The translations under genes were made by a program, and so were the position numbers. This document shows, in pieces, positions 1 to 64,000 of a stretch of DNA of 64,000 nucleotides; positions within the stretch are counted from its first letter, which is position 1, and every line of letters begins with the position of its first letter. The notes under the pieces are model-generated. The model worked only from the letters and a program-made list of their open reading frames with translations, did no database searches and was not told where the DNA came from. The DNA lies in contig NZ_JAFIFD010000024.1 in the NCBI RefSeq assembly GCF_020832205.1, forward strand, positions 1-64,000. Direction: 5' to 3'. The DNA comes from Exiguobacterium sp. GTDB taxonomy: Bacteria; Bacillota; Bacilli; Exiguobacteriales; Exiguobacteriaceae.

Positions 1-2
1 CC

Positions 3-785
3 AAAAAATACTGGCATTCAGCGCGTTTGTTCGAAAGCCATGAACTGCGGATGATGGTCGATGCGATCGTCGCCGCGAAATTCATCTCGGAAGACGTGAC
101 CGAACAGATCGTCGACAAGCTCCGCCATTTGACGAGCATCCCGGAAGCAGAGACGCTCCAGTCGATCATCAAGACACCGAAAAAGAAAGTGAACTATATC
201 CCATATCATATCGACCGGATCCAACGGGCGATTCAAGAACAAAAAGCCATCTCGTTCCAATACACGGACGTCGTCGGCTTCGACGTCGCCAAGCGGACGT
301 TCCCGCTCCGGCGTGACGGGGAACGCTACGTCGTCAATCCAATCGATTTGCATTGGAATCACGAGCAGTACTACTTGATCGGTATCGACGAATCGATCGG
401 GGAAGTTCGCAACTACCGGGTCGACCGGATCGTCAACTCGGAGATCGTCGAGGACGATTCACCGCGTCAAAAACACCACTTGCCCGATGACTATTTCCAA
501 AAATCGTTCAACATGTACAACGGGCTCGATGAAGAAGTCGTCTTGACCGTCGAGGAGCGCGTGCTACCGGTCATCTTCGACAAACTAGGGGAAGACGTAT
601 CGATCACTGAAGTGAATGAGCGTTTCCACATCCGTTTTGACGCGGCCGTATCGGACGGATTCGTCTTTTGGCTGTTGTCCCTCGGCGATCAAGTCGAGGT
701 GCTCGAACCGGTGACGCTCCGCGACCATATGCGGGAGACAATCGAGTCGATGGCAAGTCGATATGCGAAGGCGAGCATCCATTGA
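3..785 (+). CDS. WYL-domain transcriptional regulator (3' part)
   Basis: The 5' end lies outside the window; the reading frame is open from base 3. The visible 260 residues start in the linker after the HTH (FESHELRMMVDA, then KLRHLTS), typical of YafY/WYL regulators. The WYL ligand-sensing domain follows (about residues 85-160 of the visible part), with basic and aromatic residues such as DLHWNHEQYYLIGID and NYRVDRI, and then a WCX-like C-terminal domain. Such proteins are DNA-binding repressors or activators that sense nucleotides or nucleic acid. No target can be assigned, because its promoter side is missing. The next gene is 60 bases downstream and has its own RBS. Confidence 0.88.
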   Translation, partial: KKYWHSARLFESHELRMMVDAIVAAKFISEDVTEQIVDKLRHLTSIPEAETLQSIIKTPKKKVNYIPYHIDRIQRAIQEQKAISFQYTDVVGFDVAKRTFPLRRDGERYVVNPIDLHWNHEQYYLIGIDESIGEVRNYRVDRIVNSEIVEDDSPRQKHHLPDDYFQKSFNMYNGLDEEVVLTVEERVLPVIFDKLGEDVSITEVNERFHIRFDAAVSDGFVFWLLSLGDQVEVLEPVTLRDHMRETIESMASRYAKASIH

Positions 786-845
786 AACGATTGATTTGAA
801 GTTGTGATATACTGCTTGCGACACTTGTAGAAAGGGGACAGGCGG

Positions 846-941
846 ATGTTGAATTGGATGCCATTAATCATTCCGATTGTCGCTGTCATTTTTGTTGCTG
901 TCGTCGCGAGACGCGCCATGAAAATGGACCAAGATAAATAA
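846..941 (+). CDS. 31-residue single-span membrane peptide
   Basis: A short ORF, ATG to TAA, with a good RBS (AAAGGGG about 9 bases upstream) and a terminator directly after its stop. It encodes an N-terminal tryptophan followed by about 19 hydrophobic residues (PLIIPIVAVIFVAVVA) and a basic tail (RRAMKMDQDK). That is the shape of a single-pass membrane microprotein with positive-inside topology. It is not recognised as a named family. Its placement between the WYL regulator and a terminator suggests cotranscription with the regulator. Function unknown; the RBS and terminator framing are the main reasons to believe it. Confidence 0.55.
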   Translation: MLNWMPLIIPIVAVIFVAVVARRAMKMDQDK

Positions 942-947
942 ATTGAG

Positions 948-980
948 GACATCCTTCTCGCTTTGAGGAGGATGTCTTTT
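948..980 (+). terminator. intrinsic terminator
   Basis: GACATCCT pairs with AGGATGTC around a 13-base loop, followed by TTTT. It closes the unit of the WYL regulator and small membrane peptide. Confidence 0.8.
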
Positions 981-1001
981 CAAAGAGAAAGGAGGGAATA
1001 G

Positions 1002-1862
1002 ATGGATACGATCACACATACGCTGTTCGGTCTCACATTATATGGAGCAGCAGACAAGCGCGAGTTACAGAAAAATGAGAAGCGGGCGTTGCTCGTGACG
1101 ACGCTCGTCGGGAGTCAAATCCCGGATGCGGATGTCATCTCGCGGCTTTGGGACACGGAAGGGATGTATCAGATGTGGCATCGCGGCATCACGCACTCGA
1201 TTTTCCTCGTCCCAATATTCGCGCTGCTCATCTATTGGCTCGTCCGCGTTCTCTTCAAGGTAACGGATAAGCGTTATTTTTACTGGGCGATGCTCTCGGT
1301 ATTCATCCACAACACGGCCGACGTGTTCAACGCCTGGGGGACGGGTTACTTCGAGCCGTTGTCCGACGCTAGGCTCACGTTAGGCGTCATCCCGATCGTC
1401 GACTTCGTCTATTGGGGTATTTTCCTCGTCGCGTGGCTCATCGCGCGCCGGACTGACGTGAGGCACACGGTGTACCGTTACGCCTGGGCTGCTATCCTTG
1501 TCCACGTCTTGATTCAAAGTGCACAAGGGGCGTACCTGTATCAGTCGTACGCGAAAGATCATGAAGAAGTCGCATTATCGGCGTCGTTCATCCCGACCCA
1601 GTTCACGGTCGTCACGAAGACGGACGATACTGTCTCGATTTTCAGTGATTCAGTGTATCAATCGTCTGAACTTCAATATGAATTGACGAGTGCGGACGAC
1701 GCTGACTTGACTCCGCTCTTTGATGAGAATAAAGAGGCACTCACGCTGAAGCAATGGTCACCCTTCGTTGTCGTTGTCGAGGAAGACGAGCGACTCGGTC
1801 TATTCGACCCGCGTTTCTTTGACGGCGAGTCGTCATTCCTCTACGAATACATCGAATTGTAG
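1002..1862 (+). CDS. YfhP-type membrane metal-dependent hydrolase (DUF457 family)
   Basis: 286 residues. The N-terminus MDTITHTLFG carries the conserved THxLxG motif of the YdjM/YfhP (DUF457) family, and GITHSIFLVP contains the second His/Ser motif. About four transmembrane segments occupy residues 70-180; a soluble C-terminal part (about 190-286) is rich in beta-prone sequence. The family is annotated as inner-membrane metal-dependent hydrolases; the substrate is not established, and in Bacillus yfhP sits near DNA-repair genes. The RBS AAAGGAGGG decides this ATG. The downstream DUF817 gene starts 8 bases after the stop, so the two probably form an operon. Confidence 0.8.
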   Translation: MDTITHTLFGLTLYGAADKRELQKNEKRALLVTTLVGSQIPDADVISRLWDTEGMYQMWHRGITHSIFLVPIFALLIYWLVRVLFKVTDKRYFYWAMLSVFIHNTADVFNAWGTGYFEPLSDARLTLGVIPIVDFVYWGIFLVAWLIARRTDVRHTVYRYAWAAILVHVLIQSAQGAYLYQSYAKDHEEVALSASFIPTQFTVVTKTDDTVSIFSDSVYQSSELQYELTSADDADLTPLFDENKEALTLKQWSPFVVVVEEDERLGLFDPRFFDGESSFLYEYIEL

Positions 1863-1870
1863 GTGATCCG

Positions 1871-2626
1871 ATGCGACGCCTCCGATACTTATTCATCTTC
1901 GGCTACGAACAGGCACTCAGTTGCCTCTTCGCGGTCGCCATCTTCGGCGCGCTCGCGTTGACGAAATGGATCGACTTTCCGATTCCGCGCTACGACGTCC
2001 TCCTCATCTGGTGTCTGTTCGTCCAAGTCGTGCTCGTCAAGACTGGGCTCGAGACAATGGAAGAACTAAAAGTAATCAGCTGGTTCCACGTCATCGGGCT
2101 CGGCCTTGAGCTGTTCAAAGTCCAGATGGGGTCGTGGAGCTATCCGGACGAGGCACTGACGAAATGGTTCGGCGTGCCGCTCTATGCTGGGTTCATGTAT
2201 GCGAGCGTCGGCAGCTACGTCGTCCAATCGTGGCGTCGGCTCGACCTCGAGTTTTTGAAGATGCCGCCGCCGCTCATCGCCTTCGGTCTCGGGATCGCCA
2301 TCTATTTTAACTTCTTTTGGCACCACATTTGGCTCGACTTGCGCTGGGTGTTGATTGGTCTTGTCTTTCTTACGTTCGGTCGGGCCATCGTCACGTATCG
2401 GCTCGACGACCGTCGCTTCACGATGCCCGTCGTCGTCGCCTTCTTTTTGATCGCCTGTTTCATCTGGTTCGCCGAGAATATCGTCACGTTCTATAACGGT
2501 TGGGCGTATCCGAACCAGTTGAGCGGCTGGGCGCTCGTCGACCTCGGCAAACTGTCGTCGTGGTTCTTGCTCGTCATCATCAGCATCTTACTCGTGGCGT
2601 GGCAGAAGCGACGCCAAGAATGGTAA
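1871..2626 (+). CDS. DUF817 (YoaT-like) integral membrane protein
   Basis: 251 residues with about eight hydrophobic segments along the whole length. Features of the DUF817 family are visible: VQVVLVKTGLE, FKVQMGSWSYPD, GFMYASVGSY and WFAENIVTFYNGWAYP. The family occurs in Bacillus (YoaT) and many proteobacteria and has no established function. RBS is AGGTGAT. It follows the YfhP-like gene by 8 bases and ends at a bidirectional terminator, so these two genes are probably one transcript. Confidence 0.8.
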   Translation: MRRLRYLFIFGYEQALSCLFAVAIFGALALTKWIDFPIPRYDVLLIWCLFVQVVLVKTGLETMEELKVISWFHVIGLGLELFKVQMGSWSYPDEALTKWFGVPLYAGFMYASVGSYVVQSWRRLDLEFLKMPPPLIAFGLGIAIYFNFFWHHIWLDLRWVLIGLVFLTFGRAIVTYRLDDRRFTMPVVVAFFLIACFIWFAENIVTFYNGWAYPNQLSGWALVDLGKLSSWFLLVIISILLVAWQKRRQEW

Positions 2627-2630
2627 ACAC

Positions 2631-2667
2631 AGACAAGGCGTGACCGGATTTCGGTTACGCCTTGTCT
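2631..2667. terminator. bidirectional intrinsic terminator
   Basis: AGACAAGGCGT pairs with ACGCCTTGTCT, with further pairing inside the loop. It lies between convergent genes and overlaps the last codons of the minus-strand gene. Confidence 0.8.
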
Positions 2668-3080
2668 TCGATTTGGAGCGTTCTTTTTGGGGAGCGGGCA
2701 ATCATATGGACGACGAGCACGTAGAGCGGGAATACGAGCGTGAGGGCGATGATCAAGAGACCGATGACGGGACTCGGCCATGCCGCCTCGCCCGGGGGAG
2801 GAACGAGCCGTGTCCACACGTACGTGAACAAAGCTAAGTAGGGAAGCCATAAGATGTAAAGGAAGAAGTTCCAACGTGACATAGGGAGCAACAGTAGGAG
2901 CTTGATGAGGACGCGCGCGAACAAAACGAGTGAGGCGAGTCCGCTCACGGCGATGACGAGCACATACCCGTCACCAATCAACAAATACAGACGACCGCTG
3001 TTGGCGAGGAGCTGAATATTAATGAGTAAGGTGAGGGCCAGTAAGATTGAGATCGATTGTAACTTGAGGAAGTTGGTCAT
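2655..3080 (-). CDS. four-span membrane protein, unknown function
   Basis: 141 residues with about four hydrophobic segments (near residues 7-27, 35-65, 70-90 and 105-130), a short proline-rich loop (VPPPGEAAWPSP) and a charged tail. RBS AAAGGAGA is 7 bases from the ATG. No family is recognised. It is monocistronic, convergent with the DUF817 gene and divergent from the ABC permease unit; the roughly 280 bases upstream (3081-3363) are AT-rich and would hold both promoters, including a TGATAGAAT extended -10 facing the permeases. Confidence 0.6.
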   Translation of the reverse strand: MTNFLKLQSISILLALTLLINIQLLANSGRLYLLIGDGYVLVIAVSGLASLVLFARVLIKLLLLLPMSRWNFFLYILWLPYLALFTYVWTRLVPPPGEAAWPSPVIGLLIIALTLVFPLYVLVVHMIARSPKRTLQIEDKA

Positions 3081-3363
3081 GAAAGTCTCCTTTTCTAATC
3101 AGATAATCGTGATAGCAAGTTCGTCATTTGAGTTGTTGAGGGCATAGACAGTAGCATAATGTATTCACGATTCCAGATTTTATTCGCAAATAATTTTCGG
3201 AATATTGTATTTATTCACATGCTGATTGTGATAGAATCATAACAGTGTATATGGATATTTTTAACTTTAGTATCCGTATTATAAGCTATATTATGGATTG
3301 CATACATGAAAGCACGACAAGGTTATACGAAATCGATGTATTTTTGGAAAGGGGAAGAACACG

Positions 3364-4224
3364 ATGCACTGGATTGCTCAAAAATCGGCTCAGTTTTTTA
3401 TCACATTGTTTGTGTTGATTGCGATCAGTGCTTTGCCGTCACTCGTCGTGCAACTCGAGTTCGTGCCATCGAACTACTGGAACGGGCTGCAACAACAATT
3501 CAGTCAGTTGACGAAACTTGATGAGATCACGTATTACAACGTCACGGCGCAACAAGAGTTACCGTTACTGCCAGCGCTCGCGCCGCTCATGAAAGAGACC
3601 GTCATCATCTTTATGACGTCACTTGCCGTCTCGGTCGCGTTCGCCCTACTCTACGCTTATTTCTTTTATCGGAGCGGGAAGCGTGTGCGGACGGTGTTAC
3701 AACAAACGAGTCAGACGCTCGAGATGGTCCCGGATCTGTTTTGGCTTATCTTCACGCAATTCCTCGCCATCACGCTCTACAAACAGACGGGATTCAATCG
3801 TATCGAGGTCGCGGGTGGCTTTGCCGAGTACATACGTTTTTTGCCGATTGTGACGCTGACACTCACCATTTTGTTTTTCTTACTTAAATGGTTGACGAAG
3901 CATATCCTTGAGGAGGAAGCGACCCCGTTCCTCGAGCTGGCTCGGGCCAAAGGTGTCCGACCGGCCGCCTTGTTCTGGAAACACTTGCTCCCGAATTTGG
4001 TGTATCGATTCTACCTCTTTTTCCGATCGAATTTGATTACGGTACTATCGAGTCTTTTGATTATCGAGTATTTGTTCAACGTGCAAGGCATCTTCCGTTT
4101 CGTCGTCTATAATCCGGTGATGCCGATCCTCCTCGTCATTTTACTGGTCGTTTATATTCCGATCTTTCTTGTGGACGTGTTGGCGGAATGGCTTATCCCG
4201 GATGCATGGAAAGGAGGGGTTTGA
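3364..4224 (+). CDS. ABC transporter permease, DppB/OppB-like
   Basis: 286 residues, binding-protein-dependent transport permease fold: an N-terminal span, a roughly 65-residue external region, then five spans. The EAA coupling motif is ELARAKGVRPAALFWKHLLPN (about residues 197-217), as in oligopeptide/dipeptide/nickel permeases. RBS GGAAAGGGGAAG. It overlaps the next permease by the TGATG junction, so the two are translationally coupled. No ATPase or binding protein is adjacent, so they must work with components encoded elsewhere or have lost them. The external loop is shorter than in typical OppB, and the substrate is unknown. Confidence 0.8.
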   Translation: MHWIAQKSAQFFITLFVLIAISALPSLVVQLEFVPSNYWNGLQQQFSQLTKLDEITYYNVTAQQELPLLPALAPLMKETVIIFMTSLAVSVAFALLYAYFFYRSGKRVRTVLQQTSQTLEMVPDLFWLIFTQFLAITLYKQTGFNRIEVAGGFAEYIRFLPIVTLTLTILFFLLKWLTKHILEEEATPFLELARAKGVRPAALFWKHLLPNLVYRFYLFFRSNLITVLSSLLIIEYLFNVQGIFRFVVYNPVMPILLVILLVVYIPIFLVDVLAEWLIPDAWKGGV

Positions 4225-5279
4225 TGCGCCGCGCACTCATGCGTGATCCGATTTTCTTAATCGTCTTCACGATTTTAATGGGCTTACTTGTACTCAGTAT
4301 CGGCAATACGATTTTTCGCGACGGGCAAGTCGATCAATTCTTGAATCGGTACTCAGAGGAAGGGCGATTGATTGGCATCCCGCCGCTTGAACCGTCGAAA
4401 GACCAATGGCTCGGGACGGACCGGGCCGGGAACGACTTGTTCCAAATGATGATTGAAGGGTTCAAATGGACGGTCGGCATTTGTGCGACCGTTGCGCTCG
4501 GGCGGATGGCGCTCGGGTTACTCGTCGGGATTCCGCTCGCGTTCCGCGGGGCGCGGTTGAATCGTTACTTCAAAATGGTGTTGGACGGTTTTTTAATTCT
4601 ACCGATCTCGTTACTCGCGATGATGATGTTGTTCTCGTCCTTGATGTTCGCCGACTCGACGATGGTGCCACCACTCGTGGATCGCGTCTCGCTCCAGCTC
4701 ACCGTCTTCATCCTACTCGGGTTACCTGCTGTCACGCTTTATTTGATCACAGAAGTGAGGCAACTGCTGAAACAAGAGTTCATGGTCGTCGCTGAGACGT
4801 TAGGAGGCGGCGTTTGGCATCGGACGAGACGACATCTGTGGCCGCACCTCGTCCCGACGTTGGTGATCGTCTTCATGCAGCAGTTCGTGCAAACGTTGAT
4901 GTTACTCATCCATCTGTCGTTGTTCGGTGTCTTCTTTGGAGGAACCGTGTTCTTGTTTGAAGGGGTCATGCCGACGCTATTCGAATGGTCGTCGATGTTC
5001 GGGTATTATTTCAAGCAGTTCACGGCGACGACTTGGATGACGAGTCATATCTTCCTCGTCCCGGCCATCGGACTGTCCTTGCTCGTCTTCCTCAGCAATT
5101 TGTTGACGAGCCGACTCGAGCGGGCTTTCCGGTTACGACGTCAAGAAGCGATCGTGGTCGATGAGACGGTCTCGCAAGCAGAGGCGGCAGCGGCCTCGCT
5201 CGCCGATCCGTTCACGCTCGTTCATGCGGATGGTGCGCTTCAACTAAATCGTCACAAGCGTTTAAATGATATCGGTTAG
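4224..5279 (+). CDS. ABC transporter permease, DppC/OppC-like
   Basis: 351 residues from the ATG at the TGATG overlap, chosen because AAGGAGGGG sits just upstream. The N-terminal span and the WLGTDRAGNDLFQMM segment are hallmark OppC/DppC features (LGTDxxGRD). The EAA loop reads VVAETLGGGVWHRTRRHLWPHL. Five core spans follow, and the C-terminal tail (about 310-351) is hydrophilic and unusual for the family. The last 142 bases of this gene recur at 9468-9604 with a 5-base deletion and one substitution. It pairs with the preceding permease; a terminator follows immediately. Confidence 0.8.
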   Translation: MRRALMRDPIFLIVFTILMGLLVLSIGNTIFRDGQVDQFLNRYSEEGRLIGIPPLEPSKDQWLGTDRAGNDLFQMMIEGFKWTVGICATVALGRMALGLLVGIPLAFRGARLNRYFKMVLDGFLILPISLLAMMMLFSSLMFADSTMVPPLVDRVSLQLTVFILLGLPAVTLYLITEVRQLLKQEFMVVAETLGGGVWHRTRRHLWPHLVPTLVIVFMQQFVQTLMLLIHLSLFGVFFGGTVFLFEGVMPTLFEWSSMFGYYFKQFTATTWMTSHIFLVPAIGLSLLVFLSNLLTSRLERAFRLRRQEAIVVDETVSQAEAAAASLADPFTLVHADGALQLNRHKRLNDIG

Positions 5280-5282
5280 AAG

Positions 5283-5312
5283 AGGCATTCCCTTCATCGG
5301 GAACGCCTTTTT
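5283..5312 (+). terminator. intrinsic terminator
   Basis: AGGCATTCCC pairs imperfectly with GGGAACGCCT around a short loop, followed by TTTTT. It ends the permease pair. Confidence 0.75.
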
Positions 5313-5439
5313 CTGTTACGTCAAACAACTTCGTACACATTGATGTCAGAATAATCAAATAAAATAATGGTTATTTGGATAAATCTTGCTATAATTGATT
5401 CAACTAATAATTACCAAATGATAACTTGGAGGTAAAAAT

Positions 5440-6138
5440 ATGGGTGAATTTAAATGCGTACAAATGTCTCGAAAGTTTCAGGGGGACGGAATCGATACAT
5501 ATGCGTTGAAACCAATCAGCATAGATTTCAAAACAGGGGACTTCGTCTCTGTCATTGGACCATCTGGGTCAGGAAAATCGACATTACTGAGTCTTCTAGG
5601 AACGCTCGACGTGCCGACGAGTGGGGATTTGTTTTTTGACGGGGAAAAGTTAAGTCAAATGAACGCGAAGGAGCTGGCCGACTTTCGATTTGAGAAAGTC
5701 GGATTCATCTTCCAACAGTTTCACCTTATCCCGACATTGACGGCCGTCGAGAACGTGATGGCACCACTCTTCGGTCGTAAGGTAGACTATGACAAAAAAG
5801 AGCGGGCTTTGTCGCTACTCGCACGTGTAGGGTTACAGGAGAAGGCGGAGTCGTTGCCGTCCCAGTTATCGGGCGGGCAGCAACAACGTGTCGCGGTCGC
5901 ACGTGCCCTCATCCATGAGCCAGAGTGGCTACTCGCCGACGAGCCGACCGGGAACCTCGACTCGGAGACGGGCGAGGTCATTTTCGAATTGCTACGGGAG
6001 TTGAATCAAGAGAAGGGTTGCGGCGTCATCTGTGTGACCCATGACCCGAGTATCGCCGAGCGGGCCGAGGTACAGATTCGTATGAAGGATGGCGAAATCA
6101 TCGAGGTGATGGATACGAGGGTGTCGGGACATGCTTAA
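5440..6138 (+). CDS. ABC transporter ATP-binding protein, LolD/MacB type
   Basis: 232 residues. Walker [10 protein letters not shown] (residues 40-48), Q-loop [16 protein letters not shown], signature [14 protein letters not shown], Walker [12 protein letters not shown] and the H-loop CVTHD are all intact. The spacing and the PTGNLDS sequence place it with the LolD/MacB/BceA/FtsE ATPases that drive FtsX-type permeases. It overlaps the following permease gene by 8 bases, so the two form one transporter. Likely roles are lipid, peptide or antimicrobial handling at the membrane; no BceRS-like two-component system is adjacent. The upstream region has an extended -10 (TGCTATAAT). Confidence 0.9.
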
Positions 6139-9100
6139 GTTCATCTGGAATTCGTGGTGGCGCAACAAGGAGCGATTCATCCTGCTCCTCGTCGGTGTCT
6201 TAATCGTCAGTACCGGGTTGTCTTATCTCGTCGGATTGACCGAGTCGAACAAGGGGACGGTCGTCTCTGAGCTCGAGAAGCGTTGGAAGTCCTCGTATCA
6301 TATCGTCGTACGGCCCCCGGGCTCGCGGAGCGTGACTGAGGAGCTGAACCTGCTCGAGCCAAACTATATGAGCGGTTTAGACGGCGGAATCACGCTCGAG
6401 CAGTATGAACAAATCAAACAAATTAGCGACATCGAGGTAGCGGCACCAATCGCGATGATTGGCTCTTACGAATACTTCAAGAAAATCGGCACGTTTCAAA
6501 CGGACGAGCCGAAAGTATATCGCGTGAAATTTATTGAACGTACGAACACGGGTGCAGGGATTGAGGAAGACATTTCTCACCTCTATGTTCTAGGGGACTG
6601 GCGCCCGATGGAAGCCGACCCGAACTATGGTATGTCGCCAGCTGACGTCGGAGAGACCATCGAGCCGATTTTGGCTTCCAATTTCATGATTGCCGGTATC
6701 GATCCGGAGGCAGAGGCGAAATTGGTCGGTCTGGAACAGGCGGTAGTGAAGACTGAGCATAGTCAGTATTTCTCTGAATCAGATAACGCGAGTTTGAATG
6801 AACAGGGAATCGTTCAAGTTCCCGTGATCATGAGCACCGAGAACTTTGTCGATATGACCATGGCCTATGAGTTAGAAGAAGTTAAACTCCCTATCGACAC
6901 AACAGACACCCGAGAAATCGCCAATTACGTACGGGACAAAGGGGGAAAGGACTATCTCGAGAGCCTTTCCGGGAAAAAGATTGATGAAGTCGATCCCGTC
7001 GGTAGTAAGGAAGTGCATAAGGAAGTCATCCAGTCGCTGCTGAACGGGGAGCAACTCGGCTTCTCGGATGAGAATGATGCATTCAACTTCCTTATGATGC
7101 GTCCCTCTTCACTGGACTATGAGACCGTCACGAGCCCGTTCGCTGAGCGTTGGCCGTTCGCCTATCAGGTGAAACCTTACGAGGTCCCTGAGGATAGCAT
7201 TTATCCGTTCAAACAGATGTATCGGCCGCTCAATATGTTCAGTGAGACGGGATTGGATTGGCCGAAGGTAAAGCTGAATTATATCGGGGCCTTTGATCCA
7301 GAGAAGCTCGATATGGCACGCGACCCACTCACCGACCTGCCGATGGAGACGTATTTCCCGGCTAAGGCCGACTGGGTCATCGATGCGAATGACGAGCCGG
7401 TCAACCCGGTGAAACAAATGTTGCCGCTCAACAACGACCGTGGCTTTCTCACGAGACCGCCGCTCGTCCTGACGACGCTCGATGCGGCGGTGGCCATCCT
7501 CGGCGACAAGCCAATCTCGGCGATTCGGGTCAACGTGAGCGGTGTCGACGAATTGAACGAGGTGAGTGAGGCGAAGCTCCAGGCCGTCGCGAAAGAGATT
7601 GAGGAGACGACCGGACTCATCACCGACGTCACGCTCGGGTCGTCCCCGCAGATGGCGTTGACGTACTTACCGGGTCTCAAAGAAGGCGAGGCGCTCGGCT
7701 GGGTCCAACAGCCTTGGGTCCGATTAGGGTCCTCGTTCACCATCTTCGAAGAGACGAAGATGGGCATGGGCGGTGTCATTGCGAGCGTTATCCTCGTCGC
7801 GATTTTGTACGTGTTCACGTCGAACGTGATCATGTTGTACGCACGCAAGAAAGAGTTCGCGGTGCTCCTCTCGCTGGGCTGGGGTCCGCGTCAATTGTCT
7901 CGTCTCCTCTTGATTGAGGCTCTCTTGCTCGGCGGTGTCGTCGCCCTTGTCGCTTGGTCGATCTTGGGCGCGTTCCTTCTTGCCGGGGACACGGCGACGA
8001 CAGGTCTTCGTGTCGTCTTGATCGGGTTGGGGGGGCTCGGGATTTATGTGCTCGGGTCACTCGTCCCGATGTTGATGATCCGACAAATTAAACCGTACGA
8101 GGCGCTCCGTTCCGGTGCGACGACGCGTGGGTTGCGGCTAGTCCGGGCCGAGGGCGTGCTCGGAATGGCGCTAAACCAGCTCGTGACGCAATGGAAGCGC
8201 ACACTGTTGACGCTTCTCGCCATCGCCGTGCCGACGAGCCTGTTCATGTTCTTCCTGTTCGTCTCGGTCCGCCTGCAAGGCGTCATGTTTACGTCGCTCC
8301 TCGGGGAGTACGTCGCCCTCGAGGTCGGGACGATGCACTATGTCGCCATGGGGGTGTCCCTCCTCATCGCGGTCCTGACCACGACAGAGGTCATGTGGCA
8401 GAACATTAATGAACGCAGAAGTGAGATCGCCATCCTGAAGGCGACCGGATGGCGCTCGGCCAACGTGCGCCGCCTCGTGCTTGTCGAAGGCGGACTGCTC
8501 GGGCTATTGGCCGGTCTGCTTGGTCTAATCGTCGCCGGTGTGCTCGTCTGGAACGTGTATGGATCGCTCCCGCTCACCGAAGTGTTGTTCCTCTCGGCGA
8601 CGCTCTTCGTTCCAATTTTGACCGGAGTCGTTGGCGCGTTGCTCCCGGCCCAGATGGCCGTCAACGTTTTGCCGTATCAAGCGATGCGCGGGACGCAGGT
8701 GAACACGAGACGGACCGAGCGTCGCTTCAAGTGGGTCCTCGGGTCTGTCGCAGGCGGGCTCGGCGCAGCCGTCTTGACGCTGTTCTTCTTTGCGTTACCA
8801 GAAGCGGGCGAGCTTGGATCACCTGATGTGGACAAGCCGATTGTACAAGGAACGACAGGTGAGAAATTAGCAGATCTTCAGGATAAGAAAAACGAGGAGA
8901 CGTCTCCTGGGGAAGAAGTCGTTGTGGTAGAAGACGCCATCCAAGAACGGGGGGAAGCGGCATTTCGTTTCTATGAAGTAACGAATGCAGAACGTGAAGG
9001 TGAAGAAATACAAGTTTTCAATCCGGTCGATACGCCAGGTGGCATACAGATTTCCACTCCGACAGCACGTTTACTCACCATTCCCGTTCAAGTTACGGTA

Positions 9101-9379
9101 AAGCCAGAAGATGTCCCGGGCCAAGAAGATTTTCCCTTTAGGTTCATGCCTCAACACTATCCTTTACTCGATGGACAAGGAGATAAGTATGAAGTGAAAG
9201 ATGTAACGATTCTTGAGGAGGGAGGATGGGATGGCAAATCCCAGCTAACCGTCCCGGCAAACGTCAAAGTTTTGTTGACCTATGAGATCCCTTCAGAAGT
9301 TGACCGCGTTGCATTACTTGTAAATGGAAACTTGTTTATTGGAGAACATGTATATGTAATCGACTTTGCTTCTAAGTAA
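6131..9379 (+). CDS. FtsX-family ABC transporter permease with extracellular tail
   Basis: 1082 residues. One N-terminal span (about 15-35) is followed by a roughly 500-residue extracellular domain, a first FtsX core (spans about 546-571, 593-618, 622-645), a second FtsX core (about 690-715, 738-760, 785-808, 815-840), a further span (868-892) and a C-terminal extracellular domain (893-1082). The motif RRSEIAILKATGW is typical of FtsX/MacB permeases. This is the cytoplasmic-membrane partner of the preceding ATPase. The C-terminal domain is acidic and written in more AT-rich codons than the FtsX core, suggesting that it was acquired separately. Substrate unknown; lipoprotein, glycolipid or peptide export are options. 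Confidence 0.85.
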   Translation: MLKFIWNSWWRNKERFILLLVGVLIVSTGLSYLVGLTESNKGTVVSELEKRWKSSYHIVVRPPGSRSVTEELNLLEPNYMSGLDGGITLEQYEQIKQISDIEVAAPIAMIGSYEYFKKIGTFQTDEPKVYRVKFIERTNTGAGIEEDISHLYVLGDWRPMEADPNYGMSPADVGETIEPILASNFMIAGIDPEAEAKLVGLEQAVVKTEHSQYFSESDNASLNEQGIVQVPVIMSTENFVDMTMAYELEEVKLPIDTTDTREIANYVRDKGGKDYLESLSGKKIDEVDPVGSKEVHKEVIQSLLNGEQLGFSDENDAFNFLMMRPSSLDYETVTSPFAERWPFAYQVKPYEVPEDSIYPFKQMYRPLNMFSETGLDWPKVKLNYIGAFDPEKLDMARDPLTDLPMETYFPAKADWVIDANDEPVNPVKQMLPLNNDRGFLTRPPLVLTTLDAAVAILGDKPISAIRVNVSGVDELNEVSEAKLQAVAKEIEETTGLITDVTLGSSPQMALTYLPGLKEGEALGWVQQPWVRLGSSFTIFEETKMGMGGVIASVILVAILYVFTSNVIMLYARKKEFAVLLSLGWGPRQLSRLLLIEALLLGGVVALVAWSILGAFLLAGDTATTGLRVVLIGLGGLGIYVLGSLVPMLMIRQIKPYEALRSGATTRGLRLVRAEGVLGMALNQLVTQWKRTLLTLLAIAVPTSLFMFFLFVSVRLQGVMFTSLLGEYVALEVGTMHYVAMGVSLLIAVLTTTEVMWQNINERRSEIAILKATGWRSANVRRLVLVEGGLLGLLAGLLGLIVAGVLVWNVYGSLPLTEVLFLSATLFVPILTGVVGALLPAQMAVNVLPYQAMRGTQVNTRRTERRFKWVLGSVAGGLGAAVLTLFFFALPEAGELGSPDVDKPIVQGTTGEKLADLQDKKNEETSPGEEVVVVEDAIQERGEAAFRFYEVTNAEREGEEIQVFNPVDTPGGIQISTPTARLLTIPVQVTVKPEDVPGQEDFPFRFMPQHYPLLDGQGDKYEVKDVTILEEGGWDGKSQLTVPANVKVLLTYEIPSEVDRVALLVNGNLFIGEHVYVIDFASK

Positions 9380-9437
9380 AAATTGAATAGAGATTGAAGT
9401 GATTAACGGAGACACAAAAAAATATCAGTTCTTTGCG

Positions 9438-9604
9438 CTTACCTCGCTAGTCTCTCTTAGTAAATTATTGACGAGCCGACTGGGCTTTCCGGTTACGACG
9501 TCAAGAAGCGATCGTGGTCGATGAGACGGTTTCGCAAGCAGAGGCGGCAGCGGCCTCGCTCGCCGATCCGTTCACGCTCGTTCATGCGGATGGTGCGCTT
9601 CAAC
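9438..9604 (+). pseudogene. decayed duplicate of the OppC-like permease 3' end
   Basis: Bases 9468-9604 match 5103-5244 of the second permease gene, except for a 5-base deletion (CGAGC) and one C-to-T change. The 30 or so bases before this still resemble the parent but with many mismatches. The deletion shifts the frame, and no start or upstream coding part exists. It lies just after the FtsX transporter, so that two-gene unit is flanked by a pair of direct repeats. A terminator follows at 9622. The rest of the 9380-9687 interval shows nothing coding. Confidence 0.85.
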
Positions 9605-9621
9605 AGGGGAACCAAAAGAGA

Positions 9622-9656
9622 ACGGATGGAATCAGTTACTGATCCCATCCGTTTTT
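9622..9656 (+). terminator. intrinsic terminator
   Basis: ACGGATGG pairs with CCATCCGT, extended by an inner AATCAG/CTGATC stem, then TTTTT. Faces convergent minus-strand genes. Confidence 0.8.
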
Positions 9657-9687
9657 GCAACTCATGAATTGAAGAAACATAAAGTCA

Positions 9688-10116
9688 TTAATCTTCGGGG
9701 TATGATTTGAGCTCTTGCATCCATTCATCAAGCATGTCATAGTCGATTCTTCCTGATTTCGCCGTGTAAAAGAAGCCGCGGTAACGGACGGTGTCGGCAC
9801 TATTGACAATAAATTCATCGAGCTCATCCCCGTCTTTGTCATACAATGTGATGCGGTACGAGTACCCCATATAACCGAAGCTCACTTTCCCTTTTTGGAA
9901 CGTGACATCATTCAAATTTTGCATGACGGCGTTGATGTCGTCTCGGTCACTCAAGTCGAGCTCGTAACCGCTCTGACCGTCAAATATGTGAATGCGAGCG
10001 ACGCTCGATGGTGTTGTCGTGATGACGCGTTGCGGGATGTACGTCGTCGCATACAATAATCCGGAGATAGTGAAGACGAGGATGAGCCATTTACGTTTCT
10101 GATACGATTTCTTCAA
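9688..10116 (-). CDS. small membrane-anchored extracellular protein
   Basis: 142 residues from a TTG chosen because AAGGAGAAG lies 5-6 bases upstream. A basic N-terminus (MKKSYQKRKW) precedes one hydrophobic segment (about 10-27), giving a signal anchor; the rest (VARIHIFDGQSGYELDLSD and on) is a small hydrophilic, beta-rich domain. No named family is recognised. It starts 17 bases after the arr stop and is probably cotranscribed with it. The domain resembles short secreted proteins that Bacillota carry with lipobox or anchor leaders; no catalytic motif is visible. Confidence 0.55.
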   Translation of the reverse strand: MKKSYQKRKWLILVFTISGLLYATTYIPQRVITTTPSSVARIHIFDGQSGYELDLSDRDDINAVMQNLNDVTFQKGKVSFGYMGYSYRITLYDKDGDELDEFIVNSADTVRYRGFFYTAKSGRIDYDMLDEWMQELKSYPED

Positions 10117-10133
10117 CGTACTTCTCCTTCATG

Positions 10134-10550
10134 TTAGTCTTCAATGACATCTTTCCCTTCTAGACGGAGCTTCTCAAGCGCGGCGCGCATCTGGTCGATT
10201 TGTTCGACGGAATGGCGTTCCCAAGCACCAAGCTCGGCCACGACTTTGATCGGTTCGCTCGAGCGGTACGACCGCGTCGGATTGCCGGGGAAGCGTTTGT
10301 CCGTCAAGTTCGGATCGTTCTCGAAGTCACCGGTCGGTTCGACGAGATAAATGCGTTCACGGGCATCCCCGCTCGCCAGTTCGGCTCCCCATTTGGCGGC
10401 GTCGAGGGTGGCCGTGAAGTAGATATAGTTCGATTGTTTGTCTTGATAGTTCGAATCGCGTCGCGGTTCCAGTAACTCTCCAAGCTTCAGTTCGGCTTTC
10501 GTCCCGTGAAAGAACGGGCCACGGTCGAGCGGTGTGTTGTCATCGTTCAT
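10134..10550 (-). CDS. arr: rifampin ADP-ribosyltransferase Arr
   Basis: 138 residues, the full length of the Arr family (about 140). Diagnostic stretches are GPFFHGTKAELKLGELL, YIYFTATLDAAKWGAELA, IYLVEPTGDFENDPNLT, KRFPGNPTRSYRS and the C-terminal KDVIED, all closely matching Arr-2 and mycobacterial Arr. The enzyme transfers ADP-ribose from NAD+ to the C23 hydroxyl of rifamycins, inactivating them; it acts in the cytoplasm. RBS AAGGAGAGA. It is the first gene of a two-gene minus-strand unit with a small membrane protein. Nothing mobile is adjacent, so this is likely a chromosomal arr, as found in many environmental Gram-positives. Confidence 0.93.
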   Translation of the reverse strand: MNDDNTPLDRGPFFHGTKAELKLGELLEPRRDSNYQDKQSNYIYFTATLDAAKWGAELASGDARERIYLVEPTGDFENDPNLTDKRFPGNPTRSYRSSEPIKVVAELGAWERHSVEQIDQMRAALEKLRLEGKDVIED

Positions 10551-10652
10551 GTATCATCTCTCCTTCAGTCAGGCTGTCTTCATAGTGTAGTGGATGAAAT
10601 TAGAGGGAAATAGTCTGTGTTTGGTTCGAGAATTTCGATATAATGAAAATGG

Positions 10653-10678
10653 GAAGAGCGACTTGCTCTTCTTTTTTT
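10653..10678. terminator. intrinsic terminator-like hairpin
   Basis: GAAGAGC pairs with GCTCTTC around a 5-base loop. The long T-run is on the plus strand; on the minus strand, after the GNAT gene, the tract is CCCATTTTC. A TATAAT lies only about 10 bases before it on the plus strand. Confidence 0.5.
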
Positions 10679-10686
10679 CATGTATA

Positions 10687-11133
10687 TCAAAGTTTTTTTC
10701 GGAAGGAATAACTCGTGATGGCGTAGTCCATCTTGTCCGTATAAAAACGGTGCGCCTCGGTTCGGGCGAGTCCAGACTCGAGGGCAACGTAATGGGCGCC
10801 ACGATCGCGTGCGTATTCGTGGACGAAGTGAAGCAGCATCTCACCGTACCCGTTCGAACGATGCGCGGCGCACGTCACGAGGTCATATATGTAGACGTGC
10901 TTCTCGAGATAGAGATTGACGCGAACTTCTATGCCCGCGAGCGATACGATCGTATCGTCTGCGTATAGCGCATAAAGTTCATAGCCTTGGGGCCGCATGG
11001 CGGCGACGAGCTCACGATAGGCGTCGAGGGTCAGGTCGGTCCGCAATTGGTTCATGACGAGGAACGATGCGTCGAGTTCGCGTGGTGACTGGATCGGTTT
11101 AATGCTATAGACGGTCGATGAAATGGGAATCAT
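10687..11133 (-). CDS. GNAT family N-acetyltransferase
   Basis: 148 residues from the ATG at 11133. Motif A appears as DLVTCAAHRSNGYGEMLLHFVHEYA and motif B as YVALESGLARTEAHRFYTDKMDY, so an acetyl-CoA-dependent acetyltransferase. The frame stays open upstream to 11259, but that part coincides with the terminator of the preceding gene, so the start must lie downstream of it. The RBS AAGGAGG is very close to this ATG (1-2 bases), so a neighbouring non-ATG start is possible. Substrate unknown; closest in style to the small aminoglycoside or amino-acid acetyltransferases of Bacillota. Confidence 0.75.
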   Translation of the reverse strand: MIPISSTVYSIKPIQSPRELDASFLVMNQLRTDLTLDAYRELVAAMRPQGYELYALYADDTIVSLAGIEVRVNLYLEKHVYIYDLVTCAAHRSNGYGEMLLHFVHEYARDRGAHYVALESGLARTEAHRFYTDKMDYAITSYSFRKKL

Positions 11134-11215
11134 GCCTCCTTGATGGTGTGTTATATATTGATTTCGCTCTCGTGTGACGTGATTCCTGTACAGACAAGAC
11201 AAGTCACGCAGACTA

Positions 11216-11265
11216 CGAAAAAGCCCTTGAACAATCACGTCCTCCGACGGATCGTTCAAGGGCTT
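11216..11265 (-). terminator. intrinsic terminator
   Basis: On the minus strand AAGCCCTTGAAC pairs with GTTCAAGGGCTT and runs into TTTTT. It ends the GGDEF-like gene and shows that the GNAT gene cannot start upstream of it. Confidence 0.85.
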
Positions 11266-11282
11266 ACTAGGTCAAAACGATT

Positions 11283-12125
11283 CTAATGAAGCGATGAAGC
11301 CCTCTCAAGAATTGCATCGACCATGACCGTGGCGTTCTCAAGCGTCACTTCATAAAACATGTCCTCGTATGTCAGTCTCACGTGCTCGCCGCTCTGTAAC
11401 TCATAGTCCTCGAGCAACGGACGGATGCGGTCGTGGACGACTTGCGCCGCCTCTGGAGACGTGTACGGAAAGATGATGGCGAACGTGTCATGGGCGATTC
11501 GGTATTTTTGGTCCGTACGCCGTGTCGCCCTGTGGAGTTCGTCACTGAAGTAATTCAAAAACCATTCATACTCCGTGCGTCCATATGTCTCTTCGAAACG
11601 CATAAAGTCGTCAAATTGAATGAACGAAACCGAGAAAGCACCACCATGGCGGACGAGACGGTCACGTTCGCTGTTGACGTTCAGTTGAAACCGCTCGGCG
11701 TTATCGAGCCACGTTTCGGGGTCAACGGCAATCAGTTGTCGCGCACGTTCTTCAAGTGCGTATCGCGATCGTTGAACGCGCTTCACGAGTTGGTGAACGA
11801 GGCCAGAAACGACAGATAGCATGAGGAGAAGTGTGGTAAACCCGATCCCGCGCCAATTGAAGAACTGGACTTCCCCTTGTGCATTTAGTGGGGCAAACGA
11901 TTGGAAGTAGATGAAGAGAAAGACGAGCAGTGTCACAGAAATCGACAAGCCAGCCCGCATCCCGAAGGCGAGTGAAGTTATGACGATGACCGGCAAAATC
12001 AATAAGCCGAGAAATCCGCTGTCACTTTCCACGAGCAAGATGGTATAGAGTATCGTTCCGATGAGCAGGGAAGAGATTAGACCAATCAGCTTTAACGATT
12101 CGTTGGTCCATCGGTTCATAGTCAT
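11283..12125 (-). CDS. membrane protein with degenerate GGDEF domain
   Basis: 280 residues. Three or four N-terminal spans (about 12-115), then a short coiled segment (VKRVQRSRYALEERARQLI) and a C-terminal domain with the GGDEF fold pattern: VSFIQFDDFMRFEETYG in place of the metal-binding strand, and YRIAHDTFAIIFPYTSPEAA where GGDEF should be (AHDTF). The catalytic GG(D/E)EF loop is lost, so cyclase activity is unlikely. By analogy with B. subtilis YdaK it may bind c-di-GMP or control an exopolysaccharide system, but no such genes are adjacent. RBS AAGGAGGGA; monocistronic with its own terminator. Confidence 0.72.
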   Translation of the reverse strand: MTMNRWTNESLKLIGLISSLLIGTILYTILLVESDSGFLGLLILPVIVITSLAFGMRAGLSISVTLLVFLFIYFQSFAPLNAQGEVQFFNWRGIGFTTLLLMLSVVSGLVHQLVKRVQRSRYALEERARQLIAVDPETWLDNAERFQLNVNSERDRLVRHGGAFSVSFIQFDDFMRFEETYGRTEYEWFLNYFSDELHRATRRTDQKYRIAHDTFAIIFPYTSPEAAQVVHDRIRPLLEDYELQSGEHVRLTYEDMFYEVTLENATVMVDAILERASSLH

Positions 12126-12166
12126 CCCTCCTTGTGTATCTTTTGAGTTTGAGGCTTTCCCTCACA

Positions 12167-12195
12167 ATTATCCCATGTATAGGTGGGTTAACCAA
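12167..12195 (-). promoter_or_regulatory. candidate sigma-A promoter
   Basis: Minus strand TTGGTT, 17-base spacer, then GATAAT preceded by TGG. It lies about 40 bases before the GGDEF-like gene. Confidence 0.5.
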
Positions 12196-12285
12196 GAGAA
12201 GGCACTTTATGTTCATTATAGAACAAGGGATGGCGTCGGATTATCGACTTTTCGAAATGAAGCGAGTACATTCCTTACATATTTC

Positions 12286-12336
12286 AAGGTAAAACGAACA
12301 GAGACAGCCGTTTCCTATAAACGACTGTCTCTGTTC
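12286..12336 (-). terminator. intrinsic terminator
   Basis: GAACAGAGACAG pairs with CTGTCTCTGTTC, extended through the loop by CGTTT/AAACG, with a T-rich tract on the minus strand. Ends the MFS gene. Confidence 0.8.
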
Positions 12337-12338
12337 AT

Positions 12339-13559
12339 TCATGACGCTTCTTCAAATGATGCGGTATCGTACAATGAACGTCTCGAACGTTCGAGCACAA
12401 CCCGGATCGTGATTAAGCCGACGAGCAAGAACGCGAGCGAGAAGGCGACGTACGTCGAGCGGATCCCGACAAATTCTGCGAGCAAACCGATACCGAACGT
12501 CAAGCTGATAATCAAGACAGACTCCGCGACGCTGATCACCCCGGAGAAGCGGCCCATCAGGTCGGTCGGGACGTTGTTTTGATAAAACGACAAGAAGCCG
12601 GTGTTCGCGAATGACAAGGCGAACGTGAGTAAGAAGAAGCCGACAGACGCGACCACGAATGATTCCGAGAAGGCAAAGACGAGATAGCCGATAGGCGTCA
12701 TCACAGCACCGAAACTAATCAAGAACGGCAACGTCATCCTCGCACTGAACGTCGCATTGATGATTGATCCGGCGATAATCCCGGCTCCGGCGACACTGAC
12801 AAGAAAGCCGTAACGGCTCTCGGAGAAATCGAGCACTTGCGTCGCAAATGATGCCTCGAGCGAGTCGAGTCCGGACATGAAAATCGTCATGACGCAGAAA
12901 AGGCTATAAACGAGCGTCACGTAGCGCTTCGTCGACGCGAAGCGTACGACCGTCTTCCAATCCTCGATGATCATGCGTACACTGAACACCTCGACTACGT
13001 CACGGGCCGTGTATAGCGTCGGCAAAAGCGCGAGGATGCCGACCGAGACGAGTAGCGCCAACGCATTCAACTGAATGGCGAGCGTCGGACTGCCAATCAT
13101 AAACAAAAGCCCGGCGATAGCTGGTCCTAGGATAAAACCAGCCGATTGAACAAAGTTCTTCATGGCGTTAAACCGCTGGCGGTCGCCACTCGGGACGAGT
13201 TTCGTCATGTAGACGAGGGACGCCGATTCAAAGACGGAACTGGCGATGTTCAATAGAAAGACGAGCACGTAAATGAGCGCGAGCGAGTCGATGAAGGCGA
13301 GACTGAAGACGACGACGGCGCGTAGCGCGTCGAGCAAAATCATCAGGCGTCGTGTATCCGTGCGGTCGATGACCGTACCTGACCAGAAGTTGGCACAGAG
13401 AGCCGCGAGCGGGACGAGCATGTAGAGGACGGACACGGCGAACGGCGACTGCGTCATCTCGAGGACGATCAAGTTGAGGGCGATGAAGTACACCCAAGCC
13501 CCGAGGTTCGAGATGCCGACCCCAGTGAGCAAAAGTAAAGGTTGTTTCCAAGATCGCAT
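12339..13559 (-). CDS. MFS transporter (efflux type)
   Basis: 406 residues with 12 hydrophobic spans, as expected for MFS_1/MFS_3 exporters. The loop 2-3 motif appears as SGTVIDRTDTRRLMILLDALRA (a variant of GxxxDRxGRR). A second similar half begins near residue 215. It belongs to the enterobactin/macrolide-efflux-like branch of small Bacillota MFS proteins. RBS GGAGACG is 5 bases from the ATG. A 19-base palindrome sits just upstream and may be its operator; no regulator gene is adjacent. Substrate cannot be assigned. Confidence 0.85.
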   Translation of the reverse strand: MRSWKQPLLLLTGVGISNLGAWVYFIALNLIVLEMTQSPFAVSVLYMLVPLAALCANFWSGTVIDRTDTRRLMILLDALRAVVVFSLAFIDSLALIYVLVFLLNIASSVFESASLVYMTKLVPSGDRQRFNAMKNFVQSAGFILGPAIAGLLFMIGSPTLAIQLNALALLVSVGILALLPTLYTARDVVEVFSVRMIIEDWKTVVRFASTKRYVTLVYSLFCVMTIFMSGLDSLEASFATQVLDFSESRYGFLVSVAGAGIIAGSIINATFSARMTLPFLISFGAVMTPIGYLVFAFSESFVVASVGFFLLTFALSFANTGFLSFYQNNVPTDLMGRFSGVISVAESVLIISLTFGIGLLAEFVGIRSTYVAFSLAFLLVGLITIRVVLERSRRSLYDTASFEEAS

Positions 13560-13572
13560 CGCAATCGTCTCC

Positions 13573-13591
13573 GTTCAAATCAATTTTGAAC
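13573..13591. promoter_or_regulatory. palindromic operator candidate upstream of MFS gene
   Basis: GTTCAAA-N5-TTTGAAC, a perfect 7-base-arm inverted repeat, lies 14 bases before the MFS start codon and next to its RBS. The size fits a MarR/PadR/TetR-type dimer site. The regulator is not encoded next door. Confidence 0.5.
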
Positions 13592-13696
13592 AGTATGTCA
13601 CAAAAATGACTGAGGCGCCATAAAAATCAAGTAAATTCAAAATTTTGTGTGGGAAAGGGAAGGGAGTTGAAGTACACGACAGAGGAGAAACAACGT

Positions 13697-14099
13697 TTAG
13701 AAGCTTGCAGACGAGAAATAAGAATCGATTTGATGTGGAACGTCTTCAAGGTCATCAGTCAGCTGGACGACATGCGAGACGTGATAAAACGTGCTTGTCG
13801 TCTCGACATTCGTCATGCTGTCGGTCGTGTCGTGAAGAAACACCGGCACGCCTGAGCCGATGGCAATCCCGAGCTCCACGTGGCTGCCTTTCCCGGCCGG
13901 AAGCAAGATGACGACAAAGTCAGAAGTCTTGATGGCGTCACGCTCTTTCTCTCCGATGTCGCGTAGCGCATCGACCGAATCGGCTCGCGCATTACGCGTC
14001 CAATCGTATGTATGGGTATGCCCCTTGTGCGGTGAGCAGATCGCGTAACCGTCTGACGTTCTCGATGTTATTAAACCCTGACCCGATATAGTAGTACAT
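13697..14099 (-). pseudogene. nucleoside 2-deoxyribosyltransferase-like gene, frameshifted
   Basis: The ATG at 14099 has RBS GGGAGGAA and starts MYYYIGSGFNNIENVRRLRD, then stops at 13992. Removing one G from the GGGG run (plus-strand CCCC at 14021-14024) restores a continuous frame of about 134 residues: TYDWTRNARADSV, LRDIGEKERDAIKTSDF, VVILLPAGKGSHVELGIAIG and NVETTSTFYH. This is the Nuc_deoxyrib_tr-like family of small Bacillus proteins (catalytic-type Glu in GSHVELG). As written the gene is broken; it could be a real lesion, a phase-variable G run or a base-call error in a homopolymer. It stands alone, after the XRE-controlled operon. Confidence 0.82.
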
Positions 14100-14114
14100 T
14101 GAGTTTCCTCCCAT

Positions 14115-14396
14115 TTAAATTTGATTCAAGTTAACTGCGACGACCCACCAAAGGATGAGACTGAATGACAGCGCAAAAGCGACAATCAGTCCGATTCCGA
14201 CAACGAACCGTTGGCGGTAAGTCCAATGATGCTTCTGTCCGAGAAGGGTACTGAATCCCATGACGGACAACAGGAGAAGCCCTACTGTTCCGCCTAACCA
14301 AATCGATTCATTCACGTCAGGCAGATTCGGCGAAAGTAGGAAATGGATGAGGGCGGTGATGAGACTGGCCAATCCAATCAGCAACCAACGGCTCAT
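14115..14396 (-). CDS. small three-span membrane protein
   Basis: 93 residues with three hydrophobic segments (about 3-22, 31-50, 66-90) joined by short loops, including a basic QKHHWTYRQRF loop. The start overlaps the previous gene's stop by the ATGA junction, so translation is coupled. No family recognised. It is the last gene of an operon whose first gene is an XRE-type regulator, an arrangement common for small membrane proteins under autoregulation in Bacillota. Function unknown. Confidence 0.65.
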   Translation of the reverse strand: MSRWLLIGLASLITALIHFLLSPNLPDVNESIWLGGTVGLLLLSVMGFSTLLGQKHHWTYRQRFVVGIGLIVAFALSFSLILWWVVAVNLNQI

Positions 14397-14839
14397 GTCG
14401 ATCTCCGTGACACCATCATCGCAATCTCATGGATACCAAGGATGAACAGTCCGATGAAAAAAGCGAACAAGGCGATGAAGTCTGCCTCGACGTTGAAAAA
14501 GAAGTTGAGCCCGAAAAGTGGGGCCACGAATAACAAGTAGAGCGGATATTGAATCGCGAACAAGGCGTCAAGGATGACGATGTCGTACACATACGTCTCG
14601 AAGCTATGTAACGTGAACACGGTCACACCGGCGAACAAGAGGGCGGTCACATAAAGCTTGGCGACCCGGTCGTTCAAAACGCACGTCCCAATCATACAGA
14701 GGACGAGCAAGACGGACGCCGTTGCCTGAAGTGGTCCGATTGTCGCATCGGGGAACGTGACCGAAGGGATGACGTTTAAGACAAAGGCGATAGCATAGAC
14801 GCACGATAGCGTCACGATGCATCGTTTTTTAATGTTCAT
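14393..14839 (-). CDS. five-span membrane protein, unknown function
   Basis: 148 residues from the ATG at 14839, chosen for the RBS AAAGGAG 9 bases upstream; the frame is open further up, but without an RBS and overlapping the regulator. About five spans cover residues 5-140. The C-terminus (GIHEIAMMVSRRST) is basic and cytoplasmic. No named family is recognised. It lies between the XRE regulator (14 bases upstream) and a smaller membrane protein that overlaps it, so the three genes form one operon. Confidence 0.65.
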   Translation of the reverse strand: MNIKKRCIVTLSCVYAIAFVLNVIPSVTFPDATIGPLQATASVLLVLCMIGTCVLNDRVAKLYVTALLFAGVTVFTLHSFETYVYDIVILDALFAIQYPLYLLFVAPLFGLNFFFNVEADFIALFAFFIGLFILGIHEIAMMVSRRST

Positions 14840-14852
14840 GTTGAAGCTCCTT

Positions 14853-15308
14853 TCATTGATTTCGCGCGAGTCTGGCCAAAACGTGCATGGCATCGTCCGC
14901 ATCGAACGAGCTGTACCAACGGACGTCTTTTGAATCGAGGATACGGTAATGGCTACTGATGACGTTTTGTTGCATCACATAATCACCATCTGTCGAGATC
15001 TGCTTCCACCAGACCCGGCCGCCGAGCGTCTTCGATTTCGGCTCATAGGCGACCTCTTTAGCGAGCAATTTCACGAACTCGACCGGGTCGTCCCCAATCT
15101 CATTTAACAGAATTTCGCTATCATTGAAGAGCGTGCAGAGCGTGACGACCGTGCCCCAGTTGGCGACAGTCCGTTCTTTCTCGATTTGGATGAGCGTTTT
15201 TTTTGAGATGCCGAGCACCTCGGCCATTTCTTCTTGCGAAAACTGTTGCTCGATCCGAATCGATTTCATATGTTTTGAAATAGTTTGGATAAAATCGTTC
15301 TTATTCAT
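14853..15308 (-). CDS. XRE-family transcriptional regulator
   Basis: 151 residues. An HTH_3 domain is at residues 1-65: IRIEQQFSQEEMAEVLGISKKTLIQIEKERTV is the helix-turn-helix with the usual Q-E-A-L-GIS-T-IE pattern. The C-terminal part (about 75-151) is unfamiliar: WWKQISTDGDYVMQQNVISSHYRILD, possibly a sensor or dimerisation domain. The ATG at 15308 is preceded by GAGGTGG. It is first in an operon with two membrane proteins and probably represses its own promoter, where a 16-base palindrome overlaps the -10. Confidence 0.82.
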   Translation of the reverse strand: MNKNDFIQTISKHMKSIRIEQQFSQEEMAEVLGISKKTLIQIEKERTVANWGTVVTLCTLFNDSEILLNEIGDDPVEFVKLLAKEVAYEPKSKTLGGRVWWKQISTDGDYVMQQNVISSHYRILDSKDVRWYSSFDADDAMHVLARLARNQ

Positions 15309-15357
15309 GGTCCACCTCAATTGACTACTAAAAAGGATATTATGACAATAACTTACA

Positions 15358-15391
15358 AGTGTAATTTTACACTATACAAAATCGTTGTCAA
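15358..15391 (-). promoter_or_regulatory. sigma-A promoter with palindromic operator for the XRE operon
   Basis: Minus strand: TTGACA (15386-15391), 16-base spacer, TAAAAT (15364-15369). The 16-base palindrome AGTGTAATTTTACACT (15358-15373) covers the -10, the position expected for an autorepressor site. Confidence 0.75.
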
Positions 15392-15467
15392 TTAGAATCA
15401 ATGGGAATATAAAACATATTTTAAGGATGATGAGGTAAAATGAAGAAAAATAGAGGGAGGTAGTCAT

Positions 15468-15779
15468 ATGACGAAAGAAGAATTGCTGGCGTTATTACCG
15501 ACGTCCGAAACGGAAATTCGATTGAAGGATGCAGAAGGGCTGCCGCGTTTCGCATTCTTAAACGAACGCGACCGTTTTGACGAGGTACAAGGAGAGGTTT
15601 TCGATGAGGAAGAGCCGTGGCCAAACCATCTCCCCGTCATCGGATATGAAGATTTCCTCGGGGACCTCGTCTGTGTCGACTTGAAGACAAATGAAGTCGT
15701 CATCGTTGACCATGAGACAGGTGATCATGTCGAGCAAATCGCGCCTTCGTTTGAAGATTGGTTGCAGTCAGAACGATGA
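15468..15779 (+). CDS. small SUKH/SMI1-KNR4-like protein
   Basis: 103 residues, RBS GGGAGG. The second half (IGYEDFLGDLVCVDLKTNEVVIVDHETGDHVEQIAPSFEDWL) matches the C-terminal strand-helix part of SMI1/KNR4 (SUKH) domains, where a backbone of G-D-x-V-x-x-D, then VDHE and SFEDWL is usual. The N-terminal helical part of SUKH is short. SUKH proteins serve as immunity proteins against nuclease and other polymorphic toxins. The ATGA overlap with the next gene couples the two, and the pair look like relatives over the first 90 residues. First gene of a long plus-strand run of small unknown proteins. Confidence 0.68.
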   Translation: MTKEELLALLPTSETEIRLKDAEGLPRFAFLNERDRFDEVQGEVFDEEEPWPNHLPVIGYEDFLGDLVCVDLKTNEVVIVDHETGDHVEQIAPSFEDWLQSER

Positions 15780-16378
15780 CATGGGAAGACGTGCGAAAGT
15801 TTCTCCCGACCGAAGAGTGTCCCGTCACCATGACGACCTCTTCGGGTGAACGGCTGCCTGCGACGCTCCTCACTATTGAGGATGCGTCACACCTTCCATT
15901 ATCTCCGCTCGGGCAACGAATCGGATATGACGCTTCCGGTGATTGGCTCATGTACGGACGAGATGAGACGCTCTTTTTATGGAATGAGATGAACAATCAG
16001 ATCAAATCGATTCGGACGCCGATTGAGACGGTGCTCGACATTGCGCCGACAAACCAGCGGCTCATCGAACTCTTTAAGCAGGTGAACAGAGGAAAGCTGG
16101 CGACAGATGAACTTCCGAGGCGCCGGAACGTCCCGTCTCGCGAGGATCTTGTCGATTGGTTATGCGCTGTCCGTACAGGCGCGCTGACGTTCGAAAACGT
16201 CTCCGATTTGGCAGCGGACGCATTAGAGCGGACGGAAGACATGCACGTTGATGCGAGTGTGATGGACGGGCTGACGTTTTTGCACGGGGTCGACCTTCAG
16301 GTAGAGCCGGGTGTATATTGGCATGAGAGAGAAGAGCTCGAGCGTTGGATTGACGATCTGCGAGAAAGGGAGGGGTGA
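15776..16378 (+). CDS. putative immunity-type protein, two-part
   Basis: 200 residues, starting at the ATGA overlap with the previous gene. Residues 1-90 (MTWEDVRKFLPTEECPV, then IGYDASGDWLMYGRDETLFLW) parallel the preceding SUKH-like protein in order and spacing. Residues 115-200 (SREDLVDWLCAVRTGALTFENVSDLAADALE) form an all-helical domain resembling small immunity domains that start with SREEVxxWxxxLxxGxxS. No catalytic motif. Best described as a fusion of a SUKH-like half with a helical immunity-like module; this is inference from pattern only. Confidence 0.5.
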   Translation: MTWEDVRKFLPTEECPVTMTTSSGERLPATLLTIEDASHLPLSPLGQRIGYDASGDWLMYGRDETLFLWNEMNNQIKSIRTPIETVLDIAPTNQRLIELFKQVNRGKLATDELPRRRNVPSREDLVDWLCAVRTGALTFENVSDLAADALERTEDMHVDASVMDGLTFLHGVDLQVEPGVYWHEREELERWIDDLREREG

Positions 16379-16380
16379 CG

Positions 16381-17121
16381 ATGAGGATTTCAATCGAACA
16401 GTTGGGTCAAGGCGGGCTGACGCGCGAGATACCTAAATTGGATGCCTTGATTACGTTACTTCATCAGAAGATTCGGAGCTTGAAGCTTACACTTCCTTGT
16501 GACGCGTCGCTGACGGTTGTCTGTTGTGACACATTGTCGAGTGAATCGCTTCAGGCCATTGTGTTTCAGCATAACAGCACACCGGTGTATGTGGCACCAA
16601 TCAATGAAGAAGTCACCCCGGAACGGGCGCTGACCGAGTTGGAGCGTGCATTACGCTTCTTTGCACCGAACGTTTTCACGCCAGACGTGCGACATACGTT
16701 GCGCGATCACGTCGAGCGTCACGACTATACGTTCGAAGCAAACTTGATGCGAGCGAAAAATAAGAACGAGACGATTCGGGCGAACTTGATTGTCACGATA
16801 AGAGAGGATAAAGCTAGGGTATCGCTTGATTTATATGACATTCATGGTAAACGTCGCTGGATGAAACGGGAAGCCGTCATCGAGGTCGATGCATCGTCGT
16901 TCGATCGTTCCTTTCCGAGAGGGTATCGAATCTCTCGTCAGGTGTACAAGTTGCACTGGGATTCACTCTATACGTTGGATGTGATCGGGTGGCTCGGAGA
17001 CCGGTACAGATTTCGTGTCTACCCGAAACAAGACGGGAAGTGGTGCGTGACCGGTCAAACGCTAGAGCGGAAACGTTTAGAACGATCAGGCTTGGACAGA
17101 TTGGAAGGTGAGCGAACTTGA
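16381..17121 (+). CDS. conserved-looking protein of unknown function
   Basis: 246 residues. The ATG at 16381 is preferred over a GTG at 16375 because AGGGAGGGG is correctly spaced for it. No membrane segments or signal peptide. The N-terminal half is mixed alpha/beta (TREIPKLDALITLLHQKIRSLKL, LTELERALRFFAPNVF); the C-terminal half is beta-rich and basic (RANLIVTIREDKARVSLDLYD, GDRYRFRVYPKQDGKWCV). I do not recognise a family. It overlaps the next gene by four bases (TTGA) and follows the previous one after 2 bases, so it is inside the same operon of immunity-like proteins. Confidence 0.55.
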   Translation: MRISIEQLGQGGLTREIPKLDALITLLHQKIRSLKLTLPCDASLTVVCCDTLSSESLQAIVFQHNSTPVYVAPINEEVTPERALTELERALRFFAPNVFTPDVRHTLRDHVERHDYTFEANLMRAKNKNETIRANLIVTIREDKARVSLDLYDIHGKRRWMKREAVIEVDASSFDRSFPRGYRISRQVYKLHWDSLYTLDVIGWLGDRYRFRVYPKQDGKWCVTGQTLERKRLERSGLDRLEGERT

Positions 17122-17519
17122 AGAATGTACATGGTGGTTGGTTGTTTGCCCTTGGTCTAATCAGTTTATGTGTCTGGGCTGCGCTCGGGTACGGTGCATA
17201 TCGTTTCGTAACAGCAGGCGACACGATCGATGGTGTGCCAAAGGGCGAGCTCGTCTATGAATCAGTCTCACCTGACGGGACACAGACGATGTTCTTCTAT
17301 CGAACGAGCGGTGGGGCGACGACCGACTTTGCGATGTTAGGAGAAATCGAACACCGTGGGTCGACAGAACATGAGCGTATCTTCTGGGAATATCCATGCG
17401 AAGAAGTGACAGTCGTTTGGGAAGAAGGGCTCGTCACGATCAACGACGTGACGCTTGATCCGGTGCGCGAGGTGTATGACGCACGATACGGCACATATGA
17501 ACGTGTGAGAGACGACTGA
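17118..17519 (+). CDS. DUF5412-like membrane-anchored protein
   Basis: 133 residues from a TTG overlapping the previous stop (TTGA), RBS GGAAGGTGAG. One N-terminal span (about 8-30), then an extracellular domain with YESVSPDGTQTMFFYRTSGGATTDFAMLGEIE and IFWEYPCEEVTVVWEEGLVTINDVTLD. The SPDG...GGATT...GEI...WEY...W...V.ING layout matches DUF5412, a small secreted or anchored family in Bacillus. Function unknown. It is the only clearly membrane-associated member of this operon. Confidence 0.7.
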   Translation: MKNVHGGWLFALGLISLCVWAALGYGAYRFVTAGDTIDGVPKGELVYESVSPDGTQTMFFYRTSGGATTDFAMLGEIEHRGSTEHERIFWEYPCEEVTVVWEEGLVTINDVTLDPVREVYDARYGTYERVRDD

Positions 17520-17531
17520 GGAGGTCAAAAC

Positions 17532-18032
17532 ATGGGATGGTTCGAGCATTTAGATGGTGTGGCTTTTCGACGTGCGATCCGGTGCCGAGACGTACGGACC
17601 GTGCTTGCAATGGCTGCTACATATGATGACGACACGGTGCGCGATTTGTTTTTAACAGTTGGATATGACGAAGGTGACCTCTCGCTTTATGATTTTATCG
17701 TCGAAATCATTCAAATAGAAGAGACGGCACAATGGCATGAAATCGCCTCGCTTTTATTAAGCCAGCCGTTTTGTCACCATGCAGGCGCCTATGAGCGGAG
17801 TTTTTCACACGCGATAAGGGCCACTGAACTTGATCCTGACGATGTTCGGTTGAAAGAGTATGTATTATTCTTTCATGTCATTCTGGACAAACTGCTTAGT
17901 GAAGAGGAGGCGGAGCGATTGGCACTCCAAATCTTAAGCGTTTCCCCTTCTAGCCACGTCGCACGCCAACATGTCTATAGTGAAGCGGGATGGACGCAAC
18001 TTAGACGACTCGATTCAAAAACGACGTTCTAA
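17532..18032 (+). CDS. helical repeat protein of unknown function
   Basis: 166 residues, RBS GAGGAGG. Almost all alpha-helical by eye: DGVAFRRAIRCRDVRTVLAMAATYDDDTVRDLF resembles the MTH538/Imm-like helical start, and YERSFSHAIRATELDPDDVRLKEYVLFF reads like a TPR helix pair with its A-x-x-L-D-P turn. No signal peptide. It lies 12 bases after the DUF5412 gene and 24 before the next. A TPR-like adaptor or immunity function is plausible but unproven. Confidence 0.55.
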   Translation: MGWFEHLDGVAFRRAIRCRDVRTVLAMAATYDDDTVRDLFLTVGYDEGDLSLYDFIVEIIQIEETAQWHEIASLLLSQPFCHHAGAYERSFSHAIRATELDPDDVRLKEYVLFFHVILDKLLSEEEAERLALQILSVSPSSHVARQHVYSEAGWTQLRRLDSKTTF

Positions 18033-18056
18033 CAAGAAGACGAAAGGAGTATAACG

Positions 18057-18791
18057 ATGAACGAGACAATGTATGAAGCTGTTGATGCCGATTGGTGGGG
18101 TGAGGAGCTCATCACGTTACATCATGCAGATGGCGTTGCCATCGTGACGTGGCGAGCGAATACGATCAAACTCAAACTCGACCTGACCGACCCGTTCATC
18201 CGGGTGATCGACGAGGCGACATTTGTCATTGTCGACTTTACTCGCGATGATACAAAACCGAATGCTTGGACTGTTCGAACGGATGGCAGCATCGAGACTT
18301 CATTTCATGCCGGTCAATGTATCGCGTCCGTTGCCGTTGATACGTCAAGGATTTGGGTCGGATACGGCGATGAAGGGATTTTTGGTGAAGGCATCGCGAC
18401 GGAGGCGCTCGTTTGTTTTTCAAAGGGCGGTGACGTCCTGTTTCGCTATAATCCCGAAACGCGTAAAGCACCGATTATCGTTGACTGTGAGCACCTCGTT
18501 ACGACCGCTTCAGGCGTCTGGACTTTCCCGTCACTCGACGGTGAGTTGACACATATCGATCGTAACGGACAAATTATCGTCTATCGTACACCGAAAATGC
18601 TCCATGAAAGCGAGGCGATGACGATTGTCGAAGAAGCGGCTTATTTTGTGACGGGCGGCGAATTGTATCGTTGGGCGTTCGGTCGGCGTGAGAAGCCGAC
18701 CCGATGCGGGAGAGTGACCGGTGACCTGCGCGGGTGTGCTGGCGGGTTTATTCAAATTGACGGAACGGATGTCACGTTGCTTCGTGTGTGA
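18057..18791 (+). CDS. putative beta-propeller-like protein, unknown function
   Basis: 244 residues, RBS AAAGGAG. Repeated blocks end in strand-turn-strand patterns such as GVAIVTWRANTIKLKLDL, RIWVGYGDEGIFGEGIATEALVCFSKGGDVLFRY, GVWTFPSLDGELTHIDRNGQIIVY and AYFVTGGELYRWAF. This spacing is like WD40/YVTN-type propellers, with about four or five blades. No signal peptide, so cytoplasmic. No family name can be given. It is the sixth gene in the run starting at 15468, and about 90 bases separate it from the next gene. Confidence 0.55.
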   Translation: MNETMYEAVDADWWGEELITLHHADGVAIVTWRANTIKLKLDLTDPFIRVIDEATFVIVDFTRDDTKPNAWTVRTDGSIETSFHAGQCIASVAVDTSRIWVGYGDEGIFGEGIATEALVCFSKGGDVLFRYNPETRKAPIIVDCEHLVTTASGVWTFPSLDGELTHIDRNGQIIVYRTPKMLHESEAMTIVEEAAYFVTGGELYRWAFGRREKPTRCGRVTGDLRGCAGGFIQIDGTDVTLLRV

Positions 18792-18883
18792 GTCGTTCAG
18801 ACAGCAAAGACGAAAAACACATTCCCTCTTTTCACCAAAAAAAGTATACTTTATGTGATTGAATGACGAAATGAGGGATTGCA

Positions 18884-19600
18884 ATGCGAATCGAAACCAA
18901 TTTGCCAGGATTTACGTTAGAAACAATCGAAGCGGTCGAACAAGCGCTCGGGAGCCGTTTGCCGAACGGACTCCGGGAGGCGTGGCTTCACGACAATAAG
19001 TTTGAGGTCGGGGAGTGGTTCTTTTACCCAATCAAAGACGAACGCTTCTTCAATAAAACGTGGGACGACATCATCCGTGCGAACAGAGACGAGCGCGGGT
19101 TACCGGAAGACTTTATCACGGTCGCTGCGAACGGGAGCGGGGACGAGCTCGGTTTTTTGACTTCAGACGTCGAGACGATCTATATCTGGTGGCATGAGAC
19201 GGAGGAACTCGAGCGAGTTGCCGACTCAATCGATGCGTTCGTCGAAGTGGTCCGATTGGAGTCGGACGTGATCGAGCGATTCTGTGCGCGTGTCCTTGAA
19301 AGCGAGACGGTGTTCGGCTTATCGGCCGAAGCGGACAATGGCTGGGCATATGCGCCTTCAATCATTGAGGCGACAGACGTGTTGCTGTTCTTCTCGACTC
19401 GTGAACGCGCACTTGCTTGTAGGGCTGAGGAATGGGAAGACTATCAGCTTATCGAGTTGCCACTTGATTTGTTCGTCGCGGGCTGGTTGCCGAATATGGC
19501 GGATGACGGGTTGCTATGTGGATTGGATTGGTCGAGTGACTTGAAAGGGATGGAGTACGATCCCGAAACCGTCCTAGAAGCCATCGAAGAAGAAGACTAA
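18884..19600 (+). CDS. SUKH (SMI1/KNR4)-DUF2750 fusion protein
   Basis: 238 residues. Residues 1-110 are a SUKH domain: TLETIEAVEQALGSRLPNGLREAWLHDNK at the start, VAANGSGDELGFL and IYIWWHETEELERVADSIDAFV later. Residues 120-238 match DUF2750: ERFCARVLESETVFGL, GWAYAPSIIEATDVLLFFSTRERALAC, IELPLDLFVAGWLPNMADDGLLCGLDW and MEYDPETVLEAI. Both modules are known or suspected immunity domains, so this is a poly-immunity fusion. It has its own probable promoter region (18792-18883). No toxin is nearby. Confidence 0.82.
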   Translation: MRIETNLPGFTLETIEAVEQALGSRLPNGLREAWLHDNKFEVGEWFFYPIKDERFFNKTWDDIIRANRDERGLPEDFITVAANGSGDELGFLTSDVETIYIWWHETEELERVADSIDAFVEVVRLESDVIERFCARVLESETVFGLSAEADNGWAYAPSIIEATDVLLFFSTRERALACRAEEWEDYQLIELPLDLFVAGWLPNMADDGLLCGLDWSSDLKGMEYDPETVLEAIEEED

Positions 19601-19649
19601 TTTTATTTCAAATACCGAATTTGTAATTTTTAAAGGAGAAGTTGTAAGA

Positions 19650-20183
19650 ATGATGAACTGTTTTAAACAGAAGCGCAAGCATAGCGCCCAGTGTGCCTGC
19701 TCGGTCTGCCAGACGCCGATCGACACACCGCTCGGATATGGCTCACTCATGCCGACTTATATCGAGGAATTCTCTAAGAAAGAGATGAAGCGGCGCGTCG
19801 TTTTGACCGATGACGTCTGCGTCCTAGACGAGGAACATTTTTTTGTGAATGGTTGTCTCGAACTTCCGATTATCGGAGAGGACGACGTCTTCACTTGGAA
19901 CGTCTGGGTGTCACTCAGCGCGGATAATTTCTTTCGGATGCTTGACGCGTGGGAAGATACGGCTCGTGTCGAACTTGAACCGATGTTCGGTTGGTTCTCG
20001 ACAGACTTGCCCGATTATCCGGACACGATCAACTTGAAGACGAACGTCCATATTCGAGAGGTCGGCATGCGTCCTTACATCGAACTTGAGCCGACCGACC
20101 ATCCGCTCGCCATCGAGCAGCGAGTAGGCATCACACGTGAAGGGATTGAAGAACTAGCCCGTATTGTGGAAAGCGACGTGTGA
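19650..20183 (+). CDS. DUF2199 domain protein
   Basis: 177 residues, RBS AAAGGAGAAG. Four N-terminal cysteines in CACSVCQTP suggest a small zinc site. The body matches DUF2199: VVLTDDVCVLDEEHFFVNGCLELPIIGEDDVFTWNVWVSLS, MLDAWEDTARVELEPMFGWFSTDLPDYPDTINLKT and the closing IELEPTDHPLAIEQRVGIT. The family is found next to toxin/immunity loci but has no proven function. Its end overlaps the alternative start of the next gene. Confidence 0.85.
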   Translation: MMNCFKQKRKHSAQCACSVCQTPIDTPLGYGSLMPTYIEEFSKKEMKRRVVLTDDVCVLDEEHFFVNGCLELPIIGEDDVFTWNVWVSLSADNFFRMLDAWEDTARVELEPMFGWFSTDLPDYPDTINLKTNVHIREVGMRPYIELEPTDHPLAIEQRVGITREGIEELARIVESDV

Positions 20184-20197
20184 GAGGAGATTCGAAT

Positions 20198-20959
20198 TTG
20201 AATGATTACACGAGAGGGTATATTTTTGAGCTTTACTCAGGGAACGAGGTTTTTTCGGCAGAGCAACAAGCGATGATGGATTGCATTAATGCACACATTG
20301 AGGCAAAACAGTTCAAGCAGCTCGAGTATTACCTTCAACAGACACAGGGTATCGAACAGATGTTAATTGACCAGGTGATGATGGACCCGACCGATAAAAG
20401 CCGATGGGACTGGCTCATCGGGTATGAATTGATAGATACCATCGAAGATTTTGAACGGGTGAATCGCTTCGCGCTAACCGCCTATACATATCATCCGGAT
20501 GATCCGTTCTATTATGCGCTCGCTTTATATTGGATGGGTTGGAACGATTTTGTCATCACAGACGAGGATGTCGTCTTGGCAGAAACGCTCATCGAACGTG
20601 GGCCAGAAGAAGTAAGTGGCTTGCTGTGCATTGCGTTGGCGAGGAGAGACGTTAATCATTTCGATTATACATATGTTCAACGGGCGATTGAACGATGCCC
20701 GTGGGCGGTCGAACCATATATGAAGCTCGGAGAACATCGCATGCGTACTAATCCGAAAGAAGGAAAGATGCTCATCAAGCAAGGACTTGACCGTGTGAAG
20801 TATAAATGGGGATTTGATCAAAAGGGGCGCTGGTTCAATACGGGCTCACAATATTTCAATCCCAGCACGTGGCGACAAGACACGATCACTGAGCTGCTCG
20901 GTCTAAGCATGTCCCGTGACGAGTATAAAAAATATGAACGGATGATCAATAAAAAATAG
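20198..20959 (+). CDS. TPR-like protein of unknown function
   Basis: 253 residues from a TTG at 20198, chosen because AGAGGAGA lies 7 bases upstream; a GTG at 20180 overlapping the previous stop is an alternative. Helical throughout, with repeat-like sections FERVNRFALTAYTYHPDDPFYYALALYWMGW and FDYTYVQRAIERCPWAVEPYMKLGEHRMRTNPKEG, consistent with TPR/SEL1-type repeats. No signal or membrane segment. Last clear member of the 15468-20959 run; function unknown. Confidence 0.55.
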   Translation: MNDYTRGYIFELYSGNEVFSAEQQAMMDCINAHIEAKQFKQLEYYLQQTQGIEQMLIDQVMMDPTDKSRWDWLIGYELIDTIEDFERVNRFALTAYTYHPDDPFYYALALYWMGWNDFVITDEDVVLAETLIERGPEEVSGLLCIALARRDVNHFDYTYVQRAIERCPWAVEPYMKLGEHRMRTNPKEGKMLIKQGLDRVKYKWGFDQKGRWFNTGSQYFNPSTWRQDTITELLGLSMSRDEYKKYERMINKK

Positions 20960-20984
20960 TCACTTTTAAGAATGGAGCATTGGA

Positions 20985-21497
20985 ATGACCACAATCTCTT
21001 TAGCTACACCATCAGATGTGAATGCAATCGAACAACTTTATCTCGCCTGTAAAGACGATTTGCTCCACAGACAGATTTTCCAATGGGACGACCCTTACCC
21101 GAACCGCGCCTATTTCGAGGATTGTATCAAAGAAGGCTCCGTCTATATCATGAAAGACGGTGAACAGTTGCTCGGAATCGTCGTGCTTGATGAATGGCAA
21201 TCTGCGGAATGGAACGAAATTGAATGGCAAGGCGAGAAACCGCTCGTCATTCACTCGCTCATGGTCCATCCGTCGCAACAAGGTAAGGGAATCGGGAACC
21301 TCGTTCTCCACGCTTCGGAGCGTTTGGCAAAGGAGCAAGGGTATCACAGCATCCGGCTCGACAGTTTTTCGGGTAATGAAACTGCATGTAACTTTTATCA
21401 ACGCCATGGTTATGTCGAACGTGGTAGTGTTCATTTTGATTCAAAACCTAAAGGGCATGAACGATATATTTGTTTCGAGAAAGCGTTTGAAAACTAG
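20985..21497 (+). CDS. GNAT family N-acetyltransferase
   Basis: 170 residues. Motif A: LVIHSLMVHPSQQGKGIGNLVLHASERLAKEQG (Q/RxxGxG/A as QGKGIG), motif B: YHSIRLDSFSGNETACNFYQRHGYVERG. This is a typical small-molecule or protein N-acetyltransferase of the RimI/YjcF-like style. The N-terminal part (YLACKDDLLHRQIFQWDDPYPN) carries the W-D-x-x-Y-P pattern of the Bacillus GNATs annotated for amino-sugar or antibiotic substrates. RBS TGGAG. Followed by a terminator. Confidence 0.85.
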   Translation: MTTISLATPSDVNAIEQLYLACKDDLLHRQIFQWDDPYPNRAYFEDCIKEGSVYIMKDGEQLLGIVVLDEWQSAEWNEIEWQGEKPLVIHSLMVHPSQQGKGIGNLVLHASERLAKEQGYHSIRLDSFSGNETACNFYQRHGYVERGSVHFDSKPKGHERYICFEKAFEN

Positions 21498-21506
21498 CAT
21501 GAAAAG

Positions 21507-21531
21507 AATAGACCTCGAGTTGAGGTCTATT
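21507..21531. terminator. bidirectional intrinsic terminator
   Basis: AATAGACCTC pairs with GAGGTCTATT over a 5-base loop, between the GNAT gene and the convergent lipoprotein remnant. Confidence 0.75.
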
Positions 21532-21538
21532 GTTAATC

Positions 21539-21963
21539 TTATTGAGTTAAAATGATGATTTTTTCTGTCAACGCTGCTGAAACTGTATAAATGGAATGTT
21601 TGTCGTCTGCGCTCATAATCGCACTTCGTTCACCTGCTTCACCTAACCAGAAATAAAAACGTTGTTTGTCTTCGTTCGCATAAACAACATCTACATAGTG
21701 TGTAGGATTAGACATGTTCACAATCCCATCTTCTTTCGTGGCACTTTCAATGACTGCACGTAACGTTTCAATCGACGCATCATCATTTAAACTGATTACC
21801 TCACCGTCTTTTGAAATGCTAATCTTTGCGATCGAGTCTTTGATCTTCATCTTCTCCGCGCCATCTTCTGAAGATGGACTCGCTTCAGTTTGTTGAGCGA
21901 CTTTACTCGGATCATTTTCCTTTTGAGTGTCTTCCTGTGATTGACAACCTATAAGAATGGACG
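21539..21963 (-). pseudogene. lipoprotein gene truncated by IS insertion
   Basis: The frame encodes ILIGCQSQEDTQKENDPSK, a lipobox (L-I-G-C) followed by a Ser/Thr/Glu-rich linker, then a small beta-rich domain (ISISKDGEVISLND, VDVVYANEDKQRFYFWLGEAGERSAIMS) of about 110 residues. The start codon and most of the signal peptide are missing: sequence directly before the lipobox belongs to the right end of the TnpB element. The frame runs open into the element, but without a signal peptide, so no lipoprotein can be exported. The original role is unknown; the domain looks like a secreted inhibitor or sensor. Confidence 0.78.
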
Positions 21964-22041
21964 GTGAACTACTCACCACTTGCTTGCTTCGCAACCTGAA
22001 GTGGGAGCTTCTTGGGAAGACCGTGCTTTTGGTAGCCACGG
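21964..22041 (-). ncRNA. candidate TnpB guide (omega/reRNA) scaffold at element right end
   Basis: Reading leftward from the tnpB stop there are CCGTG/CACGG, CTTCCCAAGAAG and a longer CCACTT/AAGTGG stem (22004 to 21976), then GTAGTTCAC. In TnpB elements the right-end transcript forms the guide RNA scaffold and the flanking host bases act as guide. Here the guide would be lipoprotein sequence starting at about 21963. Inferred from position and folding only. Confidence 0.5.
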
Positions 22042-23175
22042 TTATGGGCCAAGCTCGTCGGGCAGTCCCTGCCCTGGGGTGTTTCGGTCGGCGAGGCGCA
22101 ACAGGTTGCGGCTCGCGTTGACGTCGCGGTCGTGGTGCGCGCCGCACGCGGCACACGTCCACTCGCGGATGTGCAGGCCCTTCTTGCCGCCGTTCTCGCC
22201 GCAGGCCGAACAGACCTGGGTCGAGGCGAACCACGGGTCGGCCTTGACGAGCGTCCGCCCGTAGAATTTACATTTATACTCGAGTTGCCGGACGAACTCG
22301 CCCCACCCGGCGTCCCCGATCGATTTCGCCAGGCGGCGGTCCCGCATCATCTCCCTCGGTCTCAGCGTCTCGACCACGACGACTTGGTTCTCGTCGACGA
22401 TGCGTCGCGACAGCTTGTGGAGGAAGTCATGCCGGCGGTCCCGTACTTCTTCATGCTTTTTGGCCAGAAGGAGCCGCGCCTTCTCGCGGTTCCGGCTACC
22501 GGGCTTCTTGCGGGCGAGCGTGCGCTGCGCCCGCTTGAGCCGCGCCTCGGCCTCCCGCAGGTTGCGCGGGTTCGGGATCTTCTCCGTGACGAGGTCGTCG
22601 TCCGTCATGGTGGCGAAGTGCGCGAGGCCGAGGTCGACCCCGATCTTATGTTCTGCCGGGACCCACGGCGCGTCGGCCTGCTCGACGAGGAGCGACACGA
22701 AGAATTTGCCCGTCCGTGTCATCGACACGGTCGCCGAGCGGATCTCGCCGTCGAGGCCGCGGTGCTGTGTGCAACGGATGAACCCGACCTTCGGGAGCCG
22801 GACCCGGTCCCCTTCGATGCGGATCGTGCCGTGCTGGTTGTTCGTCGTGTAGGACGCGCGCGACCGCCGTCTCGACTTGAACACTGGGAAGCCGGCCGTC
22901 CCGGCGGAGAACTTCGCGAACGCCGCGTCGAGGTGCAGCTTCGCGTTCGCGAGCGCGAGGCTGTCCGCCTCGCACAGGAACGGGAACAGCGGCTTGTAGG
23001 AGGCCGGCGTCGGCGGCTTGCGCCTCGGGCCGCCGCCCGCCTTCGCCTCCTCGTGGATGGCGATGCGGTCCTCGAGCAGCTTGTTGTAGACGAAGCGGGC
23101 GCAGCCGATCGTCTTGACCAGGAACTCGGCCTGCGCCGCCGTCGGGTGGAGCCGATATTTGTAGCCCTTCAGCAT
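22042..23175 (-). CDS. tnpB: TnpB RNA-guided endonuclease (OrfB_IS605)
   Basis: 377 residues, ATG at 23175 with RBS GGAGGG. N-terminus MLKGYKYRLHPTAAQ is the typical TnpB start. RuvC-like catalytic residues are intact: Asp in IGVDLG (about 181), Glu in VVVVETL (about 270) and Asp in HDRDVNAS (about 351). The zinc ribbon CSACG...CAACG lies between the last two. TnpB is a guide-RNA nuclease that cuts at the empty donor site and helps retain IS200/IS605 elements; it does not catalyse transposition, so this copy needs a TnpA in trans. Strong GC bias and GC-rich codons point to recent transfer from a high-GC host. Confidence 0.92.
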   Translation of the reverse strand: MLKGYKYRLHPTAAQAEFLVKTIGCARFVYNKLLEDRIAIHEEAKAGGGPRRKPPTPASYKPLFPFLCEADSLALANAKLHLDAAFAKFSAGTAGFPVFKSRRRSRASYTTNNQHGTIRIEGDRVRLPKVGFIRCTQHRGLDGEIRSATVSMTRTGKFFVSLLVEQADAPWVPAEHKIGVDLGLAHFATMTDDDLVTEKIPNPRNLREAEARLKRAQRTLARKKPGSRNREKARLLLAKKHEEVRDRRHDFLHKLSRRIVDENQVVVVETLRPREMMRDRRLAKSIGDAGWGEFVRQLEYKCKFYGRTLVKADPWFASTQVCSACGENGGKKGLHIREWTCAACGAHHDRDVNASRNLLRLADRNTPGQGLPDELGP

Positions 23176-23315
23176 GTTTCTCCCTCCTCTCGGCCGATGA
23201 TCGTGATGAGCGCCTTCCTCATCCGATACCCGCGGAGGGGGAGAGGAAATCTGACGGAATAACGAACTTATGTTAGTCATATCTGTCACAGGGATATCCA
23301 AAGGATTTGCTAGCA

Positions 23316-23380
23316 GGCGATTCATCTCCCACCTATGCTGGGCTTCGCCCGAGACGCTTGGAGGTGGGGGAATTCTCGCC
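23316..23380. repeat. long imperfect palindrome, IS200/IS605-end-like
   Basis: GGCGA...TCGCC encloses CCCACCT/AGGTGGG and a central GGGC-TTC-GCCC hairpin. Such terminal palindromes define IS200/IS605 and PATE elements. It sits at host-like GC, about 60 bases outside the GC-rich TnpB element, just before the RBS of the oxidoreductase gene. It may be the end of a second, older element or part of the present element's left end. Confidence 0.6.
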
Positions 23381-23414
23381 AAATTTAGTAAAAAAAGAAA
23401 CGAGGAGACGACTT

Positions 23415-24395
23415 ATGATTCGATTCGGCATCATCGGCACGAACTTCATCACCGACACCTTCGTAGACACAGTCCAACAAATCAATGGTGGAGAAGTGAC
23501 GGCCGTCTATTCAAGAACGGCTGAGCGGGCGGACACATACGCCGCTCAACATAACATCTTACATACGTTCACATCGCTTGAAGCGATGGCCACGAGTGAC
23601 GTCATCGACGCGGTCTATATCGCGAGCCCGAACTCGCTACACGCCGAGCAGAGCATCCTGTTCATGCGTCACAACAAGCACGTTCTCTGCGAGAAACCGT
23701 TCGCCTCGAACGTCCGCGAGGTCGACGCGATGCTCGAGACGGCACGTGCGCATGACGTCGTCTTGCTCGAGGCGCTTCGCAACTTGTTCATGCCGAACTT
23801 CGACGTGTTGCGTCAAGAACTTCATCGCATCGGTCCGGTCCGGCGCGTCGTCTTGAACAAATCGCAGTACTCGTCACGCTATGACCTGTATAAACGTGGG
23901 GATAACCCGAACACGTTCAACCCGGACTTCTCGAACGGGTCACTCATGGATCTCGGCGTCTACTGTCTCGGACCCGCGCTCAAACTGTTCGGTCGACCAA
24001 ATACGGTATTGGCGAACGCCATCAAACTCGAGTCGGGTGTCGACGGCAGCGGCTCGGCCATCCTATCGTATGACGGGATGGACATCGTCGTGCTCCATTC
24101 GAAGATTCACGGCTCGAACTCACCGTCTGAAGTTATTGGGGAGACGGGGCGTATTTTGATTGACGACATCGCCACGTTCGACCGGTTGACGTTCGAAGGG
24201 CGTGACGGGACGACCGAGGAGCTCGTCAGCGAACAAATAAACCCGATGGCGTTCGAGATTCAGGAGTTCATTCATTTAATCGAGGCGGGGGAGCGGGAGA
24301 CATCGCGTCATACGCATGACGACATGCGCATGCTTGCCGATGTCATGACCGATATGCGCCGCCAAATCGACGTCCGTTACCCGGCAGATGAATAA
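23415..24395 (+). CDS. Gfo/Idh/MocA family oxidoreductase
   Basis: 326 residues from the ATG at 23415 (RBS GAGGAG); the frame is open upstream through the palindrome, but that part is not coding. Rossmann fold start MIRFGIIGTNFITDTFV (GxxGxxF variant), then YIASPNSLHAEQ and HVLCEKPFASN (EKP motif that positions the catalytic Lys), and the C-terminal Gfo/Idh domain from about residue 125 (MDLGVYCLGPALKLFG). These enzymes are NAD(P)-dependent sugar or dihydrodiol dehydrogenases. The exact substrate is open. Followed by a terminator. Confidence 0.88.
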   Translation: MIRFGIIGTNFITDTFVDTVQQINGGEVTAVYSRTAERADTYAAQHNILHTFTSLEAMATSDVIDAVYIASPNSLHAEQSILFMRHNKHVLCEKPFASNVREVDAMLETARAHDVVLLEALRNLFMPNFDVLRQELHRIGPVRRVVLNKSQYSSRYDLYKRGDNPNTFNPDFSNGSLMDLGVYCLGPALKLFGRPNTVLANAIKLESGVDGSGSAILSYDGMDIVVLHSKIHGSNSPSEVIGETGRILIDDIATFDRLTFEGRDGTTEELVSEQINPMAFEIQEFIHLIEAGERETSRHTHDDMRMLADVMTDMRRQIDVRYPADE

Positions 24396-24396
24396 A

Positions 24397-24434
24397 AACA
24401 AGCCTCGAGTGCTGATATGCGCTCGAGGCTTGTT
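24397..24434. terminator. bidirectional intrinsic terminator
   Basis: AACAAGCCTCGAG pairs with CTCGAGGCTTGTT. Ends the Gfo/Idh gene and, on the other strand, the small membrane ORF and dynA unit. Confidence 0.85.
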
Positions 24435-24533
24435 TCATTCTTTGTTCGTGATATATAGGTGTCGGATGAACAGACCGAGCGCGATCGTCATGATCACGGC
24501 CGGAATCAAGCCGACAAGGAGTATAGATCCCAT
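24435..24533 (-). CDS. 32-residue single-span membrane peptide
   Basis: ATG at 24533, 4 bases after the dynA stop, with AAAGGAA 8 bases upstream inside the dynA 3' end. Encodes MGSILLVGLIPAVIMTIALG, then FIRHLYITNKE: one hydrophobic span and a short basic tail. The stop abuts the terminator hairpin. The tight packing between dynA and its terminator supports a real microprotein cotranscribed with dynA. Family unknown. Confidence 0.55.
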   Translation of the reverse strand: MGSILLVGLIPAVIMTIALGLFIRHLYITNKE

Positions 24534-24537
24534 GCGT

Positions 24538-27500
24538 TCATTCCTTTCCGAGCGCTCCGAGGCGCTGTCTCATGTCCGTGAACGACTGTCCGTCTGAGAG
24601 GACGCTCAGCTCGCCGGAGACGAGTTCACGCACTTCATCGTTCCACGCGGCACTTAGGCTTTCCTCGAGTCCGATGAGCTCACGAGACGTCCGTTCGATT
24701 TCTCGGGCACCGATTGCTTCGAGCTGTTCACGGACAGCAAGGCGCAAGCGTGCGCTCAAGTCGTCCCGGAGCATCGTCCGGCCGTCTCCTTCGAAGAACT
24801 GGCTCGTGTTCTTGAACTGTTTTAACACCGGACGGAAAGCGGTTTGGTCAAACGACACCGTCTCGACCGTGTCACGCAGCCAGTCGATCGTCACGTCCTC
24901 GTCGAACGCGAACGTCGGCAACAGCGGACGTAACTTCTCAGTCTCTTGCGCGATGAGTCGGGCCGTCTCGTTCTTCAAAAACTTCTCAAGCCGATATTTG
25001 AACACTTGGAGTTCTTGATGGACGTCATAAGCGTACTTGTCGAGCGTGCGGACGAGGGCGCGTTCTAGACTCGCCTTCGAACCGTCCACTTCGACCGGAT
25101 GGAACGTCTCTTTGACGAAGTCCGACAAGCGCAGGAGCGACCGCGTCTCGAGGTGGGCAAGCAGCTCCTTCGCTTCCCGGGCGAACGGTGCGTCAAGTGA
25201 CGTGACCGGGAGAACTTGCCCACTTTGTAACCGTTCGAGTCGTTCGCGACGTTTCGCTTTGACACTCGCGTCGGCGTCTGCTTCCCGAACGACCTCTTCG
25301 AACGAGGCGAGGAGTGCGGCCGTCTCTTCCTTGATGCGAAGCGCGTTCGCTTGGCGCAGGTCGTGGTCGACGAACTGGCCGAGCCGTTCAGCGAAGCGGT
25401 CGAATCCTTCGTCGCGCCCGTTCATGGCGTTTCGGCTCGAGATCGGTAACACGGAAGGGTGTCTCACGCCAAGCTTCGTCAATTGCTGGGCCACATAGTC
25501 GGTCACGGCATCCCGTTCTGTCTCGTCCGCTGCCAAGTCAGAGGCGTTGACGAGGAAGAACATCTGGTGGTCGCCCGTCCCTTGGACACGTCCGAGCTGG
25601 ATGACGAGTTCACGGTCGGCCTCGGTAAAGGCGTGATTGTAATACGTCACGAACAACACCGCATCAGCGTCGCGCATATAGCCGAACTGGACCTCGCTAT
25701 GTCGGTTGAACTGCGAGTCGGCGCCCGGTGTATCGACGAAGATGATGCCGCGCTCGGCCCAAGGGGAGTCGACGTACAGCTCGATTTCTTTGACGATGCA
25801 ACTCTTCGCTTCTTCCGTGACGAACGAGGCGAACGTGTCATAATCGACCGTCTCCGACGTTCCGAGATGTTGGAGTGGGGCGTGTTTCACCGCGTTCACG
25901 AACGGATGGTCGAGTGCGAGCGTCTCGAGCGTCGTCCCGTAACTGTTTAGTTCTGTCTCGAGCTCGTCGCGCGATTTGAACGTGATCGTGGCGCTCTTGT
26001 GCGCCCGTCCGTTCGGCGGGACGATTTTCGTGATTGAGGCGGTGAGCGGGTTCGGCGACGTCGGCAACACCGTCTCGCCGAGTAGGGCGTTCAACGTCGA
26101 CGATTTGCCGGATGAGAACGCACCGAAGATGGCGAGCGTGTATGTTTCCGATTCGGCGCGTTCGAGTTTGCGGCGGAGCGACTTCACCCGGGACGTGAAC
26201 AGTGGATGGCTCTCTAATATTTCACATACCGCATATTCATAAGAAAAATCAGACAAAAAAGTCGTAAAAGTATCATCCAAAATCGCCGTCGGTGCAACTT
26301 CTTGTTGCTGCTGGGCGCTTTGTTGCTTCGGTAAATGTTCGACATCGACGTAGTGACGGACTTCGAGTTCCTCAATTCGTTCCGTCAATAGTGTTCGTTC
26401 GGTAAAAGCACGAAGTGAAGCTTGTCGCTCAAGGAGGCGACGTCTCATACCGAGCGTGTCCAACATATCGTAAAGCGAATCTTGTTCGGTCGTGATTCGT
26501 TCAAGCCGATCCGCACCGTCTGTCTCGAGATACGTTTCGACCGACGTGACCCACGGGTCGGACGCTTTCGTCACCCAGGCGGCGAGGGCGGACTCGATGT
26601 CCCGGCTGAACTGAAGGACCGTGTCCCCGCTAAGCGAGGCGCCGCTTTTCACTTGGTCGGTGATGAGCGTGGCCGGCGCTTCTGGTAACGTGTCCGGTCG
26701 GGCGAGTGCCGTTTCAGGTAACTTCAAGTCGCGAATGATGTCTTCTGCGTATTTGATTAAGTGCGGGCGCAAGTTCGTGTCGAGCAGGCGGTTGAACTCT
26801 TTGACGGCGATCTCTTCACGGCGCGACCGTTCTTGCCGCGTCTTGTCTTTTGAGAAGAAGAGGCCGACCTTGAACGTCGGGACACAGCTTTCCAAATAGT
26901 CCCGCAACAGTTCACGGAACTCGTAGTTCATGATTGGGGCGCTGGCGACGATTGGGGCCTGGTGGCGGAAGAACTCGCGGCGGAACGCACTGAGCCAGAC
27001 GTGTTTTTTCTCGAGTCGCTGCAGGCGGGCCTGAATCTCGGTCGGATGTTTCTCCACATCGGGCAACTGCTCGAGTGAACGGACGTACATCTGTTCCGAA
27101 CGCGCGAGGAGCGTGTCCGTCAACTGCTCGGCACTTTCGAGACGATTGTCCCTTGCTGTAGTGATGACTCGTTCGACGTATGACCGTAGCCGCGGCACTT
27201 CGTTTTCCGTATGGTCGAGATCACGGAGCGAGATATAGAATACGTCATCCGGCTCGATGTCGTGGTGTGCGAACGCTGCCGCGAGCGTCTGTTTGAATGA
27301 CGAGAACGACAACTCGCTCTCATCATGCTTGTCGATTTGGTTGATGATGATTGAATACGGACGTCCCTCGGCGCTAAACTGTTTCATGAGTTGAATATTT
27401 TGTGCTGATTGGACGTGGTTGTAGTCCATCATGAAAAACAAGTGATCCGCGAGGAACAATGAGCGTTCCGTCGCCTGACGGTGGCGCTCATCGGTCGAAT

Positions 27501-27924
27501 CGATGCCTGGCGTATCCATCAAGACGACGTCGTCCCCGAACGGGAAGCGGGGCAGGGCGTATTCGACTTCTTTGATTTCCTCAATCTTGCAATAGTCGCT
27601 CAACCGAGAGAGTCCCTCTGCCTCGAGTTGAATCCAATCCGTGTCATTGATGGCAACCGAGGCCCCCGTCGCACCGCTTCGAAGCGTGACGATGTTGGCG
27701 CTCGTCGGAATCGGGCTCGTCGGCAAGACGCCGTCTCCTAGCCAGTTGTTAAGCAGTGTCGATTTTCCGGCGGAGAAGTGACCGCAGACGGCGATCCATA
27801 TCTCATCACGTGTCACTTTACGAAGTGCCGTCCAGGCAAGACGGGCCATATCGGTCTCATCTTGCGTTTCAAACAGGTCGGTCAATTGCGCGAGGCGCAT
27901 ACGTTGTTCGTTCAAAGTCCCCAT
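24538..27924 (-). CDS. dynA: double dynamin-like GTPase DynA
   Basis: 1128 residues, close to B. subtilis DynA (YpbR, about 1190). Two complete GTPase modules: G1 GHFSAGKSTLLNNWLG (about 48-63) with DTPGID and NQIDKHD; and G1 GAFSSGKSSTLNALLG (about 600) with DTPGADSQF and NASDLA. Each is followed by long helical stalk regions with paddle-like hydrophobic stretches. DynA tethers and fuses membranes, binds the cytoplasmic face and protects against membrane pores, phage release and antibiotics. It overlaps nothing but is 4 bases after the NmrA-like gene, so they may be one transcript. Confidence 0.93.
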   Translation of the reverse strand: MGTLNEQRMRLAQLTDLFETQDETDMARLAWTALRKVTRDEIWIAVCGHFSAGKSTLLNNWLGDGVLPTSPIPTSANIVTLRSGATGASVAINDTDWIQLEAEGLSRLSDYCKIEEIKEVEYALPRFPFGDDVVLMDTPGIDSTDERHRQATERSLFLADHLFFMMDYNHVQSAQNIQLMKQFSAEGRPYSIIINQIDKHDESELSFSSFKQTLAAAFAHHDIEPDDVFYISLRDLDHTENEVPRLRSYVERVITTARDNRLESAEQLTDTLLARSEQMYVRSLEQLPDVEKHPTEIQARLQRLEKKHVWLSAFRREFFRHQAPIVASAPIMNYEFRELLRDYLESCVPTFKVGLFFSKDKTRQERSRREEIAVKEFNRLLDTNLRPHLIKYAEDIIRDLKLPETALARPDTLPEAPATLITDQVKSGASLSGDTVLQFSRDIESALAAWVTKASDPWVTSVETYLETDGADRLERITTEQDSLYDMLDTLGMRRRLLERQASLRAFTERTLLTERIEELEVRHYVDVEHLPKQQSAQQQQEVAPTAILDDTFTTFLSDFSYEYAVCEILESHPLFTSRVKSLRRKLERAESETYTLAIFGAFSSGKSSTLNALLGETVLPTSPNPLTASITKIVPPNGRAHKSATITFKSRDELETELNSYGTTLETLALDHPFVNAVKHAPLQHLGTSETVDYDTFASFVTEEAKSCIVKEIELYVDSPWAERGIIFVDTPGADSQFNRHSEVQFGYMRDADAVLFVTYYNHAFTEADRELVIQLGRVQGTGDHQMFFLVNASDLAADETERDAVTDYVAQQLTKLGVRHPSVLPISSRNAMNGRDEGFDRFAERLGQFVDHDLRQANALRIKEETAALLASFEEVVREADADASVKAKRRERLERLQSGQVLPVTSLDAPFAREAKELLAHLETRSLLRLSDFVKETFHPVEVDGSKASLERALVRTLDKYAYDVHQELQVFKYRLEKFLKNETARLIAQETEKLRPLLPTFAFDEDVTIDWLRDTVETVSFDQTAFRPVLKQFKNTSQFFEGDGRTMLRDDLSARLRLAVREQLEAIGAREIERTSRELIGLEESLSAAWNDEVRELVSGELSVLSDGQSFTDMRQRLGALGKE

Positions 27925-27928
27925 CCCC

Positions 27929-28549
27929 TCATGATTCCGTCGTAATGCCGACGCGGTGTCCTACATATTTGTTTTCTTGCCAGACGTCAAGGACGAGGTC
28001 GGCGACGTCATCGCGTGAGATCGGTCCGGAATGGAGCGTCCCGAGCTCGTCTTGAGTGATGACGAGTTTGCCGACTGACGGCTCGTCAATCAACTGTGTC
28101 GGGCAGACGACCGTGTAGTCGAGACCTGAAGCATCGAGCAACTCATACGCATGAGCATGGTCCTCGGCCGCAGTGGTCATCGAGCGCTTCGACTCCCGTG
28201 TCTGGAAGCGATAGGCGTCGGTGCCTTGGGCCTGCAGGATGCCGGCCGTCCCGACCGTGACGATGCGTGTGACGCCAAGTTGTCGCATCGCGTCAATCAC
28301 GAGCGGAGTGAAACGGGACAAGACGTTTTGTTTATCGGTCCCTAGCGCTGAGAAGACGACGTCTGCTGTGCTGATCGTCTCGACGACTGCCTCTTGATCG
28401 GTCGCATCCCCTAATATGACCGTGACGCCTTCACGTGATTCGATCGGTTGACGAGACAAGAGTCTCACCTCATGACCGGCTTCTACTAATTTCTCGAGCA
28501 ACCGCATCCCCGTGCGGCCGCTCCCTCCGAATAAAGCAATGGTTGACAA
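27929..28549 (-). CDS. NAD(P)-binding NmrA/SDR-like protein
   Basis: 206 residues. Rossmann start TIALFGGSGRTGMRLLEKLVEAGHEVRLLSR (GxxGxxG as GGSGRTG), then DVVFSALGTD and RIVTVGTAG. It belongs to the NAD(P)H-binding atypical SDRs (YwnB/YhfK-like, flavin-reductase or NmrA-like). No YxxxK pair is obvious, as usual for this subgroup. Upstream of dynA by 4 bases. Function not defined; often redox sensing or quinone/flavin reduction. Confidence 0.82.
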   Translation of the reverse strand: MSTIALFGGSGRTGMRLLEKLVEAGHEVRLLSRQPIESREGVTVILGDATDQEAVVETISTADVVFSALGTDKQNVLSRFTPLVIDAMRQLGVTRIVTVGTAGILQAQGTDAYRFQTRESKRSMTTAAEDHAHAYELLDASGLDYTVVCPTQLIDEPSVGKLVITQDELGTLHSGPISRDDVADLVLDVWQENKYVGHRVGITTES

Positions 28550-28691
28550 GTAAACCCCTCCCCATCAAGATGAAAGAAAATATCCAACGCCATCATACCA
28601 CGGAAGCGCTCTCGAAACAGCGTTTCAAGGCTTCATGCGTTTCGATGTTTCACTCGCTGACAAGTGGGATACAAAAAAAGAAGACGTGTAA

Positions 28692-28726
28692 AAGGGAGGA
28701 AGACAGTTCGCTGTCGACACCGCATG
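28692..28726 (+). promoter_or_regulatory. RBS separated from start codon by a tetraloop hairpin
   Basis: The only RBS in range, AAGGGAGGA (28692-28700), is 23 bases from the ATG. Between them GACAG-TTCG-CTGTC (28702-28715) forms a stable TTCG-capped hairpin; folding it away leaves about 9 bases between RBS and ATG, the normal distance. Confidence 0.6.
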
Positions 28727-29815
28727 AGATTTGGAGCTAGAACGATTAAAACCGGGATTTCTGTCGCCCTGGTGTTACTGATTGCTGAAGCGTTTCAATT
28801 TGAACAAATCGTCGTCCCGGCACTCGCCGCATCACTCGCTTTACTGCCGTCGGTATATCAGACCGGTGTCCGGCTTTTAGAAGAGATGAAAGGGAACTTG
28901 ATTGGGGCGTTGCTCGCCGTCTTCTCCTTACTGTTGACACCGAACCCAACGCCAATCGCGATCGGCGTCGTCATCATCATCGCCATCTCGATTCTTCTGT
29001 TCTTGAACCTTGAATCGACGACACGGACCGTCATCTTGACGACGATCTTGATTATGGAAGGGGCGAGCCAATCGGAAATGCCGATTTGGATGTTCGCCGG
29101 GGAACGTTACTTGCTCATCATGATGGGGATCACGGTCGCGCTTCTCGTCAACGCGCTCTTGTTCCCGCCACGCTATGAGCGGAAGCTCGAGGACGAGATC
29201 ACGACGGTATTCCAAATGGCCGTCCGCATCGCGCGCCTATTCTCAGAGACGGACGGAGGACGTTCTTCGTTTGAGTCGCTCGAAGAGACGAAAAAGAAAC
29301 ATCGTAGCTCAAAGACGACATATGATTATTTTGAAGAAGAGATCAAAGCGAACCGCTGGCTCGAGAAGAAGACTCCGATCTATCGTCGGGCCGTCCTCAA
29401 GTCGAAGATGATCGACACGAACAGTGCCGCCATCCACGTTCTTGACAAGCTTCACGACGACTATTTAACGATCGAACATCTGCCGCCACAACTTGAAGAA
29501 GAATTGCTACGTCACATTCGGCACTTGTTGCGCCGTCATGAACGGCTGTTCTCGGCGTATGAACTCGAGAACGAGCATATCATCGACCGGGAAGAAGATC
29601 TCATCCATGAGAACTTCGATTTCGCCAAACTGATGATTGAGAAGATGCGGGATGAAGAGGAAGACCTCATCTTGACCGTCGTCCCGCTCGTCGCAACGAT
29701 GACGGACTGGGTCAAGGCAATGAACGAGCTCGAACGCTACCTCATCACAGAGATGAAAAAGCATGGGGACAACTTGAAAGTGGAACCACGCAAGAAATGG
29801 TTCTTTGAAGATTAA
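28724..29815 (+). CDS. aromatic acid exporter (FUSC-like) family protein
   Basis: 363 residues. MRFGARTIKTGISVALVLLIAEAFQ starts the ArAE_1 membrane domain with about four to six spans up to residue 150 (PALAASLALLPSVYQT, GNLIGALLAVFSLLLTP, VALLVNALLFPPRYE). The cytoplasmic C-terminal half (about 155-363) is helical and very charged, matching ArAE_1_C, as in B. subtilis YqjA. The family resembles half-size FUSC/aromatic-acid efflux pumps; transport has not been shown for these. ATG at 28724 is the first sensible start; its RBS is unusual. Terminator follows. Confidence 0.85.
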   Translation: MRFGARTIKTGISVALVLLIAEAFQFEQIVVPALAASLALLPSVYQTGVRLLEEMKGNLIGALLAVFSLLLTPNPTPIAIGVVIIIAISILLFLNLESTTRTVILTTILIMEGASQSEMPIWMFAGERYLLIMMGITVALLVNALLFPPRYERKLEDEITTVFQMAVRIARLFSETDGGRSSFESLEETKKKHRSSKTTYDYFEEEIKANRWLEKKTPIYRRAVLKSKMIDTNSAAIHVLDKLHDDYLTIEHLPPQLEEELLRHIRHLLRRHERLFSAYELENEHIIDREEDLIHENFDFAKLMIEKMRDEEEDLILTVVPLVATMTDWVKAMNELERYLITEMKKHGDNLKVEPRKKWFFED

Positions 29816-29821
29816 CGGATT

Positions 29822-29852
29822 GCCAAGGCGCAGAAGCGGCTTGGCTTTTTTT
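29822..29852 (+). terminator. intrinsic terminator
   Basis: GCCAAG pairs with CTTGGC around a 12-base loop, followed by TTTTTTT. Confidence 0.85.
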
Positions 29853-29927
29853 ATGGAATAAAAAGGAATATATAAAGTTGCTGCTGAATGTAAAAGGTAT
29901 CAGAAACACAAAGAGGAGGGAATATTT

Positions 29928-30350
29928 TTGAACAAGAAAGTAAGTATTGGTGTTGTTACGCTTTTATTAGGAACATGGATGATTATCTCACTCACCCTTC
30001 CGCCAAAGCTCGTTGCGAGTTCAAATGACGGAAAGTTTGATGCAGTTTATACGGTTTCACATTCTTTAAAAGAGACGTGGGCGGGTCAGGTGGAGTGGGA
30101 TGAGTCAGAAGGCGTCATCGTCAATCTATCATTCTATGAAAACGATACCCAACTTACCGGGGAGATTGTAGGTGATCCGATTGAGATGCTTCAAAGTAAC
30201 TCGTATGAGTTCGCATTTTTAGGTGCCGAACCGAATCCAGACAGTATTTACACGCTACGAATTTCTGTGGAAGAGAAAGGAGAGCGTCATGAAGAAATTT
30301 TAACGTTTAAACCCAGAAAACGTCTCTTTGTCTTACCCACAATTGACTGA
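29928..30350 (+). CDS. secreted or anchored small protein, unknown
   Basis: 140 residues from a TTG with GAGGAGGGA upstream. A basic start (MNKKVSIG), one hydrophobic stretch (about 6-25), then a beta-rich extracellular domain (VASSNDGKFDAVYTVSHSLKETWAGQVEW, TLRISVEEKGERHEEILTFKP). No cysteine for a lipobox. The gene is more AT-rich than its neighbours. The last strand pattern resembles a small Ig-like or DUF4944-type secreted domain, but no family is assigned. Confidence 0.6.
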   Translation: MNKKVSIGVVTLLLGTWMIISLTLPPKLVASSNDGKFDAVYTVSHSLKETWAGQVEWDESEGVIVNLSFYENDTQLTGEIVGDPIEMLQSNSYEFAFLGAEPNPDSIYTLRISVEEKGERHEEILTFKPRKRLFVLPTID

Positions 30351-30377
30351 ACTCATATATGATTTTGGAGGTTTTTT

Positions 30378-31049
30378 ATGAAAATGCATTTACAACACAA
30401 CACCAAATTCTGGATTATTCGTGTCGGCACGGACGAGTTCGTCGTCCAATACGGCAAACGCGACACGGTCGGGAAAGTCCAATTAAAGTCGTTCGATACG
30501 GCGGAAGAATGTAAGAAGGAAGCGGACAAACTCGTCCGTCAAAAACTGAAGAAAGGCTATGTTGAAGTCGAGTATGACTGGGACACACATCTGTACGTGG
30601 ACGACCCGGAAGTCGGGCCGCATCCGCTGACGGCCCACCCGGCGTTCATGCAGTATTTCCATGAAGACTATTATTTGGACTGCACGGACGAGTTTGCCCC
30701 GTTCGGGAGCGACGAAGGGGCCGACGTCCTCGACATGTTCGGAGAAGCGCTTCGAAAAGACCGAGACGTCGATTTTCTGGAAGGGGCGTATGCGATTCTT
30801 TCAGACTGGCTCGAAGAAGACATCTCGACGCCGGATGACTGGATGCAAAACGGGGACCGATTCGCATGTGACGTCGTCATCCTCGCAAGTGCGTTCGCCT
30901 CAATCAAACTGACCGGGCATATCACGGATCCGCTGAAACGTTCCGCCCAAGAAGCGTTAACCACCATCGTCGAGGAAGTCGAGCCTGAGGAAAGGCAACG
31001 GTTTCGACTAATCAACGAGCAACTCGCCGCTTTCCCCGTCTTAGAATGA
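30378..31049 (+). CDS. WGR-domain protein, YfeS-like
   Basis: 223 residues. The first 75 are a WGR domain: FWIIRVGTDEFVVQYGKRDTVGKVQLKSFDTAEECKKEADKLVRQKLKKGYVE, in which the usual WGR is YGKR and the K-F-x-x-x-x-E-A...KLV..KLKKGY pattern is conserved. The C-terminal 140 residues (FHEDYYLDCTDEFAPFGSDEGADVL, WLEEDISTPDDWMQNGDRFACDVVILASAFASIKLTG) match the helical domain of E. coli YfeS. WGR domains bind nucleic acid in PARPs and MolR; the role of YfeS proteins is not known. RBS GGAGG. Confidence 0.82.
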   Translation: MKMHLQHNTKFWIIRVGTDEFVVQYGKRDTVGKVQLKSFDTAEECKKEADKLVRQKLKKGYVEVEYDWDTHLYVDDPEVGPHPLTAHPAFMQYFHEDYYLDCTDEFAPFGSDEGADVLDMFGEALRKDRDVDFLEGAYAILSDWLEEDISTPDDWMQNGDRFACDVVILASAFASIKLTGHITDPLKRSAQEALTTIVEEVEPEERQRFRLINEQLAAFPVLE

Positions 31050-31123
31050 AACTTTTTTCAGAAAAACGGCGTATACTGAAGAGAGAGACGGACAAACGTC
31101 CGAACGGATAGGGGGAAACACCA

Positions 31124-31630
31124 ATGTCAGAACTTGAAACACCATCAACAATCAGCGGGAAGTTGCCCGTCGAGGCCCGGACCGTGTTCCGCTTGTCGAG
31201 TGCCATCTTTTATTTAATTGGATTCCTCGTCACCGGGGCGCTCGCATTCGCGGCCGTCTGGTTCGACTGGCCGAGCTGGCTTCAAATCACCGCGTTCGTA
31301 TTGCTCGCGATCGATGTGATATATAGCTTGGTCGATATCATCGTCTTCCAAAAGTGGAAACAAGAACGCTTCACGTATCTCGTCCAACCGCTCGAGATTC
31401 GTTTGCATCACGGGATCATCACGACACACGACGTCTTGATCCCGATGACGAAAGTGCAATACGTGCATGCCAAACAAGGACCGCTTCTCCGAAAGTACGG
31501 CTTGCAGACGATCACGATCGGTACAGCGGCCGGGTCCCACGAGATTTACGCGATTGAAGAGTCGTTCGCGAAGACGCTTCGGGAACAGATCGCCGTCTAC
31601 GCCCGGATTGAAGAGGAGGATGTCGTATGA
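31124..31630 (+). CDS. ydbS: bacterial PH-domain membrane protein YdbS
   Basis: 168 residues. Two N-terminal spans (about 25-75), then a bPH2 domain: RFTYLVQPLEIRLHHGIITTHDVLIPMTKVQYVHAKQGPLLRKYGLQTITIGTAAGSHEIYAI. The R-x-G-(I/L)-x-(T/R)-x...IP...VQ core is diagnostic. Length and order match B. subtilis YdbS, which with YdbT gives resistance to some membrane-active bacteriocins. The start is preceded by GGGGGAAA; its stop overlaps the ydbT start (ATGA), so translation is coupled. Confidence 0.9.
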   Translation: MSELETPSTISGKLPVEARTVFRLSSAIFYLIGFLVTGALAFAAVWFDWPSWLQITAFVLLAIDVIYSLVDIIVFQKWKQERFTYLVQPLEIRLHHGIITTHDVLIPMTKVQYVHAKQGPLLRKYGLQTITIGTAAGSHEIYAIEESFAKTLREQIAVYARIEEEDVV

Positions 31631-33135
31631 GCGAAGCGTCACTCACGTGGCATCGCCTCCCGAAACGCGTGCTGTTGCTACGGATTGTCGACATATTGAA
31701 GTCGTTCGCCATCCCGATTGTCATCTTGTTCGTCTTAAACAACGATTGGGAGACGACCTTTGGAATCATCCTCCGCGTCGGGGTGCTTTTCTTCATCGGC
31801 TTCGATTTGATTCAAAAGTTTTTTGGATGGCGCAATTTCCGGTACGCCTTGGACGAGAAGACGATGTACGTCATCGAAGGGAACTGGATGAAGCAAGAGA
31901 AATCGTTACCGCTTTATAAGATTCAGAGCGTTCATTCCAACAGCCCGTTCTTTTACCGGCTTCTCGGCGTCGCCGAATTGACGTTCGACACGAATGCGAA
32001 TAGCGATGACGCTTCGTTCAAGCTCGCAGGCGTCTTCCCGAGTGAGGCGAAACGGCTCGAGGACGTGTTGGATCAGTCCAGACGTCGACGGCTTGAAGTT
32101 GCGGCCGAGCCGAGCGAGACCGATGAACCGGTCACGGATGAACCGGCCGCAATCGAGAAACCGAAAGGCGTTCGTCTGTACACGTTGTCGACACGCGAAA
32201 TCCTCATCGCCTCGCTCACGTCACTGTCGGTATTCGCGATCTTCCCGGTCGCCTCAACGATCATCACGTACATCGATGACTTTATCAGCATTGATGGAAC
32301 GGTCGACCAAATCGGGGACTGGGTCATCAGCGCCTCGATCATTGCCATCGGTGTGCTCGTGCTCGCGATTTTACTTCTCTCGGTCGCCATCGGTATGGTG
32401 ATCAACTTTTTGAAGTATGGAAACTTTCTCCTCGAACGAAGAGGCGACCGGATCCGTGTTGAGAAAGGACTGTTGAATCGGTCGGCCAAAGAAATCCCAT
32501 ATGAGAAGATTCAAGCCATCCGTATCAAAGAGACGTTCATCCGACGCTGGTTCAACATCATCGGTGTCGAACTCGTCGCAGCCGGTACCCAGGAAGAATT
32601 GAAAGACGAGTCGTCGACGATCCTCCCGTTCGTCAAACGGGACAAGGCGATGGCGGTGCTAAACGAACACTTCAACCAGTTCGCCTGGGCCGACACGCTC
32701 CATCGTTTACCAAAAAAATCGTTGGGGATCAAATTGATGCGCATCAGCTGGTTCGGCGTCATCGTCACCGGCATCGTCCTGTATTTCTTCCGTGACTTTG
32801 CCTGGTGGCTCCTCCTCTTATGGTCGCTCATCATCGGAGGGCGCGTGCTCAGCTACTACACGACCCGCTATGCGCGGAACGGCGCCTTCATCCAATTACG
32901 GACAGGCGCGTTCAACGTCCGCTCGTTCGTGACAGATAAGCCACGCATCGAACAAATCCATGTGACCCAGTCCTGGCTGCAACGCCGTTTTGGCCTCTGT
33001 AACGTCACCTTGTCGACGCGGGGCGGCTTGTTGTCAATCGAGTCGATTGAAGACATTCCAAAACATGAGGCCGATGCTATGCTCGCCTGGTTCTCACGTT
33101 ATACAGTTGAACAAGACACGAAACGACCAGGCTGA
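31627..33135 (+). CDS. ydbT: bacterial PH-domain membrane protein YdbT
   Basis: 502 residues, as in B. subtilis YdbT (about 493). Three bPH2 modules alternate with membrane pairs: RYALDEKTMYVIEGNWMKQEKSLPLYKIQSVHSN (about 75-110), NFLLERRGDRIRVEKGLLNRSAKEIPYEKIQAIRIKET (about 265-305) and AFIQLRTGAFNVRSFVTDKPRIEQIHVTQSW (about 420-455). The linker near residue 165 is rich in Glu/Pro. Works with YdbS at the membrane in bacteriocin resistance. Its stop codon lies inside the terminator stem. Confidence 0.9.
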   Translation: MSEASLTWHRLPKRVLLLRIVDILKSFAIPIVILFVLNNDWETTFGIILRVGVLFFIGFDLIQKFFGWRNFRYALDEKTMYVIEGNWMKQEKSLPLYKIQSVHSNSPFFYRLLGVAELTFDTNANSDDASFKLAGVFPSEAKRLEDVLDQSRRRRLEVAAEPSETDEPVTDEPAAIEKPKGVRLYTLSTREILIASLTSLSVFAIFPVASTIITYIDDFISIDGTVDQIGDWVISASIIAIGVLVLAILLLSVAIGMVINFLKYGNFLLERRGDRIRVEKGLLNRSAKEIPYEKIQAIRIKETFIRRWFNIIGVELVAAGTQEELKDESSTILPFVKRDKAMAVLNEHFNQFAWADTLHRLPKKSLGIKLMRISWFGVIVTGIVLYFFRDFAWWLLLLWSLIIGGRVLSYYTTRYARNGAFIQLRTGAFNVRSFVTDKPRIEQIHVTQSWLQRRFGLCNVTLSTRGGLLSIESIEDIPKHEADAMLAWFSRYTVEQDTKRPG

Positions 33136-33155
33136 CGTCAGCCTGGTCGTGTTTG
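33124..33155 (+). terminator. intrinsic terminator overlapping the ydbT stop
   Basis: A near-perfect palindrome CGACCAGGCTGA/TCAGCCTGGTCG with a 2-base centre, then a T-rich GTGTTTGT. Includes the ydbT TGA. Confidence 0.7.
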
Positions 33156-33216
33156 TATGTCACGTCAAATTCATGGTTTTTGTGTTTCCACTACTGAAAA
33201 CTGGGAACAGATATGG

Positions 33217-33358
33217 TATGATGCAAGTAGAAAGAGACCGGTGCTGGATACACCGACCTCTGTCAAACAGGCTACCACTTTAAGAGTGGCCCAGCCGTCA
33301 CAATGGTTAGTGAATCAGAAAGTGACCCATCTCATTGCGCCGAGGGGGTCATTTTTTT
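33217..33358 (+). ncRNA. putative antitoxin RNA of a type I toxin-antitoxin pair
   Basis: Plus strand: extended -10 TGGTATGAT (hexamer 33217-33222) would start a transcript near 33229. It contains hairpin CCACT/AGTGG and ends at a strong terminator (GACCC/GGGGTC, then T7, 33323-33358). No convincing ORF is inside. It converges on the minus-strand toxin gene and overlaps the last codons of that ORF and its 3' end, the arrangement of Fst/par-like RNA II antitoxins. Confidence 0.6.
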
Positions 33359-33480
33359 GTGCGTTCAGACGTTGCACGATCGGATGATTGGTGAATGACC
33401 AAGTGAACAATGATCGGAGCGAGGATCGGGACGATTACGTAATCGCCGACCCAATTCCACAGTTGTTCCATCCGCACCAC
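33349..33480 (-). CDS. Fst/Ldr-like small membrane toxin (type I)
   Basis: 43 residues from the GTG at 33480, chosen because GGAGG (33487-33491) is 6 bases upstream; the ATG at 33471 would be too far. Encodes MVRMEQLWNW, then VIVPILAPIIVHLVIH and a polar, charged tail (QSSDRATSERTKK). Fst-family toxins share this form: a short start, one span containing I-A-P-x-x-V-x-L-V, and a charged tail. The RBS lies in the loop of a CCGC/GCGG hairpin, as in translationally guarded toxin mRNAs. Expected action is membrane damage and nucleoid condensation when not blocked by the antisense RNA. Confidence 0.62.
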   Translation of the reverse strand: MVRMEQLWNWVGDYVIVPILAPIIVHLVIHQSSDRATSERTKK

Positions 33481-33489
33481 CGCCTTCCT

Positions 33490-33535
33490 CCATTGCGGAA
33501 TTGACGGCTGACCCCACTATTGCTGTGTTAACCTG
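33490..33535 (-). repeat. toxin leader segment related to the antitoxin RNA, inverted
   Basis: The minus-strand leader shares CAGG-TA-CAC, AGTGG, CAGCCGTCA and CAATGG, in the same order, with the plus-strand RNA at 33268-33306. The two copies are inverted in the DNA and about 180 bases apart. Confidence 0.7.
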
Positions 33536-33542
33536 CCCTTTC

Positions 33543-33600
33543 ATTATAGCAGATTCAGGGCAAAAAAGATGCTAAAAACAAGAACGTTTGTTCTTGTTTT
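33543..33600 (-). promoter_or_regulatory. toxin promoter with LexA-like palindrome
   Basis: Extended -10 TGCTATAAT (hexamer 33543-33548, minus strand). About 30 bases upstream lies the perfect 11-base-arm palindrome AAAACAAGAAC-GTTT-GTTCTTGTTTT (33575-33600). Its core GAAC-N4-GTTC is the Bacillus LexA box. It could also act as an AT-rich hairpin. Confidence 0.5.
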
Positions 33601-33668
33601 ATAAAATGAACCTTTAGATGGAGTCGTCTCAGCACTGGGTCCAAAGATGGAATTGAACTACAAGAGTG

Positions 33669-33698
33669 TTGCATGTCGGAAGTCAGACGGGATATAAT
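33669..33698 (+). promoter_or_regulatory. sigma-A promoter of purine permease gene
   Basis: TTGCAT (33669-33674), 18-base spacer, TATAAT (33693-33698), about 57 bases before the start codon. No purine-riboswitch core is visible in the short leader. Confidence 0.65.
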
Positions 33699-33754
33699 CA
33701 GCTTCGTGTGTAACCACATGGGTGGGTGAGGGTGCCAACAAAGGATTGATTCCT

Positions 33755-35017
33755 ATGGCAAAACAAACAGAATGGAAAACAGAAACATACGGGGGCGTGC
33801 TGAACTTTCTGGCGACAGCATACATCCCGGCCGTGCATGCGGCAATCTTGACACAAGCCGGACTCCCGTTCGAGGGAGCGCTCGTCGGAGCGATTTTGAC
33901 AAGCATCATCGGGACGTTCATCGCAGGGCTCTTTAACTTGCCGCTGCTCCTGTTACCAGGGATGGGCATCAACGCGTTGTTCACGTACACGCTCGTCCTG
34001 CAGATGGGACTGAGCTGGCAAGGCGCGCTCGCCGTCTCGTTTGTCTCGGGGGCGCTCGTCGTCCTGTTGACAGTGACAAAGGTGGCAAGGAAACTGGCGA
34101 ACGCGTTCCCGCCGATCATTCATGACGGATTGACGGTCGGGCTCGGCCTGTTCCTCATCTTGATTGGGCTCGAGGCGGCGGGGATCGTCTCGGGCGGCGG
34201 TGGGGCACTGCTCCACATCGGAGACCTCGGGGAACGGCCGGTACAGGTCGCGTTCCTGACGCTCTTCGTCGCGATCCTGCTTTTCTTGAAGATGGGACCG
34301 AGCAGTTTCCTCTGGACGATTGCGTTCGGGGTCGGCTTGAGCGCTGTCATGGGTACTCTCGACTGGACAGGTGAGTTCGCGCTCACACCGTTCTTCGAGT
34401 CGTTCGGTACCGTGTTCGGGAGCGTCTCGTTCACGGAATCGATGTCGCCACTCTTCCTCGTCGCCGTCGGCGTGTTGACGCTCGTGTTGTTGATCGAGAA
34501 CATCAGCCTGATCCAGAATCAGACGCGCGCCATCGGCAAAGATGCAGACGCACCGAAAGGACTCGTCGCGCAAGGATTGTCGACGATGGCCGGTGCCTTA
34601 TTCGGCTCGAGCCCGACCGTGTCGACGGTCGAGGTCGCGGCCGGCATCTCGGTCGGGGCGCGGGGCGGCATCGCCTCGTTCGTCACGTCAGGGCTGTACG
34701 TTGTCTCGCTCTTGTTGCTGCCGCTGTTCGCGATCATCCCGGTGACGGCGATTGCGCCGGTGTTGATCATCATCGGCATGATGATGTTCCAGAACGTGAA
34801 GCATCTCCCGCTCGACAATTGGGAGCACGCCTTCCCGGCGATTCTCGTCATCATCATGATCCCGTTCACGTATTCCATCGTTGATGGCATCGGGCTCGGC
34901 TTCATCGCCTACACGATGATTGTCTTGTTCAAGAAGGGCTACCGGTCACTCAGTCCGGTCGTCGGTGTCTTGACCGTGTTGTTCTTGGTTTTCTTTTCTT
35001 TACCAGTCTGGCTATAA
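33755..35017 (+). CDS. NCS2/AzgA-family purine permease
   Basis: 420 residues, RBS AAAGGATT. About 12-13 spans. Hallmarks: PLLLLPGMGINALFTYTLVLQMGLSWQGALAVSFVSG (APGMGLNAxF(T/A)Y motif of AzgA transporters), DGLTVGLGLFLILIGLEAAGIV and GALFGSSPTVSTVEVAAGISVGARGG (substrate site S-x-x-x-x-Y/V-x-E-x-x-A-G). The family imports adenine, guanine or hypoxanthine with protons; B. subtilis PbuG and PbuO are examples. Which base is carried cannot be read. Monocistronic with its own promoter and terminator. Confidence 0.87.
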   Translation: MAKQTEWKTETYGGVLNFLATAYIPAVHAAILTQAGLPFEGALVGAILTSIIGTFIAGLFNLPLLLLPGMGINALFTYTLVLQMGLSWQGALAVSFVSGALVVLLTVTKVARKLANAFPPIIHDGLTVGLGLFLILIGLEAAGIVSGGGGALLHIGDLGERPVQVAFLTLFVAILLFLKMGPSSFLWTIAFGVGLSAVMGTLDWTGEFALTPFFESFGTVFGSVSFTESMSPLFLVAVGVLTLVLLIENISLIQNQTRAIGKDADAPKGLVAQGLSTMAGALFGSSPTVSTVEVAAGISVGARGGIASFVTSGLYVVSLLLLPLFAIIPVTAIAPVLIIIGMMMFQNVKHLPLDNWEHAFPAILVIIMIPFTYSIVDGIGLGFIAYTMIVLFKKGYRSLSPVVGVLTVLFLVFFSLPVWL

Positions 35018-35024
35018 GATAGGG

Positions 35025-35053
35025 CGGTACCGTGTATACGGTGCCGTTTTTTT
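35025..35053 (+). terminator. intrinsic terminator
   Basis: CGGTACCG pairs with CGGTGCCG (one G-U) over a 6-base loop, then T7. Confidence 0.85.
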
Positions 35054-35081
35054 GTATGATGAAAACAAAGGGGGAGATTCG

Positions 35082-35696
35082 ATGGGGAAATCAGGAGGGT
35101 TCGTTTCAATCGGGATGGCTTTCGCAAAAGGAAACGGACGGGATCAAAATCTTCGCATCGTTTGCGAAGCGTTGATGATAACGGGTGGGAGAATCACACG
35201 CATTTCTTATAGCAATGATGAGGCCGGGAATGAGTGGGTGGCGATTGAACCGAAAGACGCAAATCCCGACTTGTCTCACATTCGATATTATGGCACGGTC
35301 ACGCTAACGACCAATCGATTCGGTCGAATCAATCAAGTCGTGACCGTGTCGTTGAAAGACGAACTCAATTTTGATGGGCTGCTCATTGATTTGGATTGGG
35401 AGGACGTGTTCACAGACACAAATGATACAGAATCGATTGCGAGCATTACGACCAGTATCGAACGACTGCTTTTAGACGTGTATCAACGCATACCGTATGC
35501 CTATGCAGTAGCAGGGCACGAGATGGAGCTCGACTGGGCACCAGATTCGTTTCCGACGTCAGCGAACTGGTTAGATATGTTTCCCCTTTCGATTATCCCA
35601 TCTCCAGAGGGTGTCGCCATCACTTACGGTTCAATCTCGATTGATGGGATGACGCGACAATCGAAAAAGAAGCTGTCCATTTCTTTAGACGCATAG
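35082..35696 (+). CDS. immunity-like protein of unknown family
   Basis: 204 residues from the ATG at 35082 (RBS AAGGGGGAG). The N-terminal part (MGKSGGFVSIGMAFAKGN, then LRIVCEALMITGGRITRISYSNDEAG) reads like the small Bacillus immunity family Imm64, which starts with GGFISI and a K/RISYS strand; I am not sure of this. The rest is mixed alpha/beta with an acidic centre (IDLDWEDVFTDTNDTES). No signal, span or catalytic motif. Monocistronic. Confidence 0.5.
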   Translation: MGKSGGFVSIGMAFAKGNGRDQNLRIVCEALMITGGRITRISYSNDEAGNEWVAIEPKDANPDLSHIRYYGTVTLTTNRFGRINQVVTVSLKDELNFDGLLIDLDWEDVFTDTNDTESIASITTSIERLLLDVYQRIPYAYAVAGHEMELDWAPDSFPTSANWLDMFPLSIIPSPEGVAITYGSISIDGMTRQSKKKLSISLDA

Positions 35697-35816
35697 AGGT
35701 CCAACCGCCTCTATCAAGTATTTTATGATTGGGGAATCTTAGAGCTATTTGATCCGAACAAAAGAGATTTAACATGATACAATTTTCTTAGCCTATAACC
35801 GAAGGAGGACACTTTC

Positions 35817-36305
35817 ATGACGAACACTTCAAACGTCATCGACGAGTTTGCATCCTATACAAAATGGCTTAACACGCTAACGGAATTGGATGAATCGACG
35901 TGGGAGAGTTCGATTGCGACCGACAAATGGTCAATCAAAGCAATCGTCTTGCACATCGCCCATTGGGACAACCATCTGTTGAACGTCATCATCCCGGCCG
36001 TCAAGAACGGGGAAGGGATGATTTTCCCGGAGTTCGACTCGTTTAACGCGCGAGCGACCCAAAAAGCGAAGCGTCTCTCGGGAGAAAAAGTGCTCCAGTT
36101 AGCCAAAACGAGTCGGGGTTCGCTCGTCGAAGCGCTTCAGTCATTGCGTCAAGAGACGTTGACGCTACACACGACCGCGAACGGAGCAACTCATTGCCCG
36201 CATCAGGGTGTCCCGTATACACTTGCCTATATCGTCACCGAGTTCATCGAGCATGACAGGCACCACCAGCAGCAAGTCGACGTCCTATTGGGAAGAACAT
36301 CTTGA
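35817..36305 (+). CDS. DinB-family putative metal-dependent hydrolase
   Basis: 162 residues, RBS GGAGGA. Four-helix DinB_2 fold: KWSIKAIVLHIAHWDNHLLNVIIP contains the first metal His (H in VLHIAHWD) and the closing FIEHDRHHQQQVDVLL contains the HxxxH pair, so the three-His metal site of the DinB/YfiT family is present. Related to thiol-transferase and mycothiol-type enzymes; many are stress-induced. The exact reaction is not known. Coupled by overlap with the following DUF3916 gene. Confidence 0.85.
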   Translation: MTNTSNVIDEFASYTKWLNTLTELDESTWESSIATDKWSIKAIVLHIAHWDNHLLNVIIPAVKNGEGMIFPEFDSFNARATQKAKRLSGEKVLQLAKTSRGSLVEALQSLRQETLTLHTTANGATHCPHQGVPYTLAYIVTEFIEHDRHHQQQVDVLLGRTS

Positions 36306-36793
36306 AGAGACGAGCGAAAGTACGCGGTGTCAGACGAAGACTGAAACGGTTGCGCCTGTATGTCGGCGAACAGACCGATTCGTTCCCGACAACGTTTCAT
36401 GACGGGTATTGGCATAACAAGATTCCGATCGATCAACCGTTCTTGCTGTCGATAGAGGAGAATAGCCGGATTCAGCACGCCGTCATCGAGGCGATGGTAA
36501 AGGGGGCCTTACGTCTTGTGCGCCTCCGAGAACAGGAGCGGTACCGGGTCGTCGTCTTGATCGACTTGCCGTCGCTTTGGCAGTCCGAACTTCTCGTATT
36601 CGAAAGTGATGCACGACTGAAGGCGTTTATGGATCGGGATACTTCAGAGCAGACATGGACGCGGTTGTCAGTCGACTCTGTGTGCTTACAGCGATTCAAC
36701 CTTCCGGCGGATATCGAGGTGTGTCGGTTTCATGAGATGATTCAAGAGGAGGATAACATACATAGCGGAGAAGTCTGGTTGCTCGTTCAATAA
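36302..36793 (+). CDS. DUF3916 domain protein
   Basis: 163 residues from a TTG overlapping the DinB stop (TTGA). A strongly basic start (KRRAKVRGVRRRLKRLRLY) is followed by FPTTFHDGYWHNKIPID (the FPxxFxxGYWxxKIP signature of DUF3916), VVVLIDLPSLWQSELLVF and a short C-terminal region. The family occurs near immunity-type genes in Bacillus and has no described function. It probably shares a transcript with the DinB gene. Confidence 0.8.
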   Translation: MKRRAKVRGVRRRLKRLRLYVGEQTDSFPTTFHDGYWHNKIPIDQPFLLSIEENSRIQHAVIEAMVKGALRLVRLREQERYRVVVLIDLPSLWQSELLVFESDARLKAFMDRDTSEQTWTRLSVDSVCLQRFNLPADIEVCRFHEMIQEEDNIHSGEVWLLVQ

Positions 36794-36896
36794 GCGGGCA
36801 ACTTTTTTTGTGAAAAAAACTGAATATTCCATTAATCCGTATGCTATAATCCTATCAATTACTTTTTCCATAAAAAGGATTAAATGGAATCTTTGA

Positions 36897-37730
36897 ATGA
36901 AAGGAGCTGTTGAATGGGATGCAGTCGAATCTACATATTCACGTACGGACCGTCACATGAGAAAAGCCAAAGTTCTTTTTATATCAGTAGTCTTGATTTC
37001 CTTTCTGTTTGTCGCGCTCATTTCATTCTCAGGTCAGGTCGCATATACATATTACAAAGGGTTGGACATCTCCGGGAGCCCTATCACGAGTTGGGTGACG
37101 GACTGCCACGACAAACGAAAGTTGTTTGGGATTATCGAAGTGGTTGACACGAATCGTTGGTGCGGAGGTGGCACTGACGAAGAGTCTGCGTCTAAGTCTT
37201 CTGGAAGTGGAAGCATTGTTGGACCATCGGATGAGGAAGGCGGCACACCAAGAGGAAATCGGGAGGACTTGTCTCCGTCATACGGTAAACCATCTAATGA
37301 CGAAGTCAATCGCTTTTTCCCGTTACCTTACATCCTCAGTGCAATCCTTCTGTTGATTGGCGCATGGATGTGGCGCAGGCATCGCTTGAGGAAAAAAGTG
37401 AGGGAAGCCGTTCCGACAGACGAGAGGATTCATCCAAATCAAAATTCAGATGGAACGATCGAAGAGCCAAAACGTCCCGTCCATCCGCTGCCGGATTCCC
37501 CATTACGGCAACACCTGATTCAATTCGAACAAGCGCTGCCGCCACAACAACGACGACGTCCGTTCGAGACGTTGTCCGCCTGGGCGAGACGCATCCAACT
37601 CGACGCCTCACTACTGAGCTATTTAGAGATCCGTTATGACCAAGTCGAAATCACGCCACAACGTGAAGAAGTGTTTAAACAACAGCTTGATGCCTACCTA
37701 CTTCGCTTAGAAAAGGAGTCTACCCCATGA
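36897..37730 (+). CDS. membrane protein with DUF4129-like C-terminal domain
   Basis: 277 residues. A first span (about 23-47), an external Ser/Gly-rich linker with two cysteines, a second span (about 140-158) and a cytoplasmic C-terminal domain: RRPFETLSAWARRIQLDASLLSYLEIRYDQ. That part matches the DUF4129 tail found next to MoxR and DUF58 genes, and the paralogue at 56639-57616. The start is uncertain: the ATG at 36897 has a weak RBS, and the ATG at 36957 overlaps the stop of a possible 13-residue leader (36919-36960). Overlaps the MoxR gene by four bases (ATGA). Confidence 0.68.
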   Translation: MKGAVEWDAVESTYSRTDRHMRKAKVLFISVVLISFLFVALISFSGQVAYTYYKGLDISGSPITSWVTDCHDKRKLFGIIEVVDTNRWCGGGTDEESASKSSGSGSIVGPSDEEGGTPRGNREDLSPSYGKPSNDEVNRFFPLPYILSAILLLIGAWMWRRHRLRKKVREAVPTDERIHPNQNSDGTIEEPKRPVHPLPDSPLRQHLIQFEQALPPQQRRRPFETLSAWARRIQLDASLLSYLEIRYDQVEITPQREEVFKQQLDAYLLRLEKESTP

Positions 37731-38650
37731 CCATCAAACGCGTATTGGAACAACTGGACCAGATTTATCTTGGAAAACCTGAAATCACGCGCCTCTGTTG
37801 CACGGCGCTACTCGCGAACGGACATATTCTGTTAGAAGACGTGCCAGGTACCGGGAAGACATTACTTGCGAAAAGCATCGCGAAAAGCTTCGAGGCTGAG
37901 TTCACACGCATCCAGTTCACGGCCGATCTACTACCGTCAGACATCATCGGATCAGATTTCTTTAACGTGCAGACGCAGACGTTCGAAAATCGGACGGGAC
38001 CGATCTTCACGAATATCCTCTTGATTGACGAAGTGAACCGTGCTGTGCCACGAACGCAATCCGCCTTGCTTGAGGCGATGGAGGAGCGGCAAGTCTCGAT
38101 TGGCGGGGTCACGTATCAACTGCCGCAACCGTTCTTCGTCATCGCGACACAAAATCCGATCGAATCGGCAGGGACGTTCGCTTTGCCGGACGCTCAACTC
38201 GACCGGTTCTTAATGTCCCTTCAAGTCGGCTACCCTGAAGCGGGGGAGGAGCGGCAGTTGATTCTACAGACGATTTCAAAAACGCGGCACGTCGTACATG
38301 CTCTCATGTCGTCCGAGACATTTTTAGCAGCACAGGGAGAAGTTGAAGCTGTCCGTATCCATGAGGACGTCGTGACCTACCTGCTCGCGCTCATCCAAGA
38401 GACGCGACACCATCCGCTTGTCGAAGTCGGGGCCAGCCCTCGGGCGACGCTCGCCCTCGTCAAGGCGTCTCAAGCCTATGCCTATATCCAGGAACGAGAA
38501 TTCGTGACGCCGGAAGATGTCCAAGCCGTCGCGACGCATGTGTTGGCGCACCGATTGACACTCACGCTCGAAGGGGACGTGAAATCGACAAAACGGGAAG
38601 TCCTCACTGACATCTTGGAGCGAGTCGACGTCCCAGTCGAGAAGGTGTGA
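37727..38650 (+). CDS. MoxR-family AAA+ ATPase
   Basis: 307 residues. Walker A EDVPGTGKTLLAKS (about 37-50), Walker B ILLIDEVNRAVPRTQSALLEAMEERQV, sensor 1 FVIATQNPIES, and the lid domain ASPRATLALVKASQAYAYI. These are MoxR (AAA_3) hallmarks. MoxR ATPases act as chaperones for the maturation of partner complexes, usually with a DUF58 protein, which follows here. The operon order DUF4129-MoxR-DUF58 is the YeaC/YeaD type without the transglutaminase. Confidence 0.92.
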   Translation: MTIKRVLEQLDQIYLGKPEITRLCCTALLANGHILLEDVPGTGKTLLAKSIAKSFEAEFTRIQFTADLLPSDIIGSDFFNVQTQTFENRTGPIFTNILLIDEVNRAVPRTQSALLEAMEERQVSIGGVTYQLPQPFFVIATQNPIESAGTFALPDAQLDRFLMSLQVGYPEAGEERQLILQTISKTRHVVHALMSSETFLAAQGEVEAVRIHEDVVTYLLALIQETRHHPLVEVGASPRATLALVKASQAYAYIQEREFVTPEDVQAVATHVLAHRLTLTLEGDVKSTKREVLTDILERVDVPVEKV

Positions 38651-38652
38651 AG

Positions 38653-39714
38653 ATGCGTCAGGTCGAAGTAAGTACACCATCCCTCTTAGATGAAAAGCTT
38701 TGGCCGGCCTACACGAGTATCCTCGTCCTATTCGTTTGGTTCCCGTACGTCTGGCCGCTTGCTTATCTGTCTGGCGCGATTTTAGGGTTGATGCTCGTAC
38801 GAAAGTGGTTGACGAAGAAAATTGTTGAGGCGACAAGCTTGTTATTTCATCAAAAGGAGCAGTTGTTGTTCGTGAATGATTGCGTCACGCTCAAGATGGA
38901 AGTGACAGGCATCGAGCGTCTCCAAGAACTCGGAATCCCGGCATCGGTCCGCCTGGTCACGGGACACGGTTTGACGTTTGACGAAGATCAGCACGTACAT
39001 GTCATTCCACTTCGTGCTGAATCGACCTATTTGCTTCCGATCCACGCGAAACAGCGCGGGCCCGTCCAAATCGATGAATGTACACTTCAGTTCAGACTCC
39101 CATTTGGGCTCGGCACCATCTTCGTCACAGATCATACGCTTCCGTCCTGGATCATCCTCCCATCCATCACGAGACAGAACAGGTTCGACTCACGCATGTT
39201 GCGCATGGGGGATCGACTCGTCAAGCATTCACCACTCAACGACCCGTTGATGATTCAAAGCACAAAACGATATGAGCAAGAGCCGGTCAAACAAATCGAC
39301 TGGGTCGCTACAGCCAAGACAGGGAAGCTACAGGCGAAAGTGTATCAACGCCAAAACCTCGATACGTTCACGCTCGTGCTCGACTTGAGCGGGCCGCTCG
39401 GAAACGGTCTTCACGCGCGCTATGAGGAACTGATTCAACAAGCCGCTTATTTGGTATCCTATTTAGTGAAGGAAGATTGTAAAGTCGAACTGTTCATCAA
39501 TCGGCTCGATGCCGATAATCAGATTGATCACCTGCGAATGAGTGACGGTCGTAAGCAACTGCGCCTCGCCCTCGTGCGTTTGGCGTGGATTCACGAATCC
39601 GATCGATTCGTCGCCTCGAAACGATTTGACCAAATCATCGACCGACAAAAACATCCCCATGCGGAACTGATTCGGATTGACGCGTCACTTCTCAAACAGA
39701 TGTCTGTCGGTTGA
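38653..39714 (+). CDS. DUF58 domain protein (MoxR partner)
   Basis: 353 residues from the ATG at 38653 (RBS GAGAAGG); a GTG at 38647 overlapping the MoxR stop is possible. Two spans near residues 20-55, a beta-rich middle, and the DUF58 block EQEPVKQIDWVATAKTGKLQAKVYQRQNLDTFTLVLDLSG, which resembles a vWA-like domain (DLSG). DUF58 proteins bind MoxR and sit at the membrane, possibly in cell-envelope assembly. It is the third gene of the operon; the next one is exported. Confidence 0.87.
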   Translation: MRQVEVSTPSLLDEKLWPAYTSILVLFVWFPYVWPLAYLSGAILGLMLVRKWLTKKIVEATSLLFHQKEQLLFVNDCVTLKMEVTGIERLQELGIPASVRLVTGHGLTFDEDQHVHVIPLRAESTYLLPIHAKQRGPVQIDECTLQFRLPFGLGTIFVTDHTLPSWIILPSITRQNRFDSRMLRMGDRLVKHSPLNDPLMIQSTKRYEQEPVKQIDWVATAKTGKLQAKVYQRQNLDTFTLVLDLSGPLGNGLHARYEELIQQAAYLVSYLVKEDCKVELFINRLDADNQIDHLRMSDGRKQLRLALVRLAWIHESDRFVASKRFDQIIDRQKHPHAELIRIDASLLKQMSVG

Positions 39715-39727
39715 AAGGAGAAACAAC

Positions 39728-40432
39728 ATGTTCCGCCTAATCACAACATTTGCTTTAGCCTTGTCCCTCGCGCTCGCTGCTACGTCCGCAGCTGCGGCGT
39801 CGACAGAACGATCCGCGGAGCGTTTCGCTGAAGAACATTTCGAGTCGATCGTCCTCGACCATATCGAAGGAGACGACCCGGGTAACTATCACTTGACGGA
39901 AAGTCGCGCCATCTCGTTCGGTCCGCTCCATGAAGTGATGATCGCCGAACAATCCTGTTATTCGTCGGACGAAATGTGTACGTTCGTCTCGAGCAAGGAG
40001 TACGTATCAGCCGTCCTACAAGATGGGGAGCCGAGAAATGTCATCGGGACGTACGAGCAAGAGCCAGGCCTCTTCGCCTTCTCCACGTTCGGGTATGGTG
40101 ACGAGTTGGCCATTGCCTTAGCTGATGTGTCCGGTACATTGGTCCATTCCGCGCGCGAGAACGCCTGGTTTGACTATGATGGGCAGACGTTGACCGCCTT
40201 GACGACCGATGCGAAACGGTTCATCGAAGGAGACACGATCACGCTCGAGATGTATCAGAAACTCTTGGTCGAGACACGTTCAAACGATCAAGGTTCCACG
40301 GAGGATGCCCTCACTAGTGGTTCAGGTGATGTTCAGACGACAGAGCCGACATCGTATTGGATGCTTGGACTCGCGTTGTTGGCGGGGCTCCCGCTCGGTT
40401 ATCTTTTGTACCGGAGGAGAGGAAAAAGATGA
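39728..40432 (+). CDS. secreted protein with C-terminal membrane anchor
   Basis: 234 residues, RBS AAAGGAGA. Signal peptide MFRLITTFALALSLALAATSAAAA with likely cleavage near residue 24, an extracellular domain of about 170 residues with one cysteine pair (SCYSSDEMC), then a Ser/Thr linker and a final span WMLGLALLAGLPLGYLLYRRRGKR. Type I membrane protein in the MoxR operon; possibly the client of that system. Its stop overlaps the barstar-domain gene (ATGA). No family recognised. Confidence 0.72.
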   Translation: MFRLITTFALALSLALAATSAAAASTERSAERFAEEHFESIVLDHIEGDDPGNYHLTESRAISFGPLHEVMIAEQSCYSSDEMCTFVSSKEYVSAVLQDGEPRNVIGTYEQEPGLFAFSTFGYGDELAIALADVSGTLVHSARENAWFDYDGQTLTALTTDAKRFIEGDTITLEMYQKLLVETRSNDQGSTEDALTSGSGDVQTTEPTSYWMLGLALLAGLPLGYLLYRRRGKR

Positions 40433-41802
40433 ATTTGAAACGTCCGTGGTTGCATAAAGTCGATGCGGCCACGGCTTTATTTCTGCGTCGACATGCGGTG
40501 CACACGGATGAATTTGAACAAAAGACGGAGAGTTTATCATTTTCGAACGATGTGACGTTATGGAAAGTGGCTCGTTATGAATTCGACCAAGTTTATGACC
40601 AAACGCTTGATGACGTGTATCGTTCGATTCGTCGACAAGCTGCCGACATCTTCTCGTTTTATCCGGATGACTTACAAATCGATGAAGGCTTTACAAATGA
40701 GACGATATTGCGATTCCTCGTCTTGCACCCGTTCACAAGAGCCGTCTATGTCGATGTCATACCATCTGGGGTCGTTGAGACGGTGTATGTCTGGATGCAT
40801 CCGGTCGAAGTGTGTCAACAGAATGAACGAGTCACTCGTGTGACACTAGATGTCTCGAACATCGCGGCGGAAACCGAGTTACATCGACTATTCAAAGAAC
40901 AGTTACAATTCCCTTCGCACTATGGCATGAACTGGGACGCATTTTGGGACGCCATCACCGATGAGAGCGGATTGCCGGATATCGTTGAGTTTTACGGTTG
41001 GACGGAGTTAGAGCGGCGATTGCCTGAGGCGGCGGACGCGCTCGCGACATGTTTTACGGACTACGGGAACGAGCCGGACGTGAAACCGTGTCGAATCATC
41101 TATCATCAGACAGAGATGCTGATTTTGCCGAGCGATGCATTAAAAGAGAAAGAGACAAATCATCTAATCTACCGACATCTTGCTGGCGCAGCGTTCCCGT
41201 TACGCGTCGAACGAAAGACGTCAGTACGGTTGCCGAAGCGACATCGTTTCTCGTTTGAACGCTTAAAAGAGGAGTTTGTCACATCCGGAATCGTTTATAA
41301 TCATGAGGATATTGCACCATGGCTGACACTTTTCTGTGACGACCAGCGCGAAGAAGTCGTCACGTTCTCAAATGAAACGGATTGGTTGGTAAGCTATTAC
41401 CGTGAGGGGCTGACACTTCAAGGGACGACTATTGAATCCGTTGAATCGATCGATACAGCGGATTACGAGACGTTCTTTCACCATGTGACAAAGGGTGTGT
41501 TTCCAATCGAGTTGACGTTCTGTCTCGGAGGAACGTTCGGCCCGAGGGAGGAAGTGTATCGATTGACGCTTCATGATGACGACTGGAAGAAGTTGATTGA
41601 AGACGGGTTGTTGCCTCAACTAGAGATTCCGAAAGCAAAACGGTTTTGGCAGTCCCTCTCATCCCTTACGTCTGTACAGACACTTGAAACGTTCATCGGA
41701 GAGTATCATCCTCATATCTTCGGAAACTTCGTACTGGCACACGATGCAAACGACGTGTATCACTTTCTTGATCATGTGAACGGTTCAATCAAGCGGTTTT
41801 GA
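40429..41802 (+). CDS. large protein with central barstar domain
   Basis: 457 residues from the ATG overlapping the previous stop, RBS GGAGGAGAGG. Residues about 1-125 are an unfamiliar N-terminal domain. Residues about 135-230 form a barstar-like fold: RVTLDVSNIAAETELHRLFKEQLQFPSHYGMNWDAFWDAITDESGLPDIVEFYGWTELERRLPEAADALATCF, with the canonical FPxxYGxNxDAFxDxL core. Residues 240-457 are unlike anything I know. Barstar inhibits barnase-type RNases; here it is one module of a bigger cytoplasmic protein. No barnase-like gene is nearby. Confidence 0.75.
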   Translation: MNLKRPWLHKVDAATALFLRRHAVHTDEFEQKTESLSFSNDVTLWKVARYEFDQVYDQTLDDVYRSIRRQAADIFSFYPDDLQIDEGFTNETILRFLVLHPFTRAVYVDVIPSGVVETVYVWMHPVEVCQQNERVTRVTLDVSNIAAETELHRLFKEQLQFPSHYGMNWDAFWDAITDESGLPDIVEFYGWTELERRLPEAADALATCFTDYGNEPDVKPCRIIYHQTEMLILPSDALKEKETNHLIYRHLAGAAFPLRVERKTSVRLPKRHRFSFERLKEEFVTSGIVYNHEDIAPWLTLFCDDQREEVVTFSNETDWLVSYYREGLTLQGTTIESVESIDTADYETFFHHVTKGVFPIELTFCLGGTFGPREEVYRLTLHDDDWKKLIEDGLLPQLEIPKAKRFWQSLSSLTSVQTLETFIGEYHPHIFGNFVLAHDANDVYHFLDHVNGSIKRF

Positions 41803-41829
41803 AATTCATAATGGGAAGGGGGAAATAGA

Positions 41830-42291
41830 TTGAACTACATACAGGACATGCGGAATCTCATTGGAAATAACTTATTAATGACGGTCGGTTGCGGCGTCAT
41901 AATCGAGCACAATGATCAAATTTTGCTTCAGCATCGTAAAGATCATGACGTTTGGGGAATCCCGGGTGGTGTCATGGAACCTGGTGAAACATTCGAGAGC
42001 GCAGCACAACGCGAAACGTTTGAAGAAACAGGTCTTACAGTCAGTCAGCTAAGCTTGTTTGGGCTATATTCAGGAAAAGAAGGATATGCTTCTTACGAAA
42101 ATGGAGATCAAGTCTTTAGTGTACAAGTCATCTTTCATGCGACGGGATTTTCAGGAGAACTTGCGCAGGAAGGAGAAGAGAGTCACGAGCATCGTTTTTT
42201 CTCACGCCATGAACTTCCAACATTGAACAGCCACCAAGAGAGGTTTATTATGGATTGGGTGAATCGAGAACAGGGACCCATAGTAAAGTAA
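41830..42291 (+). CDS. NUDIX hydrolase
   Basis: 153 residues from a TTG (RBS AAGGGGG). The Nudix box is complete: GGVMEPGETFESAAQRETFEETGL matches Gx5Ex7REUxEExGU. VGCGVIIEHNDQILLQHRKDHDVWGIP precedes it. These enzymes cleave nucleoside diphosphates linked to another group (nucleotide sugars, mutagenic dNTPs, ADP-ribose). The substrate cannot be told. The gene is more AT-rich than its neighbours, consistent with recent gain. Confidence 0.87.
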   Translation: MNYIQDMRNLIGNNLLMTVGCGVIIEHNDQILLQHRKDHDVWGIPGGVMEPGETFESAAQRETFEETGLTVSQLSLFGLYSGKEGYASYENGDQVFSVQVIFHATGFSGELAQEGEESHEHRFFSRHELPTLNSHQERFIMDWVNREQGPIVK

Positions 42292-42318
42292 GAATCTATG
42301 AGGAAAGTTGGAAACATA

Positions 42319-42873
42319 ATGAATTATTTAGAGCATTTAGAATCCCACTGTGGAGAGTTCACGAATCAATTCGAGACAGAGGATTTGTTAGAACAGGCCG
42401 TGCAGTTCTTGCAGTTTGATGACAGTCCTGCAACCGATGCGTTCACCATCTCGACGCTAGGCCTTCACTGGCATACGCTGCAAAACGAGGATGAGACTCA
42501 GACACATCAAGAGCTGCTGTTGAGTTTCAAACAAAAACTTGCGTATGAAGACGTGCTTGAGTTACTGTGGCAATTAACGACGCATGCACTTGAGACACAT
42601 CACGCTTTCGACCTCGGCGAATATTTTGAACTCCCTCCGAACGTCTTCAAACGATTAAAATTCTCCTCGATTTATGTGGCGACACCTTTTTATTTTGATG
42701 AATCGTTTCATGCGTATGAAGGGGACGAACAAACGGTTGTACCGGTCTGGTTCATTCCCATCTACCCATCCGAAGAAGCGTTCATCGAAGCGCATGGTGC
42801 AGAACGATTCAACGAATTACTTTATAAAACGGATGATGCGCTACTGGATTTGAAACGTAAACCGCTCGTCTAA
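42319..42873 (+). CDS. suppressor-of-fused (SUFU) domain protein
   Basis: 184 residues from the ATG at 42319, preferred over 42298 because GAGGAAAG precedes it. Pattern of the bacterial SUFU family: DAFTISTLGLHWHTL, DLGEYFELPPNVFKRLKFSSIYVATPFYF and VVPVWFIPIYPSEEAFIEAHGAERFNELLYKTDDALLDLKRKP, where PIxxxEExFxxxHG...LxxLDxxR is diagnostic. SUFU domains are known immunity proteins in polymorphic toxin systems. No toxin is adjacent. Follows the Nudix gene; ends at a bidirectional terminator. Confidence 0.82.
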   Translation: MNYLEHLESHCGEFTNQFETEDLLEQAVQFLQFDDSPATDAFTISTLGLHWHTLQNEDETQTHQELLLSFKQKLAYEDVLELLWQLTTHALETHHAFDLGEYFELPPNVFKRLKFSSIYVATPFYFDESFHAYEGDEQTVVPVWFIPIYPSEEAFIEAHGAERFNELLYKTDDALLDLKRKPLV

Positions 42874-42879
42874 ACTACC

Positions 42880-42922
42880 TAAAAACACCGCTCCACGCAA
42901 ATCGCGTCGAGCGGTGTTTTCA
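42880..42922. terminator. bidirectional intrinsic terminator
   Basis: AAAACACCGCT pairs with AGCGGTGTTTT around a 17-base partly paired loop, between convergent SUFU and GntR genes. Confidence 0.85.
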
Positions 42923-43630
42923 CATGTACGGTCCGTTCGCCTGAACGACGAACTGGGAGTGTTCGTAATGGTAGGTGATGCGTGAGTAGTCGAACGGTTT
43001 CCCGTTCGTCAGATGGAAGATTGTCTCGATGCGAAGTGTCGGGTCGTCTGTCTGCAGGCCAAGATAGCCGGCTTCTGTCTTGTTCAATCGCCCGACCTGC
43101 ATGTACATGTCGGAGAAGCCGATTGTGACACCGAGCGCGCTTTGGACGTAGTCGAAGATCGAGTCGGCGACAATCTCCCGGTTCAAATACGGCACGATCG
43201 CCTTCAAATAATACGACACCTCGTAACAAAATACTTCCCCGTCGACGTAACGGACCCGTTCGACTCGATACACGTCATCCGACACACCAATCCCCAAGTT
43301 CTCGGCGACGTCTTCACTCGGCTTCGTGACCGATACATCGAGCACGTCCGACGTCAAGACGCGGTCGCCGAGGTTACTCTTAAACCCTTGCGTCGAGAAC
43401 AGACTCATATAACCCGGGCGATTATGACGCCGGACGAAGATTCCACTCCCGCGCAACTGAAAGATGACACCGCGGCGTTCCAACAACTCGAGCGCTTTCG
43501 TGACAGTGCTCTTACTGACGCTGTATTGGCTCATCAACTGCTCGAGCACGGGCAGCTTATCGCCTTGTTTTAAATCCTGATTCGTAATGTACTGCTCAAT
43601 CTCTGCTGCAATCTGTTGGTATTTTAGCAT
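42920..43630 (-). CDS. GntR-family (HutC/UTRA) repressor of beta-glucoside genes
   Basis: 236 residues. GntR winged helix at 1-70: QQIAAEIEQYITNQDLKQGDKLPVLEQLMSQYSVSKSTVTKALELLERRGVIFQLRGSGIFV. UTRA effector domain from about 95 to 235 (DDVYRVERVRYVDGEVFCYEVSYYL, FDYSRITYHYEHSQFVV). Relatives (GmuR, BglR, TreR) bind sugar phosphates. It is divergent from the beta-glucoside PTS operon and very probably represses it at the palindrome within that promoter, with phospho-beta-glucoside as inducer. Confidence 0.88.
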   Translation of the reverse strand: MLKYQQIAAEIEQYITNQDLKQGDKLPVLEQLMSQYSVSKSTVTKALELLERRGVIFQLRGSGIFVRRHNRPGYMSLFSTQGFKSNLGDRVLTSDVLDVSVTKPSEDVAENLGIGVSDDVYRVERVRYVDGEVFCYEVSYYLKAIVPYLNREIVADSIFDYVQSALGVTIGFSDMYMQVGRLNKTEAGYLGLQTDDPTLRIETIFHLTNGKPFDYSRITYHYEHSQFVVQANGPYM

Positions 43631-43717
43631 CCTTGTCCCTCTTCTACATTGTCATGATATCTGTATTATATCATACGGGCATTAGAAAAATGGTCACACA
43701 AATATTTTATATCGGTC

Positions 43718-43746
43718 TTGATTAATTGTACCGGTACAATTATAGT
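43718..43746 (+). promoter_or_regulatory. beta-glucoside promoter with operator as spacer
   Basis: TTGATT (43718-43723) and TATAGT (43741-43746) are exactly 17 bases apart. The perfect palindrome AATTGTACCGGTACAATT (43724-43741) fills the spacer, ideal for repression by the divergent GntR protein. Downstream TGTAAGCGTTACA (43761-43773) resembles a CcpA cre site lacking one base. Confidence 0.8.
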
Positions 43747-43791
43747 AAGAGTGTACAAAATGTAAGCGTTACATCAAAGGAGGATTTTCAA

Positions 43792-45681
43792 TTGAGTAAA
43801 GTTCGGGATTATTCAAAGCTCGCTCGTGACATTTTAGATGCGGTCGGTGGGGAAGAGAACGTCATCAATGCGGCACGGTGTGCGACACGGCTTCGCCTCG
43901 TGTTGAAGCGGTCAAACCCGCAAGCGAAAGAGCGTGTCATGGCGATGCCAGGGGTCATCACGGTCGTCGAGACGGGCGGACAGTTCCAAGTCGTCATCGG
44001 GCAGCACGTCGGGGAAGTGTTCGAGGAGTTCTCGAAGCTCGTGAAGATGGAGACGAACGAGACAGACGAGGGCAACAAGGGAACGGTCCTCAACCGGATC
44101 ATCGCAACGATGTCCGCGGTGTTCGCACCGTTCATCTATATTTTGGCCGCAGCCGGGATTCTGCAAGGGGTACTCATTTTAACGACTTTATTGTTCGAAG
44201 GTTTTGCCGAGACAGGAACGTACGAAGTGTTCAGCTTCATCTCATGGGCACCGTTCACGTTCTTACCGATCTTCATTGCCATCACCGCGTCGAAACACTT
44301 CAAGACGAACACGTTCATCGCTGTCGCGGCAAGTGCCGCCTTAGTCAGTCCGACATGGGCCGAGATGGCGGCACGCATCACGTCAGGGGAGACAATCAGT
44401 TTCCTCGGTCTTGCCTTATCAGGGACGACGTACACCTCGTCCGTCTTACCACCGCTCTTCCTCGTTTGGATCTTATCTTACGTCGAGCGGTTCTTGAACC
44501 GGCATATGAATGAGGTTATTCGTCCTTTGTTCGTCCCATTCTTCAGTTTGGTGCTCATGGTGCCGCTCACGATTCTCGTCATCGGACCGATCACGACGAT
44601 GGGTGCGGTCGGAATCGCGAACGGGTATAACTTCTTAGCGGAGAACGCACCAATGCTCGCCGGTGCCATCATCGGAGGACTTTGGCAAGTCGTCGTCATC
44701 TTCGGCGTCCATTGGGGTGTGACGCCGATGGTGCTCGCGAACTTCGACTTATACGGGCGGGACTCGTTCCAGGCCTATCAGACGATCGCCGTTATCGCCC
44801 AAGTCGGTGCCGTACTCGGTGTCATCTTGAAAGCGAAAAGTCAGGAAATCAAAAAAGTTGGTGTCTCGGCTGGCATCACCGGTCTGTTCGGGATCACCGA
44901 GCCTGCCATCTACGGTGTGACGCTCCGTTTCAAAAAACCGTTCATCTTCGGGTGCATTTCGGGTGCGACCGGTGCCATCGTCGCGAGTTTCTTCAACCCG
45001 TACTACTTCGCCTACGCCGGCTTACCAGGTCCGCTCACACTCGTCAACGGGATCAGTGAAGACGTACCGACGTCGATTTGGGGACTGTTAATTGGAACGG
45101 CGATTGCCATCATCCTTCCGGTCGTCTTGATTCAAATTTTCGGCTTCGGGGAAGATACGGCCAAACAGGCAAACGAAGAATTAGCGACACCGGCAGCTTC
45201 TGAAGCGAGTGCGACGGTCGTTCAAGAAGAAACAGTCACATCACCGCTTTCAGGCCGTGTCATCACATTGACCGATGTTCCGGACGACGTGTTCAGCTCC
45301 GGCGCGATGGGGAAAGGTTATGCCGTCGAACCAGACGGGAATGAAGTCATTGCACCGTTCGATGGGACGGTCGTCATGGTCGCACCGACGAAGCATGCAA
45401 TCGGTCTCCGTTCGAACTCAGGAATCGAGCTCTTGATTCATATCGGGCTCGATACGGTGACGCTCGACGGCAAACCGTTCACGGTGCACGTCAACGATGG
45501 GGACAGTTTCAAAGCGGGCGATGTGTTGACGTCATTCGACCGCGACATGATCGCTGCCCACAACATTTCAGCAATCACACCGGTCATCGTGACGAATAGC
45601 GCGACATACGCCGATGTGCTCGTCCAACCAAACCAAAAAACAGATTCAACACAAGCGATGCTCACGGTTGTGAACAATTAA
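43792..45681 (+). CDS. bglP: PTS beta-glucoside transporter, EIIBCA
   Basis: 629 residues from a TTG with AAAGGAGG upstream. EIIB (1-85) has the phosphorylated Cys in ARCATRLRLVLK (about residue 30). EIIC (about 105-460) has ten or so spans with GITGLFGITEPAIYGV. EIIA (about 490-629, crr-type) carries IELLIHIGLDTV with the active His and HNISAITPV. Domain order B-C-A is that of BglP. It imports and phosphorylates beta-glucosides such as salicin, arbutin or cellobiose. Cotranscribed with the following glycosidase. Confidence 0.93.
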   Translation: MSKVRDYSKLARDILDAVGGEENVINAARCATRLRLVLKRSNPQAKERVMAMPGVITVVETGGQFQVVIGQHVGEVFEEFSKLVKMETNETDEGNKGTVLNRIIATMSAVFAPFIYILAAAGILQGVLILTTLLFEGFAETGTYEVFSFISWAPFTFLPIFIAITASKHFKTNTFIAVAASAALVSPTWAEMAARITSGETISFLGLALSGTTYTSSVLPPLFLVWILSYVERFLNRHMNEVIRPLFVPFFSLVLMVPLTILVIGPITTMGAVGIANGYNFLAENAPMLAGAIIGGLWQVVVIFGVHWGVTPMVLANFDLYGRDSFQAYQTIAVIAQVGAVLGVILKAKSQEIKKVGVSAGITGLFGITEPAIYGVTLRFKKPFIFGCISGATGAIVASFFNPYYFAYAGLPGPLTLVNGISEDVPTSIWGLLIGTAIAIILPVVLIQIFGFGEDTAKQANEELATPAASEASATVVQEETVTSPLSGRVITLTDVPDDVFSSGAMGKGYAVEPDGNEVIAPFDGTVVMVAPTKHAIGLRSNSGIELLIHIGLDTVTLDGKPFTVHVNDGDSFKAGDVLTSFDRDMIAAHNISAITPVIVTNSATYADVLVQPNQKTDSTQAMLTVVNN

Positions 45682-47148
<1,467 letters not shown>

Positions 47149-47154
47149 TCTCAG

Positions 47155-47196
47155 ACTCCTTTTGATGATCTTAATGATTGTCAAAAGGAGTTTTTT
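47155..47196 (+). terminator. intrinsic terminator
   Basis: ACTCCTTTTGA pairs with TCAAAAGGAGT, then TTTTTT. Ends the bglPH operon. Confidence 0.85.
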
Positions 47197-47232
47197 GTAT
47201 AATGAAGAAGTGAGAGAAATGAGGGAGATCAG

Positions 47233-47994
47233 ATGAGCCACATCACGATTCGCCTAGATTCGAGGGTAAACGCGCAGCGTGACCGGAACTGGGCAAAGAA
47301 ACACATCACAGCGGTTCACTCGTCATACGTCTTTGAAGAATTGCTATCACGTGCGTTGTCACGTTTCATGGAAAGCGGGGACATTCGTTTCAGAGACCTT
47401 GATGTGATAGGGATCAACCTTATCTATGCTGAGACACATCATACATACAACATACATACGTTTGATGACACACATCATCAACGAGTGACACACGAGTTCA
47501 CGCATGAGACGTTCGATTACGAGACGTATGTGATGATGCTAGAGGAGAAAGAGAAGTTTCACCAGTTCGCGATGGTCATTCGGGACGTGCTCGTGCCATT
47601 GTTAGATGAACAGATGATCAGCACAGAACGGCCGATTTCTGACATCATCGAGCATTGCCTGAAACAGATTGAAATGAACGACTATAAGTTGGTCGTCTTG
47701 TTGAATAAGACGCCGAAAGCGAACAAAAAACGCAATCAGATCGTGCTTTTCAAATTGATCGTCTCGGTGACCGGTGCGACGTTTTGGATTGAAGGGTACG
47801 AAAAAGGGATAAGACTGTTTCATACGAAGGTGATTGAGGAGATTGCGAGCTTTAACGCGTTCTCATTATATTTCGGGACGAGTCGTTGGGAGTCAGACGA
47901 TGTGTTCGTCATTCAATCTGACGTCCGGAACTGGAACGCACGCATCGATTTCAGAAGTGGGGACATCGACATCTATAAACGAGCACGAGTATAA
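47233..47994 (+). CDS. protein of unknown function
   Basis: 253 residues, RBS GAGGGAG. Soluble, with many His near residues 65-95 (ETHHTYNIHTFDDTHHQRVTHEFTHETF) which could bind metal. The centre is helical (EKEKFHQFAMVIRDVLVPLLDEQM), the end beta-rich (GATFWIEGYEKGIRLFHT, SRWESDDVFVIQSD). I recognise no family. It lies after the bgl operon, separated by a terminator, and is followed by a short frameshifted ORF 14 bases downstream. Confidence 0.55.
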   Translation: MSHITIRLDSRVNAQRDRNWAKKHITAVHSSYVFEELLSRALSRFMESGDIRFRDLDVIGINLIYAETHHTYNIHTFDDTHHQRVTHEFTHETFDYETYVMMLEEKEKFHQFAMVIRDVLVPLLDEQMISTERPISDIIEHCLKQIEMNDYKLVVLLNKTPKANKKRNQIVLFKLIVSVTGATFWIEGYEKGIRLFHTKVIEEIASFNAFSLYFGTSRWESDDVFVIQSDVRNWNARIDFRSGDIDIYKRARV

Positions 47995-48008
47995 GGAGAA
48001 GAAACAAG

Positions 48009-48138
48009 ATGAATAAAAAATGCTGAGTTTTTACACGATATCATCCAAGATACTATCCAAGTAGAAGCCAAACAGAACGCTGATGCATTGTATTTAATCC
48101 TCGAAATATGCATCCAAAAGAAAACGTATTTCAAATGA
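48009..48138 (+). pseudogene. short ORF disrupted in an A6 tract
   Basis: ATG at 48009 has a strong RBS (AAGGAGAAG) but stops after five codons. Taking one A from the A6 run (48015-48020) opens a 42-residue frame (AEFLHDIIQDTIQVEAKQNADALYLILEI and a basic tail) ending at 48138. The product would be a small amphipathic protein. Either a frameshifted remnant, slippage-dependent expression, or chance. Confidence 0.4.
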
Positions 48139-48197
48139 TATAAATCTGAAATGGACATGACTTGCAACGCTATATTACATACGATTGGAGACAGACA

Positions 48198-48662
48198 ATG
48201 TTATCCCTTAAACGGTCAACGATACATGAAGCAGCTGTTCTGTTAGATATACAAAAAGAAGCTTTTCAAGAAGATTTAATCACCTACGAAGATTATGAGA
48301 CGAACCCCGTCAACGAGCCGATCGAGCGTCTAATCAAGAAAATTCAACTATTTATTCATTACACCATCTGGATTGATGGAGAGATTGCTGGTGGAGCAGA
48401 CGTACGCGATAACGGTGACGGGAAGTATCGTTTGAATCGAGTTTTTTTATCGAAACAGTATCAAAATAAAGGCTTCGGAACAGAATTGATTCACCTAATT
48501 GAGGCACAATTTCCTCTCGCTAAAGAATGGGTTCTGGATACGCCTCATTTGAATACTAGGAATCATCATTTCTATGAGAAGCTTGGCTACAAACGACAGG
48601 GACAGCATCACGTCAATCATAAACTGATATTGATTGACTATGTAAAGAAGATGGGAGTATAA
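48198..48662 (+). CDS. GNAT family N-acetyltransferase
   Basis: 154 residues from the ATG at 48198 (RBS TTGGAG). Motif A YRLNRVFLSKQYQNKGFGTELIHLIEAQFP (Q-N-K-G-F-G for Q/RxxGxG/A), motif B AKEWVLDTPHLNTRNHHFYEKLGYKRQG. The gene is AT-rich compared with the window average, like the following SUKH gene, so both may have come in together. The substrate is unknown. Confidence 0.83.
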   Translation: MLSLKRSTIHEAAVLLDIQKEAFQEDLITYEDYETNPVNEPIERLIKKIQLFIHYTIWIDGEIAGGADVRDNGDGKYRLNRVFLSKQYQNKGFGTELIHLIEAQFPLAKEWVLDTPHLNTRNHHFYEKLGYKRQGQHHVNHKLILIDYVKKMGV

Positions 48663-48698
48663 ATCATAGCTCATCTTTTATTAAAAAGGAGGAAACAA

Positions 48699-49721
48699 AT
48701 GAGCAAACTCATATCAAAATTCGAAAGAGTCGAAAAGATGATACAGAAATATCCGAACGCATTTACCGTTGGACCTGGAGCATCTGAAACTGACATCGAT
48801 GAAGTAGAAAAGAGTCTTGGAGTGACGTTCCCAGCGATGTATCGAAAATTCTTGTTGCAATATAGCTACTTGATTACGGAAGATGAATCCATCTGGGGGA
48901 TTTCTCCTGAAGAAAATACATACGATATCGTTTCTCAAACGAAAGAGTTCAACAAAGAGCTTATGAGACGGTTCGTTCCGACGTTGCCCTCGTCTTTATT
49001 CGGGATTCAAGAAGGTGAGTTTGATTTATCCATGATTTGTATGGATACGAGTGCAAGGGTTGAGAATGGAATAGATAGGAAGATTAGTGTCTATCCACCT
49101 GAACCGATTGGGCCAGAGTATTTAGAAGATTCCTTCACAGAGATGTTTTATGAAGTTTGTCGAAGCGCCGTTTCTACTTATTCAAGTAAGATGAGTACTA
49201 CGGAAAGACCGGACGTTGACGCTCGGCTTTCGAAGCCTCTCTCGCATAGTATTCCACAAGATTCATATCAACAGGCGAAACAATTGATTCTTGAGCACCC
49301 TGAGCTTTCGGAGTTAGGAAGTGGCTATACCAATCAACAAGTTATAGCTATCGAAAACAAACTAGGGGTAACATTTAAAGGGAGCTACGCTACGTTCTTG
49401 AAAGAGTTCGGGGGAGGGCTATTCGGAGAGAATATATTCTTTTCTTTGGAGGATGAAGAATTGATTGAAATTAACCGACAACTTCATCATCCGACTGACT
49501 ATGAATATGGGCTGGCAGAAAATCTAATAGCTGTTTATTATGACGACTTAGAAGACTTTTATGCTTGCCTTGATCTTGATAACGAGGTGAACGGAGAGCC
49601 GAGTGTCGTGTACAGGAACACGAACGTCCCAGAAGAAGATTATGATCACGATGAACGTCTACTGTCATTTGAGGAATTCTTTCTGCATATTATTAAAGAT
49701 ACAATAGCCATTAATGAATAG
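48699..49721 (+). CDS. tandem SUKH (SMI1/KNR4) immunity-type protein
   Basis: 340 residues, RBS AAAGGAGG. Two SUKH domains: one at about 20-160 (SETDIDEVEKSLGVTFPAMYRKFLLQYS) and one at about 195-335 (TNQQVIAIENKLGVTFKGSYATFLKEFGGGLFG, then LLSFEEFFLHII). The I-x-x-x-E-x-x-L-G-V-x-F-P motif occurs in both. SUKH proteins neutralise contact-dependent and secreted toxins. AT-rich, so likely acquired. No toxin gene adjoins it. Terminator follows. Confidence 0.88.
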   Translation: MSKLISKFERVEKMIQKYPNAFTVGPGASETDIDEVEKSLGVTFPAMYRKFLLQYSYLITEDESIWGISPEENTYDIVSQTKEFNKELMRRFVPTLPSSLFGIQEGEFDLSMICMDTSARVENGIDRKISVYPPEPIGPEYLEDSFTEMFYEVCRSAVSTYSSKMSTTERPDVDARLSKPLSHSIPQDSYQQAKQLILEHPELSELGSGYTNQQVIAIENKLGVTFKGSYATFLKEFGGGLFGENIFFSLEDEELIEINRQLHHPTDYEYGLAENLIAVYYDDLEDFYACLDLDNEVNGEPSVVYRNTNVPEEDYDHDERLLSFEEFFLHIIKDTIAINE

Positions 49722-49748
49722 GTCAGGTGACTCGCTATAAAGCAGATT

Positions 49749-49788
49749 GAACCCCTTAGTAAAGAGTATGTTCTTTACTAAGGGGTTC
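49749..49788 (+). terminator. intrinsic terminator
   Basis: GAACCCCTTAGTAAAGA pairs with TCTTTACTAAGGGGTTC over a short loop; the T-rich tail is weak (TCCTATTT), but the stem is 17 pairs. Confidence 0.75.
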
Positions 49789-49794
49789 TCCTAT

Positions 49795-50085
49795 TTAAAA
49801 TGTCGCTTCCAATTTTTTCTCTTTACCCGCCATCCAGACTTCGCTATAGACGGGCCGTCATGCTTCGTGAACGAGCTGCTTGGTAAGTCGGCTAGCTCAT
49901 AACCAGACGTCGGCAACCATTCGGCATATGTCTTGGCCATCGTCTCCTGGAGCGTCTCTGGGAAAGGCCAAGTATTCGGAAAAACTGCCCACAGGTTCGA
50001 CGCAGCAGTAACGGGAGGGCCCGGTCTTGCATCAAAATAAACAAGTCCATAACGGATTGCCTTCTGTCGTTCATTTTAAAAATCA
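49795..50085 (-). pseudogene. GyrI-like/AraC effector-binding domain remnant
   Basis: Minus strand reads RYGLVYFDARPGPPVTAASNLWAVFP, then ETLQETMAKTYAEWLPTSGYELADLP, and in another frame YSEVWMAGKEKKLEATF. These are the final strands of GyrI-like small-molecule-binding domains (A-S-x-W-A-V-F-P, EWLPxSGYE, SEVWxP). The frame changes near 49855, and no start or N-terminal part is present, so this is a 5'-truncated, frameshifted remnant. The interval before the next gene holds nothing else coding. Confidence 0.7.
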
Positions 50086-50161
50086 GGTAATTACCGATAA
50101 CTCCTCCTATAATGAAACAGAACACTGTCACCAATCGCTCATTAAGAAGGAGGAAGAGTCG

Positions 50162-50425
50162 ATGAAGAAACTACTTTATGCCACCGTCGCAGGGATTGCG
50201 CTATTCACGATGAGCGTTACCCCGACGTCATCCGTCGATGCCGCTGCCAAGAAATTCAAGAACTGCACCGAGTTAAACAAAACGTATAAAGGCGGAGTCG
50301 CAAAAAACAAGACCGTCAAAAATGTAGGTGGAAAAACAAAATTTAAACCGCATGTCGATGCAGCGCTGTATCAAGCAAACATCACGAAAGACCGGGATAA
50401 AGACGGCATCGCTTGTGAACGATAA
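50162..50425 (+). CDS. secreted Excalibur calcium-binding domain protein
   Basis: 87 residues from the ATG at 50162 (RBS AAGGAGGAAG). Signal peptide MKKLLYATVAGIALFTMSVTPTSSVDA. The mature part is one Excalibur domain: FKNCTELNKTYKGGVAKN at its start and the closing DRDKDGIACER, an EF-hand-like D-x-D-x-D-G loop with its two conserved cysteines. Secreted or wall-associated, calcium-binding. Similar stand-alone proteins occur in Bacillus next to nucleases; none is here. Confidence 0.88.
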   Translation: MKKLLYATVAGIALFTMSVTPTSSVDAAAKKFKNCTELNKTYKGGVAKNKTVKNVGGKTKFKPHVDAALYQANITKDRDKDGIACER

Positions 50426-50461
50426 CAGACTGGGGGCTCGTCCTCAGTCTGTTTTATTTTT
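50424..50461 (+). terminator. intrinsic terminator
   Basis: AACAGACTG pairs with CAGTCTGTT, then TTTATTTTT. Overlaps the 3' end of the convergent gene. Confidence 0.8.
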
Positions 50462-50989
50462 GAACTCGTATGTCACGTTACCGGCAGCATCATACCCGGT
50501 GATTAACTCGATTGACTCGATTTGATCGACGATGACGAACCAGACATCATTCCCGGCCTTCGTCTTTAACAACTCTGGTTCGTACTGCTCTCCGTTCAAT
50601 TCGACGACGACTCGAGTCGTCATGCCTTGGTTCACGCCGTAGAGGATGTCGTAGGGCACACCCCCTGACCGATTTTCGCACGTTTGGCCGGCAGTCGACC
50701 ACATGAGATCTTCCTCAGACAGAGAAATCGAAGCGATCGACTCGATGCGGTCGTCGATGGTAATTTCGAGGCCAACGCCTTGTGTGGATGTGTCGTCGCT
50801 CAACTCGTCGACATAACGTTGCGTGAAAAAGCGAAGACTCATGTCACGGTCAGTCAGGTCGTAAGTGAGAATCGGTTCCGCTCCCTCAGGCAACTGGGGT
50901 TGCTTCGTCTTCTCAACTCCCCAGGCAACTCCGGCTGATAACAACAATACGGAAACAATCATCAGGACAATCTTTTGCTGACGCTTCAT
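50444..50989 (-). CDS. secreted or anchored protein, unknown function
   Basis: 181 residues. N-terminal signal anchor KRQQKIVLMIVSVLLLSAGVAWGVE, then a beta-rich extracellular part with one Cys (AGQTCENRSGGVPYD). Strand blocks such as GMTTRVVVELNGEQYEPELLKTKAG and VWFVIVDQIESIELITGYDAAGNVTYEF suggest a small Ig-like fold. No family recognised. The ATG overlaps the stop of the upstream alpha/beta hydrolase (ATGA), so the two are coupled. Confidence 0.6.
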   Translation of the reverse strand: MKRQQKIVLMIVSVLLLSAGVAWGVEKTKQPQLPEGAEPILTYDLTDRDMSLRFFTQRYVDELSDDTSTQGVGLEITIDDRIESIASISLSEEDLMWSTAGQTCENRSGGVPYDILYGVNQGMTTRVVVELNGEQYEPELLKTKAGNDVWFVIVDQIESIELITGYDAAGNVTYEFKNKTD

Positions 50990-51846
50990 CTAAGACCACT
51001 CACTTTCTGAGATTGTAAAAACTGGAGCACCTGTTCAATCGGGAACGCAGGGTTCCAATGGACGAAATGGCCCCCAGTCAGACGTATGTAGGTAATTGGC
51101 AGCTCATGCCGTTGCAGGTCGATAATGGCTGACTTCGTCAATCGGGCTTCTTTGGCGTCCAGTCCGACAAAATCAGCGTAGACGAGCAAGGTCGGTACTT
51201 GAAGTGAACGCATAAGAAATGGCACATCAAGGTGATAGAAGCCGAACAACAACTGTAATCCACCTCGTTCGAGCTTGGCTGGTGCGTCCAACGCATGACG
51301 AATCTCATCTCGTTCAGGGAGACCGGTCTGCTTACAAAAAACTTGGAACCTGTCATCTGAGATGGATGAGGACGGTTTGTCCGACACCACTTTTCGTTCG
51401 ATGTGCTCTAAAAACCGCGGTCCTAGCAGACGATAGAGTCCGCTCAAGATCGGTACTGCGAAGCCAAAGACCTCATACTCTTTTATAGGAACGCGCGGGA
51501 ACGACTTGTGTCCTTGGTCGAGCAACACGAGCCGCTCCACTTGTTCGGGATAATGAACAGCGAAAGCGAGCGCGACGGCGCCGCCGAGCGAGTGAGCGAT
51601 CACGTGTACGGGACCGAGTCGCCGGGACTCTACGTAGCCTTTGACCCAATCGGCCAACTGTTTGGCATCGACAACCTGTCCTATCCCTTCGCTTCTTCCG
51701 AACCCGGGCAAATCCAGCAAATGGACCTCAAATTCGTCGCGCAACGCCTCGGCGAGCGAACGCCCTTCCTCTCCAGTGAATCCACCGGACGGTAAAAACA
51801 AAACGGGGATCCCACGCCCGACCACTTCTGCATGATAACGACTCAC
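50986..51846 (-). CDS. alpha/beta hydrolase
   Basis: 286 residues from a GTG at 51846, 8 bases after AAAGGGG. Oxyanion region VLFLPSGGFTGEEGR, DLPGFGRSEG, nucleophile elbow VIAHSLGGAVALAFA (GxSxG as AHSLGG), and the C-terminal GGHFVHWNP with the catalytic His; the acid is probably in VYADFVGLD. Canonical Abhydrolase_1 with a cap domain. Substrate unknown (esterase or C-C hydrolase-like). Cotranscribed with the small secreted protein. Confidence 0.85.
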   Translation of the reverse strand: MSRYHAEVVGRGIPVLFLPSGGFTGEEGRSLAEALRDEFEVHLLDLPGFGRSEGIGQVVDAKQLADWVKGYVESRRLGPVHVIAHSLGGAVALAFAVHYPEQVERLVLLDQGHKSFPRVPIKEYEVFGFAVPILSGLYRLLGPRFLEHIERKVVSDKPSSSISDDRFQVFCKQTGLPERDEIRHALDAPAKLERGGLQLLFGFYHLDVPFLMRSLQVPTLLVYADFVGLDAKEARLTKSAIIDLQRHELPITYIRLTGGHFVHWNPAFPIEQVLQFLQSQKVSGLR

Positions 51847-52037
51847 TCGACTCACCCCTTTCAACTCCCAATATCTGTATGTGTCTATTGTACGGGAAGA
51901 GACCAAAAAATTGTAGAAAAGTTCCTCATCTCGCCAGATGATTGCGTATAAATCGGGGTATATCTATAATGACATGTGTTCAGTCGCACTTGTCGTTTTT
52001 CTATGTCGTCCGTTACGTAGACAAGGAGGAATGCTGT

Positions 52038-52796
52038 GTGAAATTATCAGGGAAGACAGCGCTTGTGACCGGTGCCGGTTCAGGGATGGGACTCGCCATC
52101 GCCAAGCTTTTCGCAAAAGAAGGGGCGCGCATCGTCGCCGTCGACATGAACGGGGATGCGGTCGAAGCGGCGGTGCGTGACATTAAGGATGCTGGCGGCG
52201 AAGCGGTCGCGGTCGCGGGGAACGTCACGAAGCAGGAAGACATCGACAAGATGGTTGAGACGGCAACGAATATGTTCGGCTCCCTCGACATCTTGGTCAA
52301 CAACGCCGGCATCATGGACAACTTCTTGACGGTCGGAGAAGTGACCGACGAAGTGTGGGACCGGGTCATCGCCGTCAACTTGACTGGACCGATGAAATTG
52401 GCCCGGGCCGCGATTCAGGTCATGGACAAGCAAGACTCGGGCGGAGTCATCATCAATAACGCCTCGGTCGGGGGGCTATTCGGGACGCGGGGCGGTGCTT
52501 CGTACGTCGCTTCGAAACATGCACTGATCGGATTGACGAAAAACATTGCCGCAACATACGGTACGTTCCATAAGATTCGGGCGAACGCGATTGCCCCGGG
52601 CGGTGTGAATACGAACATCGGCGCCACGATCACCGCACCGAGCGAACTCGGGATGCGGGCCATCCAAGGAGCAGGGGAGGCACCGATGGGCGAACCGGAA
52701 CAGATTGCCAAGGTCGCGCTCTTCCTCGCCTCGGATGATTCAAGTTTCGTCAACGGTGACGTGCTGAAAGCAGACGGCGGTTGGACCGCTCGCTAA
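52038..52796 (+). CDS. short-chain dehydrogenase/reductase
   Basis: 252 residues from a GTG, 8 bases after AAGGAGG. Classical SDR: TGAGSGMG cofactor loop, NNAGIMDN, catalytic Ser in INNASVGGLFG, Tyr-Lys in SYVASKHALIG, and the C-terminal FVNGDVLKADGGWT. The Asp after strand 2 (VAVDMNG) suggests an NAD preference. Closest style: glucose-1-dehydrogenase or 3-oxoacyl-ACP reductase-like. Its true substrate is not readable. Terminator after it. Confidence 0.88.
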   Translation: MKLSGKTALVTGAGSGMGLAIAKLFAKEGARIVAVDMNGDAVEAAVRDIKDAGGEAVAVAGNVTKQEDIDKMVETATNMFGSLDILVNNAGIMDNFLTVGEVTDEVWDRVIAVNLTGPMKLARAAIQVMDKQDSGGVIINNASVGGLFGTRGGASYVASKHALIGLTKNIAATYGTFHKIRANAIAPGGVNTNIGATITAPSELGMRAIQGAGEAPMGEPEQIAKVALFLASDDSSFVNGDVLKADGGWTAR

Positions 52797-52804
52797 CTAC
52801 AAAA

Positions 52805-52830
52805 ATAGCCGACTCATGTCGGCTTTTAGT
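52805..52830. terminator. bidirectional intrinsic terminator
   Basis: AGCCGAC-TCAT-GTCGGCT with TTTT on the plus side and A/T-rich sequence on the other; between convergent SDR and AraC genes. Confidence 0.8.
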
Positions 52831-53647
52831 TTGCCTTCTTTCCTTTACGGTAGGCAAGTGGCGTAACTTTATGTACTTTCTTAAACGTTTGGACGAAATG
52901 GCTGACGCTCGAATAGCCGAACTGGTCCGCGATCACGGCGACCGAATCAGACGTCTCCTTTAATCGACGCGCCGCCGCTTCCATCCGGACGTCACACGCA
53001 TATGAGAGCGGGGTCGTCTCACACCACTTCGTGAAATAGCGGCAACATTCCGCTCGGCTCAAGCCCCCCGCAGTGGCGATTTGCTCGAGAGTCAGACGAT
53101 GCGTGACGTGTGCATGGATATGAGCGAGCATCGCCGTCATCCGATCTTTCCCCGTCATGCGTGGAGGTTCCTCGCATTTTTGCTGTATCCAATAGCGCCA
53201 GAGGACGGTCGATTGGAGCGCGGCGTCGAGACAAGAGAACGGGGTATCGGATTTAACGGTCCGGGCTACCTTATCGATTGTATCAAGCACCGCCTTTTCG
53301 GGGCGATTTGTCGGTGTCAGCTGTTTCCTCGTCAGATGAGACGTGTTCATATAAGGCGTCACATACTGTTCCGCCAACGCCGGTGCGAACAAATCATACG
53401 GGTCGACCTTGATCTCCACGAGACGGGTCTCGTCGGTCCATCCGACGCGTCTCATCAATTGCCCCGGACCGACAAGGAGCCCCGTTCCCGTTTTGAGCCG
53501 GATCTTTTCCCCATTGAGCAACAAGTCGGCTCGACCTTGCCTGACGATGAACGCATGGAAATGCGTCGTCACGTCTAATCCGATCGTCGGCACCTGTTCG
53601 CCCGACCATTCTACATAAAGAATCGTTCCTGTATCGTTCAAACTCAT
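52826..53647 (-). CDS. AraC-family transcriptional regulator
   Basis: 273 residues from the ATG at 53647 (GAGG close upstream; a TTG two codons later fits better spacing). N-terminal cupin-like sensing domain (about 1-110: FHAFIVRQGRADLLLNGEKIRLKTGTGLLVGPGQ). C-terminal double HTH (about 175-273): VTHRLTLEQIATAGGLSRAECCRYFTKWCETTPLSYACDVRMEAAARRLKETSDSVAVIADQFGYSSVSHFVQTFKKVHKVTPLAYRK, all AraC hallmarks. The target is unknown; the SDR gene is convergent, so not obviously it. Confidence 0.88.
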   Translation of the reverse strand: MSLNDTGTILYVEWSGEQVPTIGLDVTTHFHAFIVRQGRADLLLNGEKIRLKTGTGLLVGPGQLMRRVGWTDETRLVEIKVDPYDLFAPALAEQYVTPYMNTSHLTRKQLTPTNRPEKAVLDTIDKVARTVKSDTPFSCLDAALQSTVLWRYWIQQKCEEPPRMTGKDRMTAMLAHIHAHVTHRLTLEQIATAGGLSRAECCRYFTKWCETTPLSYACDVRMEAAARRLKETSDSVAVIADQFGYSSVSHFVQTFKKVHKVTPLAYRKGKKAN

Positions 53648-53784
53648 CCACCTCAACAATAGAACATTTCTTTTGAATTTCCGCCGTCCTGATAATCTAT
53701 TTCCAGTTAAAAAGACGATGATTCTGACATTTCTGATCCATCCTCGCGAAAATGGACGAATCATGTTCCTTCTATATAATGGCG

Positions 53785-54045
53785 TTAAAAGATGAAGTAC
53801 GCCGTGATGCCTGCGTGAATCAAGATCGCAATCGGCACGCCGAGCCGAAAGGCTGGCTTCAACGTCTTGTGACGAAACAGCCGCATCGCCACATACGCGC
53901 CGAACGCCCCGCCGACCCATACCATCGTGAGCAACGTTTTTTCCGAAATACGCCACGAACCGGCTTTTGCCCGTCGTTTATCGAGAAAGAATGTCATAAA
54001 AGCTAGTAAATTAGTCACAATGTAATATAGCAGTAATAGTTCCAA
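53785..54045 (-). CDS. DUF1294 membrane protein
   Basis: 86 residues. Three spans; the conserved block FFLDKRRAKAGSWRISEKTLLTMVWVGGAFGAYVAMRLFRHKTLKPAFRLGVPI is the DUF1294 signature (DKxxAxxxxxRIxExxLLxxxxxGGxxGxxxGMxxFRHKTxK). The function is not known; some relatives are fused to cold-shock domains. Monocistronic, divergent from the LysM/3D gene. Confidence 0.87.
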   Translation of the reverse strand: MELLLLYYIVTNLLAFMTFFLDKRRAKAGSWRISEKTLLTMVWVGGAFGAYVAMRLFRHKTLKPAFRLGVPIAILIHAGITAYFIF

Positions 54046-54105
54046 AGACTATCCACCCCTTTCTTCTCCGTTCAGTATACCTCGAAACGGCTCAACAAAG
54101 CCATT

Positions 54106-54205
54106 TGTATCCGATTTGTAAGAAACTCACCCTTGACTTCGCACCAATAAAGTTCTGTAACTGAACTGATATCACTCTCATATCGCACTGTAACGGCGCT
54201 GAAAT
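54106..54205 (+). promoter_or_regulatory. candidate WalR-box array upstream of the LysM/3D gene
   Basis: Three TGTAAC-like direct repeats with 5-base gaps: TGTATC-N5-TGTAAG (54106-54122), TGTAAC-N5-TGATAT (54156-54172) and TGTAAC-N5-TGAAAT (54189-54205). The WalR consensus is TGTWAH-N5-TGTWAH. The last two are 33 bases apart, so on one face of the helix. Confidence 0.5.
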
Positions 54206-54253
54206 ATAGAGGTGTTACAGTTAGGGAGCGTTAGAAAAGGGAGGAATATTCTT

Positions 54254-55036
54254 ATGAAAAAACCACTATTGACACTAACGGCACTCGCTGGCCTTAGTTT
54301 AGGAGTCGCTGCTCCAGCTTCGGCAGCATCAACACACACAGTTCAGTCTGGAGATACATTGTATCGTATCGCCGTGAACAACAACGTCTCTGTAAACGAC
54401 ATTAAACAAGCGAACGGCTTAAACTCAAATATGATCTACCCGAACCAAGTATTGAAACTTGGCAAGGCAGAAGCAAAAGCTTCGAACTCATCTAATACGT
54501 ATACAGTTAAATCAGGCGACACGTTGTATCGAATCGCGACTAACAACGGCGTCACTGTCAACCAATTGATGACTTGGAACGGTCTCTCATCGGATCTTAT
54601 CTTCCCAGGTCAACAATTCGCGGTGAAAGGCGCAGCCGCTGCATCAGTAGCGAATAACGCCCCTGCAGCGAAACCAAAAGCTTCAACATCTACACCTGTG
54701 ACGAAACAGTCTACGTCGACAACGCAAACTCAAGCTCCGGCTTCGGGTAAGACGATGACAGTTGAAGCCACAGCTTATACACCATACTGTGCAGGATGCT
54801 CAGGTATCACAGCAACAGGAATCGACGTCCGTTCAAACCCGAACCAAAAAGTCATCGCGGTTGACCCTTCAGTCATCCCGCTCGGCTCTAAAGTTTATGT
54901 TGAAGGTTACGGCGAAGCCATCGCTGGAGACACTGGCGGCGCAATCAAAGGGAACAAAATCGATCTCTTGATGCCGACACAAGAACAAGCGATCCAATTT
55001 GGTCGTCAATCTGTCAAAATCACAGTATTAAACTAA
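54254..55036 (+). CDS. LysM-LysM-3D cell-wall protein (YocH-like)
   Basis: 260 residues, RBS AGGGAGG. Signal peptide MKKPLLTLTALAGLSLGVAAPASA. Two LysM domains (HTVQSGDTLYRIAVNNNVSVNDIKQANGL and YTVKSGDTLYRIATNNGVTVNQLMTWNGL), a Ser/Thr/Ala linker, and a 3D domain (AYTPYCAGCSGITATGIDV, IAVDPSVIPLGSKVYVEGYGEAIAGDTGGAIKGNKIDLL) with the three conserved Asp. The 3D domain is a lytic murein-hydrolase-like fold; YocH is a WalRK-controlled wall protein. Extracellular, bound to peptidoglycan. Confidence 0.93.
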   Translation: MKKPLLTLTALAGLSLGVAAPASAASTHTVQSGDTLYRIAVNNNVSVNDIKQANGLNSNMIYPNQVLKLGKAEAKASNSSNTYTVKSGDTLYRIATNNGVTVNQLMTWNGLSSDLIFPGQQFAVKGAAAASVANNAPAAKPKASTSTPVTKQSTSTTQTQAPASGKTMTVEATAYTPYCAGCSGITATGIDVRSNPNQKVIAVDPSVIPLGSKVYVEGYGEAIAGDTGGAIKGNKIDLLMPTQEQAIQFGRQSVKITVLN

Positions 55037-55050
55037 TTCGTACGACCCCA

Positions 55051-55077
55051 AAAACACCGCATACGCGGTGTTTTTTT
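55051..55077 (+). terminator. intrinsic terminator
   Basis: AACACCGC-ATAC-GCGGTGTT followed by a T-run. Confidence 0.9.
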
Positions 55078-55132
55078 GTGTCTTCATCTTTGACGATGGC
55101 GGGTAAACAACAGGAAAGGGAAGGTGAATCAA

Positions 55133-56599
55133 ATGCTGACGACAGAAATCATCTTAAGCGTGCTCGGGATGATCTTGATCATTCTGAACATGATATTCGC
55201 CATCACCATCATCTTTTTCGAACGACGCGACATCGGCTCGACGTGGGCCTGGCTTCTCGTCTTGTTCTTTTTGCCGCTCGTCGGCTTCTTCATCTATATC
55301 TTCTTCGGACGCTTGATCAAGTCGAACAATTTTTATCAAGTCGATGAAGAACGACGGATCGAATACGCTCATCACGTCCAACAACAGCTCGACGAACTAG
55401 ACGCAAGGCAAGACTTGTTCACGAGCGATCCGCTCCTATCGAAGTACCGGCGCCTCGCCCGTCTGAACTTGCTGTCGACGAACGCCCTCGTGACGTATCA
55501 TAACGCCATTCAAGTCATTCATGATGGGGAGCAGAAGTTTGAGGCATTGTTTCATGATATCGATGCGGCAACGAGCGAAATCAACATCCAATACTACATC
55601 ATCCAAAACGATTCGCTCGGCCAAGCGCTCATCGCTGCTCTCACGGAGCGGGCGAAGCAAGGTGTCCGTGTCCGTCTCTTGTATGACGCGGTCGGATCCC
55701 GTGGCTTGCGGCGGCATCATTTCAAAGAGCTGCTCGCCCATGGAGGTGAAGTGAAATCGTTCTTTCCGTCACGGCTTGGCATCAACTTCCGTGTCAACAA
55801 CCGGAACCACCGCAAGTTGTGTGTCATCGATGGCGAAATCGGCTATATCGGTGGCTTCAATGTCGGTAATGAGTATTTAGGGACGAATCGACAGTTCGGC
55901 TATTGGCGCGACGTTCACTTGCGCATCCGAGGTGAAGCCGTGCGCGAGCTGCTCGAACGTTTCCTGCTCGACTGGAACCGCTCCGTCCCGACAAAGCAGA
56001 AGACGGAGAAAGAAGCGTTCGTCTGGCCGCAAGGGACGCTTGACACATTCGCTGCACCGGTCCAAATCGTCACGTCGGGCCCGAATTCGACGACCGAGCA
56101 TTTGAAAAACATGCTCGTCAAAATGATCACCGAGGCGAAAGACGCCATCTATATCCAAACCCCTTACTTCATCCCTGACGCGAGTTTCCTTGATGCGTGT
56201 CGAATCGCGCTCATGTCCGGGACAAAGATCCATTTGATGATCCCGAACAAACCGGACCATATGTTTGTCTACTGGGCGACGTACGCCAACGCGGCCGAAC
56301 TCGTCCGTTACGGCGCTGACGTCTACACGTATGAGAAAGGGTTTTTGCACGCGAAGACGCTCGTCATCGATCATGAGGTCGCCTCGATCGGGACGACGAA
56401 CATCGACGCCCGAAGTTTTCATTTGAATTTCGAGATTTCGGCCCTCGTCTATGATGAGACGGTCGCCCGTTCTGTCATCGAGGCGTTCGAGCGTGATACG
56501 GCATGCGCCGAACGATTGACGATCGAGCGCTACGAGACGCGGACGAAATGGATTCGCTTCAAAGAGAGCGTATCCCGGTTGCTCAGCCCGATCTTATAA
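55133..56599 (+). CDS. cls: cardiolipin synthase
   Basis: 488 residues from the ATG at 55133 (RBS GGAAGGTG). Two N-terminal spans with the PLDc_N motif (RRDIGSTWAWLLVLFFLPLVGFFIYIFFGR), then two PLD domains: HRKLCVIDGEIGYIGGFNVG (HKD1) and HAKTLVIDHEVASIGTTNIDARSFHLNFE (HKD2). Joins two phosphatidylglycerol molecules into cardiolipin and glycerol at the membrane. Stand-alone, with a terminator. Length and domain order match Bacillus ClsA. Confidence 0.95.
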   Translation: MLTTEIILSVLGMILIILNMIFAITIIFFERRDIGSTWAWLLVLFFLPLVGFFIYIFFGRLIKSNNFYQVDEERRIEYAHHVQQQLDELDARQDLFTSDPLLSKYRRLARLNLLSTNALVTYHNAIQVIHDGEQKFEALFHDIDAATSEINIQYYIIQNDSLGQALIAALTERAKQGVRVRLLYDAVGSRGLRRHHFKELLAHGGEVKSFFPSRLGINFRVNNRNHRKLCVIDGEIGYIGGFNVGNEYLGTNRQFGYWRDVHLRIRGEAVRELLERFLLDWNRSVPTKQKTEKEAFVWPQGTLDTFAAPVQIVTSGPNSTTEHLKNMLVKMITEAKDAIYIQTPYFIPDASFLDACRIALMSGTKIHLMIPNKPDHMFVYWATYANAAELVRYGADVYTYEKGFLHAKTLVIDHEVASIGTTNIDARSFHLNFEISALVYDETVARSVIEAFERDTACAERLTIERYETRTKWIRFKESVSRLLSPIL

Positions 56600-56602
56600 G
56601 AA

Positions 56603-56640
56603 AAGACCAGCGCTGGACCCTTCAAGGTCGCGCTGGTCTT
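56603..56640. terminator. bidirectional intrinsic terminator
   Basis: AAGACCAGCGC pairs with GCGCTGGTCTT, with extra pairing GGACC/GGTC inside. Between convergent cls and the MoxR operon. Confidence 0.85.
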
Positions 56641-57616
56641 ATTGTTTGAGCACTTTTTTGACATGTTGCTCGAACGCTTCGACAATCGGGTTCGGGGCAT
56701 CCTTCTCCCCGTATTCGGCCGCCTCGAGCCAAGAGGCAAAGAGCGGGGCGTCGGTGAACCGGATGCGTGTCAGCCAATCATGCGCCGTCTCTTCTCGATG
56801 ACGCGGATGAGCCTTCTCGAGCCGTCGCCCGGCATCGAGTAACCGGACATGCTTCGGTGTCCGCACGGCACGTGACGACCGCATGTGCGGCGTATGGGTC
56901 CGTCTTGGTACGACCGCGTCTTCTTGTACCTCGTTCCGCTTTCGCACATAGAAGAACAAAGCGAGACCCGCGACCAGTAAGAAAATGAAGAATCCGAGGA
57001 AGAGCATCGTCTGATTCGACGCCGTCTCGAAGAACGTCTCATTCGTCATCGTCTCCGCATCGAGGTTCGGGTTGTCCGGCACCATGAAGCGGTTCACCCG
57101 GTCCGACGGGTCGAGCGTGATGCCGTCGAACCAACCGCCAAGCCACATGAGGAACGGACTGACCCATGCGACCAAGTCCCCGAACAAGAGCTCTTTCACC
57201 GTACGGAGAAGCAAGGCGAGGACGAGACCGACGGTGAGCCCGATGAAGAGCATCGACAACATCCGTTTGTAGTCACGTCGGTAATAGAGGCTCCGTTGCC
57301 AGAACAAGAACAGGAACGGAAACGCAATCATCGCGAGCGGCTGCGACGCCGGCGGGAACAACCAATCGGCGATAAGGAACAGAACGCTCGCGATCGCGTA
57401 GCGGTCCGTCCAGTCGAGCGTCCGGATGAAGGCATGGACGTATGTGAACAAGAGCAACGTGATGCTCATCTCATAGGAAAAGAAAAGCGCCGCGACGCTT
57501 AACGCTGTCTGAGCCCCAAGTTGCCAATTGCGCGGCAGACGGAGGGTGAAGAGATAGACGAGCGGGAAGACGTGACCGACATAGAAGGCGGCAAATACCC
57601 ACCACAACAGTTTCAT
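56639..57616 (-). CDS. multi-span membrane protein with DUF4129-like tail
   Basis: 325 residues. Six or so spans in the N-terminal 150 residues, one near 205-225, and a cytoplasmic C-terminal domain with HVRLLDAGRRLEKAHPRHREETAHDWLTRIRFTDAPLFASWLEAAEYGE. The tail is the DUF4129-type module that appears in MoxR operons. It overlaps the DUF58 gene (57613-57616), so the three genes are coupled. Compared with the paralogue at 36897 it has many more spans. No transglutaminase domain is present. Confidence 0.72.
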   Translation of the reverse strand: MKLLWWVFAAFYVGHVFPLVYLFTLRLPRNWQLGAQTALSVAALFFSYEMSITLLLFTYVHAFIRTLDWTDRYAIASVLFLIADWLFPPASQPLAMIAFPFLFLFWQRSLYYRRDYKRMLSMLFIGLTVGLVLALLLRTVKELLFGDLVAWVSPFLMWLGGWFDGITLDPSDRVNRFMVPDNPNLDAETMTNETFFETASNQTMLFLGFFIFLLVAGLALFFYVRKRNEVQEDAVVPRRTHTPHMRSSRAVRTPKHVRLLDAGRRLEKAHPRHREETAHDWLTRIRFTDAPLFASWLEAAEYGEKDAPNPIVEAFEQHVKKVLKQ

Positions 57617-58641
57617 CGTCCGTCACCTCCAAGGCGAAGAATCGACTGGCTGCCCCCGTACTTCGCGACTTTCCGTTCGAACAACGACCGCGCGAGCGGG
57701 AAGTCACGCTCTGATAGACAAGCGAGCGTTGTCATCACTTTGCGGAAATGGGTCTCACCGCTTCCCGGGGCAAGGTCGTACGTGATGCCGTCTTTTGTGA
57801 GCGTCGGCACGATGAGTCCGTAGCTCGCGTTCTCTTTCTCGAAGTCGCGGCATAATGCGGCTGCCTGTGAGATCAACCGCTCCATCTGATGGGTGAGGGC
57901 GCGCCCGTCTTTCGTCAGCAAGTCGAGGACGACGACGTACTCGTTCGCCTGGACGGGTTGCTCGGTCCGGGCGAGCAGTTCCCCCGTCTTCGCGTACGCT
58001 GACCAGTATAGTTGTCGCATCGGCTGTCCGTGGTACGGCGCCACCGATTGGAACGTCTCCGGGTCGCGATAAGCACTATGACGTACCATCTCTTCTCCCG
58101 GTAACGTCGGAGGTCGTTTCGGGATCGGATATGGCAAAAAGTCTGGAAAGACGTAACCGATCCGTTCGAGCGGTTCTTCTTTATAGAGCGAGAACATGCG
58201 GAGCGGGTCGCGAATCTCCATGCCGATCGCTTCGATCCGAATCGGTCCGCGTTTGATTGCCTTTAGCGGCAACGTATACCCGACTTCCGCTTCCCGGCCG
58301 ACATAGTTCTCTTGGCGCCAAAACGCGTGGTCCTCCGAATCGACGGTCGGATGCAGGTAACCCGACAACCGGACGACGCCGAGCGGCACCGGCGCCGTCG
58401 ACAGCAAGTTGATCGTATACGTCTCCTCGTCCCCCGGGAACAGCTTCAACTCATCGGTCACGTCGACATGCACATGATCGGCGAGACGGAACAACAGCTC
58501 CGGCATGATGAGCGCATACAGGCTGAAGCCGAGAATCGCACTCGCGAGGAAGACGTTGCCGTACAGAGCGATGAACACCCCGACGACGAACAAGAGCCAC
58601 ATATACCCGGACTCGAGGTAGCGAGGGCTGACGAGTTGCAT
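57613..58641 (-). CDS. DUF58 domain protein (second MoxR module)
   Basis: 342 residues from the ATG at 58641 (RBS AGAGGTG), one base after the MoxR stop. Two spans (about 12-45), then a beta-rich region and the DUF58 segment RDPETFQSVAPYHGQPMRQLYWSAYAKTGELLARTEQPVQANEYVVVLDLLTKDG. As in other DUF58 proteins the D-x-L/S vWA-like strand follows R-x-x-E. It works with the MoxR ATPase. Paralogous to the gene at 38653. Confidence 0.85.
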   Translation of the reverse strand: MQLVSPRYLESGYMWLLFVVGVFIALYGNVFLASAILGFSLYALIMPELLFRLADHVHVDVTDELKLFPGDEETYTINLLSTAPVPLGVVRLSGYLHPTVDSEDHAFWRQENYVGREAEVGYTLPLKAIKRGPIRIEAIGMEIRDPLRMFSLYKEEPLERIGYVFPDFLPYPIPKRPPTLPGEEMVRHSAYRDPETFQSVAPYHGQPMRQLYWSAYAKTGELLARTEQPVQANEYVVVLDLLTKDGRALTHQMERLISQAAALCRDFEKENASYGLIVPTLTKDGITYDLAPGSGETHFRKVMTTLACLSERDFPLARSLFERKVAKYGGSQSILRLGGDGR

Positions 58642-58642
58642 G

Positions 58643-59551
58643 TCACACCTCTGATGGGACCGCGATGGTCTCAAGAACAGACTTGATGAGTTTTGCCGGT
58701 TTCGTCTTGAGCGACGCCTCGACCGTCAGTACGACACGGTGGCCAAGAATCGGCAAGGCGAGCGCCCGAATGTCTTCCGGTGACACGTAATCGCGTCCGT
58801 CCATGAAAGCGTGGGCCCGTGCTGCCATCGTATAGGCAAGCGTCGCACGCGGGCTCGGACCGACCTCGATGTCCCGGTGATGGCGTAGCGCCTCGACGAA
58901 ATCGAGGAGATAATCCTCTATCGCCTCGTGGAACGTCACGTCACGGACCGCTTGTTGCATCTTGGCGAGTTCGTCTTGTTTCAGCGTGAACGGCGCCGCA
59001 CTCAAATGTTCGTTCCGAAGCAGTCGACGTTCCGATTCACGAGATAACGGTGCGAGCGACAGTTTGAACAAGAAACGGTCAAGTTGGGCTTGTGGGAGCG
59101 GGAACGTGCCTTGCCCGTCGAACGGGTTTTGCGTCGCGATGACGAAAAACGGGTCCGGTAGACGGAGTGAGACTTCCCCGAGTGTCACTTGGCGTTCCTG
59201 CATCGCCTCAAGGAGTGCGGATTGCGTCCGTGGCGTCGTCCGGTTGATCTCATCGACGAGCAAGATCGATGTGAAGATTGGTCCAGTCCGGCGCTCGAAT
59301 GAACCGGTCGTCGGATTGAACAGCTCCATCCCTAAAATATCGCTCGGAAGCGTGTCCGGCGTACATTGCACCCGTTGGAAGGCAGCAGACACGGAAGAGG
59401 CGAGACTCCGTGCGAGCGTCGTCTTCCCGGTCCCCGGCCGGTCTTCAAGCAGTACGTGTCCGCCAGAAAGGAGGGCGATCGTCGACAGCTTGATGGCTTT
59501 CGACTGTCCGATCACCTGGTCGTTCAAATATGTGGTCCATGGTTGTATCAT
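58643..59551 (-). CDS. MoxR-family AAA+ ATPase (second copy)
   Basis: 302 residues from the ATG at 59551 (RBS GGGGGAA). Walker A EDRPGTGKTTLARSLA, Walker B ILLVDEINRTTPRTQSALLEAMQERQVTLG, sensor FVIATQNPFDGQGTFPLPQAQLDRF and PSPRATLAYTMAARAHAF. Belongs to the same MoxR/AAA_3 family as the gene at 37727, but the flanking gene order is reversed relative to it (MoxR first here). Chaperone-type activity for a client that is unknown. Confidence 0.92.
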   Translation of the reverse strand: MIQPWTTYLNDQVIGQSKAIKLSTIALLSGGHVLLEDRPGTGKTTLARSLASSVSAAFQRVQCTPDTLPSDILGMELFNPTTGSFERRTGPIFTSILLVDEINRTTPRTQSALLEAMQERQVTLGEVSLRLPDPFFVIATQNPFDGQGTFPLPQAQLDRFLFKLSLAPLSRESERRLLRNEHLSAAPFTLKQDELAKMQQAVRDVTFHEAIEDYLLDFVEALRHHRDIEVGPSPRATLAYTMAARAHAFMDGRDYVSPEDIRALALPILGHRVVLTVEASLKTKPAKLIKSVLETIAVPSEV

Positions 59552-59620
59552 TTTAGTTCCCCCGTCTTTTTCTGAATATTTAAGAAAATCATAGCACATT
59601 AAAACGCTCGTATGATACGA

Positions 59621-59653
59621 AAAGAAAAAACGATGACGGCAGCGTCATCGTTT
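59621..59653 (-). terminator. intrinsic terminator
   Basis: CGATGACG pairs with CGTCATCG, with AAA/TTT flanks extending the stem, followed by T-rich sequence on the minus strand. Overlaps the permease stop. Confidence 0.85.
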
Positions 59654-60340
59654 CGGTGAATCCAAGTAGCGTTCAAAATGCCGTTCGAGCCAGTCTTGGA
59701 AGAACGACATGAACGTGCAGATGCCCCAATAGATGAGGGCGACGACCAAATAGACCGTCATGTAATCGAACTCGCGGCCCCCGACGATCTTCGCCTTGTT
59801 GAAGATCTCAGGGACGGTGATCATGGCCGCGAGCGAGCTCGCTTTGATCAAGTCGAGAAACACGTTCGAGAGCGGGGGGAGCGCGATCCGTGTCGCTTGT
59901 GGCAAGATGACCCCTTTGAGCGTCAGCCACTTGTTCATCCCGAGCGAGCGGGCCGCTTCGACCTGTCCGTTATCCACTGCCCGAATCGAGGCCCGGATGA
60001 TCTCGGCGATATAGGCGGCCGAGTTCAAACTGAACCCGATGATCGCCGCCGTCAACGCCGCAAACTGAATCCCGATGAACGGGAATCCGGAATATAAGAT
60101 AAACAAAATGATCAGAATCGGGACACCGCGCATGAACGAGATATAAAACGTCGACGGGAAGCGCAACAAACGCGACGGTGACAGCTTACCGAGGGCAAGG
60201 ATGAGCCCGAGCACGAGTCCGAAGAACATGCTGACGAATGAGATCCATAGCGTGTTCGGCAGTCCTCCGAGAAGATACGGGAACGAGCGGATGGCCAAGT
60301 CGGCGTCAAAGATCGCCTCCCATTTCACTCCTTCGAACAT
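59645..60340 (-). CDS. amino acid ABC transporter permease (HisM/TcyB-like)
   Basis: 231 residues. Polar amino-acid permease (HEQRo) family: five spans, the EAA motif EAARSLGMNKWLTLKGVILPQA (about 130-151), plus RGVPILIILFILYSGFPFIGI and NSAAYIAEIIRASI. Very similar in layout to B. subtilis TcyB (cystine). It starts 2 bases after the binding protein stop. No ATPase gene follows; the operon ends at a terminator inside its stop. Confidence 0.9.
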   Translation of the reverse strand: MFEGVKWEAIFDADLAIRSFPYLLGGLPNTLWISFVSMFFGLVLGLILALGKLSPSRLLRFPSTFYISFMRGVPILIILFILYSGFPFIGIQFAALTAAIIGFSLNSAAYIAEIIRASIRAVDNGQVEAARSLGMNKWLTLKGVILPQATRIALPPLSNVFLDLIKASSLAAMITVPEIFNKAKIVGGREFDYMTVYLVVALIYWGICTFMSFFQDWLERHFERYLDSPKR

Positions 60341-60342
60341 GC

Positions 60343-61191
60343 TCAGTCCAATTCGACGATCGTCGCATCGACGTCCGGCTCGACCGAGACGTCCGCGCCG
60401 TTATAGAACTTCTCCGACAATTCTTTCACCGTACCGTCCTCAAGCATCTCAGCGAGAACGCGGTCGATGTTTTGTTGCAACTCATCGTTCTCTTTCGCCA
60501 TGAGGAACGCGACTTCTTGCGGGTTGTAGGCGATATCCGGGTGGATGGCGATATCAAACTCCGGGAAGAAGGCTAGGGCGAGCGTCTGCAAGTAGTAGTC
60601 GTTCAAGATGACATCGGTCCGCCCCGTCGAGACGTCACGAAGATACTGGTCGTTCGTCGCGTTATCATAGATCACTTCTTCTGCTCCGTACTGACGGGCC
60701 ACTTCCATGAAGACGGTCGTCGCTTCACCAGCGGCTCTCTTGCCTTTCAAGTCCTCGAGCGAGTCGATGCCTGAGAGGTCACTCTTTCGGACGATGGCCG
60801 TCCCGTACGTGTACTTATAAGGCGTCGAGAACGCGAACTTTTCTTTCCGGTCTTCTGTGACCGAAATATCGTTCGCCGCGACGTCGACTTGCCCGTTTTG
60901 AACGCTCGTCAACATGTTGTCAAACGCCATCTCTTTGAATTGAACCTCGAGGTCAAGCCGTTGCCCGATCTCTTTCATCAACTCGACATCGAATCCTGTC
61001 AACTCGTCGCTCTCTTCAGCCCGGAACGAAGCAGGGTAGAGCGTGCCGGCCGTACCGACCGTAAGTGTACCTTCTTCTTTGATCTCGTCCCAGCGCGAAG
61101 TCTCGGCCTGATCGGTGCTAGAATCACCACACGCCGCGAGCGGGACAGCGAGTAATAGGGATGCTGCCAAACCTTTTGTCATACGTTTCAT
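60343..61191 (-). CDS. amino acid ABC transporter substrate-binding lipoprotein
   Basis: 282 residues, RBS GGAGGA. Lipobox LAACGDSS (Cys about residue 21). SBP_bac_3 fold: EGTLTVGTAGTLYPASFRAEESDELTGFDVELMKEIGQRLDLEVQFKEMAFDNML, TDVILNDYYLQ and NPQEVAFLMAKENDELQ. Similar to the TcyA/FliY cystine or polar amino-acid binding proteins. Attached outside the membrane; works with the downstream permease and an ATPase encoded elsewhere. Confidence 0.92.
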   Translation of the reverse strand: MKRMTKGLAASLLLAVPLAACGDSSTDQAETSRWDEIKEEGTLTVGTAGTLYPASFRAEESDELTGFDVELMKEIGQRLDLEVQFKEMAFDNMLTSVQNGQVDVAANDISVTEDRKEKFAFSTPYKYTYGTAIVRKSDLSGIDSLEDLKGKRAAGEATTVFMEVARQYGAEEVIYDNATNDQYLRDVSTGRTDVILNDYYLQTLALAFFPEFDIAIHPDIAYNPQEVAFLMAKENDELQQNIDRVLAEMLEDGTVKELSEKFYNGADVSVEPDVDATIVELD

Positions 61192-61222
61192 TCAAGTTCC
61201 TCCTTAAGTTATCATCTGTCTA

Positions 61223-61251
61223 AAAATAGCATGACACTAGTCCTGTGGCAA
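61223..61251 (-). promoter_or_regulatory. sigma-A promoter of the amino acid transporter operon
   Basis: Minus strand TTGCCA, 17-base spacer, TATTTT preceded by TGC (extended -10). About 32 bases before the binding-protein start. Confidence 0.6.
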
Positions 61252-61575
61252 CTCCTAAACACTTTGAAACAGGCGATAAATTATATTTGAAACATAAATA
61301 CATAAAGCGCTAACATGTCCTTGAATGAACGATTCAGTGAAGTGACACAGTTTATCTATTTATTCGAAACAGATATGAATTTGTATAAAAAGGATTTGAG
61401 CGGGTGGGGACGAACTACGTTCAAAAATGAACGAAATTGAGTCACCAAACCGTTAATGTTGACTATAGAGAAAGAGGATTTTCACATCAATATAGCAAAT
61501 CATGTAAAATACGAATGGTATGCAGCTATCTTTGCATCCAATTACAATCATCTAGCTCCGGAGGATGGACCAACC
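61252..61575. other. AT-rich intergenic stretch, nothing coding recognised
   Basis: Bases 61252-61575 are AT-rich. A frame leading into the next gene is open from 61456, but has no RBS and no coding character. I see no RNA motif or riboswitch in it. Confidence 0.5.
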
Positions 61576-61731
61576 ATGACATTTATGACTATGATCGTCG
61601 TTTTAATAATCGGCTTACTCACACTTTTGATCGGACTATTTATGAAGAAAAGATGGGTTACCATCTTTTCCCTCATTCCGCTCGCGTTATCGCTTTGGAA
61701 TTTCATGACCCTATTCTTTATGGGTATGTAA
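61576..61731 (+). CDS. 51-residue two-span membrane protein
   Basis: ATG at 61576 with GGAGGATGG upstream. Encodes MTFMTMIVVLIIGLLTLLIGLFMKKR, then WVTIFSLIPLALSLWNFMTLFFMG: two spans joined by a KKRW loop. A hairpin-like membrane microprotein, AT-rich. No family recognised. The next gene begins 40 bases downstream and may be cotranscribed. Confidence 0.6.
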   Translation: MTFMTMIVVLIIGLLTLLIGLFMKKRWVTIFSLIPLALSLWNFMTLFFMGM

Positions 61732-61771
61732 TGTGCGTGCGTGACGATCACAATAAAAGAAGGGGATGCGA

Positions 61772-62167
61772 ATGGCGAAATCGGAAAGATGCAACGTCAA
61801 TAAAGAGGTGCCGGCTAAACTAGAATTGCAGGCTCTAATTGATGATAAAGACGGATTAAAACTCGTGTTTACCGATGCGGATGAGAACAACTATACATTC
61901 TTATTTGACGGACTTGTGTTTTCGTATCGAAATACAGACGAAGGAACGCTTTTCAAAATGCTAGACCATCTATACAAACATTATGACGCGGATTATTTTG
62001 GCGACTGGACACTCTTCCAAGTGACCGATTCAAACTATTTGGAATGGCTAGCTGAAGAGTCAGACAACATTTACGAAAAAATCTATGATATTCACCATTA
62101 TGTGTTCCTGACACCACATGATGTAATCGAAGTGTTGTCGACAGAACCTCCAAGTTTGATTTCATAA
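61772..62167 (+). CDS. small acidic protein of unknown function
   Basis: 131 residues from the ATG at 61772 (RBS AAGAAGGGG). Soluble: KLELQALIDDKDGLKLVFTDADENNYTFLFDGLVFSYRNTDEGTLFKMLDHLYKHY and YLEWLAEESDNIYEKIYDIHHYVFLTPHDVIEVLS. The pattern (short strands, then a helical acidic end) matches small immunity-type proteins of Bacillota, but no family is assigned. AT-rich, like the preceding gene. Confidence 0.6.
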   Translation: MAKSERCNVNKEVPAKLELQALIDDKDGLKLVFTDADENNYTFLFDGLVFSYRNTDEGTLFKMLDHLYKHYDADYFGDWTLFQVTDSNYLEWLAEESDNIYEKIYDIHHYVFLTPHDVIEVLSTEPPSLIS

Positions 62168-62228
62168 CCGCCACTGTATGGCTAGTCTGAGGAGACGATA
62201 TAGGAGCGGCCAAAAGGAGAAAGATCCA

Positions 62229-62771
62229 ATGAGAGAATTCCTAGATATCTCGATTCAAGCGTTAAATGAGGATTCCGTCAGCGTCGTGAACGAGGCAAAT
62301 GATCCGTTTCCAGTCATCGGGAAAATCATTCCGAGCTTTAGTGACGGAGTTTGGACGTATGAGGAACAGTTATATGGGAAAGTTCAAGAGACGAGATTCC
62401 CGGACGATTCACTGGACTGGTCTGAATACATCAATCGTGAGGACAAACAAGTATTCTTGGCATTCGATGAGACGGCTTGTATCGGACAAATCCGCGTCGT
62501 AAGAGACTGGAACCGTTTTGCATATATCGAGAACATCGCTGTGCAGAAAGCGTATCGAAACAGCGGGCTCGGTCATATGCTGATCGGTGTTGCAGAAACG
62601 TGGGCAAAAGAGCAATCGTTGCTTGGATTGTCGCTCGAAGCGCAGAACGATAATGTGATCGCGTGTCGATTTTATACGAAAGAAGGGTTCGAACTCGGTG
62701 GTGTGGATACGCTAAAGCAAACCGGCAATCCGAACATCGAACTGACGTTGTATTGGTACAAGATATTCTGA
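62229..62771 (+). CDS. satA: streptothricin N-acetyltransferase-like GNAT (SatA)
   Basis: 180 residues, RBS AAAGGAGA. The whole layout follows Bacillus SatA (YyaR): PFPVIGKIIPSFSDGVWTYEEQLYGK, then KQVFLAFDETACIGQIRVVRDWNRFAYIENIAV (motif A), LGLSLEAQNDNVIACRFYTKEGFELGGVDTL (motif B) and the terminal LYWYK. SatA acetylates the beta-lysine amine of streptothricin and so gives nourseothricin resistance. Chromosomal copies are common in Bacillus. Specificity is by family resemblance. Confidence 0.85.
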   Translation: MREFLDISIQALNEDSVSVVNEANDPFPVIGKIIPSFSDGVWTYEEQLYGKVQETRFPDDSLDWSEYINREDKQVFLAFDETACIGQIRVVRDWNRFAYIENIAVQKAYRNSGLGHMLIGVAETWAKEQSLLGLSLEAQNDNVIACRFYTKEGFELGGVDTLKQTGNPNIELTLYWYKIF

Positions 62772-62816
62772 GTTGCAGCTGAGAGGCGAGACGTCAAATC
62801 TGACATTGCGTTTCTC

Positions 62817-62904
<88 letters not shown>

Positions 62905-62926
62905 ATGTGAGATTGAGAGCTGAGAT

Positions 62927-63379
62927 TCAATTTCTAGTGAATCGGATCAATGTGACACCTGGTTCGGGCTCGAACTCAGCGCTCGGTTCAAACCCCAGTT
63001 TCATATAAAGCCGCTTCGCCGGTCCGTTATGTTTCCCAGTGTGCACATAGACAAGTTTGTCTTCATGCAAACTGAGCACGTGTTCGAGCAACGTCGTCGC
63101 CAGACGTGCCCTGAAATACGTCGGATCGATGCATAGTTTCGTGACCTCGACCGTGTTCTCGGCCGCTTCGATCGTGATGAACCCGATCAGCCGCTCGTCA
63201 TTATACAAGCCGTAACTCGTGCCCGGCAAGTTTTGAATGACCTCGACCGTCTCGTACCGGGCTGGAATCTCATCAAACCCGATCAATTCGGCCTCGACTG
63301 CATAGGCGTTTCGTTGGATCTCGAGCATTTGCTCAGCCGCTGCATAATTCGTCGTATAAATTTCACGTAACTCCATCAT
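62927..63379 (-). CDS. GNAT family N-acetyltransferase
   Basis: 150 residues, RBS GGAGGTG. MMELREIYTTNYAAAEQMLEIQRNAYAVEAELIGFDEIP is a start seen in Bacillus GNATs; motif A TVEVTKLCIDPTYFRARLATTLLEHVLSL is weakly conserved (R-A-R-L-A in place of Q/RxxGxG/A), motif B YVHTGKHNGPAKRLYMKLGFEP. So GNAT fold, possibly with altered acetyl-CoA contact. Function unknown. Starts 15 bases after the MBL gene's stop. Confidence 0.8.
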   Translation of the reverse strand: MMELREIYTTNYAAAEQMLEIQRNAYAVEAELIGFDEIPARYETVEVIQNLPGTSYGLYNDERLIGFITIEAAENTVEVTKLCIDPTYFRARLATTLLEHVLSLHEDKLVYVHTGKHNGPAKRLYMKLGFEPSAEFEPEPGVTLIRFTRN

Positions 63380-63394
63380 GTGGCACCTCCGGCA

Positions 63395-64000
63395 TCATCT
63401 GGCAAACAACCGTGCTTGCTTACGTTTGGCGCGTTTAAGCGCACGATATAACCGATGCGTCCCGGCAATCTCCGGACCGTGACCGACGAACGTATGTCGC
63501 GGCGCCAAGTCGATCAGCCGCTCAGCATTCTCGACCGCTGCCCGTTTATCCCATGTCGCCCACCCAGGAAGCGGAAAGAGCGGTCTGACATCCCCCGCCA
63601 CCGCGACTCCCCCGTGGGATTGGAATGCGTCGCCGGCGAACAGTATGCGGTTGCCCTCGTCGAAATAAGCGATGGAACCCGGCGTATGCCCCGCTGCCGG
63701 ATACACACGAAGACCAAACAACCGCTCCCCGGGATCCAACAACTGGTCGGGTAACGAATGGATTTTGGGGAGGGAACCTTTTACTTTCAACTCTCGTTCA
63801 TCTGGATCTAACGTCCGATCCCCGTCGAGCAACCTCGCATCCCGACGCGACACGTACAGCTCCGCATGGGGGTGAGCCTTCAAAATCGCGTCGACGCCCC
63901 CGACATGGTCTCCGTGGGCGTGTGTCAATAAAATCGCGAGAAGCGGCTGTTCGAGCGCCTCGATGTACGCGAGGATGTCTGCCGCATTCCGTTCCAAAGC
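63395..64000 (-). CDS. MBL-fold metallo-hydrolase (5' end outside window)
   Basis: At least 202 residues; the frame is open to the window edge, so the start is missing. THAHGDHVGG is the zinc motif HxHxDH, AAGHTPGSIAYF supplies the third-His region, LFAGDAFQ the bridging Asp, and FVGHGPEI the last His. Glyoxalase-II-like or general MBL hydrolase of Bacillota. Substrate unknown. Continues toward the right edge; followed by the GNAT gene after 15 bases. Confidence 0.88.
   Translation of the reverse strand, partial: ALERNAADILAYIEALEQPLLAILLTHAHGDHVGGVDAILKAHPHAELYVSRRDARLLDGDRTLDPDERELKVKGSLPKIHSLPDQLLDPGERLFGLRVYPAAGHTPGSIAYFDEGNRILFAGDAFQSHGGVAVAGDVRPLFPLPGWATWDKRAAVENAERLIDLAPRHTFVGHGPEIAGTHRLYRALKRAKRKQARLFAR

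What the first reader, a model, noticed from the sequence alone, without database searches (positions are those of the whole stretch)
21539..23255. High-GC TnpB element inserted into a lipoprotein gene
The block is far richer in G+C than all neighbours, has an intact RuvC D-E-D set and zinc ribbon, no tnpA, and abuts ILIGCQSQ at the lipobox of a lipoprotein whose start is gone. It seems recently arrived from a high-GC host. The guide would be the lipoprotein sequence after 21963.
Basis: partly seen in the sequence, partly recalled or inferred. Interest (0 to 1): 0.65.

Follow-up and report, generated by a model that had tools for sequence, protein, structure and literature searches.

The report
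Stranded TnpB element in lipoprotein gene
A known kind of small mobile element, carrying an RNA-guided DNA-cutting gene (tnpB) but no transposase, landed in the start of a lipoprotein gene of an Exiguobacterium; it belongs to an old GC-rich family of that genus rather than being a new arrival from a high-GC microbe, and a small deletion beside it has probably frozen it in place.

Summary
A 1,425-bp IS200/IS605-type element without tnpA lies on the minus strand at 21964-23388: left end, intact 377-aa tnpB, omega-RNA/right end TTCAC. An Exiguobacterium relative (G009, sp. s122) has the uninterrupted lipoprotein gene; its allele reads TTTAA|CCTCCATTCTTATAGG exactly where our element ends TTCAC|CGTCCATTCTTATAGG, so insertion point, TAM (TTTAA) and guide are fixed by comparison. 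All 26 other full copies checked are preceded by TTTAA; ours alone by TTTTA, because about 172 bp (lipoprotein promoter, start, most of the signal peptide) next to the left end are missing.

The inferred origin fails. Closest relatives (about 90% DNA identity) are in other Exiguobacterium species and equally GC-rich; tnpA-bearing cousins in the genus are about 50% GC and sampled relatives outside it 25-52%. High GC arose within the genus.

Most likely it is a tnpA-dependent, now stranded element whose TnpB, with a lipoprotein-derived guide, would cut element-free alleles. RuvC D-E-D, zinc ribbon, covarying omega-RNA and dN/dS near 0.2 support function; activity is untested. New member of a known kind. 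Side result: tnpB is under purifying selection even between copies shared by two species at the same site.

The parts
21964..23388 (-). whole tnpB-only IS200/IS605-type element (1,425 bp), first base C at 23388, last base C of TTCAC at 21964
   Evidence: ends fixed by 26 other full copies in the genus and by the empty allele in G009
23389..23393 (-). left flank TTTTA, in place of the TTTAA that precedes every other full copy; product of the adjacent deletion
   Evidence: 26 of 26 other full copies have TTTAA here; G009 allele
23316..23380 (-). left-end imperfect hairpin GGCGAGAATTCCCCCACC...GGTGGGAGATGAATCGCC
   Evidence: conserved in 24 copies; conservation only, no compensatory changes
22042..23175 (-). 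tnpB, 377 aa plus stop; RuvC D181/E269/D351, zinc ribbon C322/C325/C341/C344
   Evidence: Pfam, ISDra2 TnpB structures 8h1j/8bf8 E about 4e-77, NCBIfam guided_TnpB, residue check, dN/dS 0.16-0.28
21964..22123 (-). predicted omega-RNA (reRNA) scaffold: 3' end of tnpB plus right end, ending UUCAC
   Evidence: alignment of 31 copies, consensus fold with compensatory changes, single-sequence fold z = -2.3
21948..21963 (-). predicted 16-nt guide CGTCCATTCTTATAGG, taken from the lipoprotein signal peptide/lipobox
   Evidence: begins directly after TTCAC; matches G009 empty allele next to TTTAA with one mismatch at guide position 2
21539..21963 (-). remnant of the disrupted lipoprotein gene (from ...SILIGCQSQ to the stop)
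   Evidence: 97% identical to the intact gene in G009; G009 ORF of 161 aa by mechanical start, 156 aa from its ATG

Best explanation
This is a tnpA-less IS200/IS605 element of an Exiguobacterium-specific family. A Y1 transposase acting in trans inserted it 3' of a TTTAA in the signal-peptide codons (F-L-T) of a lipoprotein gene. The 3' end of tnpB and the right end make an omega-RNA whose guide (CGTCCATTCTTATAGG...) is the lipoprotein sequence just past the insertion. TnpB with this guide would cut element-free alleles (TTTAA + guide target) but not its own locus, where TTCAC replaces TTTAA, and so favour keeping the element. Later, or during insertion, about 172 bp left of the element was lost. 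This removed the lipoprotein promoter and start and changed the TAM to TTTTA. With no transposase found in the genome, the element is probably stranded. Shown: ends, empty allele, deletion relative to it, intact tnpB, conserved RNA fold, family. Inferred: TnpA in trans, RNA production, cleavage, immobility.
For: Empty allele in G009 with TTTAA|CCTCCATTCTTATAGG against TTCAC|CGTCCATTCTTATAGG here, and flanks 97% (lipoprotein side) and 91% (oxidoreductase side) identical. 26 of 26 other full copies have TTTAA before the left end and TTCAC at the right end, whereas TTTAA occurs at 92 of 128,000 positions of the window. tnpA+tnpB cousins in the same genus share the left end (87-90%) and the right end. 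TTTAA/UUCAC is the tested TAM/scaffold end of Sulfolobus TnpB7, and TTCAC there blocks self-cleavage (PMC11043419). Guide use and donor-joint cleavage are shown for ISDra2 (PMC8612924). RuvC and zinc residues intact, dN/dS 0.16-0.28, RNA covariation in helix 2. The only perfect TTTAA + target match in 19 genomes of the genus is the G009 empty allele, when guide positions 1-2 are left free.
Against: No expression or cleavage data. The nearest relative with the empty site is another species, so the deletion and the insertion cannot be ordered in time. A tnpA hidden in contig gaps (57 contigs) cannot be excluded. G009's allele differs from the guide at position 2, which might weaken cutting. TTTTA may still be a partly active TAM (about 60% loss for -2A to T in SisTnpB7).
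Confidence: 0.85

Rival explanations
1. The element came recently from a high-GC host.
For: GC 0.64 overall and GC3 0.90, far above neighbours; absent at this site in the nearest relative that has the site.
Against: Nearest copies (88-90% DNA identity) are in Exiguobacterium with GC 0.61-0.63; a sister tnpB-only group in the genus has 0.54-0.57; tnpA-bearing cousins about 0.50; nearest outside the genus 0.50-0.52 (Trichococcus) and the other sampled non-Exiguobacterium relatives 0.25-0.43. No relative above 80% identity on plasmids.
Confidence: 0.04
2. TnpB here is no longer selected as a nuclease and the locus is a decaying relic; the intact frame is only recent survival.
For: No tnpA found in the genome, altered left flank, single copy of this subfamily, adjacent deletion.
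Against: Intact frame, all catalytic and zinc residues, intact RNA fold, dN/dS 0.16-0.28 against relatives. This selection could predate the insertion; the terminal branch alone was not separated.
Confidence: 0.3
3. The left-flank deletion was made by the transposition machinery (TnpA using a second TTTAA in the oxidoreductase leader, or faulty repair after a TnpB cut) rather than by unrelated slippage.
For: In G009 the missing segment is bounded by TTTAA at both ends (L026 858-862 and 1029-1033); the deletion ends exactly at the element.
Against: The junction TTTTTTTA fits a plain deletion between short T-runs plus one substitution as well or better; only one case is known; the segment was not found elsewhere in the genome, which fits both.
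Confidence: 0.25

Closest known systems
ISDra2 TnpB (Deinococcus radiodurans, IS200/IS605)
   Same: same protein family over almost the whole length (E about 4e-77), RuvC triad, zinc ribbon, right-end-derived guide RNA, TAM next to left end
   Different: TAM TTGAT there (PMC8612924), TTTAA here; ISDra2 carries tnpA, this element does not
SisTnpB7 (Sulfolobus islandicus IS605)
   Same: TAM TTTAA and scaffold end UUCAC directly before the guide (PMC11043419)
   Different: archaeal; its sequence was not compared here
ISAam1 TnpB
   Same: TAM TTTAA (PMC12908284)
   Different: sequence not held here, so not compared
tnpA+tnpB IS605 elements of Exiguobacterium (L058-L060, L105)
   Same: left end 87-90% identical and right end conserved; tnpB 62-64% aa identical
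   Different: carry a Y1 tnpA between left end and tnpB; about 50% GC

Membership tests
IS200/IS605-group TnpB (RNA-guided endonuclease) | OrfB_IS605 and Cas12f1-like_TNB domains with RuvC D-E-D and C2C2 zinc ribbon | tested here: met
   NCBIfam guided_TnpB cut-off passed; the narrower IS200_TnpB model scores 406 against a cut-off of 425
IS200/IS605-group TnpB (RNA-guided endonuclease) | guide RNA from tnpB 3' end and right end | tested here: inconclusive
   conserved sequence and fold with compensatory changes in 31 copies; transcript not shown; no Rfam match
IS200/IS605-group TnpB (RNA-guided endonuclease) | RNA-guided cleavage at a TAM | not testable with these tools
   needs biochemistry
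IS200/IS605 element | subterminal hairpins, fixed left-flank motif, no target duplication | tested here: met
   TTTAA before the left end in all other copies; no duplication against the empty allele; the window copy itself has lost the motif (TTTTA)
IS200/IS605 element | own Y1 transposase (tnpA) | tested here: not met
   none in the element or genome; hence filed as a tnpB-only (IS1341-like) derivative
TnpB-derived nuclease-dead repressors (TldR) | lost RuvC active site | tested here: not met
   D181, E269, D351 intact

The most novel reading that the evidence does not exclude
In this genus tnpB is selected for a job done at its fixed site, apart from transposition. Two pairs of copies at the same site in different species have dN/dS 0.15 and 0.17 (dS 0.16-0.18); of the four genomes involved, three have no detectable tnpA and the fourth has one. 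The window copy, immobilised by its own flank deletion, would then be a frozen nuclease that still eliminates intact lipoprotein alleles arriving by recombination.
Probability: 0.2. Interest if true: 0.55.

Novelty: new member of a known kind. Interest (0 to 1): 0.28.

Why it matters
It is a clean natural example (occupied and empty allele, TAM, guide) of a TnpB element that has lost its transposase and its normal left flank. The genus holds a graded series: tnpA+tnpB elements, tnpB-only elements with rising GC, and end-only remnants, with tnpB frames intact in 27 of 28 full-length copies. That makes it testable whether TnpB is kept by selection on its nuclease alone once transposition has stopped.

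Tried and rejected
High-GC donor: rejected after genus-wide, genome-collection and plasmid searches. Known RNA family at the right end: no Rfam match at E <= 1 nor at gathering level in 15000-30000. Relocation of the missing 172 bp elsewhere in the genome: not found (the same query was not run on a genome known to hold it, so the empty answer is weak). Recent burst of the family: within-genome copies differ by at least 2.7%, so no. Shared insertion at this site in other genomes: none; only G009 shares this lipoprotein at this place. A first dN/dS script failed on masked bases and mis-set frames and was replaced. No structure was predicted, since sequence similarity to solved TnpBs is strong.

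Full report
What is there. The window lies in a genome whose same-genus relatives are Exiguobacterium. The block at 22000-23250 is 65-69% G+C against 40-57% on either side, and tnpB has a GC3 of 0.90 against 0.34-0.72 in neighbouring genes. It encodes one intact protein on the minus strand, 22042-23175, 377 aa, with the HTH_OrfB, OrfB_IS605 and Cas12f1-like_TNB domains. It matches ISDra2 TnpB structures over residues 3-361 (E about 4e-77), with D181/E269/D351 at the RuvC positions and a C2C2 zinc ribbon.

Ends. Comparison with full-length copies in other Exiguobacterium genomes and a realignment fixes the element at 23388 (left end, C) to 21964 (right end...AGTAGTTCAC), 1,425 bp. All 26 other full copies have TTTAA immediately before the left end and all end in TTCAC; their outer flanks are unrelated apart from two orthologous pairs. 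The finding's interval covers the lipoprotein remnant as well and leaves out the left end.

Empty site. G009 (its contig length equals that of Exiguobacterium sp. s122) carries the lipoprotein uninterrupted: MMNKKMSLLLSPVFLTSILIGCQSQ..., 97% identical to the window remnant over 561 bp with the adjoining acetyltransferase gene. At the insertion point G009 reads GTGTTTTTAA|CCTCCATTCTTATAGG, and the window reads AGTAGTTCAC|CGTCCATTCTTATAGG. So the element sits 3' of TTTAA without target duplication, as IS200/IS605 elements do, and the predicted guide is 21963 downward. A search of 19 genomes for TTTAA plus the guide target, with guide positions 1-2 left free, gives one perfect hit, the G009 empty allele.

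An adjacent deletion. On the left the window does not continue into the lipoprotein start. It continues into the leader of the GFO/IDH/MocA oxidoreductase: CTCCTCGTTTCTTTTTTTA|CTAAATTTGG. In G009 that leader reads CTCCTCGTTTCTTTGTTTAATTTATG..., and about 172 bp separate it from the insertion TTTAA. Those bases (promoter region, ribosome site, start and most of the signal peptide) are absent from the window and were not found elsewhere in the genome. The result is a left flank of TTTTA, unique among the copies. In Sulfolobus TnpB7, whose cognate TAM is TTTAA and whose scaffold also ends UUCAC, a -2A to T change costs about 60% of activity and TTCAC abolishes cutting (PMC11043419). That both ends of the lost segment in G009 carry TTTAA is suggestive, but a plain deletion between T-runs explains the junction as well.

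Guide RNA. The last 160 nt of 31 copies align at 88% mean identity. They share a fold of six helices with 99% of cells paired; helix 2 changes on both sides in two pairs (CG to UA, AU to GC). The compensatory cells follow one main split between groups, so they are few independent events. The window RNA folds better than shuffles (z = -2.3). Rfam has no match. The left-end hairpin is conserved but shows no compensatory change.

Origin. The nearest copies are 88-90% identical at the DNA level and sit in other Exiguobacterium species with element GC 0.61-0.63. A sister tnpB-only group in the genus has 0.54-0.57, and the tnpA-bearing elements of the genus, which share the left end, have tnpB GC 0.47-0.51. 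Outside the genus the closest are Trichococcus (56-57% aa, GC 0.50-0.52); the more distant ones sampled have GC 0.25-0.43. The rise in GC thus happened inside Exiguobacterium and says nothing of a high-GC donor. The genome scan looks for peptide patterns and may miss some relatives, but a near-identical donor would carry them.

Mobility and selection. No Y1 transposase was found in this genome; 9 of 19 genomes have one, and the transposase-bearing cousins share the element ends, so trans-mobilisation is the natural inference. Within-genome copies differ by at least 2.7%: there is no sign of a recent burst. tnpB is nevertheless kept: 27 of 28 full-length copies have a frame open through the catalytic residues (the C-terminal stop shifts between copies), and dN/dS is 0.16-0.28 between the window and relatives. 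Two pairs of copies share flanks on both sides across species (L046/L050 in G002/G017 and L051/L052 in G014/G013); their dN/dS is 0.15 and 0.17 with dS 0.16-0.18. G002, G013 and G017 have no detectable tnpA and G014 has one. Selection on a fixed copy is the simplest reading; gene conversion between copies is an alternative not tested.

Mechanism. By analogy with ISDra2 (PMC8612924) and plasmid drive by IS200/605 TnpB (PMC11870625), TnpB with the lipoprotein guide should cut element-free alleles and so lead to their replacement by the occupied one. Here that would act against an intact lipoprotein gene entering by recombination. None of this activity was tested.

Verdict. A real tnpB-only IS200/IS605 element, a new member of a known kind, with a well-defined empty allele and an unusual flank deletion. 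The high-GC-donor story is not supported.

Noticed in passing
L046/L050 and L051/L052 (G002, G017, G014, G013): Two tnpB insertions are shared at the same site by pairs of species, with tnpB dN/dS 0.15 and 0.17; three of the four genomes have no detectable Y1 tnpA.
   Followed up: partly
G006:C2:289655-289754, G006:C2:310929-311119, G015 short matches: Very short copies hold only left-end and right-end pieces, like end-only (MITE-like) remnants of the family.
   Followed up: no
window 21400-21961 against G009: Lipoprotein plus acetyltransferase end is 97% identical to G009 while the surrounding region is about 85-89%: a patch of recent exchange or stronger constraint.
   Followed up: no
L055 (G000:C19), L057 (G000:C6), L054, L056: The genome holds a second tnpB subfamily with left flank TTTAT and right end TTCAA, plus solitary left ends near contig starts.
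   Followed up: partly
window 5253-9717: Where the window has an ABC-transporter/FtsX-like permease pair (5440-9379), the syntenic G009 interval instead holds a tnpA+tnpB IS605 element (L105).
   Followed up: no
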